Assembly: GCF_030540775.2 (NCBI RefSeq)
Contig: NZ_CP141266.1
Location: 979,001-1,043,000, forward strand
DNA from: Flavivirga abyssicola
Lineage (GTDB): Bacteria > Bacteroidota > Bacteroidia > Flavobacteriales > Flavobacteriaceae
Length of the DNA stretch: 64,000 nucleotides
Direction of reading: 5' to 3'
Shown here: piece after piece, positions 1-64,000 of the stretch
How positions within the stretch are numbered: the first letter of the stretch is position 1
How the letters are laid out: every line of letters begins with the position of its first letter
The notes under the pieces: model-generated
Told to the model about the DNA's origin: nothing
The model's input: only the letters and a program-made list of their open reading frames with translations
Databases searched by the model: none
Translations under genes and position numbers: made by a program

Positions 1-307
1 CGCGTTTCACCCCTACCAAAATAGCCATCATTCCAAAACCAGTACCTCCTATGGTAACGGTATGTTTTGGTGATGTAGGGTAAATATCGTCCATATGTAA
101 ACGTTCTGGGGCAAGACCTGAGTTAGGTTCTGCGCCGTCCCAAAAATAATTGAAAGTTTGTTTTTGAATGGTATCCAACAACGCTTCATCATCTAAAATG
201 ATCGTTGTGTTTTTGGAGTTGATAGTATTGTCATTATTCTTTCCATCGTTCTTACAATTGAAAAAAATAGTCAAGACAATTAATAATGTAAATAATTCAT
301 GCTTCAT
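1..307 (-). CDS. GH144-like (glucoamylase-type fold) lipoprotein, 3' part cut by window edge
   Basis: I translated this edge fragment by hand from the ATG at 305-307. It begins with a short hydrophobic stretch ending in a lipobox-like FFNC, so it should be a lipoprotein. The next segment contains QKQTFNYFWDGAEPNSG and later PKHTVTIGGTGFGMMAI, which I recognise as the start of the PF10091 / GH144 type of catalytic domain (alpha/alpha barrel; characterised members cleave beta-1,2-glucan). Only about 102 residues are inside the window, so the catalytic residues cannot be checked. It is the last visible gene of a minus-strand SusC/SusD locus and is probably its hydrolase. Substrate is inferred from family only. 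Confidence 0.72.
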   Translation of the reverse strand, partial: MKHELFTLLIVLTIFFNCKNDGKNNDNTINSKNTTIILDDEALLDTIQKQTFNYFWDGAEPNSGLAPERLHMDDIYPTSPKHTVTIGGTGFGMMAILVGVKR

Positions 308-327
308 AAAAGTATGTATGATAAATT

Positions 328-469
328 AATTGAGGATATCTAAAAAGTGTCATTCAGAATGAAATGAAGAATCTCTTATGATTTATATGCTTCAATTTAC
401 AGAACAATAAGATTCTTCGCTATTATGCTCTGAATGACAAAATAAATTACTTTTTAGATACCCTCAATT
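328..469. repeat. 142-bp palindromic intergenic repeat
   Basis: The ends are near-perfect inverted repeats of 21 bases (328-348 against 449-469, one mismatch). A second inverted pair lies inside: TGTCATTCAGA near 349 and TCTGAATGACA near 430, then AGAATC and GATTCT. The whole block could fold into one long hairpin. It sits between the glucanase and LamG lipoprotein genes and may act as a processing or termination structure. It carries no ORF. I see no clear target duplication, so calling it a MITE would be a guess. Confidence 0.6.
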
Positions 470-498
470 CTACTAATTAAACTTAAACAACATAAGTC

Positions 499-2295
499 TT
501 AATTACCCATAATGGTTTGAATTTCTGATTGAGACAAGGCTTTGTCATACAAGCGTAATTCATCCATTAAACTTAGATCTGACCAGTGATTCCATTGTGT
601 GAAATTTGGTGCTCCAGACATGACAGACAATATATCTACACCTGTCCAATCTACTGGTGAAGCTAAAGCATTTTCAGCAACAACTTCTCCGTCTATATAA
701 ACTGTTGCCTTGTCACTGGCAATAGTAAACGCTAAATGAATCCATTTATCTACAGAGGGGTCAACATCTGCAGTCGCGCCACCATCAACCCATTGATTTG
801 CTGAACCTAGACCTACATTGAGTTTAAAACGTTGCATACCGCCTGCATCTTCCCTGAAAAAACTAAATCCTTTTGTTAAATCATTTTTAGTGCCTCCATC
901 TGTCATTGGTGATCTCATAGCTAATATACCAGCTCTGTTCGGATCGTTATTCACCTTATACCAACATGTGGCACTAAACTCGTTAGTCGTTAATGCGCCT
1001 CTTTCGTCTGTAGGAAACGTTAAATAAGAATCTGTTGCACCAGCATACGCATCTGTACCTTCAACACTCTCACCTGCAAAACCTGGCGTGCCCACTTTAG
1101 CTGCTTCAAGGTCTCTGAACAGTTCATTGTAGTTGCCATCAAAAGGCATATAAAACATCTCTCCAGCATAAGTTGGTGTGTAGCCTGAAACAAATTCACC
1201 TGAATCATCTGCCATAATTTGCAGTATTTCCTGCTGAGAAATCGCGCGATCAAAAATCCTGAATTCATCCAACAAACTTTGATCTGACCAGTGATTCCAT
1301 TGTGTGAAATTAGGTGCTCCGGACATAATTGAGAGGATGTTACAATCCGTCCAATCGATACCATCATGTGGACCTGTTTTCACTACCTGACCATCGATAT
1401 AAACCGTGGCTTCATTTCCAGCAATGGTAAATGCAAAATTAACCCACTTATCAGCAGTTGGATCTACATCGGCTGCCGTATTCCCATCAAACCAATGATT
1501 CTTTTCTCCGGATCCTACATTTAATTTAAAGCGCTGATTGCCTGCTACATCTTCCCTAAAAAAAGTAAAGCCTTTCTTTAAATCATGTTTTCCATCTACC
1601 ATAGGAGACCGCAGTGTTACGACACCTGCTCTTTTTACCCCATTCTTATTTGGAGCATCATTTACTTTCATCCAAAAAATGGCACTGAATTCGTTATTTT
1701 TAAAACGATCTGCTGGAAATGTTAAATACGATTCCTGAGCTCCCATATAAGAGCTTGCTCCGTTTAAATTATCGTCATTAAACCCTGGAGTTCCTTCTAC
1801 TGCTGCCTTTTCAAGGCTTACTAAATCTGTATAATCTCCATCAAAGGCTATATATAAAATTTCGTTTGGATATTTTGGGATGTAAGCAGGTTCTTTAGTA
1901 AAATTTATCGTTTCAATAGTCGTTTTATCGCTAATATCCGTAGCAACAACCTTAAGTTCATGGTCTCCATCCGCAATCTGATCATAGATCAAATTATCAA
2001 CAACTAATCGACGATAATCAATGAAAGAATCAAAATTATTCAATTGTACATTGTCAATTGAGACTGCTACAGATTTTAATTCAATGTCATCAGCCGCTTC
2101 AAACTTAATATCAACACTGGCAAATACTTCATTAACCTTTAAAGTAAGGCCTTCAGTTGGAGATGTTATTGAAATAACTGGTGCTCCTGCATCTGGGCCT
2201 GGGTCTACTGCTGTTATTGAGTCGATACCGTTATCACAAGAAAATACCAGTAATATCAATAACAACGCAAGAATACTATTTATAATTTTTTTCAT
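499..2295 (-). CDS. Lipoprotein with two LamG/concanavalin A-like domains
   Basis: 598 residues. The N-terminus is a lipoprotein signal peptide (LLLVFSCDN), followed by an Ig-like/Big-type segment (about residues 40-125). Two homologous LamG-like beta-sandwich domains follow, at about 145-365 and 380-598. Each has the same landmarks: FDGxY at the start, SYLTFP, RQRFKLNVG-like, a VYIDG strand and SGAPNFTQWNHWSD before the end, so the protein arose by internal duplication. In SusC/SusD loci of Bacteroidota such lipoproteins normally bind glycan at the cell surface (the SusE/SusF position). It starts 26 bp downstream of susD. Carbohydrate binding is inferred from fold and context; no enzyme motif is visible. 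Confidence 0.85.
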   Translation of the reverse strand: MKKIINSILALLLILLVFSCDNGIDSITAVDPGPDAGAPVISITSPTEGLTLKVNEVFASVDIKFEAADDIELKSVAVSIDNVQLNNFDSFIDYRRLVVDNLIYDQIADGDHELKVVATDISDKTTIETINFTKEPAYIPKYPNEILYIAFDGDYTDLVSLEKAAVEGTPGFNDDNLNGASSYMGAQESYLTFPADRFKNNEFSAIFWMKVNDAPNKNGVKRAGVVTLRSPMVDGKHDLKKGFTFFREDVAGNQRFKLNVGSGEKNHWFDGNTAADVDPTADKWVNFAFTIAGNEATVYIDGQVVKTGPHDGIDWTDCNILSIMSGAPNFTQWNHWSDQSLLDEFRIFDRAISQQEILQIMADDSGEFVSGYTPTYAGEMFYMPFDGNYNELFRDLEAAKVGTPGFAGESVEGTDAYAGATDSYLTFPTDERGALTTNEFSATCWYKVNNDPNRAGILAMRSPMTDGGTKNDLTKGFSFFREDAGGMQRFKLNVGLGSANQWVDGGATADVDPSVDKWIHLAFTIASDKATVYIDGEVVAENALASPVDWTGVDILSVMSGAPNFTQWNHWSDLSLMDELRLYDKALSQSEIQTIMGN

Positions 2296-2321
2296 TTTCT
2301 GTTGTTTTTTATTAGAATTAG

Positions 2322-3869
2322 TTAGTCAATCAAATCACCCAGTATTGGGAACTCGTCTATTTGATCTTGATGATAGGTTACAAATTTTTTATCGGCAGTA
2401 AACGTTCTACCTTCATAACTCAACTCATTATAGCGTTCTAATCTCACCATATCAAAAAATCGTTTGCCCCACTCCATAGCAAGTTCAGCATATTTTTCAT
2501 CAACAAGCTGATCTAAGTTAACACCACTAAGCGGTGTGAGCCCAGCTCTTTCTCTAACCATATTTACTGCCTGATCTGCTGTCATAGCAGAATTAGAAGC
2601 TCCTTGAATTAAGGCTTCAGCATACATTAAAAGTGTTTCGGCATAACGGAATATGATATAATTCTTATTGCTACCGTAGGCTCTACGCTCACCGATAAGC
2701 TGATTGGTTGGCATGTAGTGTTTACCACTTGAAAAGATAGCTCTTTCACTATCATTCAGTTGATCGCCATCCCTGGTTGTGTTAGATACAAAGTTTGGCA
2801 GTGTTGCTGACGTATAAGTCGTCGTTGCAATAATACTATCAATACCTTTTTGAGTGAACAACACTGAAGTTTCCAAACGTTCATCTTCTCCTCTATCCAA
2901 CATAAACTCAATATACTTCATACTTGGCTCAAAAAAGCCCCATCCTCCACTAGCACCGTCAACAGCTGGCGTCCAGCCTTGAGGGCCGTAAGGCGCATAA
3001 AGGTGGCTTACATTTTCGCCTGTACCTTGACCAAAATCAGAGAATTGCATTTCGAAAAGGCTTTCATCACTCAATTTCCCTGGAGTTTTAAAAAGCTCGT
3101 AAAAGTCTGGGTATAAACTAAATTTCCCTGAACTAATTATCTGACCTGTGGCATCGGCTACCGCCTGATAGTTTTTAAGTTCTTGATTTGCAGAAGCTTT
3201 AATCATTAACGCTGTGTATTTAGTGACACCTCCTGGTAAGTCTGTGCGTTCATTTGGGCGCATGTCCAATAAAAAAGGAATTGCCTCATCCATTTGATCT
3301 GAGATATGCTGCATAACTTCATCTTTACTAGGCACTGAAGTGACATTAGCAAAATCATTAAGATTGGAAGATTCTGGTATGAAGACTGCACCGTAAACTT
3401 GTGAAAGTTGTAAAAGCAGTATAGATCGAAGTACTTTTGCTTCTGCTATATACTGTTCTCCTAGTGCAACACCTTCATCGTCTGCTAATTCCATATACCT
3501 GCTAATTTGTTCCATTGCTGTATGTGCAGTAATTATGGTCCCATAATAGCCTTCCCATAATGTTCTTGAACCAAAAAACGAGTTGTCATATACATAACGG
3601 TCTTGGTTTTTAAGCCCCTGCTGGTCTCCAGCTGCATTTACATCATCTCCCCTAGTGGAAATAACCAAAGGTCTTTCCCAGTTTCTATATGAAACTTCGG
3701 CATAAACGCCTATGAGAGAAAAAACCATCTCATCGGTTTTAGAAAAATCTGTTCCACCTGCAAAATTGTTGTTAAGTTCTGGTTGATTCAATTCGTTTGA
3801 ACAGCCTGTAAGCATAACACACAACAAGATTATTAGCGCAGACAGTTTGTTTATTTTTATTTGTATCAT
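2322..3869 (-). CDS. susD: SusD/RagB-family nutrient-binding outer membrane lipoprotein
   Basis: 515 residues with a lipobox (LCVMLTGCSN), so anchored to the outer membrane. The SusD fold is recognised from the helical TPR-like pattern, the N-terminal NNFAGGTDFSKTDEMVFSL segment, a central LRSILLLQLSQVYG helix (classic SusD helix) and the C-terminal RYAETLLMYAEALIQ and WGKRFFDMVRLERYNEL blocks. SusD proteins cap the SusC barrel and bind glycan. The gene lies 11 bp downstream of susC, in one operon with it and with the LamG lipoprotein. Length is usual for the family. The glycan specificity cannot be read from the sequence. Confidence 0.95.
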   Translation of the reverse strand: MIQIKINKLSALIILLCVMLTGCSNELNQPELNNNFAGGTDFSKTDEMVFSLIGVYAEVSYRNWERPLVISTRGDDVNAAGDQQGLKNQDRYVYDNSFFGSRTLWEGYYGTIITAHTAMEQISRYMELADDEGVALGEQYIAEAKVLRSILLLQLSQVYGAVFIPESSNLNDFANVTSVPSKDEVMQHISDQMDEAIPFLLDMRPNERTDLPGGVTKYTALMIKASANQELKNYQAVADATGQIISSGKFSLYPDFYELFKTPGKLSDESLFEMQFSDFGQGTGENVSHLYAPYGPQGWTPAVDGASGGWGFFEPSMKYIEFMLDRGEDERLETSVLFTQKGIDSIIATTTYTSATLPNFVSNTTRDGDQLNDSERAIFSSGKHYMPTNQLIGERRAYGSNKNYIIFRYAETLLMYAEALIQGASNSAMTADQAVNMVRERAGLTPLSGVNLDQLVDEKYAELAMEWGKRFFDMVRLERYNELSYEGRTFTADKKFVTYHQDQIDEFPILGDLID

Positions 3870-3880
3870 AGCTATTATTT

Positions 3881-6800
3881 TTAAATTTTAATATTTACAC
3901 CTAACGTATATACGCCAGGGATAGGATAGGTTTGTTGGTCTCTACCATTTGCAACTTCTGGGTTAAACCCATTGTATTTAAATAGTGTCAATGGTCGTTC
4001 TGCTGTAATATAAAATCTAATATTTGGATTGAATTTCCCCTTTAATCTTGGTAGTGTATATCCTAATGTTACGTTTTGTAATCGCACAAAATCACCATCT
4101 TCTATAAAGAAGCTATTAAGAAATTGATTGCTCCATGGATTTCTTATACCTCTTGCAGATGGGTAGGTATTTGATGTCCCTTCACCACGCCAACGATTAA
4201 TTGCAAAATCCCTATCTATATTTGGGTCTGGTGATTGTCTGATTGAAAAGCGTTTTATATTTGCTATCACATTACCTCCTTGCCCAATAATATTTAAAGA
4301 AAAGTCAAAAGCCTTATAATTAAGTCCAAAGTTAAACCCGAAAGAATAAGAGGGTAAAAATGAGCCTAAATCTACGCGGTCTTGTGCATCAATCTCCATA
4401 TCACCGCTATGATCAACAAATCTAAAATCTCCGGGTTCAACCGTTAAGCCATTTCCTCTTGCTGTTACAGCTGCAGGATCTGCCAGAATTTCATCTTCGG
4501 TTTGATACACGCCGGCAACCTCAAGTCCGAAAAAAGAATTTATGGAACCTCCAACAACAGACCTTTGGGCTACGTCGCCCCCAGAGGTTAAGTTTTCCTG
4601 TCCTGCTAAATCCAATATTTCATTTTTCAAGGTAGAAAAGTTTCCTCCAATACTATAGCTAAAGTCATCTGAAACACGTTTAGTCCAATTTACAACCAAC
4701 TCAAGTCCTGAGTTTCTTATCACTCCAACATTTTGCCTGGTTTCTCCAGGTACTAAAAGTCTAGAGACTGGAATTATGGCATCCCTGGTTTCTCTATTAA
4801 AATAATCGGCATCGATGGATAGTTTACTATCGAATAATCTTGCGGTAATACCAAAGTTGGTTTCCTCTGTTACTTCCCACTTTAAAGCTTCAAAGTCACT
4901 GCTAGTAATAAGCCCTGGGAATCGGGTATCGCCAAAAGAAGCAATAGTTTCCTCGGAAGTGATTCCTCCTGAACTTGAAGCTACATTCGCATTCCCTAAT
5001 TCACCCCAACTGGCTCTTAGCTTTAAAAAATCAAAAACGCCATTGTTTTCCATAAAAGGTTCGCTGGAAACTACCCAACCTGCACCAATTGTTGGGAAAT
5101 ACCCCCATTTTTCCTGGTATTTATTCGTACCATCAGCACGGAATGTACCATATAATAAATACTTATCGTCAAAATTATAAGCTACACGCCCAAAATAAGA
5201 GAAGAAATATTGTCTAGCCCCATCATCACCTGTAACTCGGTCGCCATTTCCTCTTTCGGTCAAATCGATATCATCCGACAAATCTAAAAAATAAGATTCA
5301 TCACCTATTCCAAGTCCATTAGGGAAGTTTATGCCTTTTGCCTCAAGCTGTTCAAATGACCGGTCTCTAAACGAAGTACCCGCCAAAACAGTTAAGTTGT
5401 GTTTCCCCAAATTATTGTTATAAGTCAAGGTATTATCCCATGTTTGTTCAGAAAGTGTCTCATTTCTTTTGATTAATTCTGCAGTATTCCTGTTAGCAGT
5501 CCCAATACCAAAAGAAAATGGAAGCCTCACCTCTCTAACTTCAAGCGTTTCAAAATTGTGAAAATATGCTGTTTTAAAATCTAATTTATCGGGAATAACT
5601 TCGTATTGCAAATCAAAAGTCATCAGCGTATTTCGGATTTTACTTCTATTTTCTGTATTTTCCATCACCGGAAAAGGGTTTTGAGTCCCCCTATACCCTA
5701 AATCATTTGCATTGGCATAAGGTCTTGGAAACGCATCGGTTTTGGATGGATCGAGAACCGGCATAGTTGGTACCGCAAAATATGCCAAAGCAAATGCTGT
5801 TTCTTCTGGACGGTATCTGGTTGCATTGCTTAAAAGTGCTGAAACGCCAACTTTTAATCGATCGCTTACATCAACATTTAATTTGGTTCTAATGTTAAAA
5901 CGTTCATAATCGTTTTTCATTCTAAGTATACCTTCTTGCTCAAATTGGCTTAACCCAACAGAATAGGTAATATTATCTGCACCTCCGGTAACACCCAAAC
6001 TATGGTTTTGAATCAGCGCATTACGCAAAATTAAATCATACCAGTCTGTATTAACATCTGGAACATTTGGATTGATCCTACTTCTTCCGTAACGCTGCAT
6101 GGCATTTTCAATAAACTGAGCTTCTGCATCAGAACCAGATTCCCTAGCCAAAGTCGCAAACTGTTCTGAATTTGAAAGTTTCACAACATTATGAGCTATT
6201 TGAACACCTTGATAGCCATTGTAAGTAATTTGAGGTTTCTGATTACGTTTACCTGAATGTGTTTCAATGAGTATAACACCATTTGCTGCTCTTACCCCAT
6301 AAATTGCAGATGCAGACGCATCTTTCAAAACCGAAATAGTTTTTATGTCTTCAGTATTCAAAAAATCAATATCATCATAGAATGCACCGTCTACAACATA
6401 AAGAGGATCTGAGGCTCCATCTCCAGTGTAAGACCCTAGACCACGAACTCGCACTGTTGGTGATGTCCCCGGAGCACCACTACTTACTACCTGTAAACCT
6501 GCCACTTTTCCTTGTAGTGATTGCATGGCAGCTGCAGCTGGTGTTCTAGTAATGTCATCAGCTTTAATGGTAGTAATAGCACCTGTTAAATCTGCTTTCT
6601 TCTGCGTACCGTAACCAATAACCACGACCTCATCTAATGAAGCAATGTCTGGTTCAAGCGAAATATTTACAGTCGTTTGGTCTTGAATTTGTATCTCGAC
6701 CGTTTTAAAACCCAGAGAGCTGAATTCTAAAATTTCTCCTTTGTTAACATTAATGGAATAGCCGCCATCAAAGTCTGTACTTACTCCTCTTATTGTGCCT

Positions 6801-6934
6801 TGTACAATGACATTAACTCCTGGTACAGGCAGATCATCTTCGGCACTTGTAACAATACCACTGATTGTTTTATCCTGAGCAAAAGCATGAAGTGTAAACA
6901 AAAGAATTAACAGTAAAGTAAATCTTGTTTTCAT
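3881..6934 (-). CDS. susC: SusC/RagA-family TonB-linked outer membrane transporter
   Basis: 1017 residues. Domains in order: signal peptide (to about 20), carboxypeptidase-D regulatory-like beta-sandwich (about 22-100, with GVNVIVQGTIRGVSTDFDG), TonB-box region DEVVVIGYGTQKK, plug domain (about 110-230, including DASASAIYGVRAANGV), then a 22-strand barrel ending in an aromatic-poor strand TLGVNIKI. It imports oligosaccharide with SusD in a TonB-dependent way. This is the first gene of the utilisation operon. The 227-bp gap upstream, shared with the regulator gene, holds repeated TGACGTA motifs. Length and landmarks are normal for the family. Confidence 0.96.
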   Translation of the reverse strand: MKTRFTLLLILLFTLHAFAQDKTISGIVTSAEDDLPVPGVNVIVQGTIRGVSTDFDGGYSINVNKGEILEFSSLGFKTVEIQIQDQTTVNISLEPDIASLDEVVVIGYGTQKKADLTGAITTIKADDITRTPAAAAMQSLQGKVAGLQVVSSGAPGTSPTVRVRGLGSYTGDGASDPLYVVDGAFYDDIDFLNTEDIKTISVLKDASASAIYGVRAANGVILIETHSGKRNQKPQITYNGYQGVQIAHNVVKLSNSEQFATLARESGSDAEAQFIENAMQRYGRSRINPNVPDVNTDWYDLILRNALIQNHSLGVTGGADNITYSVGLSQFEQEGILRMKNDYERFNIRTKLNVDVSDRLKVGVSALLSNATRYRPEETAFALAYFAVPTMPVLDPSKTDAFPRPYANANDLGYRGTQNPFPVMENTENRSKIRNTLMTFDLQYEVIPDKLDFKTAYFHNFETLEVREVRLPFSFGIGTANRNTAELIKRNETLSEQTWDNTLTYNNNLGKHNLTVLAGTSFRDRSFEQLEAKGINFPNGLGIGDESYFLDLSDDIDLTERGNGDRVTGDDGARQYFFSYFGRVAYNFDDKYLLYGTFRADGTNKYQEKWGYFPTIGAGWVVSSEPFMENNGVFDFLKLRASWGELGNANVASSSGGITSEETIASFGDTRFPGLITSSDFEALKWEVTEETNFGITARLFDSKLSIDADYFNRETRDAIIPVSRLLVPGETRQNVGVIRNSGLELVVNWTKRVSDDFSYSIGGNFSTLKNEILDLAGQENLTSGGDVAQRSVVGGSINSFFGLEVAGVYQTEDEILADPAAVTARGNGLTVEPGDFRFVDHSGDMEIDAQDRVDLGSFLPSYSFGFNFGLNYKAFDFSLNIIGQGGNVIANIKRFSIRQSPDPNIDRDFAINRWRGEGTSNTYPSARGIRNPWSNQFLNSFFIEDGDFVRLQNVTLGYTLPRLKGKFNPNIRFYITAERPLTLFKYNGFNPEVANGRDQQTYPIPGVYTLGVNIKI

Positions 6935-7015
6935 ATAGTTTTAATTTAGAATGTTAGTTTGATACTAAATTATAAAGTATGGGGGTGCTCATCAAAAAAT
7001 GACTTACACATAAAT

Positions 7016-7124
7016 TACGTCATATGTGAAAAAAAATGAAAAAATCGCTATTGACGTATATTATAGCTACAAAAAATAAGCAGAAACATTAGGATTAAAT
7101 AAGTTATGACGTAGTTTTGGCGTA
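7016..7124. promoter_or_regulatory. TGACGTA-type repeats upstream of susC, candidate regulator-binding sites
   Basis: The susC upstream gap contains TGACGTA four times if one mismatch is allowed: inverted at 7016-7022 (TACGTCA), direct at 7052-7058 and 7107-7113, and TGGCGTA at 7118-7124. The last two are exactly 11 bp apart, one helical turn, as expected for a dimer or tandem operator. The neighbouring regulator has a LuxR-type DNA-binding domain, so it is the obvious candidate ligand. This is inference from repetition only. I could not place a confident TAnnTTTG box here. Confidence 0.5.
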
Positions 7125-7161
7125 GTATTCTTAAATGGGAATTTAAGAATTTTAATACTAT

Positions 7162-9957
7162 TTATTTAAAATCTAGCAAATATTCACTTAAAGATTTGTC
7201 ATTTTCTAAATTTAACTTGCGTTTTAATCGATATCTATGAGTTTCTAACCCTCTAATGGACACATTCATCAATGGCGCAATCTCTTTAGTTAGTAAATTC
7301 ATTTTTATGTAAGCACAAATCTTCAAATCTTTATGTGTTAGTTTAGGATGCTTTGCTTTTAATTGATTGAAAAACTCTTCGTGTACTTGATTGAAATTAT
7401 ATTCAAATATTTCCCATTCATCTTCATGCCCTATGGAGTTATCTATTTTTCTCAATAGCCGTTTGTATGTAGATGAATTATCAAAACCTTCTTTATTTCT
7501 TATAAGTTCATTTTTAATTTCCAGCATGGACTCATTTTTTTTCACTAAAGCCATAGCTGTATTTGCCAATTGTTTACTTTTTAACTTGACTTCATTTTTT
7601 AAAGATTGATTTTTTAGCTGTACTATCTTCTTATCATTTTCTATGGTTTTCTCTTTCAAAAGTACTTCTTGCTCCTTTACAAATTTATCGTGTAAAATCT
7701 TTTGTTCTTTTTTGATTTTTCTTTTATGTAATCCATATACAATACCTCCTATGATTAAGGCCATTATAAAGTAGAACAAACTATTTTTGTACCACGGTGG
7801 TAAAATTGTAATCTGAATTATTTTTTCGGGAGAGACTTCACCCGATAGGTTTGTCGCTCTAAAATGAATACTATAATCTCCATTACTTAAACTCGATAAT
7901 TCTAATCTCTCATTATCCATTTTATACCAGTTTAAAGCGTCTGATGTAGTAATGGCATACTCAAAAAAGTGGTTTTTTGATAGTGGTGACGATATGGAAA
8001 TACTTATACTTTTATTAAAGGGAAACTCATAAACTTGTTCATGATTAATATCAACCAAGGTTTTATCTATTTCTACATGCTCAATAATGGGTTTCTGAAG
8101 TGTATCGCTTCTCTTTTTTGCTGTGTTATTTATTAACATAAAACCATCATATAGGTTTAATGTATATATGGAGTCATTAAGTTGTGAAACACTTTCTGCG
8201 TCTACTACGAGTCTTTTTTGAATAAGTTCATTAGGAAGATTCAAGCCTTTTTTATCCTCAGTTAATGATAGAAAAGTAATTTTATCGTTAGCATTATTGG
8301 TTACTAACTCATTAGCACCGGATTCGGAGATAATATCTGCATCTGTTCCAAAGGAATTGTTTAATAAATCGTGCGGAACGATACTATCAATCAAGGCCTC
8401 ATATTTCTGCCAACCTCTATTTGTTTTAAAACAAATATCATTTTTAATTTTATGGACTTTAATACTAAAATCTGACCATAGTCCTTTATTCTTATAATTT
8501 TCAAACGTTACAATACTATCATAGCTTTTATCAAACCTCACTCTAAACAAACCTTTATAAGCATGAGCCGCCCATGCCGTATGTGCATCTTCAAAAACTA
8601 AATATTTTATTGGTATCGTTTTATTTCCCATGTGCCTGGAGTTCCATTTCCCTTCAGAAATATCAAATCTCACTAATCCTCCATAGGTGCCTTGAATAAA
8701 GGTGGTTTTCATTTCTGGAACTTTTTTAATCACCCAGCCTCCTGTAAATTCGGATATTTTTCTTAGTTTATTGTTTTCAACAAGATAAGTTCCATCATTA
8801 TGTCCGCATAATAGTTGTCCGTTAATTTCTTTTAAACTCCAAACTTGTCCCTGAGAGCCTTCAATAAAATTAAGATCACCTTCTTTTAAATAAAACAGCC
8901 CTGTATTACTTCCCAGGTATAGTGTGTTTCTATAACTTATTACATCATAAACCGCACCTAATTTCCCCGAAGTGTCATTGTATAAAGTATGATTATAGTC
9001 CAGGTCTATTTCCGCTATACCATTATCTAGCCCCACCCACAAATTATTGTTACTTCCTAATTCATGACCTAAAACTGTATTATTCAATAACCCATTTTCC
9101 TTATTAATATGGTATTTAACATGTCCAGATTTATTCGTAACGTAGACACCATTTTTTATGGTTCCAAAAACCATATCCCCATTTTTAAGGGCTTGAAACG
9201 TATTAAGCTGCTGTTCTTTTATAATGTTACTAATGTTAGACTCCCAAATTTCGAGTCTGTTATTGGCTTTATTATATATATAGCAGCCATTGAGCGCCGT
9301 AGTTATCAGTAATTTTTCCTTGTTGTAATTATCTATTGAAATGATCTTAACATCAACAAATTCACTTGTATTTATGAAGGGTCTTAATATATCTCCTTCT
9401 AAAATAAAAATACCATTTCTTACTGTTGAAACATAAACGTTGTTATCTACAACACTACACGACAGAATAGTAGATTCTGGTTTTATTCTCTTTATTTCTC
9501 CATTGTTGTAGATGTATAGGTTTGAGAAAGACCTAAAGAGTATCGCATCGTCATGAAAGAATATTTGCCAAAACTCTTCATCTGAAGGTGTTTCGTTTTC
9601 TTTAAAGTTACTTAATGGCGTATAAACTAATTTTCCTTTTGAGTTTTTTTTCCAATACCCAAACTCTTCATAAGACCCTGTGTAAATAACATCTTTATGG
9701 GCTAATACTGAACGTATGATCGTTTTATTTGGCAGCTGATAAAAATTCCATTTTAAACCATCAAACTCAACTAAACCTTTATCATTCGCGACATATAACT
9801 TACCGTTATCTGCTCCTGAAACATCCCAGTTTTGATTTCCTGCATTATATTCTGTTAATGCATAATTTTTAAAATAGGGTATGTATTGAGCGGTTACATT
9901 ATGAGACGCCATAAAGAAGCTAAATAGAAAAAGAACTTTATAGTGCTTAAGTTGCAT
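7162..9957 (-). CDS. One-component membrane sensor: beta-propeller, Y_Y_Y, TM, LuxR-type HTH
   Basis: 931 residues. Order: signal peptide; two-component-regulator-type beta-propeller repeats over about residues 25-640 (Reg_prop-like, e.g. ENGLLNNTVLGHELGSNNNLWVGLDNGIAEI); a Y_Y_Y Ig-like domain (about 650-715, FFEYAITTSDALNWY); one membrane helix (about 718-738); a basic coiled coil (about 740-835); and a C-terminal LuxR-type HTH with LTHKDLKICAYIKMNLLTK and SIRGLETHRYRLKRKL. It lacks the histidine kinase and receiver of hybrid two-component systems, so sensing in the periplasm is directly coupled to DNA binding. It lies upstream of susC in the same direction and probably controls that operon. 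Confidence 0.88.
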   Translation of the reverse strand: MQLKHYKVLFLFSFFMASHNVTAQYIPYFKNYALTEYNAGNQNWDVSGADNGKLYVANDKGLVEFDGLKWNFYQLPNKTIIRSVLAHKDVIYTGSYEEFGYWKKNSKGKLVYTPLSNFKENETPSDEEFWQIFFHDDAILFRSFSNLYIYNNGEIKRIKPESTILSCSVVDNNVYVSTVRNGIFILEGDILRPFINTSEFVDVKIISIDNYNKEKLLITTALNGCYIYNKANNRLEIWESNISNIIKEQQLNTFQALKNGDMVFGTIKNGVYVTNKSGHVKYHINKENGLLNNTVLGHELGSNNNLWVGLDNGIAEIDLDYNHTLYNDTSGKLGAVYDVISYRNTLYLGSNTGLFYLKEGDLNFIEGSQGQVWSLKEINGQLLCGHNDGTYLVENNKLRKISEFTGGWVIKKVPEMKTTFIQGTYGGLVRFDISEGKWNSRHMGNKTIPIKYLVFEDAHTAWAAHAYKGLFRVRFDKSYDSIVTFENYKNKGLWSDFSIKVHKIKNDICFKTNRGWQKYEALIDSIVPHDLLNNSFGTDADIISESGANELVTNNANDKITFLSLTEDKKGLNLPNELIQKRLVVDAESVSQLNDSIYTLNLYDGFMLINNTAKKRSDTLQKPIIEHVEIDKTLVDINHEQVYEFPFNKSISISISSPLSKNHFFEYAITTSDALNWYKMDNERLELSSLSNGDYSIHFRATNLSGEVSPEKIIQITILPPWYKNSLFYFIMALIIGGIVYGLHKRKIKKEQKILHDKFVKEQEVLLKEKTIENDKKIVQLKNQSLKNEVKLKSKQLANTAMALVKKNESMLEIKNELIRNKEGFDNSSTYKRLLRKIDNSIGHEDEWEIFEYNFNQVHEEFFNQLKAKHPKLTHKDLKICAYIKMNLLTKEIAPLMNVSIRGLETHRYRLKRKLNLENDKSLSEYLLDFK

Positions 9958-10045
9958 TATTGTTGATTTTTTTAAAAGAAAAAGGGAATGAGTACAAAGC
10001 TAATCAAAATAATATTAAAATATCTTTTTTAGATTATGAGCAAAA

Positions 10046-10083
10046 CACAAAAAACCTCCAACCGGATAGGTTAAAGGTTTTTA
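10046..10083 (-). terminator. Second hairpin downstream of the fibrinogen-like gene
   Basis: AAAACCT (10051-10057) pairs with AGGTTTT (10075-10081), and AACC with GGTT inside it, with a two-base bulge on each side. Read on the minus strand the hairpin is followed by a T-rich run. It lies 100 bp beyond the stronger hairpin at 10159-10187 and may act as back-up before the regulator gene. Confidence 0.5.
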
Positions 10084-10158
10084 AGTAGGCTGCGCAAAAA
10101 TTTTGAGAACGTTAGTACAAAATAAGATTAATAGTAAACTCGCCAAGAAATTTCGAAA

Positions 10159-10187
10159 AAAGCCTCCTTATAAAATAAGAAGGCTTT
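10159..10187 (-). terminator. Rho-independent terminator of the fibrinogen-like gene
   Basis: A 13-bp stem with one mismatch (AAAGCCT... at 10159-10171 against ATAAG...GGCTTT at 10175-10187) and a 3-base loop lies 28 bp after the stop codon of the gene that ends at 10215. On the minus strand it is followed by CTTTTTTCG, a T-rich tail. Confidence 0.75.
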
Positions 10188-10214
10188 AAAAATCATAAAT
10201 TTATTAATGAATAC

Positions 10215-13200
10215 TTATTCTTTTATAATTCGTTTCACAGCTTCTTTACCTTCAGAAGTTATTTGTAAAAAATAAACACCTTTAGAGATATTAGATAGAT
10301 CTATTTGATGGATAGCCCCTACTTCATTAGTTGTCTTTTTAAGCACACGACCACTTATATCTACAATTTTGATTTGATCCATTGTCCTTTGTTCAGACTG
10401 AATGGTAATTATTTCATTAGCAGGATTAGGATATACGCTAATACCTCTAGCGAATATAGAGTCTTCTAAACTTAATGAATTCACTACATTAACTGTTCTA
10501 ATCACCTCTACAGCATCATTACAAGATGAGTCGCTAGCATTATAAGTTACACTATAACTTCCCAATTGATTTGTATTTACGGCCATATCATTAATCACCA
10601 CTGTAGAACCATCATCGGTTGTTGCTCCTAATTCTACATATGAATCTCCTTGTATGATTTCTTGAGGATTATCTCCTGTCAAGGTAATCACTGGTACTGT
10701 AGTATCTGTGGTAGTAATCGTAACTGTTGCATTTTTCATGGAAACATTACCATTAACGTCTGTTGCAGTAAGTGTTACAATATTTACTCCTAAATGCGTG
10801 CAATCAAAATCTGTTTGAGAAGCTACTAGTGTATCTACACCACATACATCTAATATTCCTGGCACAGGTATAAAAGTAACCACATCGTTGGTAGTTGACC
10901 ATTGTGCAGCATTACGACCTGGAACAATAATTGCGGCAGTACCATCTATGTTTTCTATTCCTTGTATTTTATCATTTCCCGAATCAAAAGTACTTGTACC
11001 ATGAATTTCTATACGATTAGTACTTTCAAATAGTTTAATCTGGGTTGTGGTTCCATCAGGAGTTGTGTCATAGTAGTGTACCTCATCAAAATCAATAATC
11101 GCAATTCGATTAGGAGCTGTTCCTATAGTGGTATATCTTATAATACCACCTTCCTCAGGATTCATATCTGTCATATCAAAAGCAATTAAATTGTTAGGGG
11201 TAGAGGTATTAGGAAGTGCATCCCAACCACAACACCCATCATCTCCTTCATCTGAAAAAGTAATAAATCCGTTAGAAGAAATGTAAAACTCCGTATAAAA
11301 GTTACCATAGAATCCAAAATTAAACCCAATAGGTAAAGCTGCGGATACCTCATCATCTTCCAATGTTACTTCGGTTCCAGTGCTACTAATGTCAACTCTA
11401 TCTATAGTTACTGTTGTATCTAGAGTATAACCACTAGCTAACGGGTCTGGACCTAAGAGATCATTAGCTGTTAATGAGGCTGTACCTGCCGCATCCAAAA
11501 CCAAGGTCTGATCCTGAGTGATGAAAGTGGGTCCTTCTTCATCTACCACAGTCACATCATAATTACAAGACACAGTAGCACCTGTATTGTCTAAGGTATC
11601 ATAAGTAAATGTCGTTGTAGATCCTACTGGCAAAAAGGTTCCGCTTGTTGGACCAGCAGTAATATTATTTGCACAAGGATAGTTATAAGTCACACCACAG
11701 GCATCTGTTTCCGCTTGTAAAGTTAAATTTCCTGGACATGATGGCACGGTTACCGTAACTGTGGTAGTACATGTCGCTTCATTACCACCACTATCTACAG
11801 CAGTTAATGTCACTAGATTATCTCCAATATCCGCACAAGTAAATACAGATTTATCTAAAGTAACACCTCCTGATGAGCAGTTATCTGTGAAACTCTCTAA
11901 TAGACTATTTGGATCTAACGTTACACTACCTGTTTCATCTAATTCTACAGAAAAAGGTGGTACGCATTGTATTACTGGCGGTACTGGATCTACAAGATTA
12001 AAAAACACACTAGCATTTGTTACATTTCCATTTACATCTGTTGCAGAAATGTTTACCGTATTAAATCCAGTATCACTACAGTTAAATTCAGTTTTACTAA
12101 TAGTCGTACTAGCTATACCACAGTCGTCTGTAACGGTAGTATTTAATGTTGCTAAGTCTAATGTTACCTCTCCATTACTATCTAATTCTATATTGAGAAA
12201 AGGTGCTGGTGGAGGTGTATTAATTATTGGTGGAGATTCTACAATAGTTACAGTAACATCTATTGTTACACTATTATTTTGCTCATCGGTAGCTGTGAAT
12301 TGTATAATATTATCTCCTACATCTGCACAGGTAAAACCTGTTTGACTTAGACTTAAGTTTATATTCGCTTCAGCACTACAATTATCTGTAAGTGTAAATC
12401 CAAAATCTGTTGGACTCACGCTTACATTTCCTGTGTTATCTAAAGTGGTACTTAGTGTTGGTGTTGCTAATGGCGAGAGATCACCACGAACCCAAACACG
12501 ATGAATCGTACTTTGTGTATTTACTGCATTATCGTCAACTTCCCAGCGACTTCCTCCTCCACGAATTCCCCAATGAAATTGCCCGCTACGCCAAAATGGA
12601 AACTCTGTTAAGGCATTATCGCCTTGACTTGAAAATACATTTATAGCTTGAGTAGGAATATTTGCGGTATGCCCTGGCAACGCCGTAAAATTAACAGCAT
12701 TATTAATGCCTGCGAAGTTGCCTAGACCTGTTTTAAGGTAAGTTAATATATTAGTGTAAGACGTTTTAAAGTTAATAATACGGTTGTGCCCTGTAGTTTC
12801 TCCATAAAAATGCACTTCTTCAAAATCGATTGACGCTGCAAGCACATTACCCATATGCCCCCAATTGACAGTACCAGCTTCATTGTCTCCAACAGTTGAA
12901 GACCCCAATAATGGAAGATCTGTATTTCGCACTGTAAGATCCGTATTATCTCCAGCTAAATGTACATAGTTGAGTATCATGAGCCAGCCACCGCCATCGG
13001 TATCATTGTCTAAAACACCTTGAAAAGTGCTGCCATTAAAATTAAAATAGTATGTACCACTAGACACACTTCCTACTGTAGATTGCAATAAGTTTTTAAA
13101 TGGATTTGCCATGGTTCCATCTCCAGCGTTTCCAAATACTGGTGCTGTAGTATCTTCTCCTGGACCACATTGGGCATTGGTTTTAATTTGAAAAAATAAA

Positions 13201-13268
13201 AATAAGATTGCAAATAGAGTAAAATGTTTAAAACTAGCTATTTTAGTTTTAGGGTAAAATTGTTTCAT
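10215..13268 (-). CDS. Large secreted multi-domain protein with fibrinogen-like N-terminus and T9SS sorting domain
   Basis: 1017 residues. After the signal peptide, about residues 33-270 contain a fibrinogen-C-like region (GTYYFNFNGSTFQGVLDNDTDGGGWLMILNY corresponds to the hallmark start; HRVWVRG closes it). Four HYR/Ig-like repeats follow (about 270-590), each with a FTCADxGDN-like strand and TATDxxGN. Next is a nidogen-like beta region (about 600-800), another HYR-like copy, a DUF5011-like Ig domain (about 850-930, YVELGATTDD), and a C-terminal type A T9SS sorting domain (about 940-1017, VYPNPANEIITIQ... GVYFLQI). It should be exported by the type IX system and attached to or released from the surface. 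Function is probably adhesion or glycan binding. No catalytic motif is visible. Confidence 0.82.
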   Translation of the reverse strand: MKQFYPKTKIASFKHFTLFAILFLFFQIKTNAQCGPGEDTTAPVFGNAGDGTMANPFKNLLQSTVGSVSSGTYYFNFNGSTFQGVLDNDTDGGGWLMILNYVHLAGDNTDLTVRNTDLPLLGSSTVGDNEAGTVNWGHMGNVLAASIDFEEVHFYGETTGHNRIINFKTSYTNILTYLKTGLGNFAGINNAVNFTALPGHTANIPTQAINVFSSQGDNALTEFPFWRSGQFHWGIRGGGSRWEVDDNAVNTQSTIHRVWVRGDLSPLATPTLSTTLDNTGNVSVSPTDFGFTLTDNCSAEANINLSLSQTGFTCADVGDNIIQFTATDEQNNSVTIDVTVTIVESPPIINTPPPAPFLNIELDSNGEVTLDLATLNTTVTDDCGIASTTISKTEFNCSDTGFNTVNISATDVNGNVTNASVFFNLVDPVPPVIQCVPPFSVELDETGSVTLDPNSLLESFTDNCSSGGVTLDKSVFTCADIGDNLVTLTAVDSGGNEATCTTTVTVTVPSCPGNLTLQAETDACGVTYNYPCANNITAGPTSGTFLPVGSTTTFTYDTLDNTGATVSCNYDVTVVDEEGPTFITQDQTLVLDAAGTASLTANDLLGPDPLASGYTLDTTVTIDRVDISSTGTEVTLEDDEVSAALPIGFNFGFYGNFYTEFYISSNGFITFSDEGDDGCCGWDALPNTSTPNNLIAFDMTDMNPEEGGIIRYTTIGTAPNRIAIIDFDEVHYYDTTPDGTTTQIKLFESTNRIEIHGTSTFDSGNDKIQGIENIDGTAAIIVPGRNAAQWSTTNDVVTFIPVPGILDVCGVDTLVASQTDFDCTHLGVNIVTLTATDVNGNVSMKNATVTITTTDTTVPVITLTGDNPQEIIQGDSYVELGATTDDGSTVVINDMAVNTNQLGSYSVTYNASDSSCNDAVEVIRTVNVVNSLSLEDSIFARGISVYPNPANEIITIQSEQRTMDQIKIVDISGRVLKKTTNEVGAIHQIDLSNISKGVYFLQITSEGKEAVKRIIKE

Positions 13269-13527
13269 AATTTGGGGTTTTAAGAGATTAGGTTAATTTG
13301 AATAAGGCTGTCTTTTTAAATAGGACAGATTTTATTATTTTAGTAATTCATCGTAAAAAAACATCGTTTCATCTATTTTTTACACTTTTTTTGGTATACA
13401 AAAAAGTATACAAAAAGCATTTCAAACTGATTACCAGTAGCTTATATATTTATTAGCTTTGTGATAAAGCATTGAATTAATTAATGTGAATTGTAGGTTT
13501 AAGTAAAATTTCATGGATGGGGTCTTA

Positions 13528-13941
13528 TTATTTTAAATTTAAATATTCAAGTATTGGGGTTCCTTTTGGGGCTTTCGTTTTTTTTCTTAATCTATATCGA
13601 CTTACAATAACACTGCGATCAGAAACACCTAATCTACCTGCAATCTCATGAGTGCTTAGATTTAAGTATTCTAGGGCTAACAGGCGTTCTTCAGATTTTG
13701 TTAATAGAACATCTTTGGCTTTTAGGCTTGTAAAAAAGAAAGGGTATAACTTCACAAACTGTTTTCTAAAGTTTTTCCAATCTTCTTGGGTTAAAATTTT
13801 TGTGTCAATGAGCGCCTCTATTTGATGTATATCAATAGTAACTCTCTCCTCATCAACTTTTAATACTTCTATTTTTTCTTTAATATTTGGTGATGGATTG
13901 TATATGAGTTCTAAGGTGTTTTTTATGTACTTTTTTAGCAT
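13528..13941 (-). CDS. Small stand-alone LuxR-type HTH protein
   Basis: 137 residues. The C-terminal half reads FRKQFVKLYPFFFTSLKAKDVLLTKSEERLLALEYLNLSTHEIAGRLGVSDRSVIVSRYRLRKK when taken in short blocks: an RNA-polymerase-regulator-type LuxR helix-turn-helix. The part before it resembles the segment that precedes the HTH in large propeller-type regulators such as the 7162-9957 protein (helix, 'NFRKQF', then 'LTKSEERLLA'). So it looks like the output half of such a regulator without sensor, membrane helix or receiver. It is 259 bp upstream of the fibrinogen-like gene in the same direction and may control it. Target unknown. Confidence 0.75.
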   Translation of the reverse strand: MLKKYIKNTLELIYNPSPNIKEKIEVLKVDEERVTIDIHQIEALIDTKILTQEDWKNFRKQFVKLYPFFFTSLKAKDVLLTKSEERLLALEYLNLSTHEIAGRLGVSDRSVIVSRYRLRKKTKAPKGTPILEYLNLK

Positions 13942-14127
13942 TATAATTAATAGAGATTAAATAAGAGATGAATTAAAACTAATAGCGCATGCGTTAGAGA
14001 TAAGAATATCACAATTGGTGTTAGTGTCTTACAAGATTTGTGAGATATCATTCTTTTTATGTTAATAGGTTTCACAATAAATTTGGTTATATGATATAAG
14101 ACAGGTAATCTATAAAGCACCCTATTT

Positions 14128-15594
14128 TTAATCGAGTATAAATTTAAATCCAGTTGAAATGATGCCTGCCTTTAATCCATCGCTTCTGTTGTAGATACTA
14201 TACTTTATATCAAATGACTTAAGACCAAGATTAAAAATTTTAAACTTTGTAAATATGTCGGTATATCTTAATCCTAAGCCATATTGATTGCTATTAAATT
14301 TGGATAAATCGTAGTCTGAGGTATAAAATTCTGATGTAGACAGGTGTGTTTCGTAAGGCGCAAAATAATCAGCCGCTGTTTGATTATAAAAACGATACGT
14401 TGGGTACAATGTAAACTTACCCTGAGATAGCTTTATAGGTAATTCCAGACTTAAAGTATGTGAATTAACACCCCAATCATCAAAATAATAACGGTAATAG
14501 GTTCTAAGGGAAACCACTTCGTTTATGTAATAATTAAATCGTGCACCAATCGGTATCTTAAAACGAGAATCTGGCAATCGTTCTATATCATCAGCCAGAT
14601 GAAAAACATCCTTATTCCTTCGAGACGTATAATTAGGAATACTTGAAGCATTACCTACATAATAATTAGCTCTATCTGCAAAGTAAACACGCTGCATAGG
14701 GTTTGCGAGCCAGCCATTTTGTTGTACTACATCTAAAAATATGGAAAATTGAGCATGCTTACTGAGTATCTGTGAGAATCCTAACGATAAGGTATAAGAA
14801 TTACGAGCTTTATTGGTGATTAACGCTGTATTAAATGGAGACCATACATTGGCTCCGTTCTTGTTAATAATACTTCCATTTTGATCTAAAATATCTACAC
14901 CATTAAAAAAGCCGTTATTTAAACTTTCACCTGCTTCAATATAGGAGTCTATTTCGGTTGGATATCTGGGCTGCCATGCATCCAGGTATACTTGTCCTTT
15001 GATACTTAGTTCTGTGTTTTTTTCATTGAACAATTTTGTATAACCTCCACCAAAACCTGTAGAGATATAATCGTATTCTGTAGCGAATGCAGCATTAACA
15101 CTCCAGATAGAATTCCTATCATCAGAGCTATGACTATAACTCACATTAACACCACCCCATATATCTTGTGCAGAAGCTCCAGAGGATGCTACCCATGGAC
15201 TACCCATCGAGTTAACTGTATTATTACCTCCATTACCCTCATCATCGTCATCATCATGACCTCCAGCAGAAGCTCCTGAAGCATCAAAAGGGTCTAAATT
15301 ACTAGAGGAAGCCGAGGTATAGGCAGATATCCCCGCATCTACTGTTAACACATCATCGGCATTCATAGGAATGGCTACAACAATAGTTGGCGTAATGTCA
15401 GTAAGATACTCATCTCCAATACCTCCGGTAACCGAAGCATGGTTTCCATCCTGGGTATAATAACTTACAAGAAAATCTAATTCTGTCGATTCCAGGACAC
15501 GCTTTTTATAGGTATCAATGGAATCTTTAGACTTTGCTTGTGAAAACCCAAAAACGGAAAACAAAAATGTAACTATAATAAATCCCTTTCTCAT
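14128..15594 (-). CDS. DUF3570-family predicted outer membrane beta-barrel protein
   Basis: I place the start at 15594 (MRKGFIIVTF, a clear signal peptide) instead of further upstream, because the longer reading would run through the previous gene's end. This gives 488 residues. The body is rich in alternating, aromatic-flanked strands (e.g. VVSLRTYYRYYFDDWGV, YGLGLRYTDIF), consistent with an outer membrane barrel, and ends in FKFILD. I recognise it as DUF3570. A low-complexity insert at about 100-145 contains an Asp/Gly run and two SGAS motifs (DASGAS 104-109, SSGAS 137-141), resembling the Ser/Thr-Gly-Ala-Ser/Thr sites modified by ApbE flavin transferases. It is the last gene of the thioredoxin-apbE-DUF4266-DUF3570 unit. 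Confidence 0.82.
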   Translation of the reverse strand: MRKGFIIVTFLFSVFGFSQAKSKDSIDTYKKRVLESTELDFLVSYYTQDGNHASVTGGIGDEYLTDITPTIVVAIPMNADDVLTVDAGISAYTSASSSNLDPFDASGASAGGHDDDDDEGNGGNNTVNSMGSPWVASSGASAQDIWGGVNVSYSHSSDDRNSIWSVNAAFATEYDYISTGFGGGYTKLFNEKNTELSIKGQVYLDAWQPRYPTEIDSYIEAGESLNNGFFNGVDILDQNGSIINKNGANVWSPFNTALITNKARNSYTLSLGFSQILSKHAQFSIFLDVVQQNGWLANPMQRVYFADRANYYVGNASSIPNYTSRRNKDVFHLADDIERLPDSRFKIPIGARFNYYINEVVSLRTYYRYYFDDWGVNSHTLSLELPIKLSQGKFTLYPTYRFYNQTAADYFAPYETHLSTSEFYTSDYDLSKFNSNQYGLGLRYTDIFTKFKIFNLGLKSFDIKYSIYNRSDGLKAGIISTGFKFILD

Positions 15595-15595
15595 A

Positions 15596-15805
15596 TTAGT
15601 TGCATCCACAGCCTCCCCCTGTTTTACCTCCATTAGCACCAGATGCGGCTTCTCTGTATACTTGAAAGTTAGTTTCGAAACGATGTATTGTTAATGACGA
15701 CAACTTCATGTCCGGATCATTGATATTAACTTTTTCATACTCCTTGACTGCTACGCAAGAAGACAAGCTCATTAAAGCCAATACGATAAGAAGACCTCTG
15801 CTCAT
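15596..15805 (-). CDS. DUF4266-family small lipoprotein
   Basis: 69 residues. A lipoprotein signal (ALMSLSSC) is followed by the short DUF4266-type segment KEYEKVNINDPDMKLSS, and the C-terminus is Gly/Cys-rich (ends GGGCGCN). It also contains ASGAN, close to an ApbE target motif. Its stop codon lies one base before the start codon of the DUF3570 gene, so the two are translationally tied. DUF4266 and DUF3570 genes commonly travel together with apbE, from memory of the families. The C-terminal Cys pair could bind metal or be a thioredoxin substrate, but this is inference. Confidence 0.82.
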   Translation of the reverse strand: MSRGLLIVLALMSLSSCVAVKEYEKVNINDPDMKLSSLTIHRFETNFQVYREAASGANGGKTGGGCGCN

Positions 15806-15828
15806 ATGTAATTGATTTTCTTTTTTAA

Positions 15829-16800
15829 TTAATTCTTAATATTATTTGAATAATAGACTTTCCCTTTATCATCTACTATAATGCATTCTATAGATTGCAT
15901 TTGATTGATGCGGTTTAGCCCAACATCTTTTCCCATTACAAAAATTGAAGTTGCTAATGCGTCTGCCAGTTCTGCACTGGGAGCTAATACACTTACGCTA
16001 ACAATTCCGCTACTTGGATAACCAGTGCGGGGATCTATAATGTGTGTATATGTTTTACCATTAAAAGTCACTTGCTTCTCGTAATTACCCGAAGTAACAA
16101 CTGCTTTTTCGTGAATTGGTAATAGTGCGAATACTTTATTTTTATTCAAGGGGTTTTTTATAGCAACCTTCCAATCGTCTCTATTTGTTTGTCTTCCCCA
16201 TGAATTTAAATCTCCGGAAGCGTTAATGATTCCAGCCTTAACACCTTTTTGTTTTAATAACGCCTTCGCCTTATCGGCAGCATAACCTTTACCAATGGCT
16301 CCAAAACCAATTTTCATTCCTTTTAGCTTTAGAAATACGGTTTGCGCTTCATTATTTAAAATGATATGCCTGTACCCTACTTTGGCTACCGATTGTGCTA
16401 TCGCTTTTTTTGTTGGCATGGTTTTCATACTACCATCAAACTTCCATATTCTATCCATAGAAGCATAGCTAATGTCAAAAGCCCCATCTGTGAGTTTAGA
16501 AATCTTTATAGCACGTTGAATAAGCTCGAATAATTCCTTATCAACTTTAACTGGTTTAATTCCGGCATTGTTATTAATTAAAGAGGTTTGAGAATTTGTG
16601 TCCCAGGACGAGATTAGACGTTCTATCCTTGAAATTTCTTGTATCGCAATATCTATATACGCATTGGCCTCTTTTTCGGTATCTGCTACCACCGTAATGT
16701 CAAATCCACTGCCCATTAATAGAACGGCTCGTTTACAGGTTATCTGGGCAGTGGCCAAATTAAAACTTAAAAATATGATTATGCAAAATCGTTTTAGCAT
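15829..16800 (-). CDS. apbE: FAD:protein FMN transferase (ApbE)
   Basis: 323 residues with a cleavable signal peptide, so it acts outside the cytoplasm. It transfers FMN from FAD to Ser/Thr of extracytoplasmic redox proteins with Mg2+. The family motifs are present: RLISSWDTNSQTSLIN, GAFDISYASM, MKIGFGAIGKGYAADKA, INASGDLNSWG and the C-terminal HIIDPRTGYP. Length is normal. It sits between a thioredoxin-like gene (10 bp upstream) and DUF4266/DUF3570 genes, suggesting that one of these is its substrate or redox partner. No NQR/RNF subunit lies in the window. Confidence 0.92.
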   Translation of the reverse strand: MLKRFCIIIFLSFNLATAQITCKRAVLLMGSGFDITVVADTEKEANAYIDIAIQEISRIERLISSWDTNSQTSLINNNAGIKPVKVDKELFELIQRAIKISKLTDGAFDISYASMDRIWKFDGSMKTMPTKKAIAQSVAKVGYRHIILNNEAQTVFLKLKGMKIGFGAIGKGYAADKAKALLKQKGVKAGIINASGDLNSWGRQTNRDDWKVAIKNPLNKNKVFALLPIHEKAVVTSGNYEKQVTFNGKTYTHIIDPRTGYPSSGIVSVSVLAPSAELADALATSIFVMGKDVGLNRINQMQSIECIIVDDKGKVYYSNNIKN

Positions 16801-16810
16801 GTGCTTTCAG

Positions 16811-17233
16811 TTAAAATGAATTAAGGACGTTAATGTAGTCTTGTGGTTTCATTTTATTGTATCCTACCTGACCTAATACATCTCCATTTTTATTGAGAAC
16901 AGCAACTAGTGGGAAATATCCATTTTTGTTGTAACGCTCTGCTAATTGATTGTTTTGTTTTTGAATGTCTTTATGTAATGCATTTTTTTTACGTCTTGGA
17001 AAATCGGCTTTCAGTAATACATAATGTTCTTTAGCATAATTTTTAAATACCTGAGAGCTCCAAATCTCTTTTTCTAATTTCATACAAGGTGCACACCAAT
17101 CTGATCCAGAAAAAACAAGTATGACTTTCTGTTCTTTTTTTTCTGCAATTTTCTTTGCATCCTCAAAATTTGTATTCCAATTTTGACTAAAACCAAGGGA
17201 CGTTGTAAATAACACCAGTATTATATATTTCAT
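16811..17233 (-). CDS. Secreted thioredoxin-fold protein (thioredoxin_7 type)
   Basis: I choose the ATG at 17233 (MKYIILVLFTTSLGFSQ, a good signal peptide); a longer reading has no signal. This gives 140 residues. The catalytic motif is SGSDWCAPCMKLEKEIW, with the CxxC redox pair near residue 50, and the cis-proline strand is GYFPLVAVLN. It is predicted to be periplasmic. First gene of the operon with apbE, DUF4266 and DUF3570, diverging from the sigma factor gene with a 128-bp gap. It may keep the Cys residues of DUF4266 reduced. The partner is inferred. Confidence 0.88.
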   Translation of the reverse strand: MKYIILVLFTTSLGFSQNWNTNFEDAKKIAEKKEQKVILVFSGSDWCAPCMKLEKEIWSSQVFKNYAKEHYVLLKADFPRRKKNALHKDIQKQNNQLAERYNKNGYFPLVAVLNKNGDVLGQVGYNKMKPQDYINVLNSF

Positions 17234-17361
17234 GATTAAGGGTAATTTGTGATGCAGTTTTCTACTCCATTTCAATTGTAAGACAGGCAAAATTGAAGTC
17301 ACCCTATTTTTTTAGGATTATTTTTTGGAGTTTGACTATTTTTACCTCGATTTTATATAAA

Positions 17362-17883
17362 ATGTTAGAAAAGGAACCATCTGTTTGTGAGGAACGTAAT
17401 TACAACAAGCTATTTCGTAAGTTTTACGAACCTGCTACGAAATATATTTATTATAAATGTGGTGATTTTCAGCAAGCAGAAGACATTGTACAAAATGTTT
17501 TTATAAAATTGTGGAAACTTTGTAACACGATCACTTACTCTAAAGCCAAATCATATATCTATACCGCTTGTAATAACCTGTTTTTAAATCATGTTGCACA
17601 CCAAAAAGTAAAACTTAAGCATCAAAAAACGCTCACAGACAACATAGATTATGAAAGTCCGGATTTCATAATTGAAATTGATGAATTTAGAGAAAAGCTT
17701 AAAGCCGCTATTAATACATTATCTGTAAAGGAACGTGAGGTATTTTTATTAAGTAGAGTTGAAAAAAAGACTTATAAAGAAATTGCAGAAATTACAGGGT
17801 TAACGGTGAAAGCTATTGAACGTAGAATGAGTATAGCGTTAAGGGAGTTAAGAGATATCCTGGGTAAAGAAATTAAAGTGTAA
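17362..17883 (+). CDS. ECF-type RNA polymerase sigma factor
   Basis: The start at 17362 (MLEKEPSVCEERNYNKLF) gives 173 residues, the usual ECF size; an upstream in-frame ATG at 17293 would add a hydrophobic extension not seen in the family. Region 2 spans about 15-85 (FYEPATKYIYYKCGDFQQAEDIVQNVFIKLW) and region 4 about 120-170 (LSVKEREVFLLSRVEKKTYKEIAE and a KAIERRMSIALREL recognition helix). It is followed by a FecR-like anti-sigma and a TonB receptor gene, so it belongs to the cell-surface-signalling type (FecI group) that activates the transporter genes next to it. Confidence 0.93.
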   Translation: MLEKEPSVCEERNYNKLFRKFYEPATKYIYYKCGDFQQAEDIVQNVFIKLWKLCNTITYSKAKSYIYTACNNLFLNHVAHQKVKLKHQKTLTDNIDYESPDFIIEIDEFREKLKAAINTLSVKEREVFLLSRVEKKTYKEIAEITGLTVKAIERRMSIALRELRDILGKEIKV

Positions 17884-17930
17884 ATAGGGTAATTTCTTTT
17901 TTTACTGTCTAATATATAAGACAAAAGCTT

Positions 17931-18848
17931 ATGGCAAAAAATTACATTCACGACGATACTTTTTTAGGAAGATGGATTGCAGGAGAGCTTTCTAAAGATG
18001 AGCTTAAAGCATTTGAGCAATCTGAAGCTTTTAAGCAATTTGAAATTATTAACAGGGAGTCACAACTTCTTGTTGGTCCTAATGTTGACACAGAAGCAGC
18101 ATTACTAATAGTAAAGCAAAAACTGCAAACCAGCTCAAAAACGTCAAAAGTTAAGCAATTGTGGTACTCTATAGCAGTTGCAGCTGTTTTAATAATAAGC
18201 TTGGGACTGTACTTAACTTCAAACAAAACGTATACCACAGCTATTGGAGAAAAACAGACCATAACATTGGCCGATGGCTCTGTAATTAACCTAAATGCTA
18301 ACTCAAGCTTATCTCATAAACGTTTTTTTTGGTTAAATAATAAGACTGTTAAATTAACTGGCGAAGCCTATTTTAAAATTAAAAAGAAAGGTCCCTTTGT
18401 TGTAAACACTTCAAAAGGTGATATTAATGTTTTAGGCACAGAATTTAATGTTAAAGACAGAACCCAATTTGAAATAAAATGTTATGAGGGTAAAATACGC
18501 TTTACAAAACTAAATAATATAGATACTACCAAGGTTTTTACACTAACTAAAGGTTCGCAAATTCTTTTAGATCATAATACTATAAAAGAACAAACTTTTA
18601 AAGAAGATACACCTGATTGGAAAACTGGTATTTCTAAATTTACAGATCAACCACTTTCTATCGTTCTGGAAGAGTTAACTTATCTTTACCCTATCACTTT
18701 CAATATAAACACCATAGATACTAAACGTTTATTTTCGGGTAGTTTTACACATAATAATCTTGAAAATGCATTGCAAACGACTTTAATTCCTATGGGCATA
18801 ACATATCAAAAAGCAAAAGATAGTCATGTTATTATTTTATCTAAATAA
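17931..18848 (+). CDS. FecR-family anti-sigma factor
   Basis: 305 residues. The cytoplasmic N-terminus (about 1-75, FLGRWIAGELSKDEL) should bind the sigma factor. One membrane helix follows at about 78-96. The periplasmic FecR domain (about 105-215) shows the typical TLADGSVINLNANSSLSH, LTGEAYFKI and VLGTEFNV blocks. The C-terminal DUF4974/STN-like part (about 235-305) has FSGSFTHNNLENALQ. It would receive the signal from the receptor's N-terminal domain. It begins 47 bp after the sigma gene and ends 3 bp before the receptor gene. Confidence 0.94.
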   Translation: MAKNYIHDDTFLGRWIAGELSKDELKAFEQSEAFKQFEIINRESQLLVGPNVDTEAALLIVKQKLQTSSKTSKVKQLWYSIAVAAVLIISLGLYLTSNKTYTTAIGEKQTITLADGSVINLNANSSLSHKRFFWLNNKTVKLTGEAYFKIKKKGPFVVNTSKGDINVLGTEFNVKDRTQFEIKCYEGKIRFTKLNNIDTTKVFTLTKGSQILLDHNTIKEQTFKEDTPDWKTGISKFTDQPLSIVLEELTYLYPITFNINTIDTKRLFSGSFTHNNLENALQTTLIPMGITYQKAKDSHVIILSK

Positions 18849-18851
18849 AGA

Positions 18852-21302
18852 ATGAAGTACATTTTTACCTGTATAGCATTTTTCTTTATTTTTATTATAA
18901 AGGCACAAGAAAGGCAAAATTACAACTACAATAATACGCCGCTTTCCACTATTATTAGAGATTTAGAGGATAGACATAAACTTATTTTTTCCTTTGCAAA
19001 TGATATTATTAAAGAGAAAACGGTTACTATTACAAATAAAGAGGCATTAAGCTTAAATGCCTTATTATTCATCTTAGAAACCGAAACAAATTTAAGTTTT
19101 AAGAAGGTTTCTAACTCACAAATAATTATTACGCAATCAAAAGCATTTATAAGTAATCGTATTTTAGATGAAGTCATCATTTCTAGTTATGTAACTACTG
19201 GTATTGATAGAAATAAAGATGGCTCTATTGATGTTACAACAGAACGTTTAGGTATTTTACCCGGATTGGTAAGTCCTGATATCGCTCAAAGCATCCAGTT
19301 AATTCCTGGTATTTCTACTTTAGACGAGTCCGCAACTGGTATCCAGATTAGAGGCGGTTCTCCAGATCAAAATTTAATTTTATATGATGGTATTAAATTA
19401 TATAATACAGGATATTTCTATGGGATGTTCTCTCTATTCAATCCTTTTGCTACTCAAAAAGCCACTATTTTTAGATCTGGTACGAGTGCTGCTTATGGTG
19501 ATCGTATTTCGGGAATTATTGATATTACCAGTGGAGATCAGATTCCTGAAAAAAATGAAGGTGGATTTGAAATTGATGGCGTATCAGTAAATGGATATGT
19601 AAAAACTCCTATATCTGAAAAATCAGCTTTATATGTTTTTGCTAGACGGTCTTATTCTAATATTTGGGAAACACCAACTTATACAAGCTATGCTGATAAA
19701 ATTTTCACAAACTTCGGAATTGCTAAAGATATTAATGGAAATATATTAGAATTAGAAACCGATGATGACTTTAGTCCTGAAACAAGTAATAATAGGTTTT
19801 CTTTTGCTGACATTAGTGCTAAAGCAATTATAAAACCTAATTCAAAAAATAGTATTTCTATTAGTGGCTTATATACCAGAAATCGTTTAGATTTTGATTT
19901 TGATGGTGATGGAGAATTTGTTGTAGACTCGCTTATAACTAAAAATAAGGGCTTAAGTATTAATTGGAAACATCAAACAAATGATAAACAGCATCAAGAG
20001 ATTACCGCCTATTTTTCTCAATACAATTCCTTTTATCAAAATAATGAACTAAAAGATGAAACAGGCAATGGTAGTTTAGACTTGTCTGAAATTAACATTC
20101 GTAAAAATGATATTTCAGATATAGGTATAAATTTATCTTCAATAACCCAAATTAAGTCGACACATAAACTGACGTTAGGGTATCAACTTTCATATACCGA
20201 TGTAAATGTGATAATAAGTAAGGAAGAGCCTTTTGACAATGACATGGAAAGCTCAATACAGGAAGACTACAACCTTAAAAACGCAGTATTTGGAGAATTT
20301 ACCTTTAACTTAAAAAACAAAGGCTTAATAAATACAGGACTTAGATTAACGCATTACAGCTCTTTAGATAAGTTTCTATTGGAGCCCCGTATAAATTTCG
20401 AATACCCCTTAGGGGATCAATTAAGGTTTAAAACAGCTATTGAAAGACGAAATCAACCCATTTCTCAATTGATAGAATTTAATCATACTGAACTCCGCTT
20501 AGAAAATGAATTATGGCGTCTATCTGATAACGAACAATTTCCTTTGTTAACCAGTAATCAAATTTCTGGTGGATTATTATATCATCATAAACATTTGAAT
20601 ATTGATATTGACACCTATTATAAAAAACTTATTGGTTTAACTACGTTTACCAGTGGCTTTAGTAATCCTTTAGAAAATTTAGAAGAAGGAAAAAGTATCA
20701 TAAAAGGATTAGATCTTTTGTTAAAATACCGATGGAATAATTATAAAATATGGACTGGGTATACGTACAACGATATTACATTTCAATTTCCTAATTTAAA
20801 AGATACGCCTTTTAAGTTCCCAGGTAATAATGATATTACACATGCTTTTAGAATATCTAATACTTTAAAACTTGATACATGGCAATTCTCATTAGGGTGG
20901 CAATATAGAACAGGGAAGCCTTTTACCTTCGTTAATAGTTATGAAATTAAAATAGATGCCGATGGTAAGAATGCTGGCGTAGTTAATTTTGGACCTATTA
21001 ATAATGCTAGACTACCAGATTTTCACAGATTGGATGCTTCTGTATTATATGACTTTAATATTGAATCTGGTAATAAAAAACTAAAAGCACAAGTAGGCGT
21101 ATCTGCCTTAAATATTTATAATAGAATAAAGCCTGTAAATTTAACTTACAGAGCAGAAGTTAAACCTTTAGACGATGGTGGAATTCCCAAACCAGGAACT
21201 TCTGGGGCTACACGCGAAGAGCGTGAGTTAATATTGGAACAGGTTATTCAAAGATTTTCTCTAGGGTTTACTCCAAATATATCATTTAAGCTGTTTTTTT
21301 AA
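18852..21302 (+). CDS. TonB-dependent receptor with N-terminal STN signalling domain
   Basis: 816 residues. After the signal peptide, an STN (secretin/TonB N-terminal) domain covers about 20-95 (NNTPLSTIIRDLEDRHKLIF, then VTITNKEALSLNALLFIL). The plug domain follows (about 110-240, GIQIRGGSPDQNLILYDGI and SAAYGDRISGIID), then the barrel, ending in NISFKLFF with a terminal Phe, good for BAM recognition. With the sigma/anti-sigma pair it forms a signal-transducing import system. Ligand unknown: there are no neighbouring siderophore or glycan enzymes, though 'FecA-like' suggests metal chelates as one option. Confidence 0.93.
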   Translation: MKYIFTCIAFFFIFIIKAQERQNYNYNNTPLSTIIRDLEDRHKLIFSFANDIIKEKTVTITNKEALSLNALLFILETETNLSFKKVSNSQIIITQSKAFISNRILDEVIISSYVTTGIDRNKDGSIDVTTERLGILPGLVSPDIAQSIQLIPGISTLDESATGIQIRGGSPDQNLILYDGIKLYNTGYFYGMFSLFNPFATQKATIFRSGTSAAYGDRISGIIDITSGDQIPEKNEGGFEIDGVSVNGYVKTPISEKSALYVFARRSYSNIWETPTYTSYADKIFTNFGIAKDINGNILELETDDDFSPETSNNRFSFADISAKAIIKPNSKNSISISGLYTRNRLDFDFDGDGEFVVDSLITKNKGLSINWKHQTNDKQHQEITAYFSQYNSFYQNNELKDETGNGSLDLSEINIRKNDISDIGINLSSITQIKSTHKLTLGYQLSYTDVNVIISKEEPFDNDMESSIQEDYNLKNAVFGEFTFNLKNKGLINTGLRLTHYSSLDKFLLEPRINFEYPLGDQLRFKTAIERRNQPISQLIEFNHTELRLENELWRLSDNEQFPLLTSNQISGGLLYHHKHLNIDIDTYYKKLIGLTTFTSGFSNPLENLEEGKSIIKGLDLLLKYRWNNYKIWTGYTYNDITFQFPNLKDTPFKFPGNNDITHAFRISNTLKLDTWQFSLGWQYRTGKPFTFVNSYEIKIDADGKNAGVVNFGPINNARLPDFHRLDASVLYDFNIESGNKKLKAQVGVSALNIYNRIKPVNLTYRAEVKPLDDGGIPKPGTSGATREERELILEQVIQRFSLGFTPNISFKLFF

Positions 21303-21466
21303 CTTATTAAATTTAAGGTTTAAAATAGAAGACTAAATATAAACTATTATCTATGTTTGAATAGAAATGGACTTGCAACAAAAAGTAGGGCAATTTTTCT
21401 AAGACCTAATTGAAGTAAAAATTGATGATTCTAAAAAAACTGTAAGAACCCTTGAATTTACAACAT
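21303..21466. other. Short gap after the TonB receptor gene, no gene recognised
   Basis: This is the first part of the 361-bp stretch between the TonB receptor and the DUF4062 gene. I see only AT-rich sequence with short stop-rich frames and no gene. The rest of that stretch holds the hairpin and tRNA fragment listed separately, then 120 bp without recognisable content. Confidence 0.6.
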
Positions 21467-21499
21467 AAAAAAGAGAACCTATTTCTAAATTCTCTTTTG
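21467..21499. terminator. Hairpin terminator next to the tRNA fragment
   Basis: AAAAGAGAA (21469-21477) pairs perfectly with TTCTCTTTT (21490-21498). Plus-strand reading gives a T-rich 3' arm, so it can end transcripts from the TonB receptor gene, but it is symmetrical enough to work both ways. It abuts the tRNA-Met fragment. Confidence 0.6.
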
Positions 21500-21541
21500 T
21501 AGTAGCGGGAACTGGACTCGAACCAGTGACCTTCGGGTTAT
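21500..21541 (-). repeat. 42-bp copy of the 3' part of tRNA-fMet: probable attachment site
   Basis: Bases 21500-21541 are identical to 42811-42852, the 3' end of the intact tRNA-fMet gene, in the same orientation (T-arm, variable loop, 3' half of the anticodon arm). Identity stops abruptly at 21542, inside what would be the anticodon. A lone tRNA 3' fragment of this kind is what remains at the distal end of an element that integrated into a tRNA gene. The intact gene lies at the other end of the proposed island, in the correct polarity. Confidence 0.85.
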
Positions 21542-21663
21542 AAGTTCTATGCTAATTCCTATTCAAATGCTACAGAAGCTCTATCGTCATTCTTCGATTA
21601 CAACAACTGTGAATTATCAACAAAATTTCATGCATAAAGAGACCGACAATGCTTTAGAGAAAG

Positions 21664-22896
21664 TTATTGGTTTTTAGCATCATATAATACGGCTTTATCT
21701 CTAGCAGTACTACCATTATATCGGCCATAATCAAACCATCTCTTATAAAGTTTTATTTTGTGGTCATGAATTTCTCCGATTCCTGCCTTGTAATGTTCAT
21801 AAAAATTTTTACCAGCAGTTAATTTTTTCTTGCTATCCCATGCACAATCACTAAGAAATAAATCGGTATCATTTATTAATAAGCCATGAAAGTTTGGCAT
21901 ATGGGTATACTGTGTATGCTTAATAAACATATCATTGTCTTTTTTTTCTTTTCTCATTTCTTCAAAAAAATCAATTAAATCATCTCTATCATTATTAAAA
22001 CTTTCTAGTAAATTAGGCCACCTTCTATCCAAAAGCTTCCAAGAGGAACAATTAGGGTCTAAAGTTTGCAATCTCATTTCAATTCTTACATTAGAAATCT
22101 TATTCTTATCTTTTTTATAGTTCTGAATTAGAAAATCACTAACCTTTGGAAAAGATTTATGTAGGCATAATCCCATTGCTCTAATCTTTAATTTTTCATC
22201 TTGTTCACGACATTCTATAACTAGTTTCTCAAGTAATTTCTCTATATCAAACCAAGCATGATCAAAGTTTTTATATATAGATAACGGACTACATCTTTTC
22301 AATTCATCATTGAAATTGACTAGTCCTCTGTAATCATTACTTAACTTCCTATTTTCTTCTAATATAAAATTATATTCGGGCGACTTTTCATCAGCTCTTA
22401 CCCAACCTATTTGTGGGTTTGCTTCAATTTCATCCATAAGGCTATGCATGAATTTAGTTGAAAGATCATATTTTTTGTTCCATATTTCACACATTCTATT
22501 CGCTAAAGCTTTTCTCCTAAAATTCTTTAATTCATTTATATATGTCTTCTCTATGTACCTATTTTCATTTGGCAGTTTCTTTATTGCTTTTTCACTTCTA
22601 ACAAATGATAATATTGGTTTTCCAATCTCTTCAGCATAATCAAATTCTCTTTCTGTATAGCTTGTTCCATTTTCATCTACTGATCCATATTTATCAGAAA
22701 TAATAAGGGCATAATAGTCACATCTATTAATCTGCTTTTTTATCACTTCCCATTGACTGTTATCAGATGCTCTAAATAACTCCATCCCTACTGGAATATG
22801 TTTCATATTTATGATTGCTTTTAAAATAGCTGCTCTTTCTTTTTTCAAATCTTTGTAAGTTGAACTAACAAAGATTGAATAGCGTCTCGTCCCCAT
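21664..22896 (-). CDS. DUF4062-domain protein, possible defence-type sensor
   Basis: 410 residues, no signal peptide or membrane helix. The N-terminal ~100 residues are a clear DUF4062 domain (RRYSIFVSSTYKDLKKER, then MELFRASDNSQWEVIKKQI, DYYALIISDKYGS, SYTEREFDYAEE), a fold related to TIR/SEFIR-type Rossmann modules. The remaining ~300 residues are charged and helical and I do not recognise them. DUF4062 often heads NTPase defence-like proteins; here no NTPase follows. It is the first gene inside the island, alone and convergent toward the tRNA fragment. A phage-defence role is possible but only by association. Confidence 0.8.
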   Translation of the reverse strand: MGTRRYSIFVSSTYKDLKKERAAILKAIINMKHIPVGMELFRASDNSQWEVIKKQINRCDYYALIISDKYGSVDENGTSYTEREFDYAEEIGKPILSFVRSEKAIKKLPNENRYIEKTYINELKNFRRKALANRMCEIWNKKYDLSTKFMHSLMDEIEANPQIGWVRADEKSPEYNFILEENRKLSNDYRGLVNFNDELKRCSPLSIYKNFDHAWFDIEKLLEKLVIECREQDEKLKIRAMGLCLHKSFPKVSDFLIQNYKKDKNKISNVRIEMRLQTLDPNCSSWKLLDRRWPNLLESFNNDRDDLIDFFEEMRKEKKDNDMFIKHTQYTHMPNFHGLLINDTDLFLSDCAWDSKKKLTAGKNFYEHYKAGIGEIHDHKIKLYKRWFDYGRYNGSTARDKAVLYDAKNQ

Positions 22897-23084
22897 AATA
22901 AGTTAAATTAAAATTCCTACATTAATTTAAAGAATATTTGACACTACACGAAAACCAATTAAAACATTTATCATTTCGTCAAAATAAGTCACAAAAAATA
23001 ATGTAATCATGAATTTTATATACTTTTTTTTGAGAATTTAAAATATGAGCAACTAATCTTTAAAAATTCTGCCATGTTCCTTGC

Positions 23085-23476
23085 ATGACAAAAATAGATC
23101 TCTTTAAAAATCTCGGAAACTGAACTCACCTATAAGCGAAAAATCAGGACCGATGACCTCCCTAAAATATCATTTTCAAAAGACGCATATAAGCTATTCC
23201 GTGATAATTGGGATGATTTGACGATTAACTTAATGGAGGCGTTTCTGGAACAGTCGTTGATCCAAAACTTGTTTTTCATCAGCTCTAAAGACACGTGCCT
23301 GTTCAATGATTTTAGGGAATAATCACCTATCAGAAAATACAAAACCAAGTTTCGCCGATAAAAGTTTAACCACAAAATTGGTCAAGGGTGGTCGATATTT
23401 AAATCTTTCTGTTCTTGATCATATTATTGTCACGGATGATGAGTATACTTCCTTTGCGGGTATGGCTTTAATCTGA
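23085..23476 (+). pseudogene. Remnant of a radC-like JAB/MPN-domain gene
   Basis: Reading by hand across frames, 23085 starts MTKIDLFKN, a frameshift follows, then ETELTYKRKIRTDDLPKISFSKDAYKLFRDNWDD continues as in Bacteroidota mobile-element RadC-like proteins. After a stop and an apparent internal deletion, a third segment reads NNHLSENTKPSFADKS ... VLDHIIVTDDEYTSFAGMALI. That matches the family C-terminus, where intact proteins have HNHPSGN; the first His and the Pro are lost. Frameshift, deletion and missing metal ligand together show it is dead. Such genes are markers of integrative elements. Confidence 0.75.
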
Positions 23477-23573
23477 TTTTTATTACTGCTTAAATAAAAA
23501 AATTCAAAAATATTTGGCGGAGTTTTTGGAATCTCTGCTTTTAAAAGCCTAAAAACACAGAAGTACTTTCACC

Positions 23574-23938
23574 ATGAATTTAAAATTTGACTACCCAAAT
23601 AAATCAAGAAACGATTTTTTAAAAGACGTTGTAACATTACTTATCAAGTGCAGAAATGAACTTGGCATAACTCAAGACGAGTTAAACCACACTCTAGGCG
23701 TATCAGACCGATTAGTTAGTAAATGGGAGTTGGAATTAGAACTCCTTCATCATTTCATCTCTATTGTTGGGCAGATGCTTTAGAAAGTAAGTTGGTCATT
23801 ATTCCAAAAAAAGCCGAAACAAAGCAGTTAATTAAACAGCTACAAAAAAGTCCTGCCAATGACAATTCTAAGACGTGTATAATAGCCGTTAATGATAACA
23901 AGCCAGAAGTTTTGACAAACAACGATTTAATAGATTAA
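23574..23938 (+). pseudogene. Frameshifted XRE-type helix-turn-helix regulator
   Basis: The first frame (from 23574) encodes an XRE HTH: LIKCRNELGITQDELNHTLG then VSDRLVSKWE. It then goes off-frame, while the +2 frame continues in the expected way with GIRTPSSFHLYCWADALESKLVIIPKK and runs to a stop at 23938. Loss of one base near 23733 would explain the switch. The intact reading would be about 121 residues, a plausible small mobile-element regulator. A sequencing error at this site is an alternative to a real mutation. Confidence 0.65.
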
Positions 23939-24241
23939 ATGCTCTTTATGCTAACAAATCGTTAAAAAACAACTTTGAAAACATATTAAGTGCTTGAAAT
24001 AGAAAGTTTTAAGAAATAAAACTTGTGAATTGCGGTTTTTCCACACCTTGAGCAGTAAATATATTACTATCTTTAAATGTCGTTTTCCCTAAATTACTAC
24101 TACTATTATAGAATACAACAAAATCTATTAAAGAGTTTTTGAAATTCTATAAAAAGATATTTTCATATCAAATTCTTTTCGAGAAATAGTTAATAGCAAA
24201 ATTGATTGAAATCATTTTAAACAAACTATTAACGCATAATT
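23939..24241. other. 303-bp gap upstream of the M4 protease, no gene recognised
   Basis: AT-rich with short stop-broken frames. I see no RNA gene, repeat or clear promoter box. It must contain the promoter of the protease gene that starts at 24242. Confidence 0.5.
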
Positions 24242-26761
24242 ATGAAAACAAAAATCACTTTCTTATTGTCGCTTTTTAGCCTTTTCTCATTGTTTGGCCA
24301 AGTAAAGCAAAATGAAGTTTCACAAAGAGATAATCTTGGAACACCAAAATTCATAAAGTTCAAAGAAACCAAGGTTTCAGATGATTTAACTTCAATTAAG
24401 GCCTTTTTGAAAAAGCAATTTGATTCCCTGTCAAATAATGAATTTAAAAGAAAAAAAGCACCCGAAACCAAAATTGGATTTAAGTCAGAAAAACTACAGC
24501 AATTTTACAAAGGGATCAGAGTAGAGCATTCTGTTTTAAATGTAGTATCTAAGGATGGTAATTTAAAAAGTGTCAATGGCAAATACTTGCCTATTAAAAA
24601 CCTAAAAACAAAACCAGGTCTTAAAGTAGAAAAAGCTTTGGAATATGCTTTAAGTCAAATTAATGCGGAAGAATATGCATGGCAAAACGCACAAAAAGAG
24701 GCACTAATAAAAAGATTGGGAAAATCCGAGTCAGCTACTTATTATCCTCAAGGGGAACTTGTTATAATCGAAAAAAATAAATATTCCGAAAACTCGGAAC
24801 CAGTTCTTGCATACAAGTTTGACATTTATGCAACAAATCCAATAAGTAGAAAAATTTATTACGTGGATGCAAATTCAGGTGATGTTATTTTTTCAGATGC
24901 AATAATAAAGCATGTCCAAGGTTTGGCAGCGACAAGATATAGTGGACAACGAACCATTGAAACGGAACAAACAGGTAGCCAATTTAGATTAAGGGACGTT
25001 TCGAGAGGAAATAGTATAACAACCTATAACAATTTTAATCAAGGTAGTCATACAAATACTCATTATATAGATAATGATAATACTTGGTCCGCTGCTGAAT
25101 ATAATAATCCAAATGGAGATAATGCGAGTTTAGATGCCCATTGGGGTGCAATGATGACTTATGATTATTTTTCCCAAACTCATAATAGAAATAGCATTGA
25201 TAACAATGGTTACGAGCTAATAAATTATGTAAATGCAGATTTAACAGGGTGGGGGTTTCCAAACAGTGATAATGCCTTTTGGGATGGAAGTGTAATGACT
25301 TATGGTATGGGGACAATACTTGGGCCTCTTGTTTCTCTAGATATCATAGCACATGAAATTGGGCATGGACTAGATGAAAATACATCAGATTTAGTCTATC
25401 AAAGAGAATCAGGGGCAATTGATGAAGGACTTAGTGATATTTGGGGCGCAATGGTAGAGTTCTTTGCTGCTCCAGAAAAAGATACATACCTTTTGGCAGA
25501 AGACATAGGAATAACAATAAGGTCAATGTCTGATCCTAAATTCAGAAATGACCCAGACACTTATGGTGGAGATTTTTGGATAAACCCTAATTGCGGTACA
25601 CCAAATGGAGGAAATGATTTCTGTGGAGTTCATACCAATAGTGGTATTTTAAATCACTGGTTCTATTTATTAGCCGAAGGAAGTTCTGCAACAGATGAAA
25701 TTAATGATAATGGTGATACGTTTTCTATAACAGGTATTGGTAAATTGGATGCATCACGGATTATTTATCGTGCACAAACTGTCTATTTTACTCCGAATAC
25801 TAATTATAATGATGCTAGAGATTATACAATTCAAGCAGCAGAGGATTTGTTTGGAAGTAATTCTATCGAATCAATAACAACATGTCAGGCTTGGTTTGCT
25901 GTTGGGGTTGGAAATAGTAACTGTGCGCCAAATGTTAGATTGAACGGAGACGCAACAGTATGTTTTTCTGGTTCAGAAACTTATAATTTGACAGGTTTAC
26001 CAACTAATGCGGCAGTGAGCTGGTCTGTGTCATCTAGACTACAGATTCTTTCCAGTAATAATAATTCTATTACCGTTAAAGCAAGTAGTAGTTCAACTAG
26101 TGGCAGTGCTACAATTACTGCTACTTATCTAGGGACTAGTGATGTTGTTAAAAGTGTTTGGGTTGGAAATGGCAGTGTAGATTACATAGAGTTTAATAAC
26201 GGTGCTGGTGGAACAGGATACTGGTGTACTAGTCATAATAATAATACGTACAAAATATATCCGAAATTAAGTGGAGACACTCATGAGTTTAGACTTAGAA
26301 AATACCCTAATTTAAATATCGTTTATACTTCACCCACTATTTATTCAGGTAATACAGGAACAATATATTACACTCCTTCTCCTGGTTGGTATGAACTTGA
26401 AGTTAGGAGAACAAATGATTGCGGAACGTCTAGCTGGTTTGGCTATGAAGTTGAATTTGTGAATTGCTCTACAGGCGGAGGCGGAGGTGAAGGTGGAGAA
26501 TTCTTTATTTCACCCAACCCGAGTTCATATATATTGAAAATACAAAAAAAGCAAAAAAATAAATCATTGAATAGCCAATCTAAAAGTAATAAAGGAGATT
26601 TTTCGTTTAAGTTTTATAATTTTAACGGAGTGTTATTGAAGGGTGGTGTGTTAAATGACGGTTACGAGTTAGATGTATCTAAATATCCAAAAGGAAGATA
26701 TATATTAAAAATTAATGGAAACAAAAAAAGTACCGAAACCCATCATATTATCATTGAATAG
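24242..26761 (+). CDS. Secreted M4 (thermolysin-type) metalloprotease with T9SS sorting domain
   Basis: 839 residues. Signal peptide, then FTP and PepSY-like propeptide (about 30-220), then the M4 catalytic domain (about 225-560). The zinc site is visible: HEIGH near residue 371 and the third ligand Glu in GAIDEGLSDIWG about 25 residues later. The late catalytic His region is GVHTNSGILNHWFYLL. An Ig-like segment and a beta-rich segment follow (about 570-745), then a Gly-rich linker and a C-terminal T9SS type A sorting domain (FFISPNPSSY... YPKGRYILKI). It should be secreted by the type IX system and activated by propeptide removal. It lies alone on the plus strand inside the island. Confidence 0.93.
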   Translation: MKTKITFLLSLFSLFSLFGQVKQNEVSQRDNLGTPKFIKFKETKVSDDLTSIKAFLKKQFDSLSNNEFKRKKAPETKIGFKSEKLQQFYKGIRVEHSVLNVVSKDGNLKSVNGKYLPIKNLKTKPGLKVEKALEYALSQINAEEYAWQNAQKEALIKRLGKSESATYYPQGELVIIEKNKYSENSEPVLAYKFDIYATNPISRKIYYVDANSGDVIFSDAIIKHVQGLAATRYSGQRTIETEQTGSQFRLRDVSRGNSITTYNNFNQGSHTNTHYIDNDNTWSAAEYNNPNGDNASLDAHWGAMMTYDYFSQTHNRNSIDNNGYELINYVNADLTGWGFPNSDNAFWDGSVMTYGMGTILGPLVSLDIIAHEIGHGLDENTSDLVYQRESGAIDEGLSDIWGAMVEFFAAPEKDTYLLAEDIGITIRSMSDPKFRNDPDTYGGDFWINPNCGTPNGGNDFCGVHTNSGILNHWFYLLAEGSSATDEINDNGDTFSITGIGKLDASRIIYRAQTVYFTPNTNYNDARDYTIQAAEDLFGSNSIESITTCQAWFAVGVGNSNCAPNVRLNGDATVCFSGSETYNLTGLPTNAAVSWSVSSRLQILSSNNNSITVKASSSSTSGSATITATYLGTSDVVKSVWVGNGSVDYIEFNNGAGGTGYWCTSHNNNTYKIYPKLSGDTHEFRLRKYPNLNIVYTSPTIYSGNTGTIYYTPSPGWYELEVRRTNDCGTSSWFGYEVEFVNCSTGGGGGEGGEFFISPNPSSYILKIQKKQKNKSLNSQSKSNKGDFSFKFYNFNGVLLKGGVLNDGYELDVSKYPKGRYILKINGNKKSTETHHIIIE

Positions 26762-26809
26762 AAATTTGATTGGCAATAATTATATTCAATTTTTATAAAA
26801 TATGTTAAT

Positions 26810-27151
26810 TTGAAAAATCATAGTAGAAAATTAGTAGTAGTAATCCTTTTCTGTATAATTTCTTGCAAGGATGATGATGCTATAAATTATCCCGATTGCT
26901 TAAAGCCAATAATAAATGTAATATTAGAGAGGAGAGTACAGAGTCCTAAAGCCAATATTGAAAAATATATTTATATGGAAGAAGAAGTTTTTCTTGTAAA
27001 TGGACAAAATTTTCCTGATGGTCAATCACATTTAATTACTTTGGAATGCAACGACATTTGTGTTTTTGGAGGTATTGATGGTCCTGATAATGATTGTCCT
27101 GATTGGCAGAATGCAGAATTCGTTAGGACAGTATGGACCGATCCTAGGTAG
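26810..27151 (+). CDS. Small lipoprotein (DUF6970-like)
   Basis: 113 residues with an unusual TTG start at 26810; the only nearby ATG (26802) runs into a stop after three codons. The N-terminus is a lipoprotein signal (VVVILFCIISCKDDD). The body ends with CNDICVFGGIDGPDNDCPDW and a short tail, a pattern I associate with DUF6970-type proteins. It begins 48 bp after the M4 protease stop and is followed by a strong terminator at 27189, so the two genes probably form one transcript. A role as inhibitor or chaperone of the protease is possible but not shown. Confidence 0.6.
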   Translation: MKNHSRKLVVVILFCIISCKDDDAINYPDCLKPIINVILERRVQSPKANIEKYIYMEEEVFLVNGQNFPDGQSHLITLECNDICVFGGIDGPDNDCPDWQNAEFVRTVWTDPR

Positions 27152-27498
27152 GAAAGAATTAGAAGATAAATTTGTTGTACATAGAAATAAAAAAGGCTTT
27201 ACATTTCTGTAAAGCCTTTTTTTTACTAGTAGACCGTACAGAAAAAATGTCGAACCTATTAATTACTGAATTGGATAAATTTGAATCTATTTAGAATAAC
27301 TGATTCGCTTACAGATAAAGGAGATTAAATTATTACCGAACCTCTTATTGTTTTTTTTAAGACTAAAGAAGTTTAGTGTAATTATTCAATTGTAGTTTTA
27401 AGGCCTGTTTTTCGCTTTTTAAATAGATTGTTAGTTTTTATTTACTAAATTAGTTTCTTAATCATACACAAACATGTAATCTGCAAGCTAAAAAAATT
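27152..27498. other. 347-bp gap holding the terminator, otherwise no gene
   Basis: The only recognisable item is the terminator at 27189-27222. After it the sequence is AT-rich with no ORF of note; the promoter of the TlpA-like gene at 27499 must lie here. Confidence 0.5.
27189..27222 (+). terminator. Strong rho-independent terminator
   Basis: A perfect 15-bp stem (27189-27203 with 27208-27222; core AAAGGCTTTACA against TGTAAAGCCTTT) with a 4-base loop, followed by more T's. It lies 38 bp after the small lipoprotein gene and closes the protease-lipoprotein transcript. Confidence 0.88.
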
Positions 27499-28611
27499 AT
27501 GCTAAAAACAACAAACATTTTAGGAATTTTAATTTTGGTTCTAATTTTTGGATGTTCTAAGAAACAGAATAAAGAATTAAGTGGCAAGTACATCCTAAAG
27601 GGAAGTGTAGAAGGTATTGAAAACCAAACTTGGATTTATTTATCGCTTGAAGGCAAAGCAATTGACTCTACCCAAATATCTGAAAACAAATTTGAATTAG
27701 AAGGAAAGATAAGCCAACCGACCGAATTTGGTTTGTTTACTAAGAATACGCAAAATTATTCGAGAATTTGGTTGGAATCAGGTAATATATATTTTAAGGC
27801 GAAAAACAAAGCGTTTCGTGAAGCCAAAATTTCTGGCTCAAAAACTCAAAAAGAAAAAGACATCTTAAGTTCTTCAACTAAAGATTATAGAAATCGCAGA
27901 GATAGTTTAACGGCAATTTTAAGAAACCCCAAGCCAAATGACAGTCTAAAAAGCATAAGAGAAGATTTAAATATTATCTATAACAATCATTTAAAAATAG
28001 AACAAGAATTCGTTAAAAACAATCCCAAATCATATGTTAGTGCTTGGATTTTGGACTCATATTCAACAACACTAGGAAAAGGAAGAACAGAAGAACTATA
28101 TAATACTTTGAGCGATAGCATAAAAAAATCCACATATGGAAAAAATATCAGTCGTTTTTTGGATTTAAATAAAAATCCAAAAATTGGCGACAAATACGTG
28201 ACCTTTTCAATGACCAATGAAAAAGGTGAATTAATTAATCTTTCTGATTTTGATGGCAAACTCTTATTGTTGGATTTTTGGGCTTCTTGGTGTGGTCCTT
28301 GTATCGAAGAGTATTCTTCACTGAAGAAAGCATATTCTAAATTTAAAAATGATGGCTTTGAAATAGTTAGTGTTTCAGAAGACCAAACTAAAGAAAGATG
28401 GGTAAACGCTATTAAGAAAAATGAACTAAATTGGATAAACTTATGGCAAGAAGATGGGAGAAGAGCTGCTCCATATTTAATTTATGGAATTAGCGGAATA
28501 CCAGATAACTTTCTGATTGACCAAAGTGGAAAAATAATCGCTCGAAATTTAAGGGGAGATGACTTAATTTCGGCAATTGAAGAAAACTTGACAAATAAAG
28601 CCCGCAGGTAA
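27499..28611 (+). CDS. TlpA-like thioredoxin lipoprotein with N-terminal DUF4369
   Basis: 370 residues. Lipoprotein signal (LVLIFGCSKK), a DUF4369-type beta-sandwich (about 25-115, ILKGSVEGIENQTWIYLSL), a helical linker (about 115-220), and a C-terminal AhpC/TSA/TlpA thioredoxin domain (about 230-365). The redox motif is LLLLDFWASWCGPCIEEYSS, CxxC near residues 264-267, with the cis-Pro in GISGIPDNFLID. Such proteins act in the periplasm as reductants, for example in cytochrome c maturation or stress. It faces the TolC-like gene tail to tail with a 136-bp gap, and may belong to the island's Cys-peptide theme. Confidence 0.88.
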   Translation: MLKTTNILGILILVLIFGCSKKQNKELSGKYILKGSVEGIENQTWIYLSLEGKAIDSTQISENKFELEGKISQPTEFGLFTKNTQNYSRIWLESGNIYFKAKNKAFREAKISGSKTQKEKDILSSSTKDYRNRRDSLTAILRNPKPNDSLKSIREDLNIIYNNHLKIEQEFVKNNPKSYVSAWILDSYSTTLGKGRTEELYNTLSDSIKKSTYGKNISRFLDLNKNPKIGDKYVTFSMTNEKGELINLSDFDGKLLLLDFWASWCGPCIEEYSSLKKAYSKFKNDGFEIVSVSEDQTKERWVNAIKKNELNWINLWQEDGRRAAPYLIYGISGIPDNFLIDQSGKIIARNLRGDDLISAIEENLTNKARR

Positions 28612-28747
28612 TAACATCTATAATTAATTGCAGCAGAATTTCTCAATGTAATACTTGAAAAGTTAAAATATAGTTTTTCCATGATTGTCCATTAAAAAAA
28701 CCGAAATGCCTTTCAAATATTTTAGTAGATTGATATTAAAATAAACT

Positions 28748-30223
28748 TTATTGGTGAGAAATATTAATTTGGATATTTTCTTTTTTAATAAAATCGTATA
28801 AAGTTAATTTTCTCAATTCATAATATAGTTCCCAATACTCCCTTAGGTTTTCATAATAGTTATAAATAGCAATATCCTTTTCGTTTTGAGCTATTATCAA
28901 ATCTGTTATAGATACTTTTCCAATCACAAATCTTCTTTTGGTCGCACTATATCTTTTTAATGATATTTCAGACGCTTTTTTTGTTATTCTAACCGATAAC
29001 TCTATTTGTTGCCACTCTAAGTATTTTAGGCTTAGCTCTCTTTTTACTGACATTAGTTCTTGTTCATTTATACTCTTTATGAGATCTAAATTTGCAATGG
29101 CTATTTTACGCTCTGATTTTCTTTTCCCCCATGAAAATATTGGTGCGGAAAAAGTAAAAGAAAAGTTCTGTTGAACAAGTAAACCTGAATATGCTTCACT
29201 CAAAAGTTCATCTTGTTGAGTCAATCCAAAATTGCCAGTAATTCCTATTTTGAAACCATCACTTTTTGTTTTAGCGACATTTTGTTCAGCCTCTATTACT
29301 TTTCTGTTGTGTTCTATTAATAATTTTCTGTTTTCGAGTGCTTTTTCGAATAATTGCATAGAATCTATTTTTACAAATATCAAATTTTCTGGAATTAATA
29401 ATTCAAGTTTTTCATCTCCTTTAATACCCAATTCGTCCAGGAATGATTGTTTAGTTAGTTTTAATTCATTCTTAGATACGATTAGTTCTTTTTCAGCATT
29501 CAACAAGCTTAGCTCGGATTGTAATAAATCATTTTCATATAACTTACCAAGATTAAATCGGCCTTTTGAAATATTATATATAGTATCTTGATTAGCCTTG
29601 TTATTCGATGCGTTTTCAGATTTTATTTTTGCTAATAAAAAATCAAAAAACTTAGATGTAGCCTGTAAAGATATTTCCTCTAATTCTTCAATCAGTTCTC
29701 TTTTTGATTCTTCAAAAATTAGAGGTTGTATTTTTTTCTGCCATTTATAAGGATTATAAAATATATTCTCTTGAAAGTAGCCTATCGTTAAGGGCGTAGA
29801 TGAATATGTATTAAAAGTCGGATTAGAAAGAATATCAATTCTATTCAAAGATGATGACACCCTAAATTCTCCTCCAGTAAATGAAACTATTTGATTAACA
29901 TCCAAAGATAAAGACGAGAAAGCTTGATTTTGCTCTATAAATAGATCTGTTCCGTCATCAACAGTAATTCTATTTATTGACCTTTGGTAATTTGGTAAAA
30001 TTCCATTGATACTTAAAGATGGAAGAAAACCTGATTTGTAAGATTGATATTCCCAATAATTAACTTCTGAGTTATTTTTTGCTGTTAGATAATTTATAGA
30101 TTCATTTTTAGCAAGTTCAACTGCATCATCTAAAGATAATGTTATTGTTTTAGATATATCCCCTTGAGAAAATACTGATGTGAGTACACATCCACACAGC
30201 ATTGATAAAATAATACTTCTCAT
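28748..30223 (-). CDS. TolC-family outer membrane efflux protein
   Basis: 491 residues with a signal peptide (MRSIILSMLCGCVLTSVFSQ). The long amphipathic helices of the OEP fold are clear: about 165-260 (ESKRELIEELEEISLQATSK ... NAEKELIVSK) and 385-470 (INEQELMSVKRELSLKYLEW ... YENLREYWELYYEL), interrupted by beta segments. It would form the outer membrane channel of a tripartite exporter. Last gene of the minus-strand locus, 5 bp after the second RND gene, so co-transcribed with it. Substrate is inferred from context (the small peptides). Confidence 0.9.
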   Translation of the reverse strand: MRSIILSMLCGCVLTSVFSQGDISKTITLSLDDAVELAKNESINYLTAKNNSEVNYWEYQSYKSGFLPSLSINGILPNYQRSINRITVDDGTDLFIEQNQAFSSLSLDVNQIVSFTGGEFRVSSSLNRIDILSNPTFNTYSSTPLTIGYFQENIFYNPYKWQKKIQPLIFEESKRELIEELEEISLQATSKFFDFLLAKIKSENASNNKANQDTIYNISKGRFNLGKLYENDLLQSELSLLNAEKELIVSKNELKLTKQSFLDELGIKGDEKLELLIPENLIFVKIDSMQLFEKALENRKLLIEHNRKVIEAEQNVAKTKSDGFKIGITGNFGLTQQDELLSEAYSGLLVQQNFSFTFSAPIFSWGKRKSERKIAIANLDLIKSINEQELMSVKRELSLKYLEWQQIELSVRITKKASEISLKRYSATKRRFVIGKVSITDLIIAQNEKDIAIYNYYENLREYWELYYELRKLTLYDFIKKENIQINISHQ

Positions 30224-30228
30224 TATAT

Positions 30229-33165
30229 TTAATGTTTAATTAGAATCCAATAAATCATTGGAACGATATATAAACTAACAAATGTTCCAATAATCATAGA
30301 TACAATAACAACCAATGATAAAGGCCTTTGCAAATCAGCTCCTATTCCAAAAGCGAGAAGAATAGGAACCATAGCTAAAATAGTTGTGAAACTAGTCATT
30401 AAAATTGCATTTAACCTTCTTTGACCCGCAATATGTATAGCTTCTATAAGCGGTATATCATTTTTCCTTTTCAATTTATTAATGGTATCTATTTTTAATA
30501 TGGAATCATTAACAACTATTCCTAGCATTATAATCATTCCAATCATTGACATAATATTTAATGAGACATTTATTAAACTCATTATTATTATTGTTCCAGC
30601 AATTGTAATTGGGATTTCACAAAGAATTATTATTGGTTGTAATAATGATTCAAACTGAGCAGCTAATACAAAATATAATAATAGAACTACAATAATCATT
30701 ATCATTATTAATTCTGACATAAATGCTTTCTTTTCAAAGAATGCTCCATCAAATTCTATTTCATTATTAATTTTTGTTTTTACATAATTCATCAATTCCT
30801 CTTTTTGGTCATATGCTATTGTAACTGGAATATAGTTCGCATCAGAATCAGAATGTATTATTTCAAAGCTCATACTCTGATTTACAGAAATCAAACTAGA
30901 AATTGGAATTTTTACTTTATCCCTATTTAAGATGTAAGATGTATTTATAATAGTAAAAAAATCTTTATTCATTTTTTTTATGACTATCGGGATATATTCA
31001 TTTGTACTTTTCAATATACTAACTTTAGAAGATTTGAACAACATCTTTAATTCACTAATTAAGAGATCATTATCAACATTATATATAGTCAACTTTTTTA
31101 AATCGATACTTAAGTTGATTATTTTTTTCTGATGTTCTATGCCAATTTTTATATCAGAAAAATTATTCTCTAAATCTTTTATTATATTTTGAATATTTGC
31201 AGAATGTTTTAATGGAATTTTTAAGAAAAAATATGTTTTATTATTTGAAAATATTTGCTCAAATAAATTATCAGGATCCTTTACTGTATAAATCGCATTA
31301 GGATATTTAAAATCTAAATAAGAACAAATCTCAGTTTTTAGAATTTCAGATTCTCTATGCGAATTTGAATTAATGTAAAATTTAACATCATTAATTAGGT
31401 CTTGGTGTTTTGACAATAAAAAGTCTTGCTCTCCTATATAAGTATTAGTATTATTTGCATACTTTCCGATGTCAAGAGCTCTTCTTTTATTTTCCTGAAT
31501 TCCAATATTTTCATTCCAATTTACAATTAAGTTGAAGTCATTATAACTAATTTTAGGGATTTTTTCCTTTTTTATATCTATTGCCATGAATATTCCAAAA
31601 AAAATGACACCTAAAAGACCTATTAGAATAAGTTTTTTTCTTTTGAAAAAGAAATTGAATGATTTAGAATAAAGTGCAGTTATATAAGTTTTATTAGGTT
31701 TGTCTTTTATCTTTATTCTAAAGGCCACATATAATGTTGGTAGCAGTAAAATAGAAACTAAATAAGATATAGTTAGACTTATAATGATCGCAAGTGCTTG
31801 ATCGAAAAAGAGTATTCCTGAAATCCCACTTAAGTATATTAATGGAATAAAAACCGCACATGTTGTTAATATGGAAGACAATAAAGGCCTTAAAATTTCG
31901 TAAATTCCTTTATTACATGATTCTATTATTGAGTATCCTTTTATTCTATATTGAGAGATATTATCAATAATAATGATTGAGTTATCAATCATCATTCCTA
32001 TACCAATAATAAGTCCAGATAATGAAACTATATTAATAGATATATTAATTATATACAAAAAGAGAAAACTAATTATCAATGAAAAAGGGATTACTAAAGC
32101 AATAAGCAATGATATTTTGTAATTTCTTATAAATAAGTAAACCATTAATATTGCTAATAATGCTCCAGTGATTAAACTATTTTTAAGGTTATTAATTGAA
32201 ATATTCAGTAATTTTGATTGATCTTGACTAATTGAATACACTAAATCAGTATTATTTTTATTTATCTGATCAAGATATGTTATTACTTCTCTTTTGACAT
32301 TTTCGACCTTAGCATCTGTTTTACTTACTATTGATAAGCCTATAGATTCCCTGCCATTACTAAAATAATAACCTTTACGCTCTTTTGGAGTCAATAAAAC
32401 GTCTGCGATATCTTTTATCTGAATACGAGTATTATTTGATTCTATATATAGATTTTTTATGTCAGAAATAGTTTTTAACGAAGGCTCAAACAAAATGTCA
32501 TACACATAATGTCCATTTTTTATTTTAAAGCTCCCTAATTGTGTATTATTATTTTTTATTACTTGTTCAATTTCATTAATCGCTATATTTAATTTATTTG
32601 TTTTTAGCGTGATAGATATTTCAGGTGAAACTGTACCTGTAATATCTATATAAGCAATTGATTCATTCTGTTCTAATCGTTTTCTAACTGTATTTTTTAT
32701 ATAATTAGAAAAGTTTATTTGAGATTGATTGTCAGGATACGGAATATTTACATAAAATAATGGTACATCTGAAGGATTGAATTTAATCAATTTTGGTCGA
32801 TTAATTTCCTTTGGAAGAATGTTTAAAATTCTATCAATTTTTTCATTTACTTCAATAAAAGCATAATCAATGTCAGTTCCATATTCAAAAGTTAAATCTA
32901 TTAATGCTTTTCCATTAAATGTTTTACTTTCTATCTCATTTAAATTAGATACCTGCAATAGTTGTCTTCTAATTGGTTTTACAACTAACTTCTCTAATTC
33001 TTTAGATGAATAATTAGGCTGTTCAATTTGAATTTTCAGGTATGGGATACCAATTTCTGGCATCAATGATACAGGTATTAAATTTAGAGATGAAATGCCT
33101 AAAAGCATAAATGCAAAGAATGTCATGAAAACAGCTATAGGACGCTTTACTAAAAACTTAATCAA
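30229..33165 (-). CDS. RND transporter subunit (second of a pair)
   Basis: 978 residues with the AcrB-type layout: TM1 (about 10-28), a periplasmic half (about 30-325), TM2-TM6 (about 325-480), a second periplasmic half, and TM8-TM12. The TM4 motif is GIGMMIDNSIIIIDN, keeping one acidic residue of the proton relay where AcrB has two. The TM10 motif is GIVVNDSILKID, without the lysine of AcrB. It is a proton-driven inner membrane pump subunit. It differs strongly from the preceding RND gene (3 bp apart), so the pump is probably a heteromer, as known for MdtBC. AT-rich codon use. Confidence 0.92.
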   Translation of the reverse strand: MIKFLVKRPIAVFMTFFAFMLLGISSLNLIPVSLMPEIGIPYLKIQIEQPNYSSKELEKLVVKPIRRQLLQVSNLNEIESKTFNGKALIDLTFEYGTDIDYAFIEVNEKIDRILNILPKEINRPKLIKFNPSDVPLFYVNIPYPDNQSQINFSNYIKNTVRKRLEQNESIAYIDITGTVSPEISITLKTNKLNIAINEIEQVIKNNNTQLGSFKIKNGHYVYDILFEPSLKTISDIKNLYIESNNTRIQIKDIADVLLTPKERKGYYFSNGRESIGLSIVSKTDAKVENVKREVITYLDQINKNNTDLVYSISQDQSKLLNISINNLKNSLITGALLAILMVYLFIRNYKISLLIALVIPFSLIISFLFLYIINISINIVSLSGLIIGIGMMIDNSIIIIDNISQYRIKGYSIIESCNKGIYEILRPLLSSILTTCAVFIPLIYLSGISGILFFDQALAIIISLTISYLVSILLLPTLYVAFRIKIKDKPNKTYITALYSKSFNFFFKRKKLILIGLLGVIFFGIFMAIDIKKEKIPKISYNDFNLIVNWNENIGIQENKRRALDIGKYANNTNTYIGEQDFLLSKHQDLINDVKFYINSNSHRESEILKTEICSYLDFKYPNAIYTVKDPDNLFEQIFSNNKTYFFLKIPLKHSANIQNIIKDLENNFSDIKIGIEHQKKIINLSIDLKKLTIYNVDNDLLISELKMLFKSSKVSILKSTNEYIPIVIKKMNKDFFTIINTSYILNRDKVKIPISSLISVNQSMSFEIIHSDSDANYIPVTIAYDQKEELMNYVKTKINNEIEFDGAFFEKKAFMSELIMIMIIVVLLLYFVLAAQFESLLQPIIILCEIPITIAGTIIIMSLINVSLNIMSMIGMIIMLGIVVNDSILKIDTINKLKRKNDIPLIEAIHIAGQRRLNAILMTSFTTILAMVPILLAFGIGADLQRPLSLVVIVSMIIGTFVSLYIVPMIYWILIKH

Positions 33166-33168
33166 GAT

Positions 33169-36100
33169 TTATGGTTTTAATTTTAAAGTTAACGGCAAAA
33201 CAAATAATATAACAATAACAGAAAATAAGAGCCCCCCAATATTTCCATAGGCAAAAGATGTCCAAAAGAAATCATTCCCTTTAACAATTACAAAAGGAAG
33301 CAATCCTAAAATAGTTGAAAAAATAGTAAGTAAAATAGGAATGATTTTAGAGTTAAAAGCTTTTAAATATCCAGACAAACTTGGTATATTTCTATTATTA
33401 TATTGATTTATGATATATATCGATGAATTAACAACAATCCCGCTTAGCATTATAAAAGAAGCTAACCCACCTTGATCAAAAGGAATATCAAACATACTAA
33501 ATGTTAGGAAGACACCTATATATGAAGTTGGAATTGTTAAAATAACAGAAATGGGCTGCGACAACGATTCAAATAATATCGCACAAATAAAATAAATTAT
33601 AAATAATATTATTAACGAAATTTTTAATATTAATAGGCTGTCTTTTTCATTTACATAATCATCATCTGGATGCATAGACCTGTATCCAACAGGAAGTCGC
33701 ACATTTATTTTTTGGACTAAATCTTTAAGCACAATTTTACTATAATCATAAGTTCCGGCAAAACTATAATCAAGAAATATTTCATATTCATTATTCTTCC
33801 TAACTACATTATTGAAAATATTTTGCTTTTCTATATTTATGATTTGATCTAACGAATAATTTGTAGAATCTAACTTCATTACCTGATTTTTTAAGCCACA
33901 ATTCGTCAAAAGATTTTCTCTTCCTACTAATACAATTGGAATAGTATTAAATGTAAATATTTCGGCTTCATTACCTGAATTCCATTTTACCTCATTCAAT
34001 AACTCTGAAGTACTTATACCTAATTTAGGTGCTGTATTATTTTTTCGAAAATTTAAAGCATATTCATACTTATCTCTTAATATCCAAGATTTTTCACTAT
34101 TTATTTTTACGTTATTTATACTAGGGTGCTTTAGTAGTATTTCGTTTTTCACAAAAGAGGAAAAGACTAATAGTTGATCTAGATTATATCCTTTCATTTT
34201 AATTGTAGCATCGGATACTAAATTAGCACAATTACTAAATGGTTGTCCAACACCAGATATAGATGAATCAATACCACCAATTTGTATTGCTATTGACTCT
34301 AACTTACCTTTCAACCTAAATGGAGCATCCCCATTTTCAAACTCTTCCTTAAAGAAGATTTTTATTGATCCATTATTCACATCATAAATTTCTGAATGAA
34401 ACATTTCTATTCCATTATTTTTTTTTAAGAAGTCTTCAAAAATTGATATTGCATTATCTAATTGCTCTATTGTCGCTCCTTCAGGGTTGAAGAGACTAAT
34501 CTTCAATGACATACGCTTAGGGCTATTAATAAATGATCTCTTCTCTGTAATCTTTATAAAAGAATGTAATGAGCCTCCTAAATATTTAAAAGCAGGAGAA
34601 ATTTTGTTTTTATAAAAGCTACTTTTGAGTATACTATTGATATTTTTATCCAACGCAGAATTTCCATTGACCTCTTTTGGAAGCAGAAACAGAGGTAAGC
34701 CAAATAATAATACAAAAAATATAAATACATATTTTTTCCTTTTCAGAAACACTTTTAACACATCATAATAAAGCTTATTAAAGTATATTATTTTCCTTTT
34801 TCTTTTGTAATTTATTTTTTTTATTCTACTTGAAAATTTCAATTTTTCACTAAGTGAAGGTATTAGGAATAAAGCAATAAAAAGTGATGTTATTAAATTA
34901 ACAATAATTACGAAAGAAAAATCATACAAATAAAACTGATATTCTTTCTTTATAAAGAAGATTATAGATAGTGAACCTATAGTGGTAAGTGTAGCTGCAA
35001 AAATTGAAATGAATACTTTTCTATTCTTATGATGTAATAAATGATCTATCATTATGATAGAGTTATCTATAATAATTCCTAAAGAAATTGTTAAGCCTGC
35101 AAAAGAGTACAGGTGTAAGTCTAATGAGAATATATAATAAAAGATTACAGCTATTAAAAGATTTAGCAGTAAAGAGATAAAAATAAGAAAAACATATCTA
35201 AAGTTTCTACTAATCAGGATTACAAACAGAAATAAGATTATTATTGAAAAAATGACTCTATATGTTATTTTTATAAGTTCCTCCTTTAATTTCAAAGTGG
35301 CATCATACAATGTATTAATTACCATTCCTTCTTCATAAAAAGAAGCATTCATCTTATTAATAACTTGGTTTATTTCTTTTATAAGATAAAGTTGGTTTTT
35401 ATCTTTTTCAGATTCAATATTAATAGAAATAGCATTATTACCATTAAACCTTTTGTAACCCTGTACATTCTGCTTTTCTAATTTAATTGTTACAATATCT
35501 CTTAAATAAATAATAGTATTATTTTCAGTGCGTATTGGTGTTTTTAAAATTTTATCTTCAATAGATTCACTTAGATCACAGTTAATCTCTACAGATACTT
35601 CATTTCCATTATACATTGTAACACCAACATTTTCATTCTTTAATGAAAAAATTATTGCCCTCTTAATTGTTTGTATATTTATATTATGGTTTGTAACTTT
35701 TATGCCATCATATAATATTACATATTTGTATTTAGGAACTCCTACCAGCTCAACTTTATTGATGCCTTTAATTTTGGCTATTCTTGGTTTTATAAATTCT
35801 GTAGCTTTCTCATAAAGAGTTTTTGTTGATTTTTCACTATTTAAAGACAGTGTAATTAGTGTCTCTGAGCTTTCATTATCAATTCCATGCCTTTTAATAA
35901 TAGGATATGACACTTCTTTAGGAAGGTTTGAATATATCTGTCTTAGTTTAGAAGAAACATATAAGACACTTTTATCGAGATTAACTTTATCTGTAAACTC
36001 TAGTTTAACCTTTCCTTGGCTTTTAGAAGATGAAGAACTAATATTTATTAATCCTGGTAAAGTAGATAATGCTTGCTCAATTTTATTAGTAACAGTATTT

Positions 36101-36276
36101 TCTAATATTCTTGGATTTGCATCAGGAAAAGTAAAACTTATTGTAATTACTGGAATATTTTGTTTTGGTTTTAATCTAATGGACAATAATTTTATACAGA
36201 AAATTCCTATAATTCCTAGTAACACAAAAATTATAATTTTTGTAAACGAAGATATTATTTCACGATCCGAATTCAT
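33169..36276 (-). CDS. RND transporter subunit (first of a pair)
   Basis: 1035 residues, same AcrB-type architecture with two periplasmic halves. The TM4 motif is SLGIIIDNSIIMIDH; the region equivalent to TM10 reads LSGIVVNSSIYIINQY, with no charged residue at the relay position. If the proton path needs TM10, this subunit may be less active than its partner and the other subunit may carry the drive, as in heteromeric RND pumps. It starts 1 bp after the adaptor's stop. Visibly low GC, unlike the gld block. Substrate unknown; position suggests peptide export. Confidence 0.92.
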   Translation of the reverse strand: MNSDREIISSFTKIIIFVLLGIIGIFCIKLLSIRLKPKQNIPVITISFTFPDANPRILENTVTNKIEQALSTLPGLINISSSSSKSQGKVKLEFTDKVNLDKSVLYVSSKLRQIYSNLPKEVSYPIIKRHGIDNESSETLITLSLNSEKSTKTLYEKATEFIKPRIAKIKGINKVELVGVPKYKYVILYDGIKVTNHNINIQTIKRAIIFSLKNENVGVTMYNGNEVSVEINCDLSESIEDKILKTPIRTENNTIIYLRDIVTIKLEKQNVQGYKRFNGNNAISINIESEKDKNQLYLIKEINQVINKMNASFYEEGMVINTLYDATLKLKEELIKITYRVIFSIIILFLFVILISRNFRYVFLIFISLLLNLLIAVIFYYIFSLDLHLYSFAGLTISLGIIIDNSIIMIDHLLHHKNRKVFISIFAATLTTIGSLSIIFFIKKEYQFYLYDFSFVIIVNLITSLFIALFLIPSLSEKLKFSSRIKKINYKRKRKIIYFNKLYYDVLKVFLKRKKYVFIFFVLLFGLPLFLLPKEVNGNSALDKNINSILKSSFYKNKISPAFKYLGGSLHSFIKITEKRSFINSPKRMSLKISLFNPEGATIEQLDNAISIFEDFLKKNNGIEMFHSEIYDVNNGSIKIFFKEEFENGDAPFRLKGKLESIAIQIGGIDSSISGVGQPFSNCANLVSDATIKMKGYNLDQLLVFSSFVKNEILLKHPSINNVKINSEKSWILRDKYEYALNFRKNNTAPKLGISTSELLNEVKWNSGNEAEIFTFNTIPIVLVGRENLLTNCGLKNQVMKLDSTNYSLDQIINIEKQNIFNNVVRKNNEYEIFLDYSFAGTYDYSKIVLKDLVQKINVRLPVGYRSMHPDDDYVNEKDSLLILKISLIILFIIYFICAILFESLSQPISVILTIPTSYIGVFLTFSMFDIPFDQGGLASFIMLSGIVVNSSIYIINQYNNRNIPSLSGYLKAFNSKIIPILLTIFSTILGLLPFVIVKGNDFFWTSFAYGNIGGLLFSVIVILFVLPLTLKLKP

Positions 36277-36277
36277 A

Positions 36278-37330
36278 TTATTCTTCGATTATAGAAGAAT
36301 TATGGGCCAAATTGATGTTTCCCGAATATATTATTTTATCATTTTTTTTCAGACCTCTTTCTATGACAATGTAATCAGAATTTTCTAAAGAAGTTTCTAC
36401 ATAATTCCAAATAGCTTTTCCATCTTTAACAGTAAATACCACTTTTTTATTATCTCGCAACACAATACTTTTTTTAATAACAAATAATTTGTTTGGGATT
36501 ATTTTTTTTATGGTAATATTTACATTCATACCGTCTAATATTCTTTTACCAATATTTTTAAAAGCCCCTTTAACTTTAATTAATCCATTTTCATCCACTA
36601 TAGGGTTTATCTCTATAATTTCTCCATTGAATTTAATTTCAGAAAAAGTATTATTTATTTCTAGTGCTTGTCCTTTTTTTAAAAACATGAAATTTTCTTC
36701 TAATACGTTAAACTCTACATCAAAAACAGAATCATCTATAATCGTACAAAACGGTTTAGTTAAATCAGGATAGCTATACTTCTCAGCTTCTAAATTAGCA
36801 ATTACACCATTTATTGGGGCTCTTAAAGTAGTTGAAGCTAATTCAATATTTGCATCTCTTAAATTTGAAATAGAGGTATTATAATTCCCTCTATTTTTCG
36901 CCATATCTAGCGTAGTTTTGGGAATCTTTAAAGAATCTTTCAAACTTAGGTTAAAACCTATTAATATATCTTCTACATCAATCTTTGCTCTTTCCAATTG
37001 CTCTTTTGCTTTAATAACTTTGTTTCTATAAACGGTATTATTTTGGCTAGCCAATATCTGGCCTCTTTTTATATTTTGTCCGTTGATTACATTTATAGAA
37101 GCTATTTTTTCATTTAAAACAAATTTTACGTCTACTTTTTTTTTGGCATAAACCCTTCCTGTCGTTTTTAATTCTAGTTCGAAGTTTCCAAAATTTATTG
37201 AATTATATTTAACTTTTTTAGGAATATTATTAACTACTAATGCACTGTTTTCTTTAATATTTGTTTTCTTTTTTTCTTCCTTACATGAAAAAAGAATACA
37301 TAAGACAAATAGGAATTTAAAGAAAATCAT
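36278..37330 (-). CDS. RND periplasmic adaptor lipoprotein (membrane fusion protein)
   Basis: I choose the start at 37330 (MIFFKFLFVLCILFSCKEE), which gives a proper lipoprotein signal; a longer reading would overlap the preceding gene. 350 residues. The order is barrel-lipoyl (INFGNFELELKTTGRVYAK, then VINGQNIKRGQILAS), a short helical hairpin (KAKEQLERAKIDVED...), the second lipoyl half (TTLRAPINGVIANLEAEKYS) and a beta-barrel (VFDVEFNVLEENFMFLKKG). It should link the two RND subunits to the TolC-like channel. It lies 10 bp downstream of the thioredoxin-like gene. Confidence 0.9.
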   Translation of the reverse strand: MIFFKFLFVLCILFSCKEEKKKTNIKENSALVVNNIPKKVKYNSINFGNFELELKTTGRVYAKKKVDVKFVLNEKIASINVINGQNIKRGQILASQNNTVYRNKVIKAKEQLERAKIDVEDILIGFNLSLKDSLKIPKTTLDMAKNRGNYNTSISNLRDANIELASTTLRAPINGVIANLEAEKYSYPDLTKPFCTIIDDSVFDVEFNVLEENFMFLKKGQALEINNTFSEIKFNGEIIEINPIVDENGLIKVKGAFKNIGKRILDGMNVNITIKKIIPNKLFVIKKSIVLRDNKKVVFTVKDGKAIWNYVETSLENSDYIVIERGLKKNDKIIYSGNINLAHNSSIIEE

Positions 37331-37340
37331 GTTTGAGTTT

Positions 37341-37895
37341 TCAATTTTCAATTGTTGCATCATTAAATTTTTTGAGTAAAATAGGTGATCCAACTTTTAA
37401 TACTTTTTTATTTTTTAATTGAAACGAATGAAAAGCCTTATATTCTGAAAGATCATTAATTTGAACAAAACTGTCATATTCATCATAAAACACAGGATAT
37501 TTATAATGTAATACATTATTGATCATATAATCTACTTTTATTTTTTCAGATCCAGCAATAATAAATAAGGCATTTTTTTCTTCGTTTTTTAAATATTCAT
37601 CCCACAGTTTTAAATCTTGAATACAAACTGAGCAATCAGCATCTAGGTAGTTAACAAATAATAAATCCGAAATTGCTAAGAAAGAATTCAAAGTTTTATT
37701 TGTGTTTAAAGGAACCAATCCTTCAGAAAATAAAAGTTCTTTATTCTTCCATTTCTTTTGATTTTTTTTATTAATCACAGATATTTTATTATTAATTGCG
37801 TCACTTTTTTTATAATAAAATTTATAAACAAACATTGTTATCGAAGAGATTAGCAATAGAATGATTAACAAATGGTATATTTTATTTTTTTTCAT
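37341..37895 (-). CDS. Membrane-anchored thioredoxin-like protein with CSVC motif
   Basis: 184 residues. One membrane helix at about 7-26, then a periplasmic thioredoxin-like fold: strand LLFVNYLDAD followed by CSVC (residues 87-90), then a helix with DLKLWDEYL, strand ALFIIAG and a late KVLKVGSP turn. No clear cis-Pro was found, so it is a divergent member. It sits in the middle of the peptide/RND locus. The three exported peptides each carry four cysteines, so this protein may make or reshuffle their disulphides. That link is inference from position. Confidence 0.72.
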   Translation of the reverse strand: MKKNKIYHLLIILLLISSITMFVYKFYYKKSDAINNKISVINKKNQKKWKNKELLFSEGLVPLNTNKTLNSFLAISDLLFVNYLDADCSVCIQDLKLWDEYLKNEEKNALFIIAGSEKIKVDYMINNVLHYKYPVFYDEYDSFVQINDLSEYKAFHSFQLKNKKVLKVGSPILLKKFNDATIEN

Positions 37896-38087
37896 TTTAT
37901 TATATCAAGTTTAATTTAGAAATGATATTAATAACTCTTTATTGGCAAAGGGTTAAATTATATAAGATATATTTATCCTTTAAAATACTATTATGCAGAT
38001 TGGAATTGTTTCTTTAATTTTATGTACTAAAAATTATTTTCAATTTTAATAAATTCCTTATATTCTAAATTGATATAATATTTATAA

Positions 38088-39143
38088 TCAAAGGGTATAC
38101 TTGGATATTTTAGGAATTGTAGTAAACTCTATTACATATAGCTCAGAATTGTCAGAATTAATCTCGATAGAAATTGAGTCGTTTTCTAATTCCATAACAT
38201 CAATCAATTCTCCTTCCCAATTAAAAACATGAATTAATTTACCATATGCGAAAGAGCTGTCATTTCTTGTATTACCTGAAAAAAGTGCATATATGTTTTC
38301 GTTTGTAACACTAACATCAATATACCCAAATCTCGTATCTCCTCCCTGCCCCATTACAATATGCCCATTATTATCAGATAGTTCATATTTTGGTAAAAAA
38401 TCAAGTTCAGTTTTTGTTTTAATTATATCATTTCCTGACTCATCAAAAATTTCTATTAAATCGCTGTAAAGACTTCCAATAACTATTTTACTCCTATCTG
38501 GCTTAATTTTTAGGGTACCCATTAGGGATTGTTTATGTATTGATGTTGGTATTTCTTGACTAAGTTTAGGTGGTATCGAACCACTATGAATTTCTGTTTT
38601 TTTATTTATATCGTAAAAAGTTAACCTTTTTTCTTCCTCTGAAAAGTTTAGACCAACAATAACATTATTGCTTAACCAACCAACTTCATAAAAAAAAGAT
38701 TTTGAAGTGAAGAATAACTCACTTTGGATAGGCTTATAATTTTTTTTCAATATGCTATCTGTATTAAAACCTAAGTATTTATTTAATGTAGCACCAAAAA
38801 CCCATAACTTGTTATTATAAATACCTAGGGATCCATAAGGAGACAAAATTTCACCCGGTCCTTTGCCTTTAATCCCTATGCTAACAATTTTTTCATTAGA
38901 ATCTAGATTAAATACATGAATAAATTTATCCGATTTACTATCTTGAATGTATAGTAAAGAATCTTTAATTTTAAGTTTTGCTGGGTTTGCTATATTTTTT
39001 ACTTCACAATTCCAATTTTTATCTTTATTTATTTTTAATGGCTCAGTGACTTTATTTATTTTATACCATTTGGTATTTTCAGTATTACATGATTGCAAAC
39101 TACTAAAGATTAATAATGCAATTAATATTTTTGTTTTAAACAT
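38088..39143 (-). CDS. 6-bladed beta-propeller lipoprotein (BF3164/TolB-like type)
   Basis: 351 residues with a lipoprotein signal (LLIFSSLQSCNTE). The body shows the repeating propeller-blade pattern of the Bacteroidota TolB-like 6-bladed family: KLKIKDSLLYIQDSKSDKFI, IGIKGKGPGEILSPYG (the hallmark GxGPGE turn), NKLWVFGATLNK, then IHVFNWEGELI and a C-terminal LYVIEFTTIPKIS. In Bacteroidota such propellers are often found beside small exported NVEAL-type peptides, which fits here. It probably binds peptide or a partner at the outer membrane. Its first ~15 codons are duplicated at 40321-40366. Confidence 0.85.
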   Translation of the reverse strand: MFKTKILIALLIFSSLQSCNTENTKWYKINKVTEPLKINKDKNWNCEVKNIANPAKLKIKDSLLYIQDSKSDKFIHVFNLDSNEKIVSIGIKGKGPGEILSPYGSLGIYNNKLWVFGATLNKYLGFNTDSILKKNYKPIQSELFFTSKSFFYEVGWLSNNVIVGLNFSEEEKRLTFYDINKKTEIHSGSIPPKLSQEIPTSIHKQSLMGTLKIKPDRSKIVIGSLYSDLIEIFDESGNDIIKTKTELDFLPKYELSDNNGHIVMGQGGDTRFGYIDVSVTNENIYALFSGNTRNDSSFAYGKLIHVFNWEGELIDVMELENDSISIEINSDNSELYVIEFTTIPKISKYTL

Positions 39144-39160
39144 AAGTAAGAAAATTTAAA

Positions 39161-39191
39161 AAAAGCTATTTAATTTTTTTAAATAGCTTTT
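39161..39191 (-). terminator. Hairpin between peptide 1 and the propeller gene (attenuator-like)
   Basis: A perfect 13-bp stem (AAAAGCTATTTAA 39161-39173 with TTAAATAGCTTTT 39179-39191) and a 5-base loop lies between the stop of peptide 1 and the start of the propeller gene. Reading on the minus strand, an AT-rich tail follows. It would let most transcripts end after the peptides and a fraction continue into the transport genes. Confidence 0.7.
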
Positions 39192-39221
39192 ACAAAATAA
39201 CATTTAATATTAGTTATAATA

Positions 39222-39458
39222 TCAACCGCCTGCGCCACCAGAACCACCACTGCTTGAATTACATCGTTTCCCATCATTTCTCAACCAGGCATTAATTACA
39301 ACAGTACCATCATCTGCAAAACATATTCCAGTACCTGGGCAACAAAAGGCTCCTCCAGCCAAGGCTTCATTTAAGCTAATTTCGTTATTCACATTAGAAT
39401 TGAGCATTAATGTTCCTGTAAACATAAGAACAGAAACTCCTAAAAAAAGTTTTTTCAT
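39222..39458 (-). CDS. Small exported Cys/Gly-rich peptide 1 (NVEAL-like)
   Basis: 78 residues. Hydrophobic signal (KKLFLGVSVLMFTGTLML), a short polar stretch, then SLNEALAGG. ALA just before GG fits a signal peptidase I site and the stretch resembles the NVEAL motif of Bacteroidota exported peptides. The predicted mature part has CC-x5-C, a DDGTVV segment, an NAWLRNDGKRC stretch and the Gly-rich tail GSGGAGG. Leader identical to peptide 3; mature part differs at 8 residues. Role as signal, toxin or surface peptide is not known. Confidence 0.82.
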   Translation of the reverse strand: MKKLFLGVSVLMFTGTLMLNSNVNNEISLNEALAGGAFCCPGTGICFADDGTVVINAWLRNDGKRCNSSSGGSGGAGG

Positions 39459-39498
39459 ATTTAAAGTTTATTTAAAAGGTTAATATTGAAGTTTATTA

Positions 39499-39732
39499 TT
39501 ACCCACCAGCACCACCAGAACCACCAGAACCTGCATCACATGGCCTTCCATCACTTCTCCACCAATGATTATTATGAACATGACCATTACCAGGAATACA
39601 CACACCTGAACCAGGACAACAAGTACCACCGGCTAATACCTCATTAAGATTTATTTCACTGTCTTCATATTGAAAACTGAACATTATACTAAAGGCAAAA
39701 CACCCTAAAGCGATTAAAAATACTTTTTTCAT
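39499..39732 (-). CDS. Small exported Cys/Gly-rich peptide 2 (NVEAL-like)
   Basis: 77 residues. It is the divergent member of the set: signal KKVFLIALGCFAFSIMF, then INLNEVLAGG, then TCCPGSGVCIPGNGHVHNNH and WWRSDGRPC, ending in the same tail GSGGSGGAGG. The four cysteines, the W/R-x-DG-x-PC block and the tail are conserved with peptides 1 and 3, whereas leader and centre differ. It lies 40 bp upstream of peptide 1 and 218 bp downstream of the signal peptidase remnant. So it is not a recent copy but a third lineage of the family. Confidence 0.82.
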   Translation of the reverse strand: MKKVFLIALGCFAFSIMFSFQYEDSEINLNEVLAGGTCCPGSGVCIPGNGHVHNNHWWRSDGRPCDAGSGGSGGAGG

Positions 39733-39741
39733 ATATAATTG

Positions 39742-40173
39742 TTTAAAAGGTTAATATTAAAATTTTAGTAATCACCTCTATCATCATAGCTGAACATTAG
39801 GAAGACATAATTTGGTTATTTCTTTTTTACAAGATAATTGCATAAATAAAGTAAATACTAAAAAGGCTTTTAGTATTAAAACAACCTTTAATTTATTTAC
39901 TAATATAAGAAAAAACCTTTATTCTCTAATGTGGTTTTCCCACAATAATACTAGAAAAAACCATAAACTAAATAATAGTCAATAAAAAACATTGCTAATA
40001 GAAAATTATTTAACAAAAAATTTAACAATAGTAAATGCTTGTAAACTATTTTGCTCTTTTTAAAATTTAAATGCGAGTTTTCCTTGAATACTATTTTGTG
40101 AAACAAATCCAATTGATCTTGAATCAGATGAATAATGTCGGTTATCCCCATCACAAAGAAATAATCATCTTTA
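39742..40173. repeat. Duplication block B, copy 1
   Basis: Nearly identical to 40696-41115 (offset about 954). It covers the region upstream of peptide 2, the hairpin at 39854-39877 and the 3' end of the signal peptidase remnant. Differences seen: a 13-base stretch present only here (AAAAATTTAACA area near 40016), one A in a run near 39880, and one C fewer in the C-run at 40146-40149. Confidence 0.85.
39854..39877. terminator. Hairpin downstream of the signal peptidase remnant
   Basis: A perfect 10-bp stem, AATACTAAAA (39854-39863) with TTTTAGTATT (39868-39877), and a 4-base loop. Its twin sits at 40808-40831 below the intact signal peptidase gene. It probably ends the lepB transcript, so the peptide genes should have their own promoter in the 120-180 bp that follow. 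Confidence 0.65.
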
Positions 40174-40320
40174 GAAGTATATTTCACTAATTTCTCTAAA
40201 TTGATGTAAATTTCACCTCTACCAATAGTTACGTTTTTTCCCGTTTCAAGCTCAATAATTTCCTTGTATAACCAAATAGATTCTAGATTAAAAGTCATAA
40301 TAAGTCCCTTTCTGGGAATA
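40060..40320 (-). pseudogene. Truncated, frameshifted signal peptidase I remnant
   Basis: From 40320 the minus strand encodes IPRKGLIMTFNLESIWLYK ... DDYFFVMG, aligned with the C-terminal ~85 residues of the intact signal peptidase at 41001-42050 (IPKEGVSITLDLKSIYLYK ... DDYFFVMG). In the remnant the C-run has four C's where the intact gene has five, which throws the box E region (DNRHYSSDSRS) out of frame. The upstream three quarters, including catalytic Ser and Lys, are absent. It is joined directly to a stub of the propeller gene, the scar of the tandem duplication. Confidence 0.88.
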
Positions 40321-40385
40321 CAAACTACTAAAGATTAATAATGCAATTAATATTTTTGTTTTAAACATAAGTAAGAAAATTTAAA

Positions 40386-40416
40386 AAAAGCTATTTAATT
40401 TTTTTAAATAGCTTTT
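40386..40416 (-). terminator. Copy of the 13-bp hairpin, downstream of peptide 3
   Basis: Same stem and loop as 39161-39191, conserved without change. Here it separates peptide 3 from the dead propeller stub, so it would act as the peptide 3 terminator. Confidence 0.7.
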
Positions 40417-40446
40417 ACAAAATAACATTTAATATTAGTTATAATA

Positions 40447-40683
40447 TCAACCGCCTGCGCCACCAGAACCACCACTGCCTGAATTACATGGTTTCCCATC
40501 ATTTCTCCACCAGGCATTAGTTACAACAGTACCATCATCTGCATAACATATTCCAGAACCTGGGCAACAAGTGCCTCCTCCGGCCAAGGCTTCATTTAAG
40601 CTAATTTCGTTATTCACATTAGAATTGAGCATTAATGTTCCTGTAAACATAAGAACAGAAACTCCTAAAAAAAGTTTTTTCAT
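40447..40683 (-). CDS. Small exported Cys/Gly-rich peptide 3 (NVEAL-like)
   Basis: 78 residues. The signal and pro-part are identical to peptide 1 up to SLNEALAGG. The mature part then reads GTCCPGSGICYADDGTVV, NAWWRNDGKPC and the tail GSGGSGGAGG. It keeps four cysteines like the other two. Relative to peptide 1 there are 10 base changes, of which 9 change the amino acid, all confined to the pro-part end and core; leader and flanks are unchanged. First peptide gene after the signal peptidase gene. Confidence 0.82.
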   Translation of the reverse strand: MKKLFLGVSVLMFTGTLMLNSNVNNEISLNEALAGGGTCCPGSGICYADDGTVVTNAWWRNDGKPCNSGSGGSGGAGG

Positions 40684-41000
40684 ATTTAAAGTTTATTTAA
40701 AAGGTTAATATTAAAATTTTAGTAATCACCTCTATCATCATAGCTGAACATTAGGAAGACATAATTTGGTTATTTCTTTTTTACAAGATAATTGCACAAA
40801 TAAAGTAAATACTAAAAAGGCTTTTAGTATTAAACAACCTTTAATTTATTTACTAATATAAGAAAAAACCTTTATTCTCTAATGTGGTTTTCCCACAATA
40901 ATACTAGAAAAAACCATAAACTAAATGATAGTCAATAAAAAACATTGCTAATAGAAAATTATTTAACAATAGTAAATGTTTGTAAACTATTTTGCTCTTT
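40684..41000. other. 317-bp gap upstream of peptide 3 (mostly block B copy 2)
   Basis: The sequence from 40696 is the second copy of block B. It holds the hairpin at 40808-40831 and must contain the peptide 3 promoter, since that hairpin follows the signal peptidase gene. No canonical TAnnTTTG box was found by eye. Conservation of the whole gap with 39742-40060 suggests function or simply recent copying. Confidence 0.55.
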
Positions 41001-41115
41001 TTAAAATTTAAATGCGAGTTTTCCTTGAATACTATTTTGTGAAACAAATCCAATTGATCTTGAATCAGATGAATAATGTCGGTTATCCCCCATCACAAAG
41101 AAATAATCATCTTTA
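40696..41115. repeat. Duplication block B, copy 2
   Basis: Copy of 39742-40173, including the 3' end of the intact signal peptidase gene. This is the copy with the intact reading frame. Confidence 0.85.
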
Positions 41116-42050
41116 AAAGAGTACTTTGTTAACTTTTCTTTATTGATGTGAATTTCGTTTATGTCAATATTTATCTTTTTTCCCGTTTCAAATTCAATTA
41201 TATCTTTATACAAGTAAATAGATTTTAGATCAAGAGTTATGCTAACTCCTTCTTTAGGAATGGTTACAGATCCATAATTATCTCTATTCCAATCAAAAAT
41301 TTTCTCTTTTGGAAAAATATGATCAACCTTTTTTTTAGGAAAATGAATGGTTCTTTCAATTTTATCTTCAAAATTTGAATTTTCATATTCAATATTTGAG
41401 AGTGTGAATGTGTTATCTTTAAATTCGACTGCTTTATAATTGTACTCAAAGACATAGTTTGGTTTTTCTTCCAAGAAACTATCATTAATAAATACTTTGC
41501 TATTAACTATTTTTAGCGTTTCTCCAGGCAATCCTATTATTCTTTTTATGAGTTTTTTATGTTTTATTGGTCTTTCAAATACAATAATGTCATTTCTTCT
41601 TATATCATCAAACCCTTTTAATCTTACATTTTGGGGATTAATTTTTTTTTGTTTTTCATTTGTTTTATTAAAGAGATTGCCAAAAGGAATATCACTTAAC
41701 TTATTTGGAACTTTGGGACCATATTCCAATTTATTTACAACAACAATATCTCCTTTGGATAATGTCCTCTCCATAGAACTTGATGGAATAAAATAGATTT
41801 CAAATAAAAAAACACGGCAAAAAAGTGCGACGAAAATAATAGAAAAAATAGCATAAAAGTACTTTAACACAATAAATAAATCTTTTGATAGCCTTTTTTT
41901 CAAAAATCTTGAAAACATTTGCAATGTTATTGTATCAATTAAAAAAACTAATAATAAAGATACTATTAAAAGCTTAGACCATAAAAAGAATATTATGGCT
42001 AATAACATAAATAAATAAAATAAAATAAGTTTTAAATATTTAATAAACAT
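41001..42050 (-). CDS. lepB: Signal peptidase I (S26), dedicated copy in the peptide locus
   Basis: 349 residues. Three hydrophobic segments in the first 85 residues anchor it in the inner membrane. The catalytic serine is in IPSSSMERTL (Ser92 before Met), the general-base lysine in LIKRIIGLPGE (Lys169) and box E is MGDNRHYSSDSRS near the end. All features of an active S26 enzyme are present. It has a longer, AT-rich insert between boxes than short enzymes, as in Bacteroidota. Leading gene of the locus, so it likely cleaves the nearby peptides at ALA-GG. The housekeeping copy is not in this window. Confidence 0.9.
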   Translation of the reverse strand: MFIKYLKLILFYLFMLLAIIFFLWSKLLIVSLLLVFLIDTITLQMFSRFLKKRLSKDLFIVLKYFYAIFSIIFVALFCRVFLFEIYFIPSSSMERTLSKGDIVVVNKLEYGPKVPNKLSDIPFGNLFNKTNEKQKKINPQNVRLKGFDDIRRNDIIVFERPIKHKKLIKRIIGLPGETLKIVNSKVFINDSFLEEKPNYVFEYNYKAVEFKDNTFTLSNIEYENSNFEDKIERTIHFPKKKVDHIFPKEKIFDWNRDNYGSVTIPKEGVSITLDLKSIYLYKDIIEFETGKKINIDINEIHINKEKLTKYSFKDDYFFVMGDNRHYSSDSRSIGFVSQNSIQGKLAFKF

Positions 42051-42768
42051 TTTAAAATAATTTAAAGGGTTTTTCGTATCTAAATTGCTTAATTTTTAGG
42101 CTCATAAAACAAGGGTAACAAAATACATATATTGAATCTTAATAAACCTAAAAATATTATTGGAATTTCCTATACGAAAAGTTAATATTTTCATGATTTA
42201 TCTAAGATTACTAGGGCTTTCTTTAAAAGTTACCTCATTTGAATATTTAAATTAATTACTTGTTTATAAAGATAACTTTTTAACTTAACTAAATAGATTT
42301 AAAGAAATAATTTAAACCCTCTAACTAAATTTGCATTGGAATATGTTGTACAATAAAAAAGAGTCTCAATCTTTTGCCCCCCTATTATTGCCAGTAGCGA
42401 GAACTGAGCTGCAATTCCCACTATGGAGTCTTTGTCTTTGATTGTATTTGGACCAACAGTTGTTTTCTGTAGTCAGGATTTGAACATAAATAGCCTATTC
42501 TTTTAACAAGAACTCAACTGTCTTTTTTGCGAAATCATCTCTATATTAGTGCCATTTATATTTATAAATAAAAAATTATTTGTTTTTATTTTAAGTATTT
42601 GAGATGCTACTCTACCACTTAGGAAAGAGGATGACCCCATAAAGTTTTTTTGGCATACCCCTACCCTAAATTATAAAGCAAAAAACCATAAATGAATAGT
42701 TTTATAAATTATAAAAGAAATAGATATTATTATCTTGATTAGTATGCCTGAACATTATTCGGGAATAA
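42051..42768. other. Decayed 0.7-kb region with degenerate tRNA-like pieces
   Basis: No gene is recognisable. At 42393-42406 AGTAGCGAGAACTG matches the tRNA-fMet 3' end with one mismatch, and the following bases keep partial similarity to about 42430, a probable old attachment scar. At 42471-42515 and 42601-42625 (minus strand) are T-arm-like (GTTCAAATCC) and D-arm-like (AAGTGGTAGAG) pieces about 90 bp apart, as if a tRNA gene had been split and decayed. The rest is AT-rich filler. Confidence 0.5.
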
Positions 42769-42806
42769 AAAAAGTCAACCTTCTGATTAACAGATGACTG
42801 ACCTTG
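42769..42806 (-). terminator. Likely terminator of tRNA-fMet
   Basis: Downstream of the tRNA on the minus strand, GTCAGTCAT is followed by CTG-TTAAT-CAG and then GGTTGAC and a run of T's: a stem with small bulges and a T-tail. Its imperfect stem makes it a moderate call. Confidence 0.5.
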
Positions 42807-42813
42807 TTTTTAG

Positions 42814-42886
<73 letters not shown>

Positions 42887-42945
42887 ATATTGGACTGCAA
42901 ATATACAATCCTTTTTAAGTATAACAAGCATAAAATAAAAAAAAA

Positions 42946-43128
42946 TTATTGTTCGATGCTACTTACCTGAAAATCTATTAATTCTGAATTTAAAAATTTA
43001 AGAGACACTTGAATAGGGTTGCAACAAACTTCACAATCTTCAATATAGGATTGTTGAAATATAGAGTTATCTATTAAGATCGAAATCTTCTCCCAGCAAT
43101 ATGGACATGTAAAAAAGTGTTCTAACAT
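42946..43128 (-). CDS. CPXCG-motif cysteine-rich small protein
   Basis: 60 residues. CPYC near residue 8 and CEVC near residue 33 form the two-pair pattern of the CPXCG family (PF14255), likely a small metal-binding (zinc-ribbon-like) protein. The first pair is CPYCWEK instead of CPYCGE, a common variation. It sits between the tRNA and LRR gene. Function of the family is unknown. Confidence 0.85.
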   Translation of the reverse strand: MLEHFFTCPYCWEKISILIDNSIFQQSYIEDCEVCCNPIQVSLKFLNSELIDFQVSSIEQ

Positions 43129-43141
43129 AACTATAGAACTA

Positions 43142-43169
43142 AAAAAGCCAACAATATTGTTGACTTTTT
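43142..43169 (-). terminator. Terminator of the LRR protein gene
   Basis: AAAAAG-C-CAACAAT pairs with ATTGTTG-A-CTTTTT (one mismatch) 28 bp after the LRR stop at 43197; minus-strand T-tail follows. Confidence 0.7.
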
Positions 43170-43196
43170 TAGCAAATAATATTTGATTAAATATAA

Positions 43197-44021
43197 TTAT
43201 TCTTTTTCAAGGTCCATAGTTGCTGTAGCGTTTTGCATTTCTAGATGCACTAAACTTGGTGGGTTTTTACCAGAAATACTAATAAATTCTTGATTTAAAT
43301 TATTATCACTTACCATCATAGTATTTAACTTAGTTAAGTTCATTAACTCCATTGGCAAGTCGCCAGTAAATTGGTTTGTAGACAATAATAATTCTTCTAA
43401 ATCCGTTAATTGTGCTATTTCTACTGGAATCTCACCTTCCATTTTATTATCCATGAGGCTTAACTTTTGCAACTTAGATAAAGCAAATATTTCCCTTGGA
43501 ATGTTACCTGTTAAATAATTACTTCCTAATAAAAGTTCTTTTAAGTTAGTTAAACTCATTAATGATTCTGGAATATTACCAGCAAATTTATTACTGTAAA
43601 GTTTTAAAGCTTCTAACTTCTTTAATTCCCCAAGTTCTGGAGGAATTTCTCCTTCAAAATTATTCATAAATAATTCTAAAGATGTTAATTCTTTTAAATT
43701 CTTCAAGCTCGACGGCAACTTCCCTCTTAATTTGTTAAAACCTAAGTTAAGTTTTTTTACATGTATTAAGTTACCTATTTCTTCTGGTAACTCTCCTTGA
43801 AGATTGTTGAATTGTAAACTAATTTCAACTACTTTATTATCTTCTACTTTAATACCATACCAAGTATCTATAGGACTTTCTAAATCCCAAGTAGCACTCC
43901 ACTCAGCTCCCTTGGTCGTGTTGTATATAGCAATTAATGCATCTTTTTCTGTTGAGGAAACATTAGCAAAAGAATAAGCCGTTACAAACAAGCATATTAC
44001 TAAAAGTTTTAAAGTTTTCAT
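43197..44021 (-). CDS. Secreted leucine-rich-repeat protein
   Basis: 274 residues with a signal peptide (VICLFVTAYSFA). From about 55 there are eight plant-type LRRs of about 24 residues with the consensus LxxLxLxxNxLxGxIPxxL (e.g. LKNLKELTSLELFMNNFEGE, ALSKLQKLSLMDNKMEGEIP). A cap segment precedes them (KDALIAIYNTTKGAEWSATWD, the N-terminal LRR cap type). The protein is single-domain and ends without a T9SS sorting domain. Probably a periplasmic or surface binding protein; ligand unknown. It may be transcribed with a promoter at about 44050 that I cannot pinpoint. Confidence 0.85.
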   Translation of the reverse strand: MKTLKLLVICLFVTAYSFANVSSTEKDALIAIYNTTKGAEWSATWDLESPIDTWYGIKVEDNKVVEISLQFNNLQGELPEEIGNLIHVKKLNLGFNKLRGKLPSSLKNLKELTSLELFMNNFEGEIPPELGELKKLEALKLYSNKFAGNIPESLMSLTNLKELLLGSNYLTGNIPREIFALSKLQKLSLMDNKMEGEIPVEIAQLTDLEELLLSTNQFTGDLPMELMNLTKLNTMMVSDNNLNQEFISISGKNPPSLVHLEMQNATATMDLEKE

Positions 44022-44119
44022 GTTTCGAGTAAATTTGGGATTAATTCACTCACGAAATTAGACTAAATATCGACGAAAAACTATTTTATTCGATGAAATA
44101 CATTAAATTTTAACAAATA

Positions 44120-46036
44120 TTAGCCTGGAAACTGTTCAATTTCTAACTGAATACCTTCCCATTTCTCCATAAACTCTTGTAAATCTGTTTTCTTTTTTTG
44201 GTAATCATCAAAAAAACCTGTTTTAGAAGTCACTGCCTCGTAATTAATTTCAAGCTCTAAATCAATAGCTTTTATATCGCGTTCTAACTGATTGATTTTA
44301 GCTTCAACATTACTCAATTTATTATTTAAAGATTTTAATTTCTTCTGGTCTTCGTAAGATTGATGATTCTTCTCTTTTTCTTTAGGCACTTCCTTAACAA
44401 CAGTTCGTTTTTCAACTTCTCTAAGGTTTTCAACTTTACGTTGCTCTAAATAATAATCGATATCACCTAGATACTCTTTTATTTTATGATCTTTAAACTC
44501 GTATACTAAGTTGGTTAAATCTTGAAGAAAATCCCTGTCATGCGATACCAAAATTAAAGTCCCTTCAAATCGTTTTAAGGCTTCTTTTAATACATTTTTA
44601 GACTTAATATCTAGATGATTTGTAGGCTCATCCATTATTAAAACATTAAACGGCTGTAGCATTAATTTTGCTAATGCTAAACGATTGCGTTCCCCTCCAG
44701 AAAGTACACGCACGTATTTTTCAACTTCATCGCCACGAAATAAAAAGGAGCCTAAAATATCACGTACTTTACTTCTGTTTGTTTCGTTAGCAGCATCAAT
44801 CATAGTATCTAAAACAGTTTTATTACCATTTAAATACTCCGCTTGATTTTGAGCAAAATATCCTATTTGTACATTGTGTCCCAGTTTTAAATGACCGTCA
44901 TGTTTTATATCTCCGACTATAATCTTTGCTAAGGTTGATTTCCCTTGACCATTTTGTCCAACAAAAGCCGTTTTACTATCTCGCTCTATAAGTAAATTAA
45001 TATTTTTTAGAACTTGATTGTCTCCATAATTTTTTGAAACACTTTCAGTTTCCACCACTACTTTTCCAGGTGTTATAGATACCGGAAAATTGAGTGTCAT
45101 CACACTATTATCATCCTCATCAACTTCTATTCTATCAATTTTATCAAGCTTTTTAATAAGCGATTGTGCCATCGTTGCTTTTGATGCTTTGGCACGAAAC
45201 TTTTCAATAAGTTTTTCTGTTTGCTCTATTTGTTTTTGCTGATTTTTTTGAGATGCTAATTGCTGTGTTCTTAATTCCTCTCGTAGCACCAAGTATTTCG
45301 TATAAGGTTTAGGATAGTCATAAATTCTCCCTAAAGAAATCTCTATCGTTCTATTAGTAACATTATCTAAAAACATCTTATCATGCGATACAATAACTAC
45401 TGCTCCGGGATAATTCTTTAAAAATCCTTCTAGCCAGATAATAGATTCAATATCTAAATGGTTAGTAGGTTCATCTAATAAAAGAATATCATTATTCTGA
45501 AGTAATAATTTAGCTAATTCTATTCGCATGCGCCAACCTCCTGAAAAGGTATCTGTGAGCTTATTGAAATCTGAGCGTTTAAACCCTAATCCCTGTAGAA
45601 TTTTTTCAGTATCACCTTGATAATTATAACCTCCTAGTATTTCATATTGATGCTGAATCTCATTAATATCAATCATTAATTGGTTATAACCTTCACTTTC
45701 GTAATCGGTACGTTCGGCTAACTGGGTGTTGATACCGTCCATTTTAGCCTCTAATTCCTTAATTTCAGTGAAAGCCTGATAAGCTTCTTCAAGTACCGTT
45801 CTTCCTAAAACAAAATCAATATCTTGTTTTAAAAATCCAATTTTAAGTGCTTTGTCTGCTGCAATTTGTCCCGTATCTGGTTCCATCTCCTTTGACAAAA
45901 TTTTAAGCATTGTAGACTTACCTGCTCCATTTTTTCCAATAAGACCTATTCTATCTCCATTACCTAGTTTAAATGTAATATCTTCAAATAGGTATTCCCC
46001 TTGAAATGAAATCGATAAATTATGAATGTTCATCAT
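44120..46036 (-). CDS. ABC-F family ATPase (two ABC domains, no membrane part)
   Basis: 638 residues. Domain 1: Walker A GLIGKNGAGKST (about 33-44), signature SGGWRMRIELA (near 166), Walker B ILLLDEPTNHLD. A linker (about 235-320) with basic/coiled segments (AKASKATMAQSLIKKLDKI, the interdomain arm) precedes domain 2: Walker A FVGQNGQGKST, signature LSGGERNRLALAK, Walker B VLIMDEPTNHLD. A C-terminal coiled coil follows (about 560-610). Such proteins act on the ribosome to resolve stalling; the Uup/YdiF-like group fits. Start could also be the second Met. Confidence 0.92.
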   Translation of the reverse strand: MMNIHNLSISFQGEYLFEDITFKLGNGDRIGLIGKNGAGKSTMLKILSKEMEPDTGQIAADKALKIGFLKQDIDFVLGRTVLEEAYQAFTEIKELEAKMDGINTQLAERTDYESEGYNQLMIDINEIQHQYEILGGYNYQGDTEKILQGLGFKRSDFNKLTDTFSGGWRMRIELAKLLLQNNDILLLDEPTNHLDIESIIWLEGFLKNYPGAVVIVSHDKMFLDNVTNRTIEISLGRIYDYPKPYTKYLVLREELRTQQLASQKNQQKQIEQTEKLIEKFRAKASKATMAQSLIKKLDKIDRIEVDEDDNSVMTLNFPVSITPGKVVVETESVSKNYGDNQVLKNINLLIERDSKTAFVGQNGQGKSTLAKIIVGDIKHDGHLKLGHNVQIGYFAQNQAEYLNGNKTVLDTMIDAANETNRSKVRDILGSFLFRGDEVEKYVRVLSGGERNRLALAKLMLQPFNVLIMDEPTNHLDIKSKNVLKEALKRFEGTLILVSHDRDFLQDLTNLVYEFKDHKIKEYLGDIDYYLEQRKVENLREVEKRTVVKEVPKEKEKNHQSYEDQKKLKSLNNKLSNVEAKINQLERDIKAIDLELEINYEAVTSKTGFFDDYQKKKTDLQEFMEKWEGIQLEIEQFPG

Positions 46037-46052
46037 AGATATGTAACTTATA

Positions 46053-46085
46053 TTGCAGCTCTTTAATTGTTAAAACTTATTTTTG
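46053..46085 (+). promoter_or_regulatory. Candidate promoter of the DUF983 gene
   Basis: TTG (46053-46055) and TATTTTTG (46078-46085, fits TAnnTTTG) are 22 bases apart, close to the -33/-7 spacing of Bacteroidetes sigma factor promoters. It lies in the divergent gap between the ABC-F and DUF983 genes, leaving a leader of about 90 bases. Confidence 0.45.
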
Positions 46086-46178
46086 TTCCAGTTTTGCGAC
46101 TTAAACAATCTAAATAGAAATTCCAATGTATCATCGCGTATTAGATTTTTCCATTCAGCTTGCAAAAATACATTATAT

Positions 46179-46562
46179 ATGTTTAAAAAAGGAACAAAAT
46201 TATACAGCATTCTAACTAGTACTTGTCCGAAGTGCCATGAAGAATCTATGTTTAAAAACAAAAATCCTTATATACTTTCTGAGGCATTAAGTATGCATGA
46301 ACATTGCAGTAATTGTAAAACAAAATATAAAATAGAACCTTCTTTTTTTTACGGTTCTATGTATGTTAGCTATCCTGTTGGGATTGCATTTGCCACAGCC
46401 GCTTTTGTTATTTCATTTTTTGTTTTTAACGCAAGCATTCATATTATATTCATATCGATTATTACGACTTTAATTGTATGTATGCCTATTATTCTTAGGC
46501 TTTCCAGGAATATTTGGATTAATTTTTTCATGCATTACGATAAGTCTTTTGCTAAAAAATAA
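46179..46562 (+). CDS. DUF983-family small membrane protein
   Basis: I use the ATG at 46179 (MFKKGTKLYSILTSTCPKCH); the longer reading from a TTG at 46083 adds unrelated sequence. 127 residues. A zinc-finger-like pair (CPKC ... CSNC, with 'EHCSNCKTKYKIEPSFFYGSMYVSY' split by the family's typical FFYGAMYVSY-like block) is followed by two membrane helices at about residues 69-86 and 92-110. This is the family pattern. The role is unknown. Confidence 0.85.
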   Translation: MFKKGTKLYSILTSTCPKCHEESMFKNKNPYILSEALSMHEHCSNCKTKYKIEPSFFYGSMYVSYPVGIAFATAAFVISFFVFNASIHIIFISIITTLIVCMPIILRLSRNIWINFFMHYDKSFAKK

Positions 46563-46570
46563 TCTGTTTG

Positions 46571-46789
46571 GCGCTACCACAAGGGCAATGTTATTAAGTT
46601 AAGGACAAAGGTGTCAGTCTGAGCGCAGTCGAAGACATTTAAACTTCTTACTTTCAATAGCGTTTCGACTGCGCTCAACGTGACAAAATAAAATAAATTT
46701 CCTTAACTTAATAACATTGACCACAAGGGTCGGGCTTTCACTACTCGCTCTCTTCGAGGAGCTCAAACAGACCGTTCAATCCCTAGCGC
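46571..46789. repeat. Flavobacterial intergenic repeat with GCGCTA ... TAGCGC ends, interrupted
   Basis: Outer ends GCGCTA (near 46571) and TAGCGC (46784-46789) are inverted. After removing the insertion at 46586-46719 the rest reads as one unit: GCGCTACCACAAGGGTCGGG then CTTTCACTACTC... to TTCAATCCCTAGCGC. I recognise the start and the TTCAATCCCTA end as a common intergenic repeat in flavobacterial genomes (from memory). No coding potential. Confidence 0.55.
46586..46719. mobile_element. 134-bp MITE-like insertion with 19-bp inverted ends
   Basis: Ends are perfect inverted repeats: CAATGTTATTAAGTTAAGG (46586-46604) and its complement at 46701-46719. It is flanked by a 10-bp direct repeat, ACCACAAGGG at 46576-46585 and 46720-46729, as expected for a target-site duplication. 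Inside is a second inverted pair (TGAGCGCAGTCGAA near 46619 and TTCGACTGCGCTCA near 46665). It has no ORF, so it would need a transposase elsewhere. A 9-10 bp duplication and 19-bp ends resemble IS4-type behaviour, but the parent is unknown. Confidence 0.8.
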
Positions 46790-46864
46790 AGTGCAGTACT
46801 AAAAATATGCTTGTAAGGTTTCATTTGGTAATATACCCTTCTATTTTATCTGGCATTAAACATT

Positions 46865-47905
46865 TCATTTAAATCTATTAATATCAATGTCCTTTTCTAA
46901 AGGGACATCATTTTCAATAAAATCATAAAGTTGCTTGGCTACATAGGGACCAATCATAACACCTCGTGTACCTAAACCATTTAAAACAAAAAGGTTTTTA
47001 TATGTATGATGCTGTCCTACTAACGGGCGTCTATCTTTAACTGTAGGTCGAATCCCTGCTACTTGATTTACTACTTTAAAAGAACAATTGATAAGCTTTT
47101 TAAGCTTATTTAAGAGCGTTTCTTTTGCTTCTTTAGTAATATCATTACTTAAATCTTTCCATTCGTAAGTGGCTCCCACAATGTATAAATCATCCTCTAA
47201 TGGAATTAAAAACACTCCTGCTTTTAAAACATAATCTATTTTTAAATCTGGAGCGTGTATAATTATTAACTCGCCTTTAGCTGGCACTAAGGGTAAATTA
47301 TTAAAATATGGGTTTTGTTTAACCCCATACCCTTCTGAAAATACAATATTAGTTGTTGTTATATTTTTATATTGAATCGTATTGTAGTCTATTGTAATAG
47401 CATTATGATTGAAAGCTTCTTCAAACAATAATTTATTTTTTAGTAAATCTGCTTTATAGGCTTCAATCATTGTTTTTACATCTATTCTTCCTGTATTTAG
47501 AACTTCTCCAAATCCGAAACTTGCTTCAACAGCTTGATTTCTGTTTTTAATTAGTTTTTCTGAGAGGTATTCTGAAAGTATCGGTTTATCTGAAGCAGTA
47601 AACCAGTCGTTTTGTTCCTCCAATGAAGCAAACTTGCGGTAAACAGGAATTTTGTAATCTAATGTTACCTTTAGTTCTTTTTCCAAATGTGCATATAATG
47701 GCAATGCTATCTCTAATTGTTCTTTACTTTTCCAAACAGATGTAAATCGTTTTAACACGACTGGGTTATATAGTCCACCAGCTACCGTAGATGAAAGTTG
47801 CGAAGCATTATCAAACACCACAAACGTTTTTTTGTGTTTTTTTAATTGCTCGCAAAAGCTAATGCCTGCCAGCCCAATTCCTACAACTATATAATCTACT
47901 TTCAT
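46865..47905 (-). CDS. FAD-dependent oxidoreductase (DAO family)
   Basis: 346 residues, soluble. The N-terminal Rossmann fold is VDYIVVGIGLAGISFCEQL (GxGxxG), with the FAD-binding acid in FVVFDNAS. The DAO pattern continues with STVAGGLYNPVVLKR and the C-terminal FVLNGLGTRGVMIGPYVAKQLYDFIE. Members oxidise amines such as glycine or D-amino acids, or act as the C-terminal half of MnmC in tRNA modification. The latter group is plausible but cannot be chosen here. Stand-alone transcription unit. Confidence 0.82.
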   Translation of the reverse strand: MKVDYIVVGIGLAGISFCEQLKKHKKTFVVFDNASQLSSTVAGGLYNPVVLKRFTSVWKSKEQLEIALPLYAHLEKELKVTLDYKIPVYRKFASLEEQNDWFTASDKPILSEYLSEKLIKNRNQAVEASFGFGEVLNTGRIDVKTMIEAYKADLLKNKLLFEEAFNHNAITIDYNTIQYKNITTTNIVFSEGYGVKQNPYFNNLPLVPAKGELIIIHAPDLKIDYVLKAGVFLIPLEDDLYIVGATYEWKDLSNDITKEAKETLLNKLKKLINCSFKVVNQVAGIRPTVKDRRPLVGQHHTYKNLFVLNGLGTRGVMIGPYVAKQLYDFIENDVPLEKDIDINRFK

Positions 47906-48043
47906 AGTCCACGAAGATAATTAGAAAATTAGATTCCTATCCCAGAACTGCCAAAAAAAGCCAGTTCTGACCTCTCCGAAAGAAAGGTCAATCGGAAATC
48001 CCGCTCCTAAGAATTGGAGAGTTTTTAGATTAAAACTAGAGTA

Positions 48044-48075
48044 ACAAAAAACGCCCACTTAAAAAGTGAGCGTTT
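48044..48075 (-). terminator. Terminator of gldN
   Basis: AAACGCCCACTT (48049-48060) pairs with AAGTGAGCGTTT (48064-48075), one mismatch and a 3-base loop, and is followed on the minus strand by six T's. It lies 26 bp after the gldN stop and ends the gldK-L-M-N transcript. Confidence 0.88.
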
Positions 48076-48100
48076 CGTATATTCTAATTGACTGTGAGAA

Positions 48101-48991
48101 TTAATAAGTCCACATATCTAATTCAAAGTCTCTAATTCTATCTTTAATCCTTTGAGATTCTAACAATTGCATTAAAGCATTTTGTGAGATATATTCAGAT
48201 ATTTGTCTATCTTCCTGAACATTTTCTTCTTTAAAAATATATCCGTGAAAACGTCTAGCATTCAAGATATGGTCAAAAGAAAAAGGAATGGAACTATTTT
48301 GATTATTAAATGATTTTGCTTCGTGTAATACCTCTCTTGCATCTGGGAAGAACACCCAAAATAAAGGTACTAAATCTGGCTCTGGCTCATCAATAAAATT
48401 CACATCTGGAGCAACTGGAGCTATACCTAGTAATCTGTATTTCATTTCAGATTGACGCTTATCAAAATACCAAAGACCTTTAATATGGTACTCCTTAATA
48501 TCTGCAGCTGTAATATCTCTTCTGTTAATATACTCTGGAGATAATGCTTCTCCCGCATTTAATTGCTCAATACCTAATTCTGTAGTATCAATTTTAACTA
48601 AAGCAGCTTCAATATCTTTTAAAGTACGTTTTGCTGTAAAATAAGAATCATCGTAAATGTTTTCTATTCTTCCGTTTTCAATGTTCTTCATAAGTACATG
48701 ATATAACGATCTTCTATCATTACCAATATTGTTAGTATCGGTAGGATAATATAACGGAAAATTTGCGCGTTCATCAAGAACAATCTTTTCCCATGTCATC
48801 TTAGAAAACAAGATATCTCTATCATCAACATAACCATACTCTAAAGGCTTATCATTGTCAATTTCCCTTTGTTCTTCTGTTCTTACACCAATTTCCTCAG
48901 GGCTTTTGGCATTTAATATATTTGCCTGAGCAAACATACCCGACACTGCAAAAACAGCGGTAACGGTTAATAAAAAACTTTTTAATTTCAT
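48101..48991 (-). CDS. gldN: GldN, gliding motility / type IX secretion protein
   Basis: 296 residues with a signal peptide (VFAVSGMFAQANIL). Recognised by the DRDILFSKMTWEKIVLDER and FPLYYPT blocks, SLYHVLMKNIENGRI, the LGIAPV region and the VPLFWVFFPDAREVLHEA block, and by position at the end of gldK-L-M-N. GldN forms with GldK a ring on the outer membrane side of the T9SS and is needed for secretion of adhesins and enzymes. Length fits. It begins 136 bp after gldM's stop. The two proteins with T9SS sorting domains in this window are likely clients. Confidence 0.95.
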   Translation of the reverse strand: MKLKSFLLTVTAVFAVSGMFAQANILNAKSPEEIGVRTEEQREIDNDKPLEYGYVDDRDILFSKMTWEKIVLDERANFPLYYPTDTNNIGNDRRSLYHVLMKNIENGRIENIYDDSYFTAKRTLKDIEAALVKIDTTELGIEQLNAGEALSPEYINRRDITAADIKEYHIKGLWYFDKRQSEMKYRLLGIAPVAPDVNFIDEPEPDLVPLFWVFFPDAREVLHEAKSFNNQNSSIPFSFDHILNARRFHGYIFKEENVQEDRQISEYISQNALMQLLESQRIKDRIRDFELDMWTY

Positions 48992-49127
48992 GTTCTTATA
49001 TTTATTAATTCTCTATGGTCACATGCAATATCCATAACACAACTTTAGAGTTAATTTTCTAACTTTCGTTATGGATATTCCAATTAGTATATTTTAATTT
49101 ATCAAGGTTTAACCATAAAGGTTAATT

Positions 49128-50687
49128 CTAGTTTGTTATCTCAACAAAAACCGGAGATACTTTTTTAAGGATCACACTTACACCTTTAGCTTTAGCTTCA
49201 ATATCAAATATTTGAACTCCAGATCCACGCTTTGCTTTACGTAATGCTCCTTTAGCTCTGCTATCTAACTTGTTACCTCTAACAGTTATTGTTGGTTGTC
49301 CAGGTACTTTAAATTTAAATCCTGTAACTCGTAATGGTAATTCAAAATCGAAATCATCAAACTTGGCACCAATAGTCGATATTCCAAGAGCGTTTCTTTG
49401 CATTTTTATTGCACCGTCTTCACCTCTAACTGTACCGGTTGGTTTTGGTAAATCTTTAATTCTGAATTTAGCATTATCGCTTACTTTTTGTCCTCCTGGC
49501 AATGTACCTGTAACATTAATTGTTACTTCTCTACCTTTAATTCTAGTAGCGTCCATTATATATCTGCTTCCTCCGGCTCTTGATAAACCTTGAGCACTTG
49601 CAGATACTTTATTATCAGGTATACCAGCAAATGAAATAGTCATTGGGTTTTTAACACCACGATACACTACATTCATTTTATCAGCTGAAATAGTTGCAGC
49701 ATTTGGTTTAGAAACTGTAGCAAATGATGACTTTACAGGCACTTCAATTTCTTCTCCATCTTGAGCAAAAATCAATTTACCTTCAATTTTATGTTCACCA
49801 ACACCACCTGTTCCTATTTTAAGCTTTACTTTTCCTTCTTCGATAACATATTGGTCTTCTTTAAGTGGTCTACCATCTAAAGTCAACTCAACTCTAGTAG
49901 GTTTAGTAGAAGCATCTTTACGACCTAGTACAATTTGTCCATCAAATCTCTCACCATTAAAGTAAGCTGATTTAGATGTTTCCATCAACGTTGTATAATT
50001 AGTCATAGAAACCTCACTAGAAAGTGTTCCTTGCAACATATTAGACAATACTTCAGATTCTGTTGTCTTAATATCTGCTTGAAGTTGTGTCATTTTAGTT
50101 AAAGAAGCAACTAAAGGAAATCCTTTATAGTTATGAGATAACCAATCTACAGTTCCAGCACCTCTTTTAACATCATCAGTATTAAACTTATCCTTTACAT
50201 CTTTTACAATTTCTTCCATCCCTTTTTCGTCTTTAAGCAAATTAACTACACCTTCTCTAAAGGCATTAATTTGTTTCAAAAACTCCTGTCCATCTGCTTT
50301 AAGTTTATCTCCTTTAAAGAAATTTTGATCAAGGTAATCACCTTTATCCATAATTTCATAATCTGTGGGATTGTCAACTGTTTTGATCATTTTGGTTTTC
50401 AAACCTTCAAGGTACTTATCAAAATCTGCTGCCAGCTTGTCTAATGTTTCACCCTTTGCTTTTAAAGGTTCATATTTTTCAGGCTGTTCTTCAGCTTTAA
50501 GTTTTAAGTTTTCAACAAAACTATGGTTACGTTCTTTTGCTGATTTGTTAGAGTCTACAAGTCTCTCGTTCATTAATCCGAATGCTGAAAGTACTTCTTT
50601 CGACATATTTAAAGCCAACATAGCTATAAATATTAGGTACATCAGATTAATCATTTTCTGTCTTGGTGATAAATTTCCTGCTGCCAT
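49128..50687 (-). CDS. gldM: GldM, T9SS motor shaft protein
   Basis: 519 residues. One membrane helix at about 11-33 (MINLMYLIFIAMLALNMS) is followed by a periplasmic helical domain (to about 220) and then three beta-rich domains (e.g. VSMTNYTTLMETSKSAYFNGE, KVKLKIGTGGVGEHKIEG). GldM dimers span the periplasm and transmit torque from the GldL/GldM motor to GldK/N. The start at 50687 is set by ATGGCAGCAGG, 46 bp after gldL. No unusual feature. Confidence 0.95.
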   Translation of the reverse strand: MAAGNLSPRQKMINLMYLIFIAMLALNMSKEVLSAFGLMNERLVDSNKSAKERNHSFVENLKLKAEEQPEKYEPLKAKGETLDKLAADFDKYLEGLKTKMIKTVDNPTDYEIMDKGDYLDQNFFKGDKLKADGQEFLKQINAFREGVVNLLKDEKGMEEIVKDVKDKFNTDDVKRGAGTVDWLSHNYKGFPLVASLTKMTQLQADIKTTESEVLSNMLQGTLSSEVSMTNYTTLMETSKSAYFNGERFDGQIVLGRKDASTKPTRVELTLDGRPLKEDQYVIEEGKVKLKIGTGGVGEHKIEGKLIFAQDGEEIEVPVKSSFATVSKPNAATISADKMNVVYRGVKNPMTISFAGIPDNKVSASAQGLSRAGGSRYIMDATRIKGREVTINVTGTLPGGQKVSDNAKFRIKDLPKPTGTVRGEDGAIKMQRNALGISTIGAKFDDFDFELPLRVTGFKFKVPGQPTITVRGNKLDSRAKGALRKAKRGSGVQIFDIEAKAKGVSVILKKVSPVFVEITN

Positions 50688-50733
50688 ATCTAATTAGGTT
50701 TTTGGTTAATAATAAATTGGGATTAACCCCTAA

Positions 50734-51369
50734 TTAGTCTTTATGCATTGCAGACAGCATACCACCGTAAACACCATTTAATGAAGATAAGTTAGATGCT
50801 AATGATTGCATTTGCTCTTTTAATTTAGCAGCATTTTCAATAGATTCTTCGTTAATTGAAGCTTGTTTGTTAACACTTTCTAACTGTACTTTATATAAGC
50901 TATTTAATGATTCCATTTGAGCCGCAGCTAATGATAATTCTTCACCATATTTTTTAGTTGCTTCAACAGAATCTACTGTAGACCCCATATTTCTTGCAGC
51001 GCCTTCGAAATTTCTAATACTTTCTCCTAAACTTGACATTAATTCGCTATCAATCTTAGCGTCTTTTAATAATTCATCTAATTTAGTAGCCAACATCCCT
51101 TGTGGGTTTTCCTTTTCTTTGCTACCAGACTGTCCCCCAGCTAATTCTGGATATACTAAAGACCAATCTAATTCTTCATCAACTGGTTCGAATGCGGATA
51201 ATGCAAAAATAATTGCTTCTGTTACAAGACCTATAGTTAACATAACGTTACCTGTTAAGGGTCCTATTTCGAAGTGAATAATTTTGAATAGAGCTCCAAC
51301 GATTACAATTGCTGCTCCTAATCCATAAGCCATATTCATGAACTTTTTACTTGCTTTTGACTTTGCCAT
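50734..51369 (-). CDS. gldL: GldL, T9SS motor stator protein
   Basis: 211 residues. Two membrane helices (about 12-30, and 37-55, GPLTGNVMLTIGLVTEAIIFAL) hold the acidic residue used in proton flow (Glu in LVTEAIIF). A cytoplasmic helical tail follows (about 70-211, KKYGEELSLAAAQMESLNS). GldL5/GldM2 forms the proton-driven motor. It starts 76 bp after gldK, in the same operon. Size and layout match the family. Confidence 0.95.
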   Translation of the reverse strand: MAKSKASKKFMNMAYGLGAAIVIVGALFKIIHFEIGPLTGNVMLTIGLVTEAIIFALSAFEPVDEELDWSLVYPELAGGQSGSKEKENPQGMLATKLDELLKDAKIDSELMSSLGESIRNFEGAARNMGSTVDSVEATKKYGEELSLAAAQMESLNSLYKVQLESVNKQASINEESIENAAKLKEQMQSLASNLSSLNGVYGGMLSAMHKD

Positions 51370-51445
51370 AATTTTCGGTTTTTAATTTTAAGTAAGAATA
51401 CTTAAGTAGGTTAATTAATAGTATTTATTGTTATTGATTTGATTC

Positions 51446-52813
51446 TTATTTATTATTGGAATTTTTTGTTACTTGTGTCCCCATGTAATCTTGTACTGTT
51501 CTAAATCCAATATAGCTTCTTGCAGAATCTGCATATTCATAATCTCTAGAGCTTACTTGTAAAAAGTACGCCACATCTTTCCATGAACCTCCTCTTACAA
51601 TTTTACGCTTATTGTTCTCATCATTTACACTAGGGTTTATGGTTGATATATAGGCATAAGATGACGCATCATACGATGCATTTACCCACTCAGACACATT
51701 ACCAGCCATATTGTATAAATTATAATCGTTAGGCTCGTAAGATTTAGCCTCTACTGTATATAATGCTTGATCTGCTGCATAATCTCCTCTAACTGGTTTA
51801 AAGTTTGCCATAAAACAACCTCTATCACTCTTCGTGTAAGGTCCTCCCCATGGGTAAGTTGCAGCTTGAAGACCACCTCTTGCGGCATACTCCCACTCTG
51901 CTTCAGATGGTAATCTGAATCTATTTACCATTGCAGATCCTCTTTTAGATTTTTGGTAAGAGTTTTTATTAATAGTTCTCCACTCACAGAATGCTTTAGC
52001 TTGTTGCCAAGTAACACCAACTACTGGGTAGTCACTATAAGCGTCATGCCAAAAATAATCATTATGCATAGGTTCGTTATAAGAATATGCAAAATCTCTA
52101 ATCCAAACCGTTGTATCTGGATATATTTCCATTTCTTCTTTTAAGATAACGTCTTTACGTTTAACACTTCTATTTCTAGCAGCTTCTTGGATGTCCATGT
52201 AATTGAATTGAAATTTAAATTTCTTCACATCCCAGGTACGTTGTCCATTATAAGATTCTTCTAAAGGAAGGTACATAGTATCCATAACTTCAGTATAATA
52301 TTCATCTGGATATTCGGCTGTATCAAAAACTAAATCAACATCATGGTTAATTTTTCGTCCTTCATAGCCTGTTGGTCCTAAACCTGTATAGTTTTCGAAC
52401 ATATACTTTTCGTAAACAGACATATTAGCCGTATCTGCATCTTTAAATGCATACTCACCTATACCTCCATCTTCTGGAGTTTTACCAACTTCATCAGCTA
52501 ATATTGCTAATTTCATTCTAACTATAGAGTCTCTTACCCAGTGAACAAATTGACGATATTCGCTATTTGTTATTTCTGTTTCGTCCATGTAAAAGGCTCT
52601 TACAGTAACTGTTTTTGCAGGCGCATCATGTACACCAGCAAGATCATCGTCTGCTTTACCCATAATAAACGATCCTCCAGGAATTAGTTGCATCCCATAA
52701 GGCTTTTCCGGGTGCCATTTTTTTCCTTTTACGCCTACTAGTTCTCCTCTATCTTTAGAGCCACAACTAGCTAGTACTGTCATTACTGTGATTAATAATA
52801 TAAACTTCTTCAT
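51446..52813 (-). CDS. gldK: GldK, T9SS outer membrane lipoprotein with FGE-sulfatase fold
   Basis: Start chosen at 52813 (MKKFILLITVMTVLASCGSK, lipobox LASC); ATG at 52819 is possible, while the longer reading to 52894 has no signal. 455 residues. The body is the formylglycine-generating-enzyme-like domain used structurally: PGGSFIMGKADDD, TEITNSEYRQFVHW, FRLPSEAEWEYAARGG, YNMAGNVSEWVNAS, RKIVRGGSW and IGFRTV. It forms a ring with GldN below the outer membrane. First gene of the gld block. Confidence 0.95.
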   Translation of the reverse strand: MKKFILLITVMTVLASCGSKDRGELVGVKGKKWHPEKPYGMQLIPGGSFIMGKADDDLAGVHDAPAKTVTVRAFYMDETEITNSEYRQFVHWVRDSIVRMKLAILADEVGKTPEDGGIGEYAFKDADTANMSVYEKYMFENYTGLGPTGYEGRKINHDVDLVFDTAEYPDEYYTEVMDTMYLPLEESYNGQRTWDVKKFKFQFNYMDIQEAARNRSVKRKDVILKEEMEIYPDTTVWIRDFAYSYNEPMHNDYFWHDAYSDYPVVGVTWQQAKAFCEWRTINKNSYQKSKRGSAMVNRFRLPSEAEWEYAARGGLQAATYPWGGPYTKSDRGCFMANFKPVRGDYAADQALYTVEAKSYEPNDYNLYNMAGNVSEWVNASYDASSYAYISTINPSVNDENNKRKIVRGGSWKDVAYFLQVSSRDYEYADSARSYIGFRTVQDYMGTQVTKNSNNK

Positions 52814-52976
52814 ATCCATAGAAAACTCGAGGTTAATTAGTTTAAGCTTCATTTTTGAGAGCGTAAACATATTTATATATTTTTTAAAAAACAACTTTTT
52901 CGATAAAAAAAATACATTTCATCGTGAAAAAATGGCATTTTACCGATGAAATAAGCTTTACATCCTTTTCTTGACT

Positions 52977-54143
52977 CTAAACACAATTCTTTTGAAATGC
53001 TTTATACCAACGGTCTGGCAACTTATTATTACAGGCATCTAGGTAATCCTGATGCATGCATGGTAATAACGTATGTCTTTTCAATTTATTATTTACTTCA
53101 TCTAAAAAAGGAATTTCAATCCACCATCTTCCTGTTTTATTACTCTTATAAAATACTAATTCTTGAGAATCAACAAGAGTTATAAATTTTTGATAGTTTC
53201 TGTCTTCCGAAAAATCATCATCGTTTACTCTGTAATTAACACCTTCGATAAAATACCAGATCATTTGGGCAACTAACATAGATGTTATTTCATCGTCCTT
53301 AGATGGTTTATATTCATAAATACCAAAAGAAGTTACTTTATTACTAATACCAGCATAACGTGAAATGGCACATATTTCTTTTCCATCTAACCCATTAGGC
53401 GAATATTTTTGATTTAAACTAACCTCTGAGCCTTTTACCGAAGTTAAATCAATACTAACAATATTAGCATCTCTTAATACAGGCTCAGCAATTGTTATAT
53501 CATTAGATACTTGTCCGAGTCTGTAGGATTCAAAATAAAGACTGTCCATTAAATCTATTTCTTCTTGCGAATTGAAATAGGTTTGATACCCTATGGTTGC
53601 ATAGTTAAAAAGGTTATAAGGCTGATCTAAAATAACCTTACCAACAAAACTATTATTTTTTATAGGTTTTGTTGAATCGCCCAGATCGAACTTACTATCA
53701 ACATTTACAATATTAACCATAGGCATTAAATTATCATACGCTCTATAGTTTGCATAAGTAAGATCTTGAGTACCTCCTAATATAATAGGTATAATTTTCT
53801 TCTTTAATAAAATACTTATAGCCGTTTTTAATGCAAAATAAGTATCTTCAACACTTTCGCCTTTATTAATATCCCCTAAATCTGCAATTGTTGTATTCCA
53901 ACTTCCAGGAAAAAGACCATACAGGGATTTTCGAATTTCGTCTAATTGAAACTCTTCTCCTATATAATTAATATCATTTCTGTTTTCCAAAACACCAAAA
54001 ATAGCGATATCGACATCATCTAAATCTGGCATACCGTTTTGTAAAGAGTGAATTTTTAATTTTCTTCCTAAGGCTTGCGATGAAAGCAACTCATTATGAG
54101 CTACAACCAAATCTGAAACAGGTGATAAAAAATTAAAATTCAT
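52977..54143 (-). CDS. Arginase/formimidoylglutamase-fold protein lacking metal ligands
   Basis: 388 residues. The ureohydrolase fold is visible: VDIAIFGVLENRND, IIPIILGGTQDLTYANYRA, NIVNVDSKFDLGD and the late NIVSIDLTSVKGSE. In real enzymes the matching motifs are GGDHS, DAHxD and SxDxDxxDP, whose Asp/His bind the two Mn ions. Here they read GGTQD, VDSKFD and SIDLTSV, so most ligands are gone. It is therefore probably a pseudoenzyme. Located between topA and gldK in the same direction, it may act with the T9SS/gliding machinery or be independent. Confidence 0.8.
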   Translation of the reverse strand: MNFNFLSPVSDLVVAHNELLSSQALGRKLKIHSLQNGMPDLDDVDIAIFGVLENRNDINYIGEEFQLDEIRKSLYGLFPGSWNTTIADLGDINKGESVEDTYFALKTAISILLKKKIIPIILGGTQDLTYANYRAYDNLMPMVNIVNVDSKFDLGDSTKPIKNNSFVGKVILDQPYNLFNYATIGYQTYFNSQEEIDLMDSLYFESYRLGQVSNDITIAEPVLRDANIVSIDLTSVKGSEVSLNQKYSPNGLDGKEICAISRYAGISNKVTSFGIYEYKPSKDDEITSMLVAQMIWYFIEGVNYRVNDDDFSEDRNYQKFITLVDSQELVFYKSNKTGRWWIEIPFLDEVNNKLKRHTLLPCMHQDYLDACNNKLPDRWYKAFQKNCV

Positions 54144-54234
54144 GTGATGATTTTTCCTCTTTTTTTGTTTATTGAATTGTAGTTAATTATTCTTAATTAA
54201 CTCAGTACATATATGGAGCAACTAACATCCATCT

Positions 54235-56727
54235 CTACTTCTTCTTTTTTGCTGGTGCTCTTTTCTTAGTCGCTTTTTTCTTTGGAGCATTTGCCTCAAT
54301 AATCGCTTTAGCTTCTTCTAAAGTCATTTCTGAAACATCTACCGTTTTAGCAAGTTCTACTTTTACTTTCCCTTTTAAAACATTATGCCTTCCCCAACGT
54401 GCTTTTTCAACACGAATGCCTTCTTCTTCCCAATTATGAATAACTTTATCTATTTCCTTTTGAATTTTTGTTTCAATTAATTCAACAATATCGTCATCAG
54501 ATAAATTATCCCAATCGTATTTTTTGTTTACGTTAATAAACATATTGTTCCATTTAATAAATGGGCCAAAACGTCCTTTACCCTTTTGTACAGGCAACTC
54601 TTTATATGTATATATAGGAGCATCTGCTTTTTGCTTTTCTTTAATTAAAACGATAGCATCATCAAGTTCTACACTTAACGGGTCTACTCCTTTTGGTAAT
54701 GAAACAAATGAAGAACCAAACTTAACATAAGGGCCAAAACGACCATTATTTACAACAATGTCCTCACCTTCATAGGTTCCCAGGCTTTTTGGAAGCTGAA
54801 ATAAATCCATGGCTTCCTCATAAGTGATTGTTGTTAATTGCTGATCTGGACTTAAACTAGCAAATTGTGGTTTCTCTTCATCATCAACAGTACCTATTTG
54901 TACCATAGGCCCAAACTTACCTAAACGCACACTTACTTGTTTTCCAGATTTAGGATCGGTTCCTAAAATACGTTCACCAGATTCTCGCTCTGCATTTTCT
55001 TTTACGTCTTCGACTTTTGGATGAAAATTTTTATAAAATGATTTCATCATCTTAGTCCAATCTTCATTCCCTTCAGCTATCTCATCAAAATCTGCTTCAA
55101 CTTTAGCTGTAAAATTATAATCTAATATGGTTTCAAAATGATTTACCAAAAAGTCGGTTACAATCATACCTATATCTGTTGGCACTAATTTTCCTTTATC
55201 GGAACCTACTTTTTCGGTTAATGTTTTATCATTTACGCTCCCATTTTGAAGTCTTAATTGCGTATAGCTTCTCTCAACACCTTCTACAGTTCCTTTCTCT
55301 ACATAATTTCTGTTTTGTATGGTAGAAATAGTAGGCGCATATGTTGATGGTCGTCCAATACCTAACTCTTCCAACTTCTTAACAAGCGATGCTTCTGTAT
55401 ATCTTGCTGGCGGACGCGTATAACGTTCTGTTGCTGTGATATAGTTATTAAGAAGTGTTTCATTGGTTTTCATTGCTGGCAACATACCTTCTTGCTCTAC
55501 ATCTTCATCATCTGTGCCTTCTAAATATACTTTTAAAAAGCCATCAAAAGTAATAACCTCACCATTGGCTGTAAAGGTTTCATTATGTGTAGATGCACTA
55601 ACTTTTACATTGGTACGCTCTAATTCTGCTTCACTCATTTGTGATGCAATGGCGCGTTTCCATATTAAATCATACAAACGTGCCTGGTCTCTATCGATAT
55701 CTACCGAATGTGTTGAGAAATTTGTAGGACGAATAGCCTCGTGCGCCTCTTGAGCTCCTTTTGCTTTTCCTTTATAATTTCTTGGCTTACTATATTTTGC
55801 TCCATAGGCATTTTCAATTTCTGCCTGGGCACCTTGTCGTGCTTCATCAGATAAGTTAACACTATCTGTTCTCATATAAGTAATTAAACCTGCTTCGTAT
55901 AGCCGTTGTGCCATTGTCATGGTTTTACTTACTGAAAAGTATAATTTACGTGATGCTTCTTGCTGTAATGTAGAGGTTGTAAATGGTGCTGCAGGTGATT
56001 TTTTCGCTGGTTTTTTTTCTAAATCTGAAACCTTAAAATTTGCTGCACTATTTTTTTCTAAAAAACTTTGAGCCTCTTCCTTGGTTGAAAAGTTCTTTGG
56101 TAGTTTTGCTTTAAAAGTTTGCCCATCTTCGTTAGAAAATTCTGCATCAACTCTATAGGATGCCACTGGATTAAATCCTTGAATTTCTCTTTCTTTTTCA
56201 ACAATTAGCCTTACTGAAACAGATTGCACTCTACCAGCAGACAAACCTCCTTTTACTTTTCGCCAAAGTACAGGAGAAAGTTCGTAACCAACTATTCTAT
56301 CTAATACACGACGCGCTTGTTGTGCATCAACCAAATCGTAATCGATACCTCTAGGGTTCTCAATCGCTTTTTGAATAGCTGCTTTTGTAATTTCGTGAAA
56401 AACAATACGCTTTGTCTTTTCTTTATCTAACTTTAAAGTTTCTGCCAAGTGCCAGGCTATGGCTTCTCCTTCTCGATCCTCATCACTTGCTAACCATACC
56501 CATTCTGCATTTTTAGCTAAATCTTTCAGTTTTTTTACAACTGCCTTTTTATCTTTTGAAACTTCATATTTTGGTTTAAAATCACCGTCTACATCAACTC
56601 CTAATTCCTTGGAAGGTAAATCGGATATATGTCCAAAACTTGACTCTACTTTAAAGTCTTTTCCTAAAAATTTCTCAATGGTTTTTGCTTTCGCTGGTGA
56701 CTCAACAATCACTAAATTCTTCGTCAT
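54235..56727 (-). CDS. topA: DNA topoisomerase I (type IA)
   Basis: 830 residues. TOPRIM domain at about 1-130 (LVIVESPAKAKTIEKFLG and the acidic DEDREGEAIAWHL), then the type IA core with the catalytic tyrosine in GLITYMRTDSV (near residue 285). Domain landmarks FTTSTLQQEASRKLYFSVSK and GRPSTYAPTISTIQNR are intact. The C-terminus has Toprim-associated repeats (FGPMVQIG, FGPYVKFG, FGPFIKW) instead of Cys zinc fingers and ends in a Lys-rich tail KKKATKKRAPAKKKK. It relaxes negative supercoils. Normal core gene. Confidence 0.97.
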   Translation of the reverse strand: MTKNLVIVESPAKAKTIEKFLGKDFKVESSFGHISDLPSKELGVDVDGDFKPKYEVSKDKKAVVKKLKDLAKNAEWVWLASDEDREGEAIAWHLAETLKLDKEKTKRIVFHEITKAAIQKAIENPRGIDYDLVDAQQARRVLDRIVGYELSPVLWRKVKGGLSAGRVQSVSVRLIVEKEREIQGFNPVASYRVDAEFSNEDGQTFKAKLPKNFSTKEEAQSFLEKNSAANFKVSDLEKKPAKKSPAAPFTTSTLQQEASRKLYFSVSKTMTMAQRLYEAGLITYMRTDSVNLSDEARQGAQAEIENAYGAKYSKPRNYKGKAKGAQEAHEAIRPTNFSTHSVDIDRDQARLYDLIWKRAIASQMSEAELERTNVKVSASTHNETFTANGEVITFDGFLKVYLEGTDDEDVEQEGMLPAMKTNETLLNNYITATERYTRPPARYTEASLVKKLEELGIGRPSTYAPTISTIQNRNYVEKGTVEGVERSYTQLRLQNGSVNDKTLTEKVGSDKGKLVPTDIGMIVTDFLVNHFETILDYNFTAKVEADFDEIAEGNEDWTKMMKSFYKNFHPKVEDVKENAERESGERILGTDPKSGKQVSVRLGKFGPMVQIGTVDDEEKPQFASLSPDQQLTTITYEEAMDLFQLPKSLGTYEGEDIVVNNGRFGPYVKFGSSFVSLPKGVDPLSVELDDAIVLIKEKQKADAPIYTYKELPVQKGKGRFGPFIKWNNMFINVNKKYDWDNLSDDDIVELIETKIQKEIDKVIHNWEEEGIRVEKARWGRHNVLKGKVKVELAKTVDVSEMTLEEAKAIIEANAPKKKATKKRAPAKKKK

Positions 56728-56746
56728 ACTTCAATTTTTGAAGCTA

Positions 56747-56754
56747 CAAATGTA
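56747..56754 (-). promoter_or_regulatory. Possible topA -7 box
   Basis: CAAATGTA on the plus strand is TACATTTG on the minus strand, fitting the TAnnTTTG -7 pattern, about 20 bases before the topA ATG. I found no clear -33 TTG at the right distance, so this is tentative. Confidence 0.35.
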
Positions 56755-56811
56755 TATCAAAAAAAGTTTATCTGCTGCATTTTAAGGATTATCTGTTAAT
56801 TATTTGAATAA

Positions 56812-56848
56812 AAAAACCTGCTTTTTAACATTTTTAAAGCAGGTTTTT
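56812..56848 (-). terminator. Terminator of the 56866 membrane protein gene
   Basis: AAAACCTGCTTT (56813-56824) pairs with AAAGCAGGTTTT (56836-56847), with an 11-base loop, 18 bp after the stop. Minus-strand reading ends in T's. Confidence 0.8.
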
Positions 56849-56865
56849 AATGTTGAAAATAAAAT

Positions 56866-57648
56866 TTATTCGGGTAATGTTCCTATTTCCTGAATAGGAT
56901 CTGTATCATTAAAACCGATACTATTTTTATAAATTAAATAGATTGGATGATATACAAAAGAAGCCGTAAAAAGCAGCCCTATTCCACATAATAAGAAACC
57001 AACAATCTGAGATAAAATAGAGGATACAATCATTAAACCAAAAGTGAGTAACCATTTTTTATGTCCTAATTTAAAACTTGTTTTCACAATCTCTCCCACA
57101 CTTAACTCTGGATTAAAAGCATATATTAATGAAAAATAAGATAACGGTATCATCACATAAAATATAGGCAAATAGCATAATAATGCAGCTAAAATGGCAA
57201 TCCCAAACGAAGCCAACATTAGTACAAAGATTTTACTTAAATATTTTCCTTTTATAAAATAAAAGAAATCGGATGTTGTTACAGCTTGATTATAATCTAA
57301 CTTCTGCATAATTCTAAAAAACGCAGCATTTAAAGCAACAGTAAGCGCTCCTAGAACAAATATTCCAACAATAACAAATAAAATATACAAAATTGACATA
57401 CCCGCAAATAAACCACTAAATGCTTCGGGATCTGAATACCCACTTTCTTGCTGAGCAATTATCATCCCTATTAAAGGCAGATATAAAATAATAATTAGCG
57501 GCATGATGATAATTATTGTAAACAACTGCAATAAAAATCCCTGAAGCCAGGTTTTTTTAAAGAGCTCAATAGACTCATTAAAAATAGTTCCAAAATCTAA
57601 AGCTTTGGCACTTTCTATTTTTTCTAATAAACTGTTAAATGTATTCAT
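56866..57648 (-). CDS. Polytopic membrane protein, paralogue A
   Basis: 260 residues with about six hydrophobic helices (e.g. LQLFTIIIIMPLIIILYLPL, LLTFGLMIVSSILSQIVGFL). It starts with a soluble NTFNSLLEKIESAKALDFG segment that is shared with the gene at 57928. It resembles the GPDPase membrane-domain / DUF975-like group of small Bacteroidota proteins. The function is unknown. Identical gene order and similar length show a tandem duplication in the past. Confidence 0.7.
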   Translation of the reverse strand: MNTFNSLLEKIESAKALDFGTIFNESIELFKKTWLQGFLLQLFTIIIIMPLIIILYLPLIGMIIAQQESGYSDPEAFSGLFAGMSILYILFVIVGIFVLGALTVALNAAFFRIMQKLDYNQAVTTSDFFYFIKGKYLSKIFVLMLASFGIAILAALLCYLPIFYVMIPLSYFSLIYAFNPELSVGEIVKTSFKLGHKKWLLTFGLMIVSSILSQIVGFLLCGIGLLFTASFVYHPIYLIYKNSIGFNDTDPIQEIGTLPE

Positions 57649-57927
57649 ATATGATGGTTTTAATAAAAAATTTCTTGAAACGAACTACTCTTGAGGCTTA
57701 ACCATAAAGGCCTGCTTCGACTTTAGTTTACACTGAAACAACCGAAGTACTCCATATATCCAGCTCTTTTCATACCTAATCAAGTTGAACACAGGCTTTG
57801 GCCTTTCAGTTCAAAAATCGAAATTCTGTTATTTTAGATTCCCGTTCCTGTCTGCCGACAAGCAGGTTCACGGGAATGACAATTTCAATGGAAACTCCGA
57901 GGCTGAGCCACGGAGAGTTCTTTTCGA
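57649..57927. other. 279-bp gap between paralogues, with repeats
   Basis: A hairpin repeat ATTCCCGT (57838-57845) with ACGGGAAT (57870-57877), and an inner CCTG/CAGG pair, belongs to the same family as the repeat at 63222. A second imperfect palindrome ACTCCGAGG ... CCACGGAGAGT lies near 57893-57919. No gene. Confidence 0.6.
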
Positions 57928-58698
57928 TTAATAATCCGAATCATCCCTAAGCCCTATTCGATCTATCTCACTATCCGCTTTAAACCCTATAACGTCTTTA
58001 TAGATTAGAAACGCAGGTAAATAAATTATTGACATGGTAAACAATACCCCTATCACACAACCTAATATTCCCAACATAGCTATAATAAACATAACAAACA
58101 TGGATCCAAAGGTTACAAGCCACTTTTTATTTCCTAATGCAAAACTTGCTTTAACAATTTCTGTTTCGCTTAACTCTGGGTTAAAAGCAAAAACGACTGC
58201 AAAATATGATAATGGTACAAATGCATAGATATAAGGAATGAAAAGTAATAGTTGTGCAACCGTCGCTATTACTGTGTAAATAATACCGAGCATAAACACT
58301 TTAGTGAAATATTCTTTCTTTAAAAAATAAAAATAATCGTCTTGACTTGCTTCGCCTGATACTATTTGCTTACAAATCCTATAAAAAGCGGCCACAAAAG
58401 CAAGTGTTAATGTACTAACTAAAATAGTTTGAGGTATACTGTAAATTATATTTTGAGAATAGAAATCTGAAAATGACTCTAGATCAAACCCTTTATTTAT
58501 ATCAAAAGGGCTAGCAGCAAGACCAATAAGTCCAAAGATTAAATTTAAAATCATAGCAACAATGACAACAAAAAGAATGACTAAAAATCCTTTGAGCCAA
58601 ACCTTTTTAAATAAGTCTATAGAGTTACTAATAATATCACCAAAATCTAAAGATTTTGCATTGTTTATCTTCTGTAATAGGGTATTTAATGTATTCAT
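57928..58698 (-). CDS. Polytopic membrane protein, paralogue B
   Basis: 256 residues with the same organisation as the protein at 56866: NTLNTLLQKINNAKSLDFGD start, helices LVILFVVIVAMILNLIFGLI and VTFGSMFVMFIIAMLGILGC, and the block FAFNPELSETEIVKASFALG, close to FNPELSVGEIVKTSFKLG in its paralogue. It keeps the family signature but has lost or changed the loops. Function unknown; both may be envelope proteins. Confidence 0.7.
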   Translation of the reverse strand: MNTLNTLLQKINNAKSLDFGDIISNSIDLFKKVWLKGFLVILFVVIVAMILNLIFGLIGLAASPFDINKGFDLESFSDFYSQNIIYSIPQTILVSTLTLAFVAAFYRICKQIVSGEASQDDYFYFLKKEYFTKVFMLGIIYTVIATVAQLLLFIPYIYAFVPLSYFAVVFAFNPELSETEIVKASFALGNKKWLVTFGSMFVMFIIAMLGILGCVIGVLFTMSIIYLPAFLIYKDVIGFKADSEIDRIGLRDDSDY

Positions 58699-58772
58699 AA
58701 TTTGGTTGGTTAAATTATTTACAATGATTTAAGGCTAATGTTTTTCACAAAACACATTGCAATATAATACAA

Positions 58773-58798
58773 AAAAACCTGCATAAAAGCAGGTTTTT
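58773..58798 (-). terminator. Terminator of the LVIVD lipoprotein gene
   Basis: AAAAACCTGC (58773-58782) pairs perfectly with GCAGGTTTTT (58789-58798), 6-base loop; the minus strand continues with T's. It lies 20 bp after the stop at 58819. Confidence 0.85.
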
Positions 58799-58818
58799 AA
58801 ATTTATAAACACCAGAAA

Positions 58819-60060
58819 TCACCTTAATGAGTAGGAACTTATTAAATCTACACCGCCTTCAACATACTCATATTGATATAAATTATTACCTCCTATCATT
58901 AGTAAACTATTCTCTAACGGGATGACATCTTTAGACTCTATCTCATTATATGTTTTTGTTAATTTCACATCTAGTGGCTCTTCTTTGTCGAACAACTTTA
59001 AACCGGAAGTCCCATCACAAACAAATAACGTATTTTCTTTAATTCCTAATCCATAAGGGTTTTCCAATTCATAGCGACTTGCTAATTTTGGTGTTGTTTT
59101 ATCACTAATATCAATCACTTCTAAAACACTTTCCAGTTGCCCGCAATCGTTTCCTCCACGCAAAGTTAAATATGCGTAGTTCCCATCAACAACCACAGGA
59201 TCGCATCCTTCCCAATGCATAAACTCCGATACATATTCAGGCGATGATGGATTTTTTATGTTATAGATATACATACCATTGGTACTTCCTAAATACAAAT
59301 AATCATCAGCTTGAAACATGGTTTCTATATTCCAACCTGCATTTTGTGTATTCTCAAGAACCGGAGAAGACAAATTTTGAATATTAAAAATAGTCATTTG
59401 ATAATTCCCAACGGTGTACAAATAATTGTTTACTATTTGAAAACGTGCCAAAGACCCGCCTTGCCCTGTAACTGATTCTGCAGTTGCTGTGGATAAAACG
59501 CCATCTTGAAAAGTAACATCAACAAATCGGTTATCCATTTTCTTACGTCTCTCGGTAGTTACCGTCCATCCTACAATAACGTTATTTTCTAAATCTACTT
59601 TACCATAATCGACAGCTTGAGCTTCAACAGGAATATTATAGTCATAAATATTAAACACATCTTTTAATCTTTCAACCAAAGTAATTGAATTTATATCAGA
59701 GATATCAAAAACCACTAAATCGGTTGCACTATCGGCATACAGGAAATCATCTTTTACCGAAATATCTTCATTGCCTGGAATCTTAATAAATTTGGTGACT
59801 TTTGGCTGTTTGGGATTAGAATTATCAATAACATGCACGCCCTTATCAACATCGCTAACAAAAATATAATTCTTGTAAGCGTATATTTTACCAGCTTCTT
59901 CAATGTCTTTAGGGATGGTAATCTCAACCAAGTTTCTAAAGTCAGCTTTAGTCATTAACTCTGGAGTTGCCACTTGAACAAGCTCAAAGTTAAGATCTTT
60001 TTTATCGCAAGACCAAATGCTTATTAAAACGAAGGACAACAAAAGATATTTAAATTTCAT
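58819..60060 (-). CDS. LVIVD-repeat lipoprotein (beta-propeller type)
   Basis: 413 residues with a lipobox (LISIWSCDKK). The repeats contain IYAYKNYIFVSDVDKGVHVID, FLYADSATDLVVFDIS, YLYLGSTNGMYIYNIK and TLFVCDGTSGLKLFD, the LVIVD-type blade motif. It forms a propeller at the outer membrane or in the periplasm, likely for binding. Three lipoprotein genes follow each other here in the order 60540, 60077, 58819 (transcribed leftward), with gaps of 16-19 bp, so they are one operon. Ligand unknown. Confidence 0.85.
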   Translation of the reverse strand: MKFKYLLLSFVLISIWSCDKKDLNFELVQVATPELMTKADFRNLVEITIPKDIEEAGKIYAYKNYIFVSDVDKGVHVIDNSNPKQPKVTKFIKIPGNEDISVKDDFLYADSATDLVVFDISDINSITLVERLKDVFNIYDYNIPVEAQAVDYGKVDLENNVIVGWTVTTERRKKMDNRFVDVTFQDGVLSTATAESVTGQGGSLARFQIVNNYLYTVGNYQMTIFNIQNLSSPVLENTQNAGWNIETMFQADDYLYLGSTNGMYIYNIKNPSSPEYVSEFMHWEGCDPVVVDGNYAYLTLRGGNDCGQLESVLEVIDISDKTTPKLASRYELENPYGLGIKENTLFVCDGTSGLKLFDKEEPLDVKLTKTYNEIESKDVIPLENSLLMIGGNNLYQYEYVEGGVDLISSYSLR

Positions 60061-60076
60061 AGCAAATGATTTTAGT

Positions 60077-60520
60077 TTAATATTTATAACGTAACAAAGA
60101 TTCTAATCCCTCAAAGTGCAATATAATCTCATTACTTCCATTAATTTGTAGCGGTGCTAAATCAAACGAGATTGTTTTTTTAAAAACTGCTAAGCAAGCC
60201 TCTTGGTTTATTAATTGAAACTTCAAATAACGCTGTTCTGGTGAAGACTCGGCAACAGCTCCAGAATCTACCAAATTAAATTCCCAAGAATTTCCGTCGC
60301 AACCAGAGGCACTTATTTCAATAGTTAAACAGTTATTCGTTATTTCTGCACTCACCAAATTAAAATCGGCAGAAACTAAATTATTATAAATATTTTTATT
60401 TATTACTGTTTTTTGATCACAAATATCTATAGTGGGCTTAATATCGTCATCTTCTTTACACTGAATACTCAAAAAACTGCACATTATAGAAACAACTAAA
60501 AGAATTTTTCTTAACATCAT
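60077..60520 (-). CDS. Small lipoprotein of unknown function
   Basis: 147 residues. Signal with a lipobox (FLSIQCKEDDD) followed by an acidic stretch and a beta-rich body with three Cys (SGCDGNSWEFNL, LINQEACLAVF). No family is recognised. Middle gene of the three-lipoprotein operon, 16 bp upstream of the LVIVD gene. Confidence 0.75.
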   Translation of the reverse strand: MMLRKILLVVSIMCSFLSIQCKEDDDIKPTIDICDQKTVINKNIYNNLVSADFNLVSAEITNNCLTIEISASGCDGNSWEFNLVDSGAVAESSPEQRYLKFQLINQEACLAVFKKTISFDLAPLQINGSNEIILHFEGLESLLRYKY

Positions 60521-60539
60521 TAAATTCCTTTTTTTTAGA

Positions 60540-61238
60540 TTAATACTTTAATACGGGAAATCCATTTTCACACGTTACTTCTTTCGGCTGTGCTGGTAAA
60601 TCACATGTAGAAACGATGTCCCATTTAATATTATATGCATGTTCCAAATTGGTATATGCTTCAACTTTCTGCAAAAAGCTTACCGTATCTATTTGTATAG
60701 AATAAGCGATATATCCTTGAGGTCCCCCACAAGCTTTAGAACCATAAGCCGTAAAAGTCCAATCGCTAGCATTAGTGCAGGAAACACTTGTTGATAGTTG
60801 ATAAATCTCATTAAACAAATCCATTAATTCACGATGATCTTTTTCCCGCTCTGTTAACTCTATTTTTACCACTAATTTATTTTCGGTAAGTGAAACAATA
60901 CGCCACGCGTAATTAATAGGATATTGTTCTTGAGTTATTGTTAAAAGTTCATCCTTTAACGTCCATTCCCCATTAGAATCGAAAAAAGATAATGGAGGCG
61001 TTCCGCACCAACCTGAAGAGCGCTCAACAAAACTCCCGTTTTCTTTGAATAAAATTCCATAATTTTTTTCAGGCAAAGCGTTAGCTTTCTTGTATGTTAT
61101 TTCTTCACCATCATAGGTAGGCTCTACCCAACTACCTATTAATAAATTATCAGGATCAACAGTGTTAGCGTCATCATCTGAGCATTGCATATTCATAAAA
61201 CAGAATATGACAGAAATAGCAAATAGCATCTTTTTCAT
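60540..61238 (-). CDS. Lipoprotein with lipocalin-like N-terminal part
   Basis: 232 residues. Lipobox (CFMNMQCSDDD), then a lipocalin-like first strand LLIGSWVEPTYDGEE and FKENGSFVERSSGW, and a C-terminal part with a second set of strands and a Cys-rich WTFTAYGSKACGGPQG block. First gene of the three-lipoprotein operon, 176 bp upstream of miaB and divergent from it. Function unknown. Confidence 0.72.
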   Translation of the reverse strand: MKKMLFAISVIFCFMNMQCSDDDANTVDPDNLLIGSWVEPTYDGEEITYKKANALPEKNYGILFKENGSFVERSSGWCGTPPLSFFDSNGEWTLKDELLTITQEQYPINYAWRIVSLTENKLVVKIELTEREKDHRELMDLFNEIYQLSTSVSCTNASDWTFTAYGSKACGGPQGYIAYSIQIDTVSFLQKVEAYTNLEHAYNIKWDIVSTCDLPAQPKEVTCENGFPVLKY

Positions 61239-61347
61239 AAATGTGGGGTTTTAAAAGTTTATTTTTTAAATAGATACTTAAAGCTTGTTTTGGTTGCGTA
61301 AATAGCTTAAAATAATTATTAAAAACTGAAAGAAATTAAACTGCCAC

Positions 61348-61379
61348 TTTGTCATAAAACATAAATAAATTGTATCTTT
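61348..61379 (+). promoter_or_regulatory. Promoter of miaB
   Basis: TTG at 61348-61350 and TATCTTTG at 61372-61379 (TAnnTTTG) have the spacing expected of the Bacteroidetes housekeeping promoter. The start codon is 35 bp downstream. Confidence 0.72.
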
Positions 61380-61414
61380 GCACACTTATTGACTGCTTTC
61401 AGTTTTGAAATACT

Positions 61415-62863
61415 ATGGATAAAATTATAGACGAAAATAAACAAGGGGAATCCCTCATTTTAGAACAAAAAAAAGATAACAAACGTAAGCTTTTTATTGA
61501 AAGTTATGGATGTGCTATGAATTTTAGTGATAGTGAAATTGTGGCTTCAATTATGGCCAATCAAGGTTTTAATACCACACAGCATTTAGAAGATGCCGAT
61601 TTAGTTTTGGTAAACACCTGTTCTATTCGTGATAAAGCAGAACAAACCGTGCGCAAACGTTTGGAAAAATATAATGCCGTAAAAAGAGCCCATAATCCAA
61701 AAATGAAAGTGGGTGTTTTAGGCTGTATGGCAGAACGCTTAAAAACAAAGTTTCTTGAGGAAGAAAAAATTGTCGATTTGGTTGTTGGTCCAGATGCTTA
61801 TAAAGATTTACCAAATCTTTTGGCAGAAGTAGATGAAGGTCGCGACGCTATTAATGTCATGCTTTCAAAAGAAGAAACTTATGGAGATATTTCGCCTGTG
61901 CGTTTAAACACAAATGGTGTAACAGCGTTTGTATCTATTACTCGTGGTTGTGATAATATGTGTACTTTTTGCGTGGTTCCTTTTACACGTGGACGTGAAC
62001 GAAGTCGTGATCCGCAAAGTATCCTAGAGGAAGTAAACGATTTATGGAACAGAGGGTTTAAAGAAATTACGTTGCTTGGTCAAAATGTAGATAGCTACCT
62101 ATGGTATGGTGGTGGTTTAAAAAAAGATTTTGAAAAAGCAAGTGAGATTCAAAAAGCAACATCTGTAAACTTTTCAAAATTATTAGAACTATGCGCTAAA
62201 GCCCAGCCAAAAATGCGGATTCGCTTTTCAACATCAAATCCGCAAGATTTAACATTGGATGTGGTTAAAACTATGGCTAAATACAATAATATCTGCAATC
62301 ATATTCATTTACCTGTACAGAGTGGCAGCGACCGTATTTTAAAAGAGATGAATCGTTTACACACGCGTAAAGAATATATGACCTTGATTGATAACATTCG
62401 TCAAATTATTCCTGATTGTGCTATTAGCCAGGATATGATTGTTGGTTTCCCTACTGAAACTGAAGATGATTTTCAAGATACTGTTTCATTAATGAACTAT
62501 GTAAAATATAATTTCGGTTATATGTTTACGTATTCTGAACGTCCGGGAACTTTGGCAGAACGCAAAATGAAAGATGACGTACCCGAGGAAGTGAAAAAAC
62601 GACGTTTACAAGATATTGTCGATTTACAACGTGATCATAGTGAAATTAAAACTAAAGAACACCTCAACACTATTGTAGAAGTGCTCATTGAAAAAGAATC
62701 AAAGAAATCAAACTCGCAATGGTCTGGACGTACGTCTCAAAACATTGTAGCAGTATTTCCTAAAGGGTCATATAAAATAGGTGACTTTGTAAATGTAAAA
62801 ATAACAGACTGCACTAGCGCTACACTTATTGGTGAAGCCATTGGGTATTCTGACAACAATTAA
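61415..62863 (+). CDS. miaB: tRNA-2-methylthio-N6-dimethylallyladenosine synthase (MiaB)
   Basis: 482 residues. N-terminal UPF0004 domain with three cluster-binding Cys (SYGCAMN, NTCSIRD, LGCMAE), then the radical SAM domain with CDNMCTFC (about 179-186) and a C-terminal TRAM domain (about 415-480). All six cluster Cys are present. It adds a methylthio group to i6A37 of tRNAs reading codons beginning with U. It needs MiaA, which is not in this window. Length is normal. Confidence 0.96.
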
Positions 62864-62868
62864 AACAA

Positions 62869-63210
62869 GTGGCAGAATTTAACTTTAACAACAAAACATT
62901 TTTTTTAATAGAAAATTCTGAAAATGGAAAAGTTAATTCTGAAACCATCTTTAAATACAAACAAAAGGGCAATTTAGTAACTGCTGATTATTATGGGGGC
63001 ACCATAAAATACGGTAAAATAATTGCCCATTTAAAAAATGATAAACTTGATATGTTATACCAATGTATAACGACAGAAAATGAATTGAAAGCAGGGAAAG
63101 CCGTTGCCCAAATAAGTGTAACGAGTAGCAATAAAATAAAACTTATCCTTAATTGGGAATGGTTAGAAAATAAAAATGAGCATGGAATTTCTGAATATAT
63201 TGAGCAGTAA
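62869..63210 (+). CDS. Small protein of unknown function with GTG start
   Basis: 113 residues beginning at GTG 62869 (no better ATG upstream), 5 bp after miaB, so co-transcribed. Sequence: NNKTFFLIENSENGKVNSET, a beta-rich body DYYGGTIKYGKIIAHLKNDK, and LILNWEWLENKNEHG. Similar proteins in flavobacteria are labelled 'n-acetylglutamate synthase', but it is too short and lacks a GNAT acetyl-CoA site, so I would not use that name. A lipocalin-like barrel is possible. Confidence 0.7.
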   Translation: MAEFNFNNKTFFLIENSENGKVNSETIFKYKQKGNLVTADYYGGTIKYGKIIAHLKNDKLDMLYQCITTENELKAGKAVAQISVTSSNKIKLILNWEWLENKNEHGISEYIEQ

Positions 63211-63221
63211 AAATTGAAAAG

Positions 63222-63241
63222 ATTCCCGCCTACGCGGGAAT
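63222..63241. repeat. Hairpin repeat (ATTCCCGC / GCGGGAAT)
   Basis: Perfect 8-bp inverted repeat with a 4-base loop between the small gene and the sigma-54 regulator. Same family as the repeat at 57838. It could terminate the miaB transcript, though no long T-tail follows. Confidence 0.7.
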
Positions 63242-63259
63242 GACAAAGAAGACAATAAA

Positions 63260-64000
63260 ATGGAATCAATTCAAGCAATAAAACAACGTTTTGGTATTAT
63301 TGGTAATACACCTTTACTAAATCGAGCCATTGAAAAAGCCATTCAGGTAGCCCCTACCGATATTTCGGTTTTGGTTACTGGAGAAAGTGGTGTTGGTAAA
63401 GAAAGTATTCCAAAAATAATACATCAGTTATCGCACAGAAAACACAATAAATACATAGCTGTAAACTGTGGTGCTATTCCTGAAGGCACCATTGACAGTG
63501 AACTCTTTGGTCATGAAAAAGGAGCATTTACAGGGGCTACACAAACCAGACAAGGGTATTTTGAAGTAGCTGACGGAGGAACCATTTTTCTTGATGAAGT
63601 AGGTGAATTGCCTCTAACAACTCAAGTTCGTTTGCTACGTGTTTTAGAAAATGGCGAGTTTTTAAAAGTAGGTTCCAGTAAAGTGCAAAAAACCAATGTT
63701 CGTATTGTTGCTGCTACTAATGTAAATATGTTTGAAGCTATCGAGAAGGAAAAGTTTCGAGAAGATTTATATTACAGATTAAGCACGGTAGATATCCATT
63801 TACCCCCATTACGAGAGCGACGAGAAGATATTCATTTATTGTTCAGAAAATTTGCCAGTGATTTTGCTCTTAAATATAAAATGCCAACAGTTAAGCTAAC
63901 AGATTCTGCCATTCAAGTATTGGCAAAACATCGTTGGGGTGGTAATGTTCGTCAACTTAGAAACATTGCAGAGCAACTATCCGTTTTGGAGCAAAATAGA
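63260..64000 (+). CDS. Sigma-54-dependent transcriptional activator (AAA+), cut by window edge
   Basis: I translated this from the ATG at 63260 to the window end: 247 residues. It has the bacterial enhancer-binding AAA+ domain with Walker A GESGVGKES, GAFTGATQT (sigma-54-contacting loop, about residues 88-93), Walker B GGTIFLDEVGELP and the sensor region FREDLYYRLSTVDIHLPPLRER. No receiver or sensor domain precedes it; the first ~20 residues are too short, so it begins with the AAA+ core and regulation must come from elsewhere. The HTH part lies beyond the window. Confidence 0.93.
   Translation, partial: MESIQAIKQRFGIIGNTPLLNRAIEKAIQVAPTDISVLVTGESGVGKESIPKIIHQLSHRKHNKYIAVNCGAIPEGTIDSELFGHEKGAFTGATQTRQGYFEVADGGTIFLDEVGELPLTTQVRLLRVLENGEFLKVGSSKVQKTNVRIVAATNVNMFEAIEKEKFREDLYYRLSTVDIHLPPLRERREDIHLLFRKFASDFALKYKMPTVKLTDSAIQVLAKHRWGGNVRQLRNIAEQLSVLEQNR

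What the first reader, a model, noticed from the sequence alone, without database searches (positions are those of the whole stretch)
28748..42050. Candidate new system: small Cys/Gly-rich exported peptides with own signal peptidase and a heteromeric RND exporter
On one strand, with mostly short gaps, lie an S26 signal peptidase, three small peptides, a 6-bladed propeller lipoprotein, a membrane thioredoxin-like protein, an RND adaptor, two different RND subunits and a TolC-like channel. Seen directly: the order, the motifs and the peptides' shared Cys and Gly tail. Known: RND adaptor-pump-TolC sets export across both membranes, and NVEAL-type peptides with propellers occur together in Bacteroidota. 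Inferred: the peptides are the substrates, matured by the signal peptidase and disulphide-adjusted by the thioredoxin-like protein. No C39 peptidase-ABC exporter or modification enzyme is present, which makes this unlike standard bacteriocin loci.
Basis: partly seen in the sequence, partly recalled or inferred. Interest (0 to 1): 0.85.

Follow-up and report, generated by a model that had tools for sequence, protein, structure and literature searches.

The report
Peptide export operon with RND pump
A bacterial operon appears to make small cysteine-rich peptides, cut them with its own signal peptidase and pump them out of the cell, and a related gene set turns up across the Bacteroidota including common gut Bacteroides.

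Summary
On the minus strand lie an S26 signal peptidase, three signal-bearing Cys/Gly peptides, a TolB-like propeller lipoprotein, a thioredoxin-fold CxxC protein, an RND adaptor, two different RND subunits and a TolC-type channel.

The association recurs. Relatives of the first RND subunit (RNDa) occur across Bacteroidota beside the same parts: of 42 named loci of at least 20 kb, second RND subunit 37, TolC 36, adaptor 32, S26 20; 40 control stretches gave one adaptor. In 161 Bacteroidaceae genomes, 19 of 21 with NVEALA peptides (PF14055, curated cut-off) also have RNDa, against 19 of 140 without. Linked loci hold NVEALA peptides, propellers, S26, adaptor, both RND subunits and TolC, often with a transglutaminase-like and a Wzy_C-TPR protein (example: Phocaeicola vulgatus ATCC 8482).

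Best reading: a dedicated maturation and export pathway for secreted Cys-containing peptides, with an MdtBC-like heteromeric RND pump as exporter. Cleavage and export are inferred, not shown; the peptides' role is open. Exceptions exist (peptide cassettes without RNDa, RNDa without recognised peptides). The window copy lies on a 21.3-kb tRNA-Met island. My ten paper searches found no description.

The parts
41001..42050 (-). S26 signal peptidase I, 349 aa, catalytic Ser92 and Lys169 (assigned by the recalled LepB motifs)
   Evidence: PF10502 4.4e-36; Ser in 47 of 49 (gap in 2) and Lys in 49 of 49 aligned S26 proteins of the loci; only one other S26 gene, plus a remnant, in the genome
40447..40683 (-). 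peptide 1, 78 aa, predicted cleavage after ALA, 4 Cys in the mature part, GGSGGAGG tail
   Evidence: no Pfam/NCBIfam family above cut-off
39499..39732 (-). peptide 2, 77 aa, same plan
39222..39458 (-). peptide 3, 78 aa, 90% identical to peptide 1
39951..40298 (-). remnant of a second S26 gene (3' part) from a tandem duplication
   Evidence: repeats D3-D6; PF10502 fragment at genome 1019066-1019152
40316..40368 (-). remnant of a second propeller gene (5' end)
   Evidence: repeat D1, 96% over 300 nt with 39091-39390; start read
38088..39143 (-). TolB-like beta-propeller lipoprotein, 351 aa
   Evidence: PF15869 4.9e-29; model pLDDT 85.8, PDB propellers
37341..37895 (-). membrane-anchored thioredoxin-fold protein with CSVC (Cys88, Cys91)
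   Evidence: only two invariant columns in an alignment of 16; model pLDDT 86, best PDB matches ResA
36278..37330 (-). RND periplasmic adaptor (MFP), probable lipoprotein; the listed ORF runs from TTG 37393
   Evidence: TIGR01730 1.7e-42, above cut-off; start choice
33169..36276 (-). RND subunit a (RNDa), 1035 aa, divergent
   Evidence: PF00873 5.8e-92; closest solved structure of its profile MdtB 9lyq; Asp404 and Asn950 in 107 of 107 aligned
30229..33165 (-). RND subunit b (RNDb), 978 aa
   Evidence: PF00873 7.3e-153; closest solved structure MdtB 9lyq; Asp394 in 69 of 69, Asp887 and Lys891 in 68 of 69 aligned
28748..30223 (-). TolC-family outer-membrane channel
   Evidence: PF02321 4.1e-25
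21500..21541 (.). 42-nt direct repeat of the tRNA-Met 3' part, far end of the island
42811..42852 (.). 42-nt direct repeat overlapping the tRNA-Met gene (42813-42886, -), near end of the island

Best explanation
This is one instance of a Bacteroidota-wide pathway that matures and exports small Cys-containing peptides. Steps: (1) the peptide enters the Sec pathway on a signal sequence, in many relatives lengthened by a polar stretch ending in AxA (ALA/ANA; 'NVEALA' in Bacteroidaceae); (2) the locus's own S26 signal peptidase cuts after AxA and frees the peptide in the periplasm; (3) thioredoxin-fold CxxC proteins (in relatives also DUF1573 and a transglutaminase-like protein) adjust it, most simply its disulphides; (4) an MdtBC-like pump of two different RND subunits, with its adaptor and TolC channel, takes it from the periplasm to the outside; (5) the propeller lipoprotein encoded just downstream of most peptides is a binding partner of that peptide (chaperone, receptor or immunity protein). 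Shown: gene content, active-site residues, recurrent neighbourhood, genome-level co-occurrence, peptide-propeller pairing. Inferred: cleavage, disulphides, export, propeller binding. I favour intercellular antagonism or signalling as the purpose.
For: RNDa orthologues: 17 of 397 genomes of the window's family (own included; the 16 others at 33-39% identity), then two at 25-26%. Seventeen neighbourhoods from those 16 genomes gave 20 strict signal+AxA+2-Cys peptides in 320 kb (12 of 17 loci), against 1 in 800 kb of 40 arbitrary stretches of the own and 11 of these genomes. At least 552 relatives in GTDB genomes, best 80 kept; in the 42 of these that are 20 kb or longer: RNDb 37, TolC 36, MFP 32, DUF5128 propeller 24, S26 20, TolB propeller 15 (in all 80: 58, 54, 47, 31, 26, 18); in the 40 control stretches one MFP only. 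Bacteroidaceae: NVEALA at the curated cut-off in 21 of 161 genomes, RNDa in 38 of 161, both in 19; Fisher 2e-12; at E 1e-3, 26 of 29; by genus at that level 11 of 12, p 1.5e-5. The NVEALA model is Pfam's and the RNDa model was built on Flavobacteriaceae, so this test is not circular. Thirteen of the 26 have an NVEALA copy within 50 kb of RNDa on one contig (read). Next non-peptide gene is a same-strand propeller for 42 of 51 Bacteroidaceae-side peptides, base rate 82 of 318 genes, and 15 of 19 in Flavobacteriaceae plus window, base rate 34 of 294. Operons read in P. vulgatus (L282 with L100), G790 (L248, L249), G769 (L264), G728 (L266) and others. S26 dyad kept. MdtB is the closest solved structure for both RND subunits; where both were found in one stretch they are on the same strand in 63 of 65 and within 2 kb in 55 of 65.
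Against: No peptide, cleavage or transport was measured. Genomes G328 and G018 have leader peptide, propeller, CxxC lipoprotein, S26 and Wzy_C-TPR but no RNDa orthologue. G729 and G736 have NVEALA at cut-off but no RNDa. Nineteen of 38 RNDa genomes have no NVEALA at cut-off (12 of 38 at E 1e-3), and of 16 named RNDa genomes 7 have none. In G816 the two lie about 960 kb apart on one contig; in 12 of the 26 they are on different contigs. At L044 none of the searched parts was found beside RNDa. Strict peptides were found in only 12 of 17 Flavobacteriaceae loci and 18 of 80 named loci (29 in 1409 kb); the strict filter recognises only two of the window's three peptides. The window's peptides match nothing outside their genome with their own profile (1 of 397). 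The Flavobacteriaceae leader test is partly circular: seven of the eight RNDa-positive genomes supplied peptides to the model. S26 was found in only 26 of 80 named loci. Apart from the genus-level test, counts are not corrected for phylogeny.
Confidence: 0.7

Rival explanations
1. The RND set is a pump for small molecules or lipids, and the peptides with propellers are a separate periplasmic or surface module that shares regulation with it. The peptides would be envelope components or stress sensors and would not leave by the pump.
For: RND pumps are usually drug, metal or lipid exporters (established knowledge). Two genomes keep the peptide-propeller-S26 cassette without RNDa, and L044 has RNDa without the searched cassette genes.
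Against: Recurrent linkage with NVEALA peptides in a second family, peptides lying between pump genes in several loci (L259; L296 and L297, continued by L039 and L035), and a second signal peptidase in the window's genome.
Confidence: 0.2
2. Signalling as purpose (compatible with the export pathway): exported peptides are pheromones; propellers or the transmembrane regulators at Bacteroidaceae loci sense them.
For: Twelve of 29 Bacteroidaceae-side stretches (some overlapping) hold a protein with two or three predicted TM segments around a middle part and a C-terminal domain; Pfam Trans_reg_C was found in one of the two scanned. None in 20 matched control stretches. Many divergent peptides per genome.
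Against: No such regulator was noticed in the window; it was found in 1 of 17 Flavobacteriaceae and 2 of 80 named loci, with a profile built from nine of the Bacteroidaceae-side proteins themselves. Up to 20 peptides per genome is many for pheromones.
Confidence: 0.3
3. Antagonism as purpose (compatible with the export pathway): peptides are exported bacteriocin-like toxins and each propeller lipoprotein is the cognate immunity protein.
For: Close pairing of peptide and propeller, variable mature part behind a conserved leader, duplication and island location in the window.
Against: No match above cut-off to any Pfam or NCBIfam family for the window's peptides or ten of the relatives'; tandem peptide arrays with a single propeller exist (L259); immunity is pure inference.
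Confidence: 0.4
4. Standard double-glycine bacteriocin locus (C39 peptidase-ABC) or a RiPP cluster.
For: GG after the leader in the window peptides.
Against: No C39 peptidase, ABC exporter or RiPP-type modification enzyme among the ten locus genes (the rest of the genome was not searched for them); the shared element of the leaders is AxA, not GG.
Confidence: 0.03

Closest known systems
MdtABC-TolC / MuxABC heteromeric RND pumps
   Same: Two different adjacent RND subunits, one adaptor, a TolC-type channel; MdtB is the closest solved structure for both subunits. MdtB2C heterotrimer and MuxABC: passages of PMC7015380 and PMC4462101.
   Different: Only distantly related; the TM10 Lys position of the AcrB/MdtB proton relay is Asn in both subunits (role and TM numbering recalled; columns; RNDa placed by eye); linked to peptides and a signal peptidase.
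NVEALA protein family (Pfam PF14055)
   Same: Signal sequence, polar spacer, motif ending in ALA, variable Cys-containing tail, propeller gene downstream, RNDa in the same genome.
   Different: Window peptides do not match the Pfam model and end in a Gly/Ser tail; the motif reads LNEALAGG or LNEVLAGG.
Export of periplasmic peptides through MacAB-TolC (E. coli heat-stable enterotoxin II; recalled, no call)
   Same: A tripartite pump moves a disulphide-bonded peptide from periplasm to medium.
   Different: ABC-type pump, not dedicated, no private signal peptidase or paired propeller.
Double-glycine (C39 peptidase-ABC) peptide exporters
   Same: Small secreted peptides with leaders.
   Different: No C39 peptidase or ABC exporter in the locus; signal-sequence leader with an S26 peptidase next to it.

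Membership tests
Tripartite RND exporter | RND inner-membrane pump, periplasmic adaptor and outer-membrane channel encoded together | tested here: met
   PF00873 twice, TIGR01730 above cut-off, PF02321; gaps 1, 3, 5 nt
MdtBC-type heteromeric RND pump | Two distinct RND subunits that form one mixed trimer | tested here: inconclusive
   Two subunits with different fixed signatures, RNDb found beside RNDa in 37 of 42 long named loci, MdtB best match; assembly itself not testable here
MdtBC / AcrB-type RND pump | TM4 Asp and TM10 Lys of the proton relay (recalled) | tested here: not met
   One TM4 Asp invariant in both; TM10 Lys position is Asn in 107 of 107 RNDa and 67 of 69 RNDb (alignment of RNDb to MdtB)
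Signal peptidase I (S26) | Ser-Lys dyad and GDN..S.DSR box | tested here: met
   PSSSM from 89, KR from 169, GDNRHYSSDSR from 321; TIGR02227 above cut-off
NVEALA (PF14055) | Score above the Pfam cut-off | tested here: not met
   No match for the three window peptides at E up to 1; own genome 0 matches
TolB-like propeller (PF15869) | Score above the Pfam cut-off and propeller fold | tested here: met
   102 bits vs 29.2; model and PDB matches
ResA/TlpA-like thiol-disulphide oxidoreductase | Thioredoxin fold with CxxC | tested here: met
   redox activity not testable
Double-glycine C39-ABC bacteriocin locus | C39 peptidase-ABC transporter | tested here: not met
   absent among the ten locus genes
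Anti-phage defence system | Match in PADLOC-DB | tested here: not met
   0 families for the 10 proteins at E up to 0.001

The most novel reading that the evidence does not exclude
A previously undescribed kind of peptide secretion system: a Bacteroidota-wide machine in which a private signal peptidase releases ribosomally made Cys peptides into the periplasm and a heteromeric RND pump, specialised for peptides, sends them out, with most peptides paired to a propeller lipoprotein, and with gut Bacteroides relatives carrying sets of up to about 20 peptides used for cell-to-cell antagonism or signalling.
Probability: 0.5. Interest if true: 0.92.

Novelty: new variant of a known kind. Interest (0 to 1): 0.82.

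Why it matters
It proposes a function for NVEALA peptides, for TolB-like/DUF5128/DUF4221 propellers, and for a distinct RND pair found in many gut and marine Bacteroidota. If right, an RND pump (normally studied for drug efflux) serves as a dedicated exporter of gene-encoded peptides, and human gut commensals secrete sets of peptides that I found no report of. It is directly testable in laboratory Bacteroides.

Tried and rejected
Peptide profile A1 finds only the own genome (1 of 397): the mature parts vary too fast, so I anchored on the RND subunit instead. Viral contigs with the CxxC protein: nothing. Pfam and NCBIfam on ten relatives' peptides: nothing above cut-off (a beta-defensin match of 17.7 bits, cut-off 21, is ignored). 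PADLOC: nothing. I first took the S26 gene at Bacteroides loci for housekeeping LepB (note); two searches showed it inside the peptide locus, so I dropped that. A first S26 motif count with too strict patterns (25, 5, 48 and, for all three, 4 of 59) was replaced by an alignment. Weak Wzy_C and transglutaminase-like matches elsewhere in the own genome stand side by side at L295, but without other parts of the system. RNDa/RNDb distance correlation 0.985 is no more telling than RNDa/TolC 0.98, so I do not use it as proof of a complex.

Rows dropped before counts: G100 and G301 (25-26% identity) from the RNDa set; G173 (partial match, positions 7-35, RNDa-negative) and all weaker matches from the leader set (83 of 397 genomes matched at E 0.01); overlapping stretches L249 and L253 from the pairing count, and two duplicate places from that. 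In the pairing test 2 of 53 peptides at stretch ends were set aside. Searches score a capped number of candidates per genome (2, 4, up to 17), so absences are as good as that first look. Family names Flavobacteriaceae and Bacteroidaceae for the unnamed groups are my inference from contigs shared with named loci (L066/L109; L112/L120). Control stretches were placed by me at round coordinates, not drawn by a random number.

Papers: searches. NVEAL, NVEALA and DUF4221 gave no paper; of the five papers four are on Plasmodium and one on an enzyme-annotation method (listing only). The library holds PMC-licensed papers and no preprints, so 'not described' is limited to that.
Full report
WHAT IS THERE. 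The window is G000:C1:979001-1043000 of a 4.68-Mb single-contig genome. Between 28748 and 42050, all on the minus strand, lie in order of transcription: S26 signal peptidase, three small peptides, TolB-like propeller lipoprotein, membrane CxxC protein, RND adaptor, RND subunit a (RNDa), RND subunit b (RNDb), TolC-type channel. The last four are nearly contiguous (gaps 1, 3 and 5 nt). The three peptides have a signal sequence, a polar spacer ending LNE(A/V)LAGG, and a tail with CCPGxGxC, a further Cys and SGGSGGAGG. Between peptides 1 and 2 lies a decayed tandem copy: about 0.58 kb repeats the S26 3' part and what follows it at 76-99%, and 300 nt repeat the peptide-propeller junction at 96%. 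The unit [S26 end - peptide - propeller start] was therefore duplicated and the spare enzyme ends decayed, leaving an extra peptide.

THE PARTS LOOK FUNCTIONAL. The S26 protein keeps Ser92 and Lys169; among 49 distinct S26 proteins of the loci Ser is kept in 47 (gap in 2) and Lys in 49. The own genome has only one other S26 gene, at 618.6 kb in a 531-aa frame, besides the window's remnant. The CxxC protein has no Pfam family above cut-off, yet Cys88 and Cys91 are the only invariant columns in an alignment of 16, and its model (pLDDT 86) matches ResA-type thiol-disulphide oxidoreductases. The propeller model (pLDDT 86) matches PDB propellers. RNDa (as a profile of 18) and RNDb both have MdtB as closest solved structure. 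They carry different fixed signatures: RNDa Asp404 and Asn950 in 107 of 107 and Asp411-His412 in 100 and 101; RNDb Asp394 in 69 of 69 and NDSILK with Asp887 and Lys891 in 68 of 69. The TM10 Lys position of AcrB/MdtB is Asn in both.

THE ASSOCIATION RECURS. RNDa was used as anchor. Of 397 genomes of the window's family (Flavobacteriaceae by inference), 17 have an orthologue: the own one and 16 others at 33-39% identity; two more reach only 25-26%. The 17 neighbourhoods of the 16 others (G131 has two) hold, besides RND genes, recurrent families: S26, propellers of three Pfam families (TolB_like, DUF5128, DUF4221), DUF1573-like and CxxC lipoproteins, a ~650-aa transglutaminase-like protein. Small proteins with signal, AxA and at least two Cys after it: 20 in 320 kb (12 of 17 loci), 1 in 800 kb of 40 control stretches of the own and 11 of these genomes (p 2e-10); the same filter gives 29 in 1409 kb (18 of 80) for the named loci below, and two of the three window peptides. 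In the 42 of these loci that are 20 kb or longer: RNDb 37, TolC 36, MFP 32, DUF5128 propeller 24, S26 20, TolB propeller 15, DUF1573 6, CxxC lipoprotein 5, DUF4221 propeller 5; in all 80: RNDb 58, TolC 54, MFP 47, DUF5128 31, S26 26, TolB 18; 40 control stretches: one MFP.

LINK TO NVEALA PEPTIDES. At L065 and L127 peptides about 6 and 8 kb from RNDa read SNVEALA and ANVEALA, the hallmark of Pfam NVEALA. I therefore tested NVEALA (Pfam's own model) against RNDa (model from Flavobacteriaceae only) in 161 genomes of one family (Bacteroidaceae by inference). NVEALA at curated cut-off: 21; RNDa at E 1e-100: 38; both 19, NVEALA alone 2 (G729, G736), RNDa alone 19. At E 1e-3: NVEALA 29, of which 26 with RNDa (Fisher; genus level at E 1e-3: 12 NVEALA genera, 13 RNDa genera, 11 shared, of 30; p 1.5e-5). 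In 13 of the 26 the two lie within 50 kb on one contig; in 12 they are on different contigs; in G816 they are about 960 kb apart. Of 16 named genomes chosen from the RNDa loci, 9 have NVEALA: P. vulgatus, B. congonensis, B. acidifaciens, B. cutis, P. intestinalis, B. pyogenes, P. faecalis, Bacteroides sp. ET71 and Capnocytophaga canis; 7 do not. In a sample of 295 genomes of the class, NVEALA was found in only 4. Reading linked stretches shows loci with NVEALA peptides, propellers, DUF1573, transglutaminase-like protein (TG; invariant Cys248 and His284 in 8 aligned), S26, Wzy_C-TPR (PF04932), adaptor, RNDb, TolC and RNDa. P. vulgatus ATCC 8482 (L282 continued by L100) is a clean example; its two peptides there score above the NVEALA cut-off. 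Of 29 Bacteroidaceae-side stretches (some overlapping, two from Capnocytophaga canis; chosen for RNDa or NVEALA, so those two are not independent): TolB propeller 21, TG 19, S26 19, Wzy_C-TPR 19, MFP 19, DUF5128 17, RNDb 17, TolC 16, RNDa 14, DUF1573 12, DUF4221 10, CxxC types 3 and 1. Twenty control stretches of these genomes: one weak Wzy, one DUF1573, one strict peptide, no other part.

PAIRING. The next non-peptide gene downstream of a peptide is a propeller on the same strand for 42 of 51 Bacteroidaceae-side peptides (2 of 53 at stretch ends set aside), base rate 82 of 318 genes; in Flavobacteriaceae plus window 15 of 19, base rate 34 of 294.

FLAVOBACTERIACEAE LEADER TEST. A 46-position leader profile from 17 peptides (A3) matched 83 of 397 genomes at E 0.01. 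Full-length matches at E 4e-6 or better are in 10 genomes, 8 of them RNDa-positive; the two others (G328, G018) hold peptide, DUF4221 propeller, CxxC lipoprotein, S26 and Wzy_C-TPR but no RNDa orthologue. This is partly circular: seven of the eight genomes supplied peptides. G153 did not, and its further peptides stand on other contigs with propellers, S26 or MFP-RNDb-TolC. Most of the weaker matches are partial, many in frames of long proteins, and were not followed up. In 43 chosen genomes, Wzy_C-TPR (E below 1e-170) is in 9 of the 10 leader-positive ones and 0 of 33 others (G000 only 6.5e-34); TG is in 8 of 17 RNDa genomes (G000's match is partial) and 2 of 26 others. Four of these genomes supplied sequences to each of the two models, so this too is partly circular. 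So there seem to be at least two forms: a long-leader form with Wzy_C-TPR and often TG, and a lean form such as the window's.

HOW IT MOST LIKELY WORKS. Sec export on a signal sequence, S26 cleavage after AxA, thiol adjustment in the periplasm, RND-TolC export, propeller as partner. RND pumps are known to take substrates from the periplasm or outer leaflet (established for AcrB; recalled), which fits a peptide that is first released by signal peptidase. An MdtBC-like division of labour (one subunit binding substrate, the other coupling protons; passages of PMC4462101) is a guess from the two signatures. Export, cleavage and disulphides are inferred. For purpose, antagonism with propeller as immunity protein (0.4) and signalling (0.3) both stay open; a membrane protein with, in one of two scanned, a Trans_reg_C domain, found in 12 of 29 Bacteroidaceae-side stretches, speaks for regulation by an envelope signal there.

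ISLAND. A 42-nt exact direct repeat of the tRNA-Met 3' part stands at 21500-21541 and 42811-42852. Just inside the far end lie an integrase C-terminal remnant (PF00589 E 0.03, below cut-off), a RadC fragment (2.8e-14), an HTH gene (just below cut-off) and a DUF4062 gene. The system thus sits on a 21.3-kb island with decayed mobility genes; GC is 0.24-0.29 from 28 to 44 kb and 0.31-0.38 in the rest of the window. I did not look for an empty site in a relative.

NOVELTY. The Pfam families are catalogued; I found no paper that describes the system (searches listed under Tried and rejected; PMC-licensed full texts only). PMC10434189 lists members of what looks like the same cluster in B. thetaiotaomicron (BT0662, BT0664, BT0667, BT0669) in iron-response tables; the passages I saw say nothing of a system. 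I rate it a new variant of a known kind (heteromeric tripartite RND exporters), with a fair chance that it deserves a class of its own.

Noticed in passing
window 21500-21541 and 42811-42852: Direct repeats of the tRNA-Met 3' part bound a 21.3-kb island with integrase, RadC and HTH remnants; the peptide system is its largest cargo.
   Followed up: partly
window 39739-40319 versus 40693-41261; 39091-39390 versus 40316-40615: Partial tandem duplication that multiplied the peptide gene and left decayed S26 and propeller ends.
   Followed up: yes
L282:14190-15188, L283:14069-15130, L284:740-1888 and 18283-19335, L285:15179-16204 and others: Proteins with predicted TM segments near both ends of a middle part and a C-terminal domain (Trans_reg_C in L282, none in L247:12257-13258) near NVEALA peptides; possible envelope-sensing regulators.
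   Followed up: partly
L201, L202, L203, L208, L100, L101 and many Bacteroidaceae-side loci: A Wzy_C-TPR (O-antigen ligase family) protein travels with the long-leader form; it might glycosylate or otherwise act on the peptides.
   Followed up: partly
L034:6753-8744, L282:8988-10904 and others: Transglutaminase-like protein with invariant Cys and His, a candidate peptide-processing enzyme in relatives but not in the window locus.
   Followed up: partly
G790:C1:375681-407317 (L247, L248): Array of NVEALA peptides: 15 of the genome's 20 matches within about 32 kb, mostly followed by propellers.
   Followed up: partly
L290 (P. vulgatus, genome 470000-489900): A further NVEALA-like peptide (9469-9729) with propeller, S26, adaptor and an RNDb-like pump, away from the main locus.
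   Followed up: no
L049 near 13803 and L050 near 6230: The same 42-nt tRNA-Met end occurs beside a distant RND operon in another genus, perhaps the same integration site.
   Followed up: no
window 24242-26761: M4 thermolysin-like protease with a Por secretion tail on the same island.
   Followed up: no
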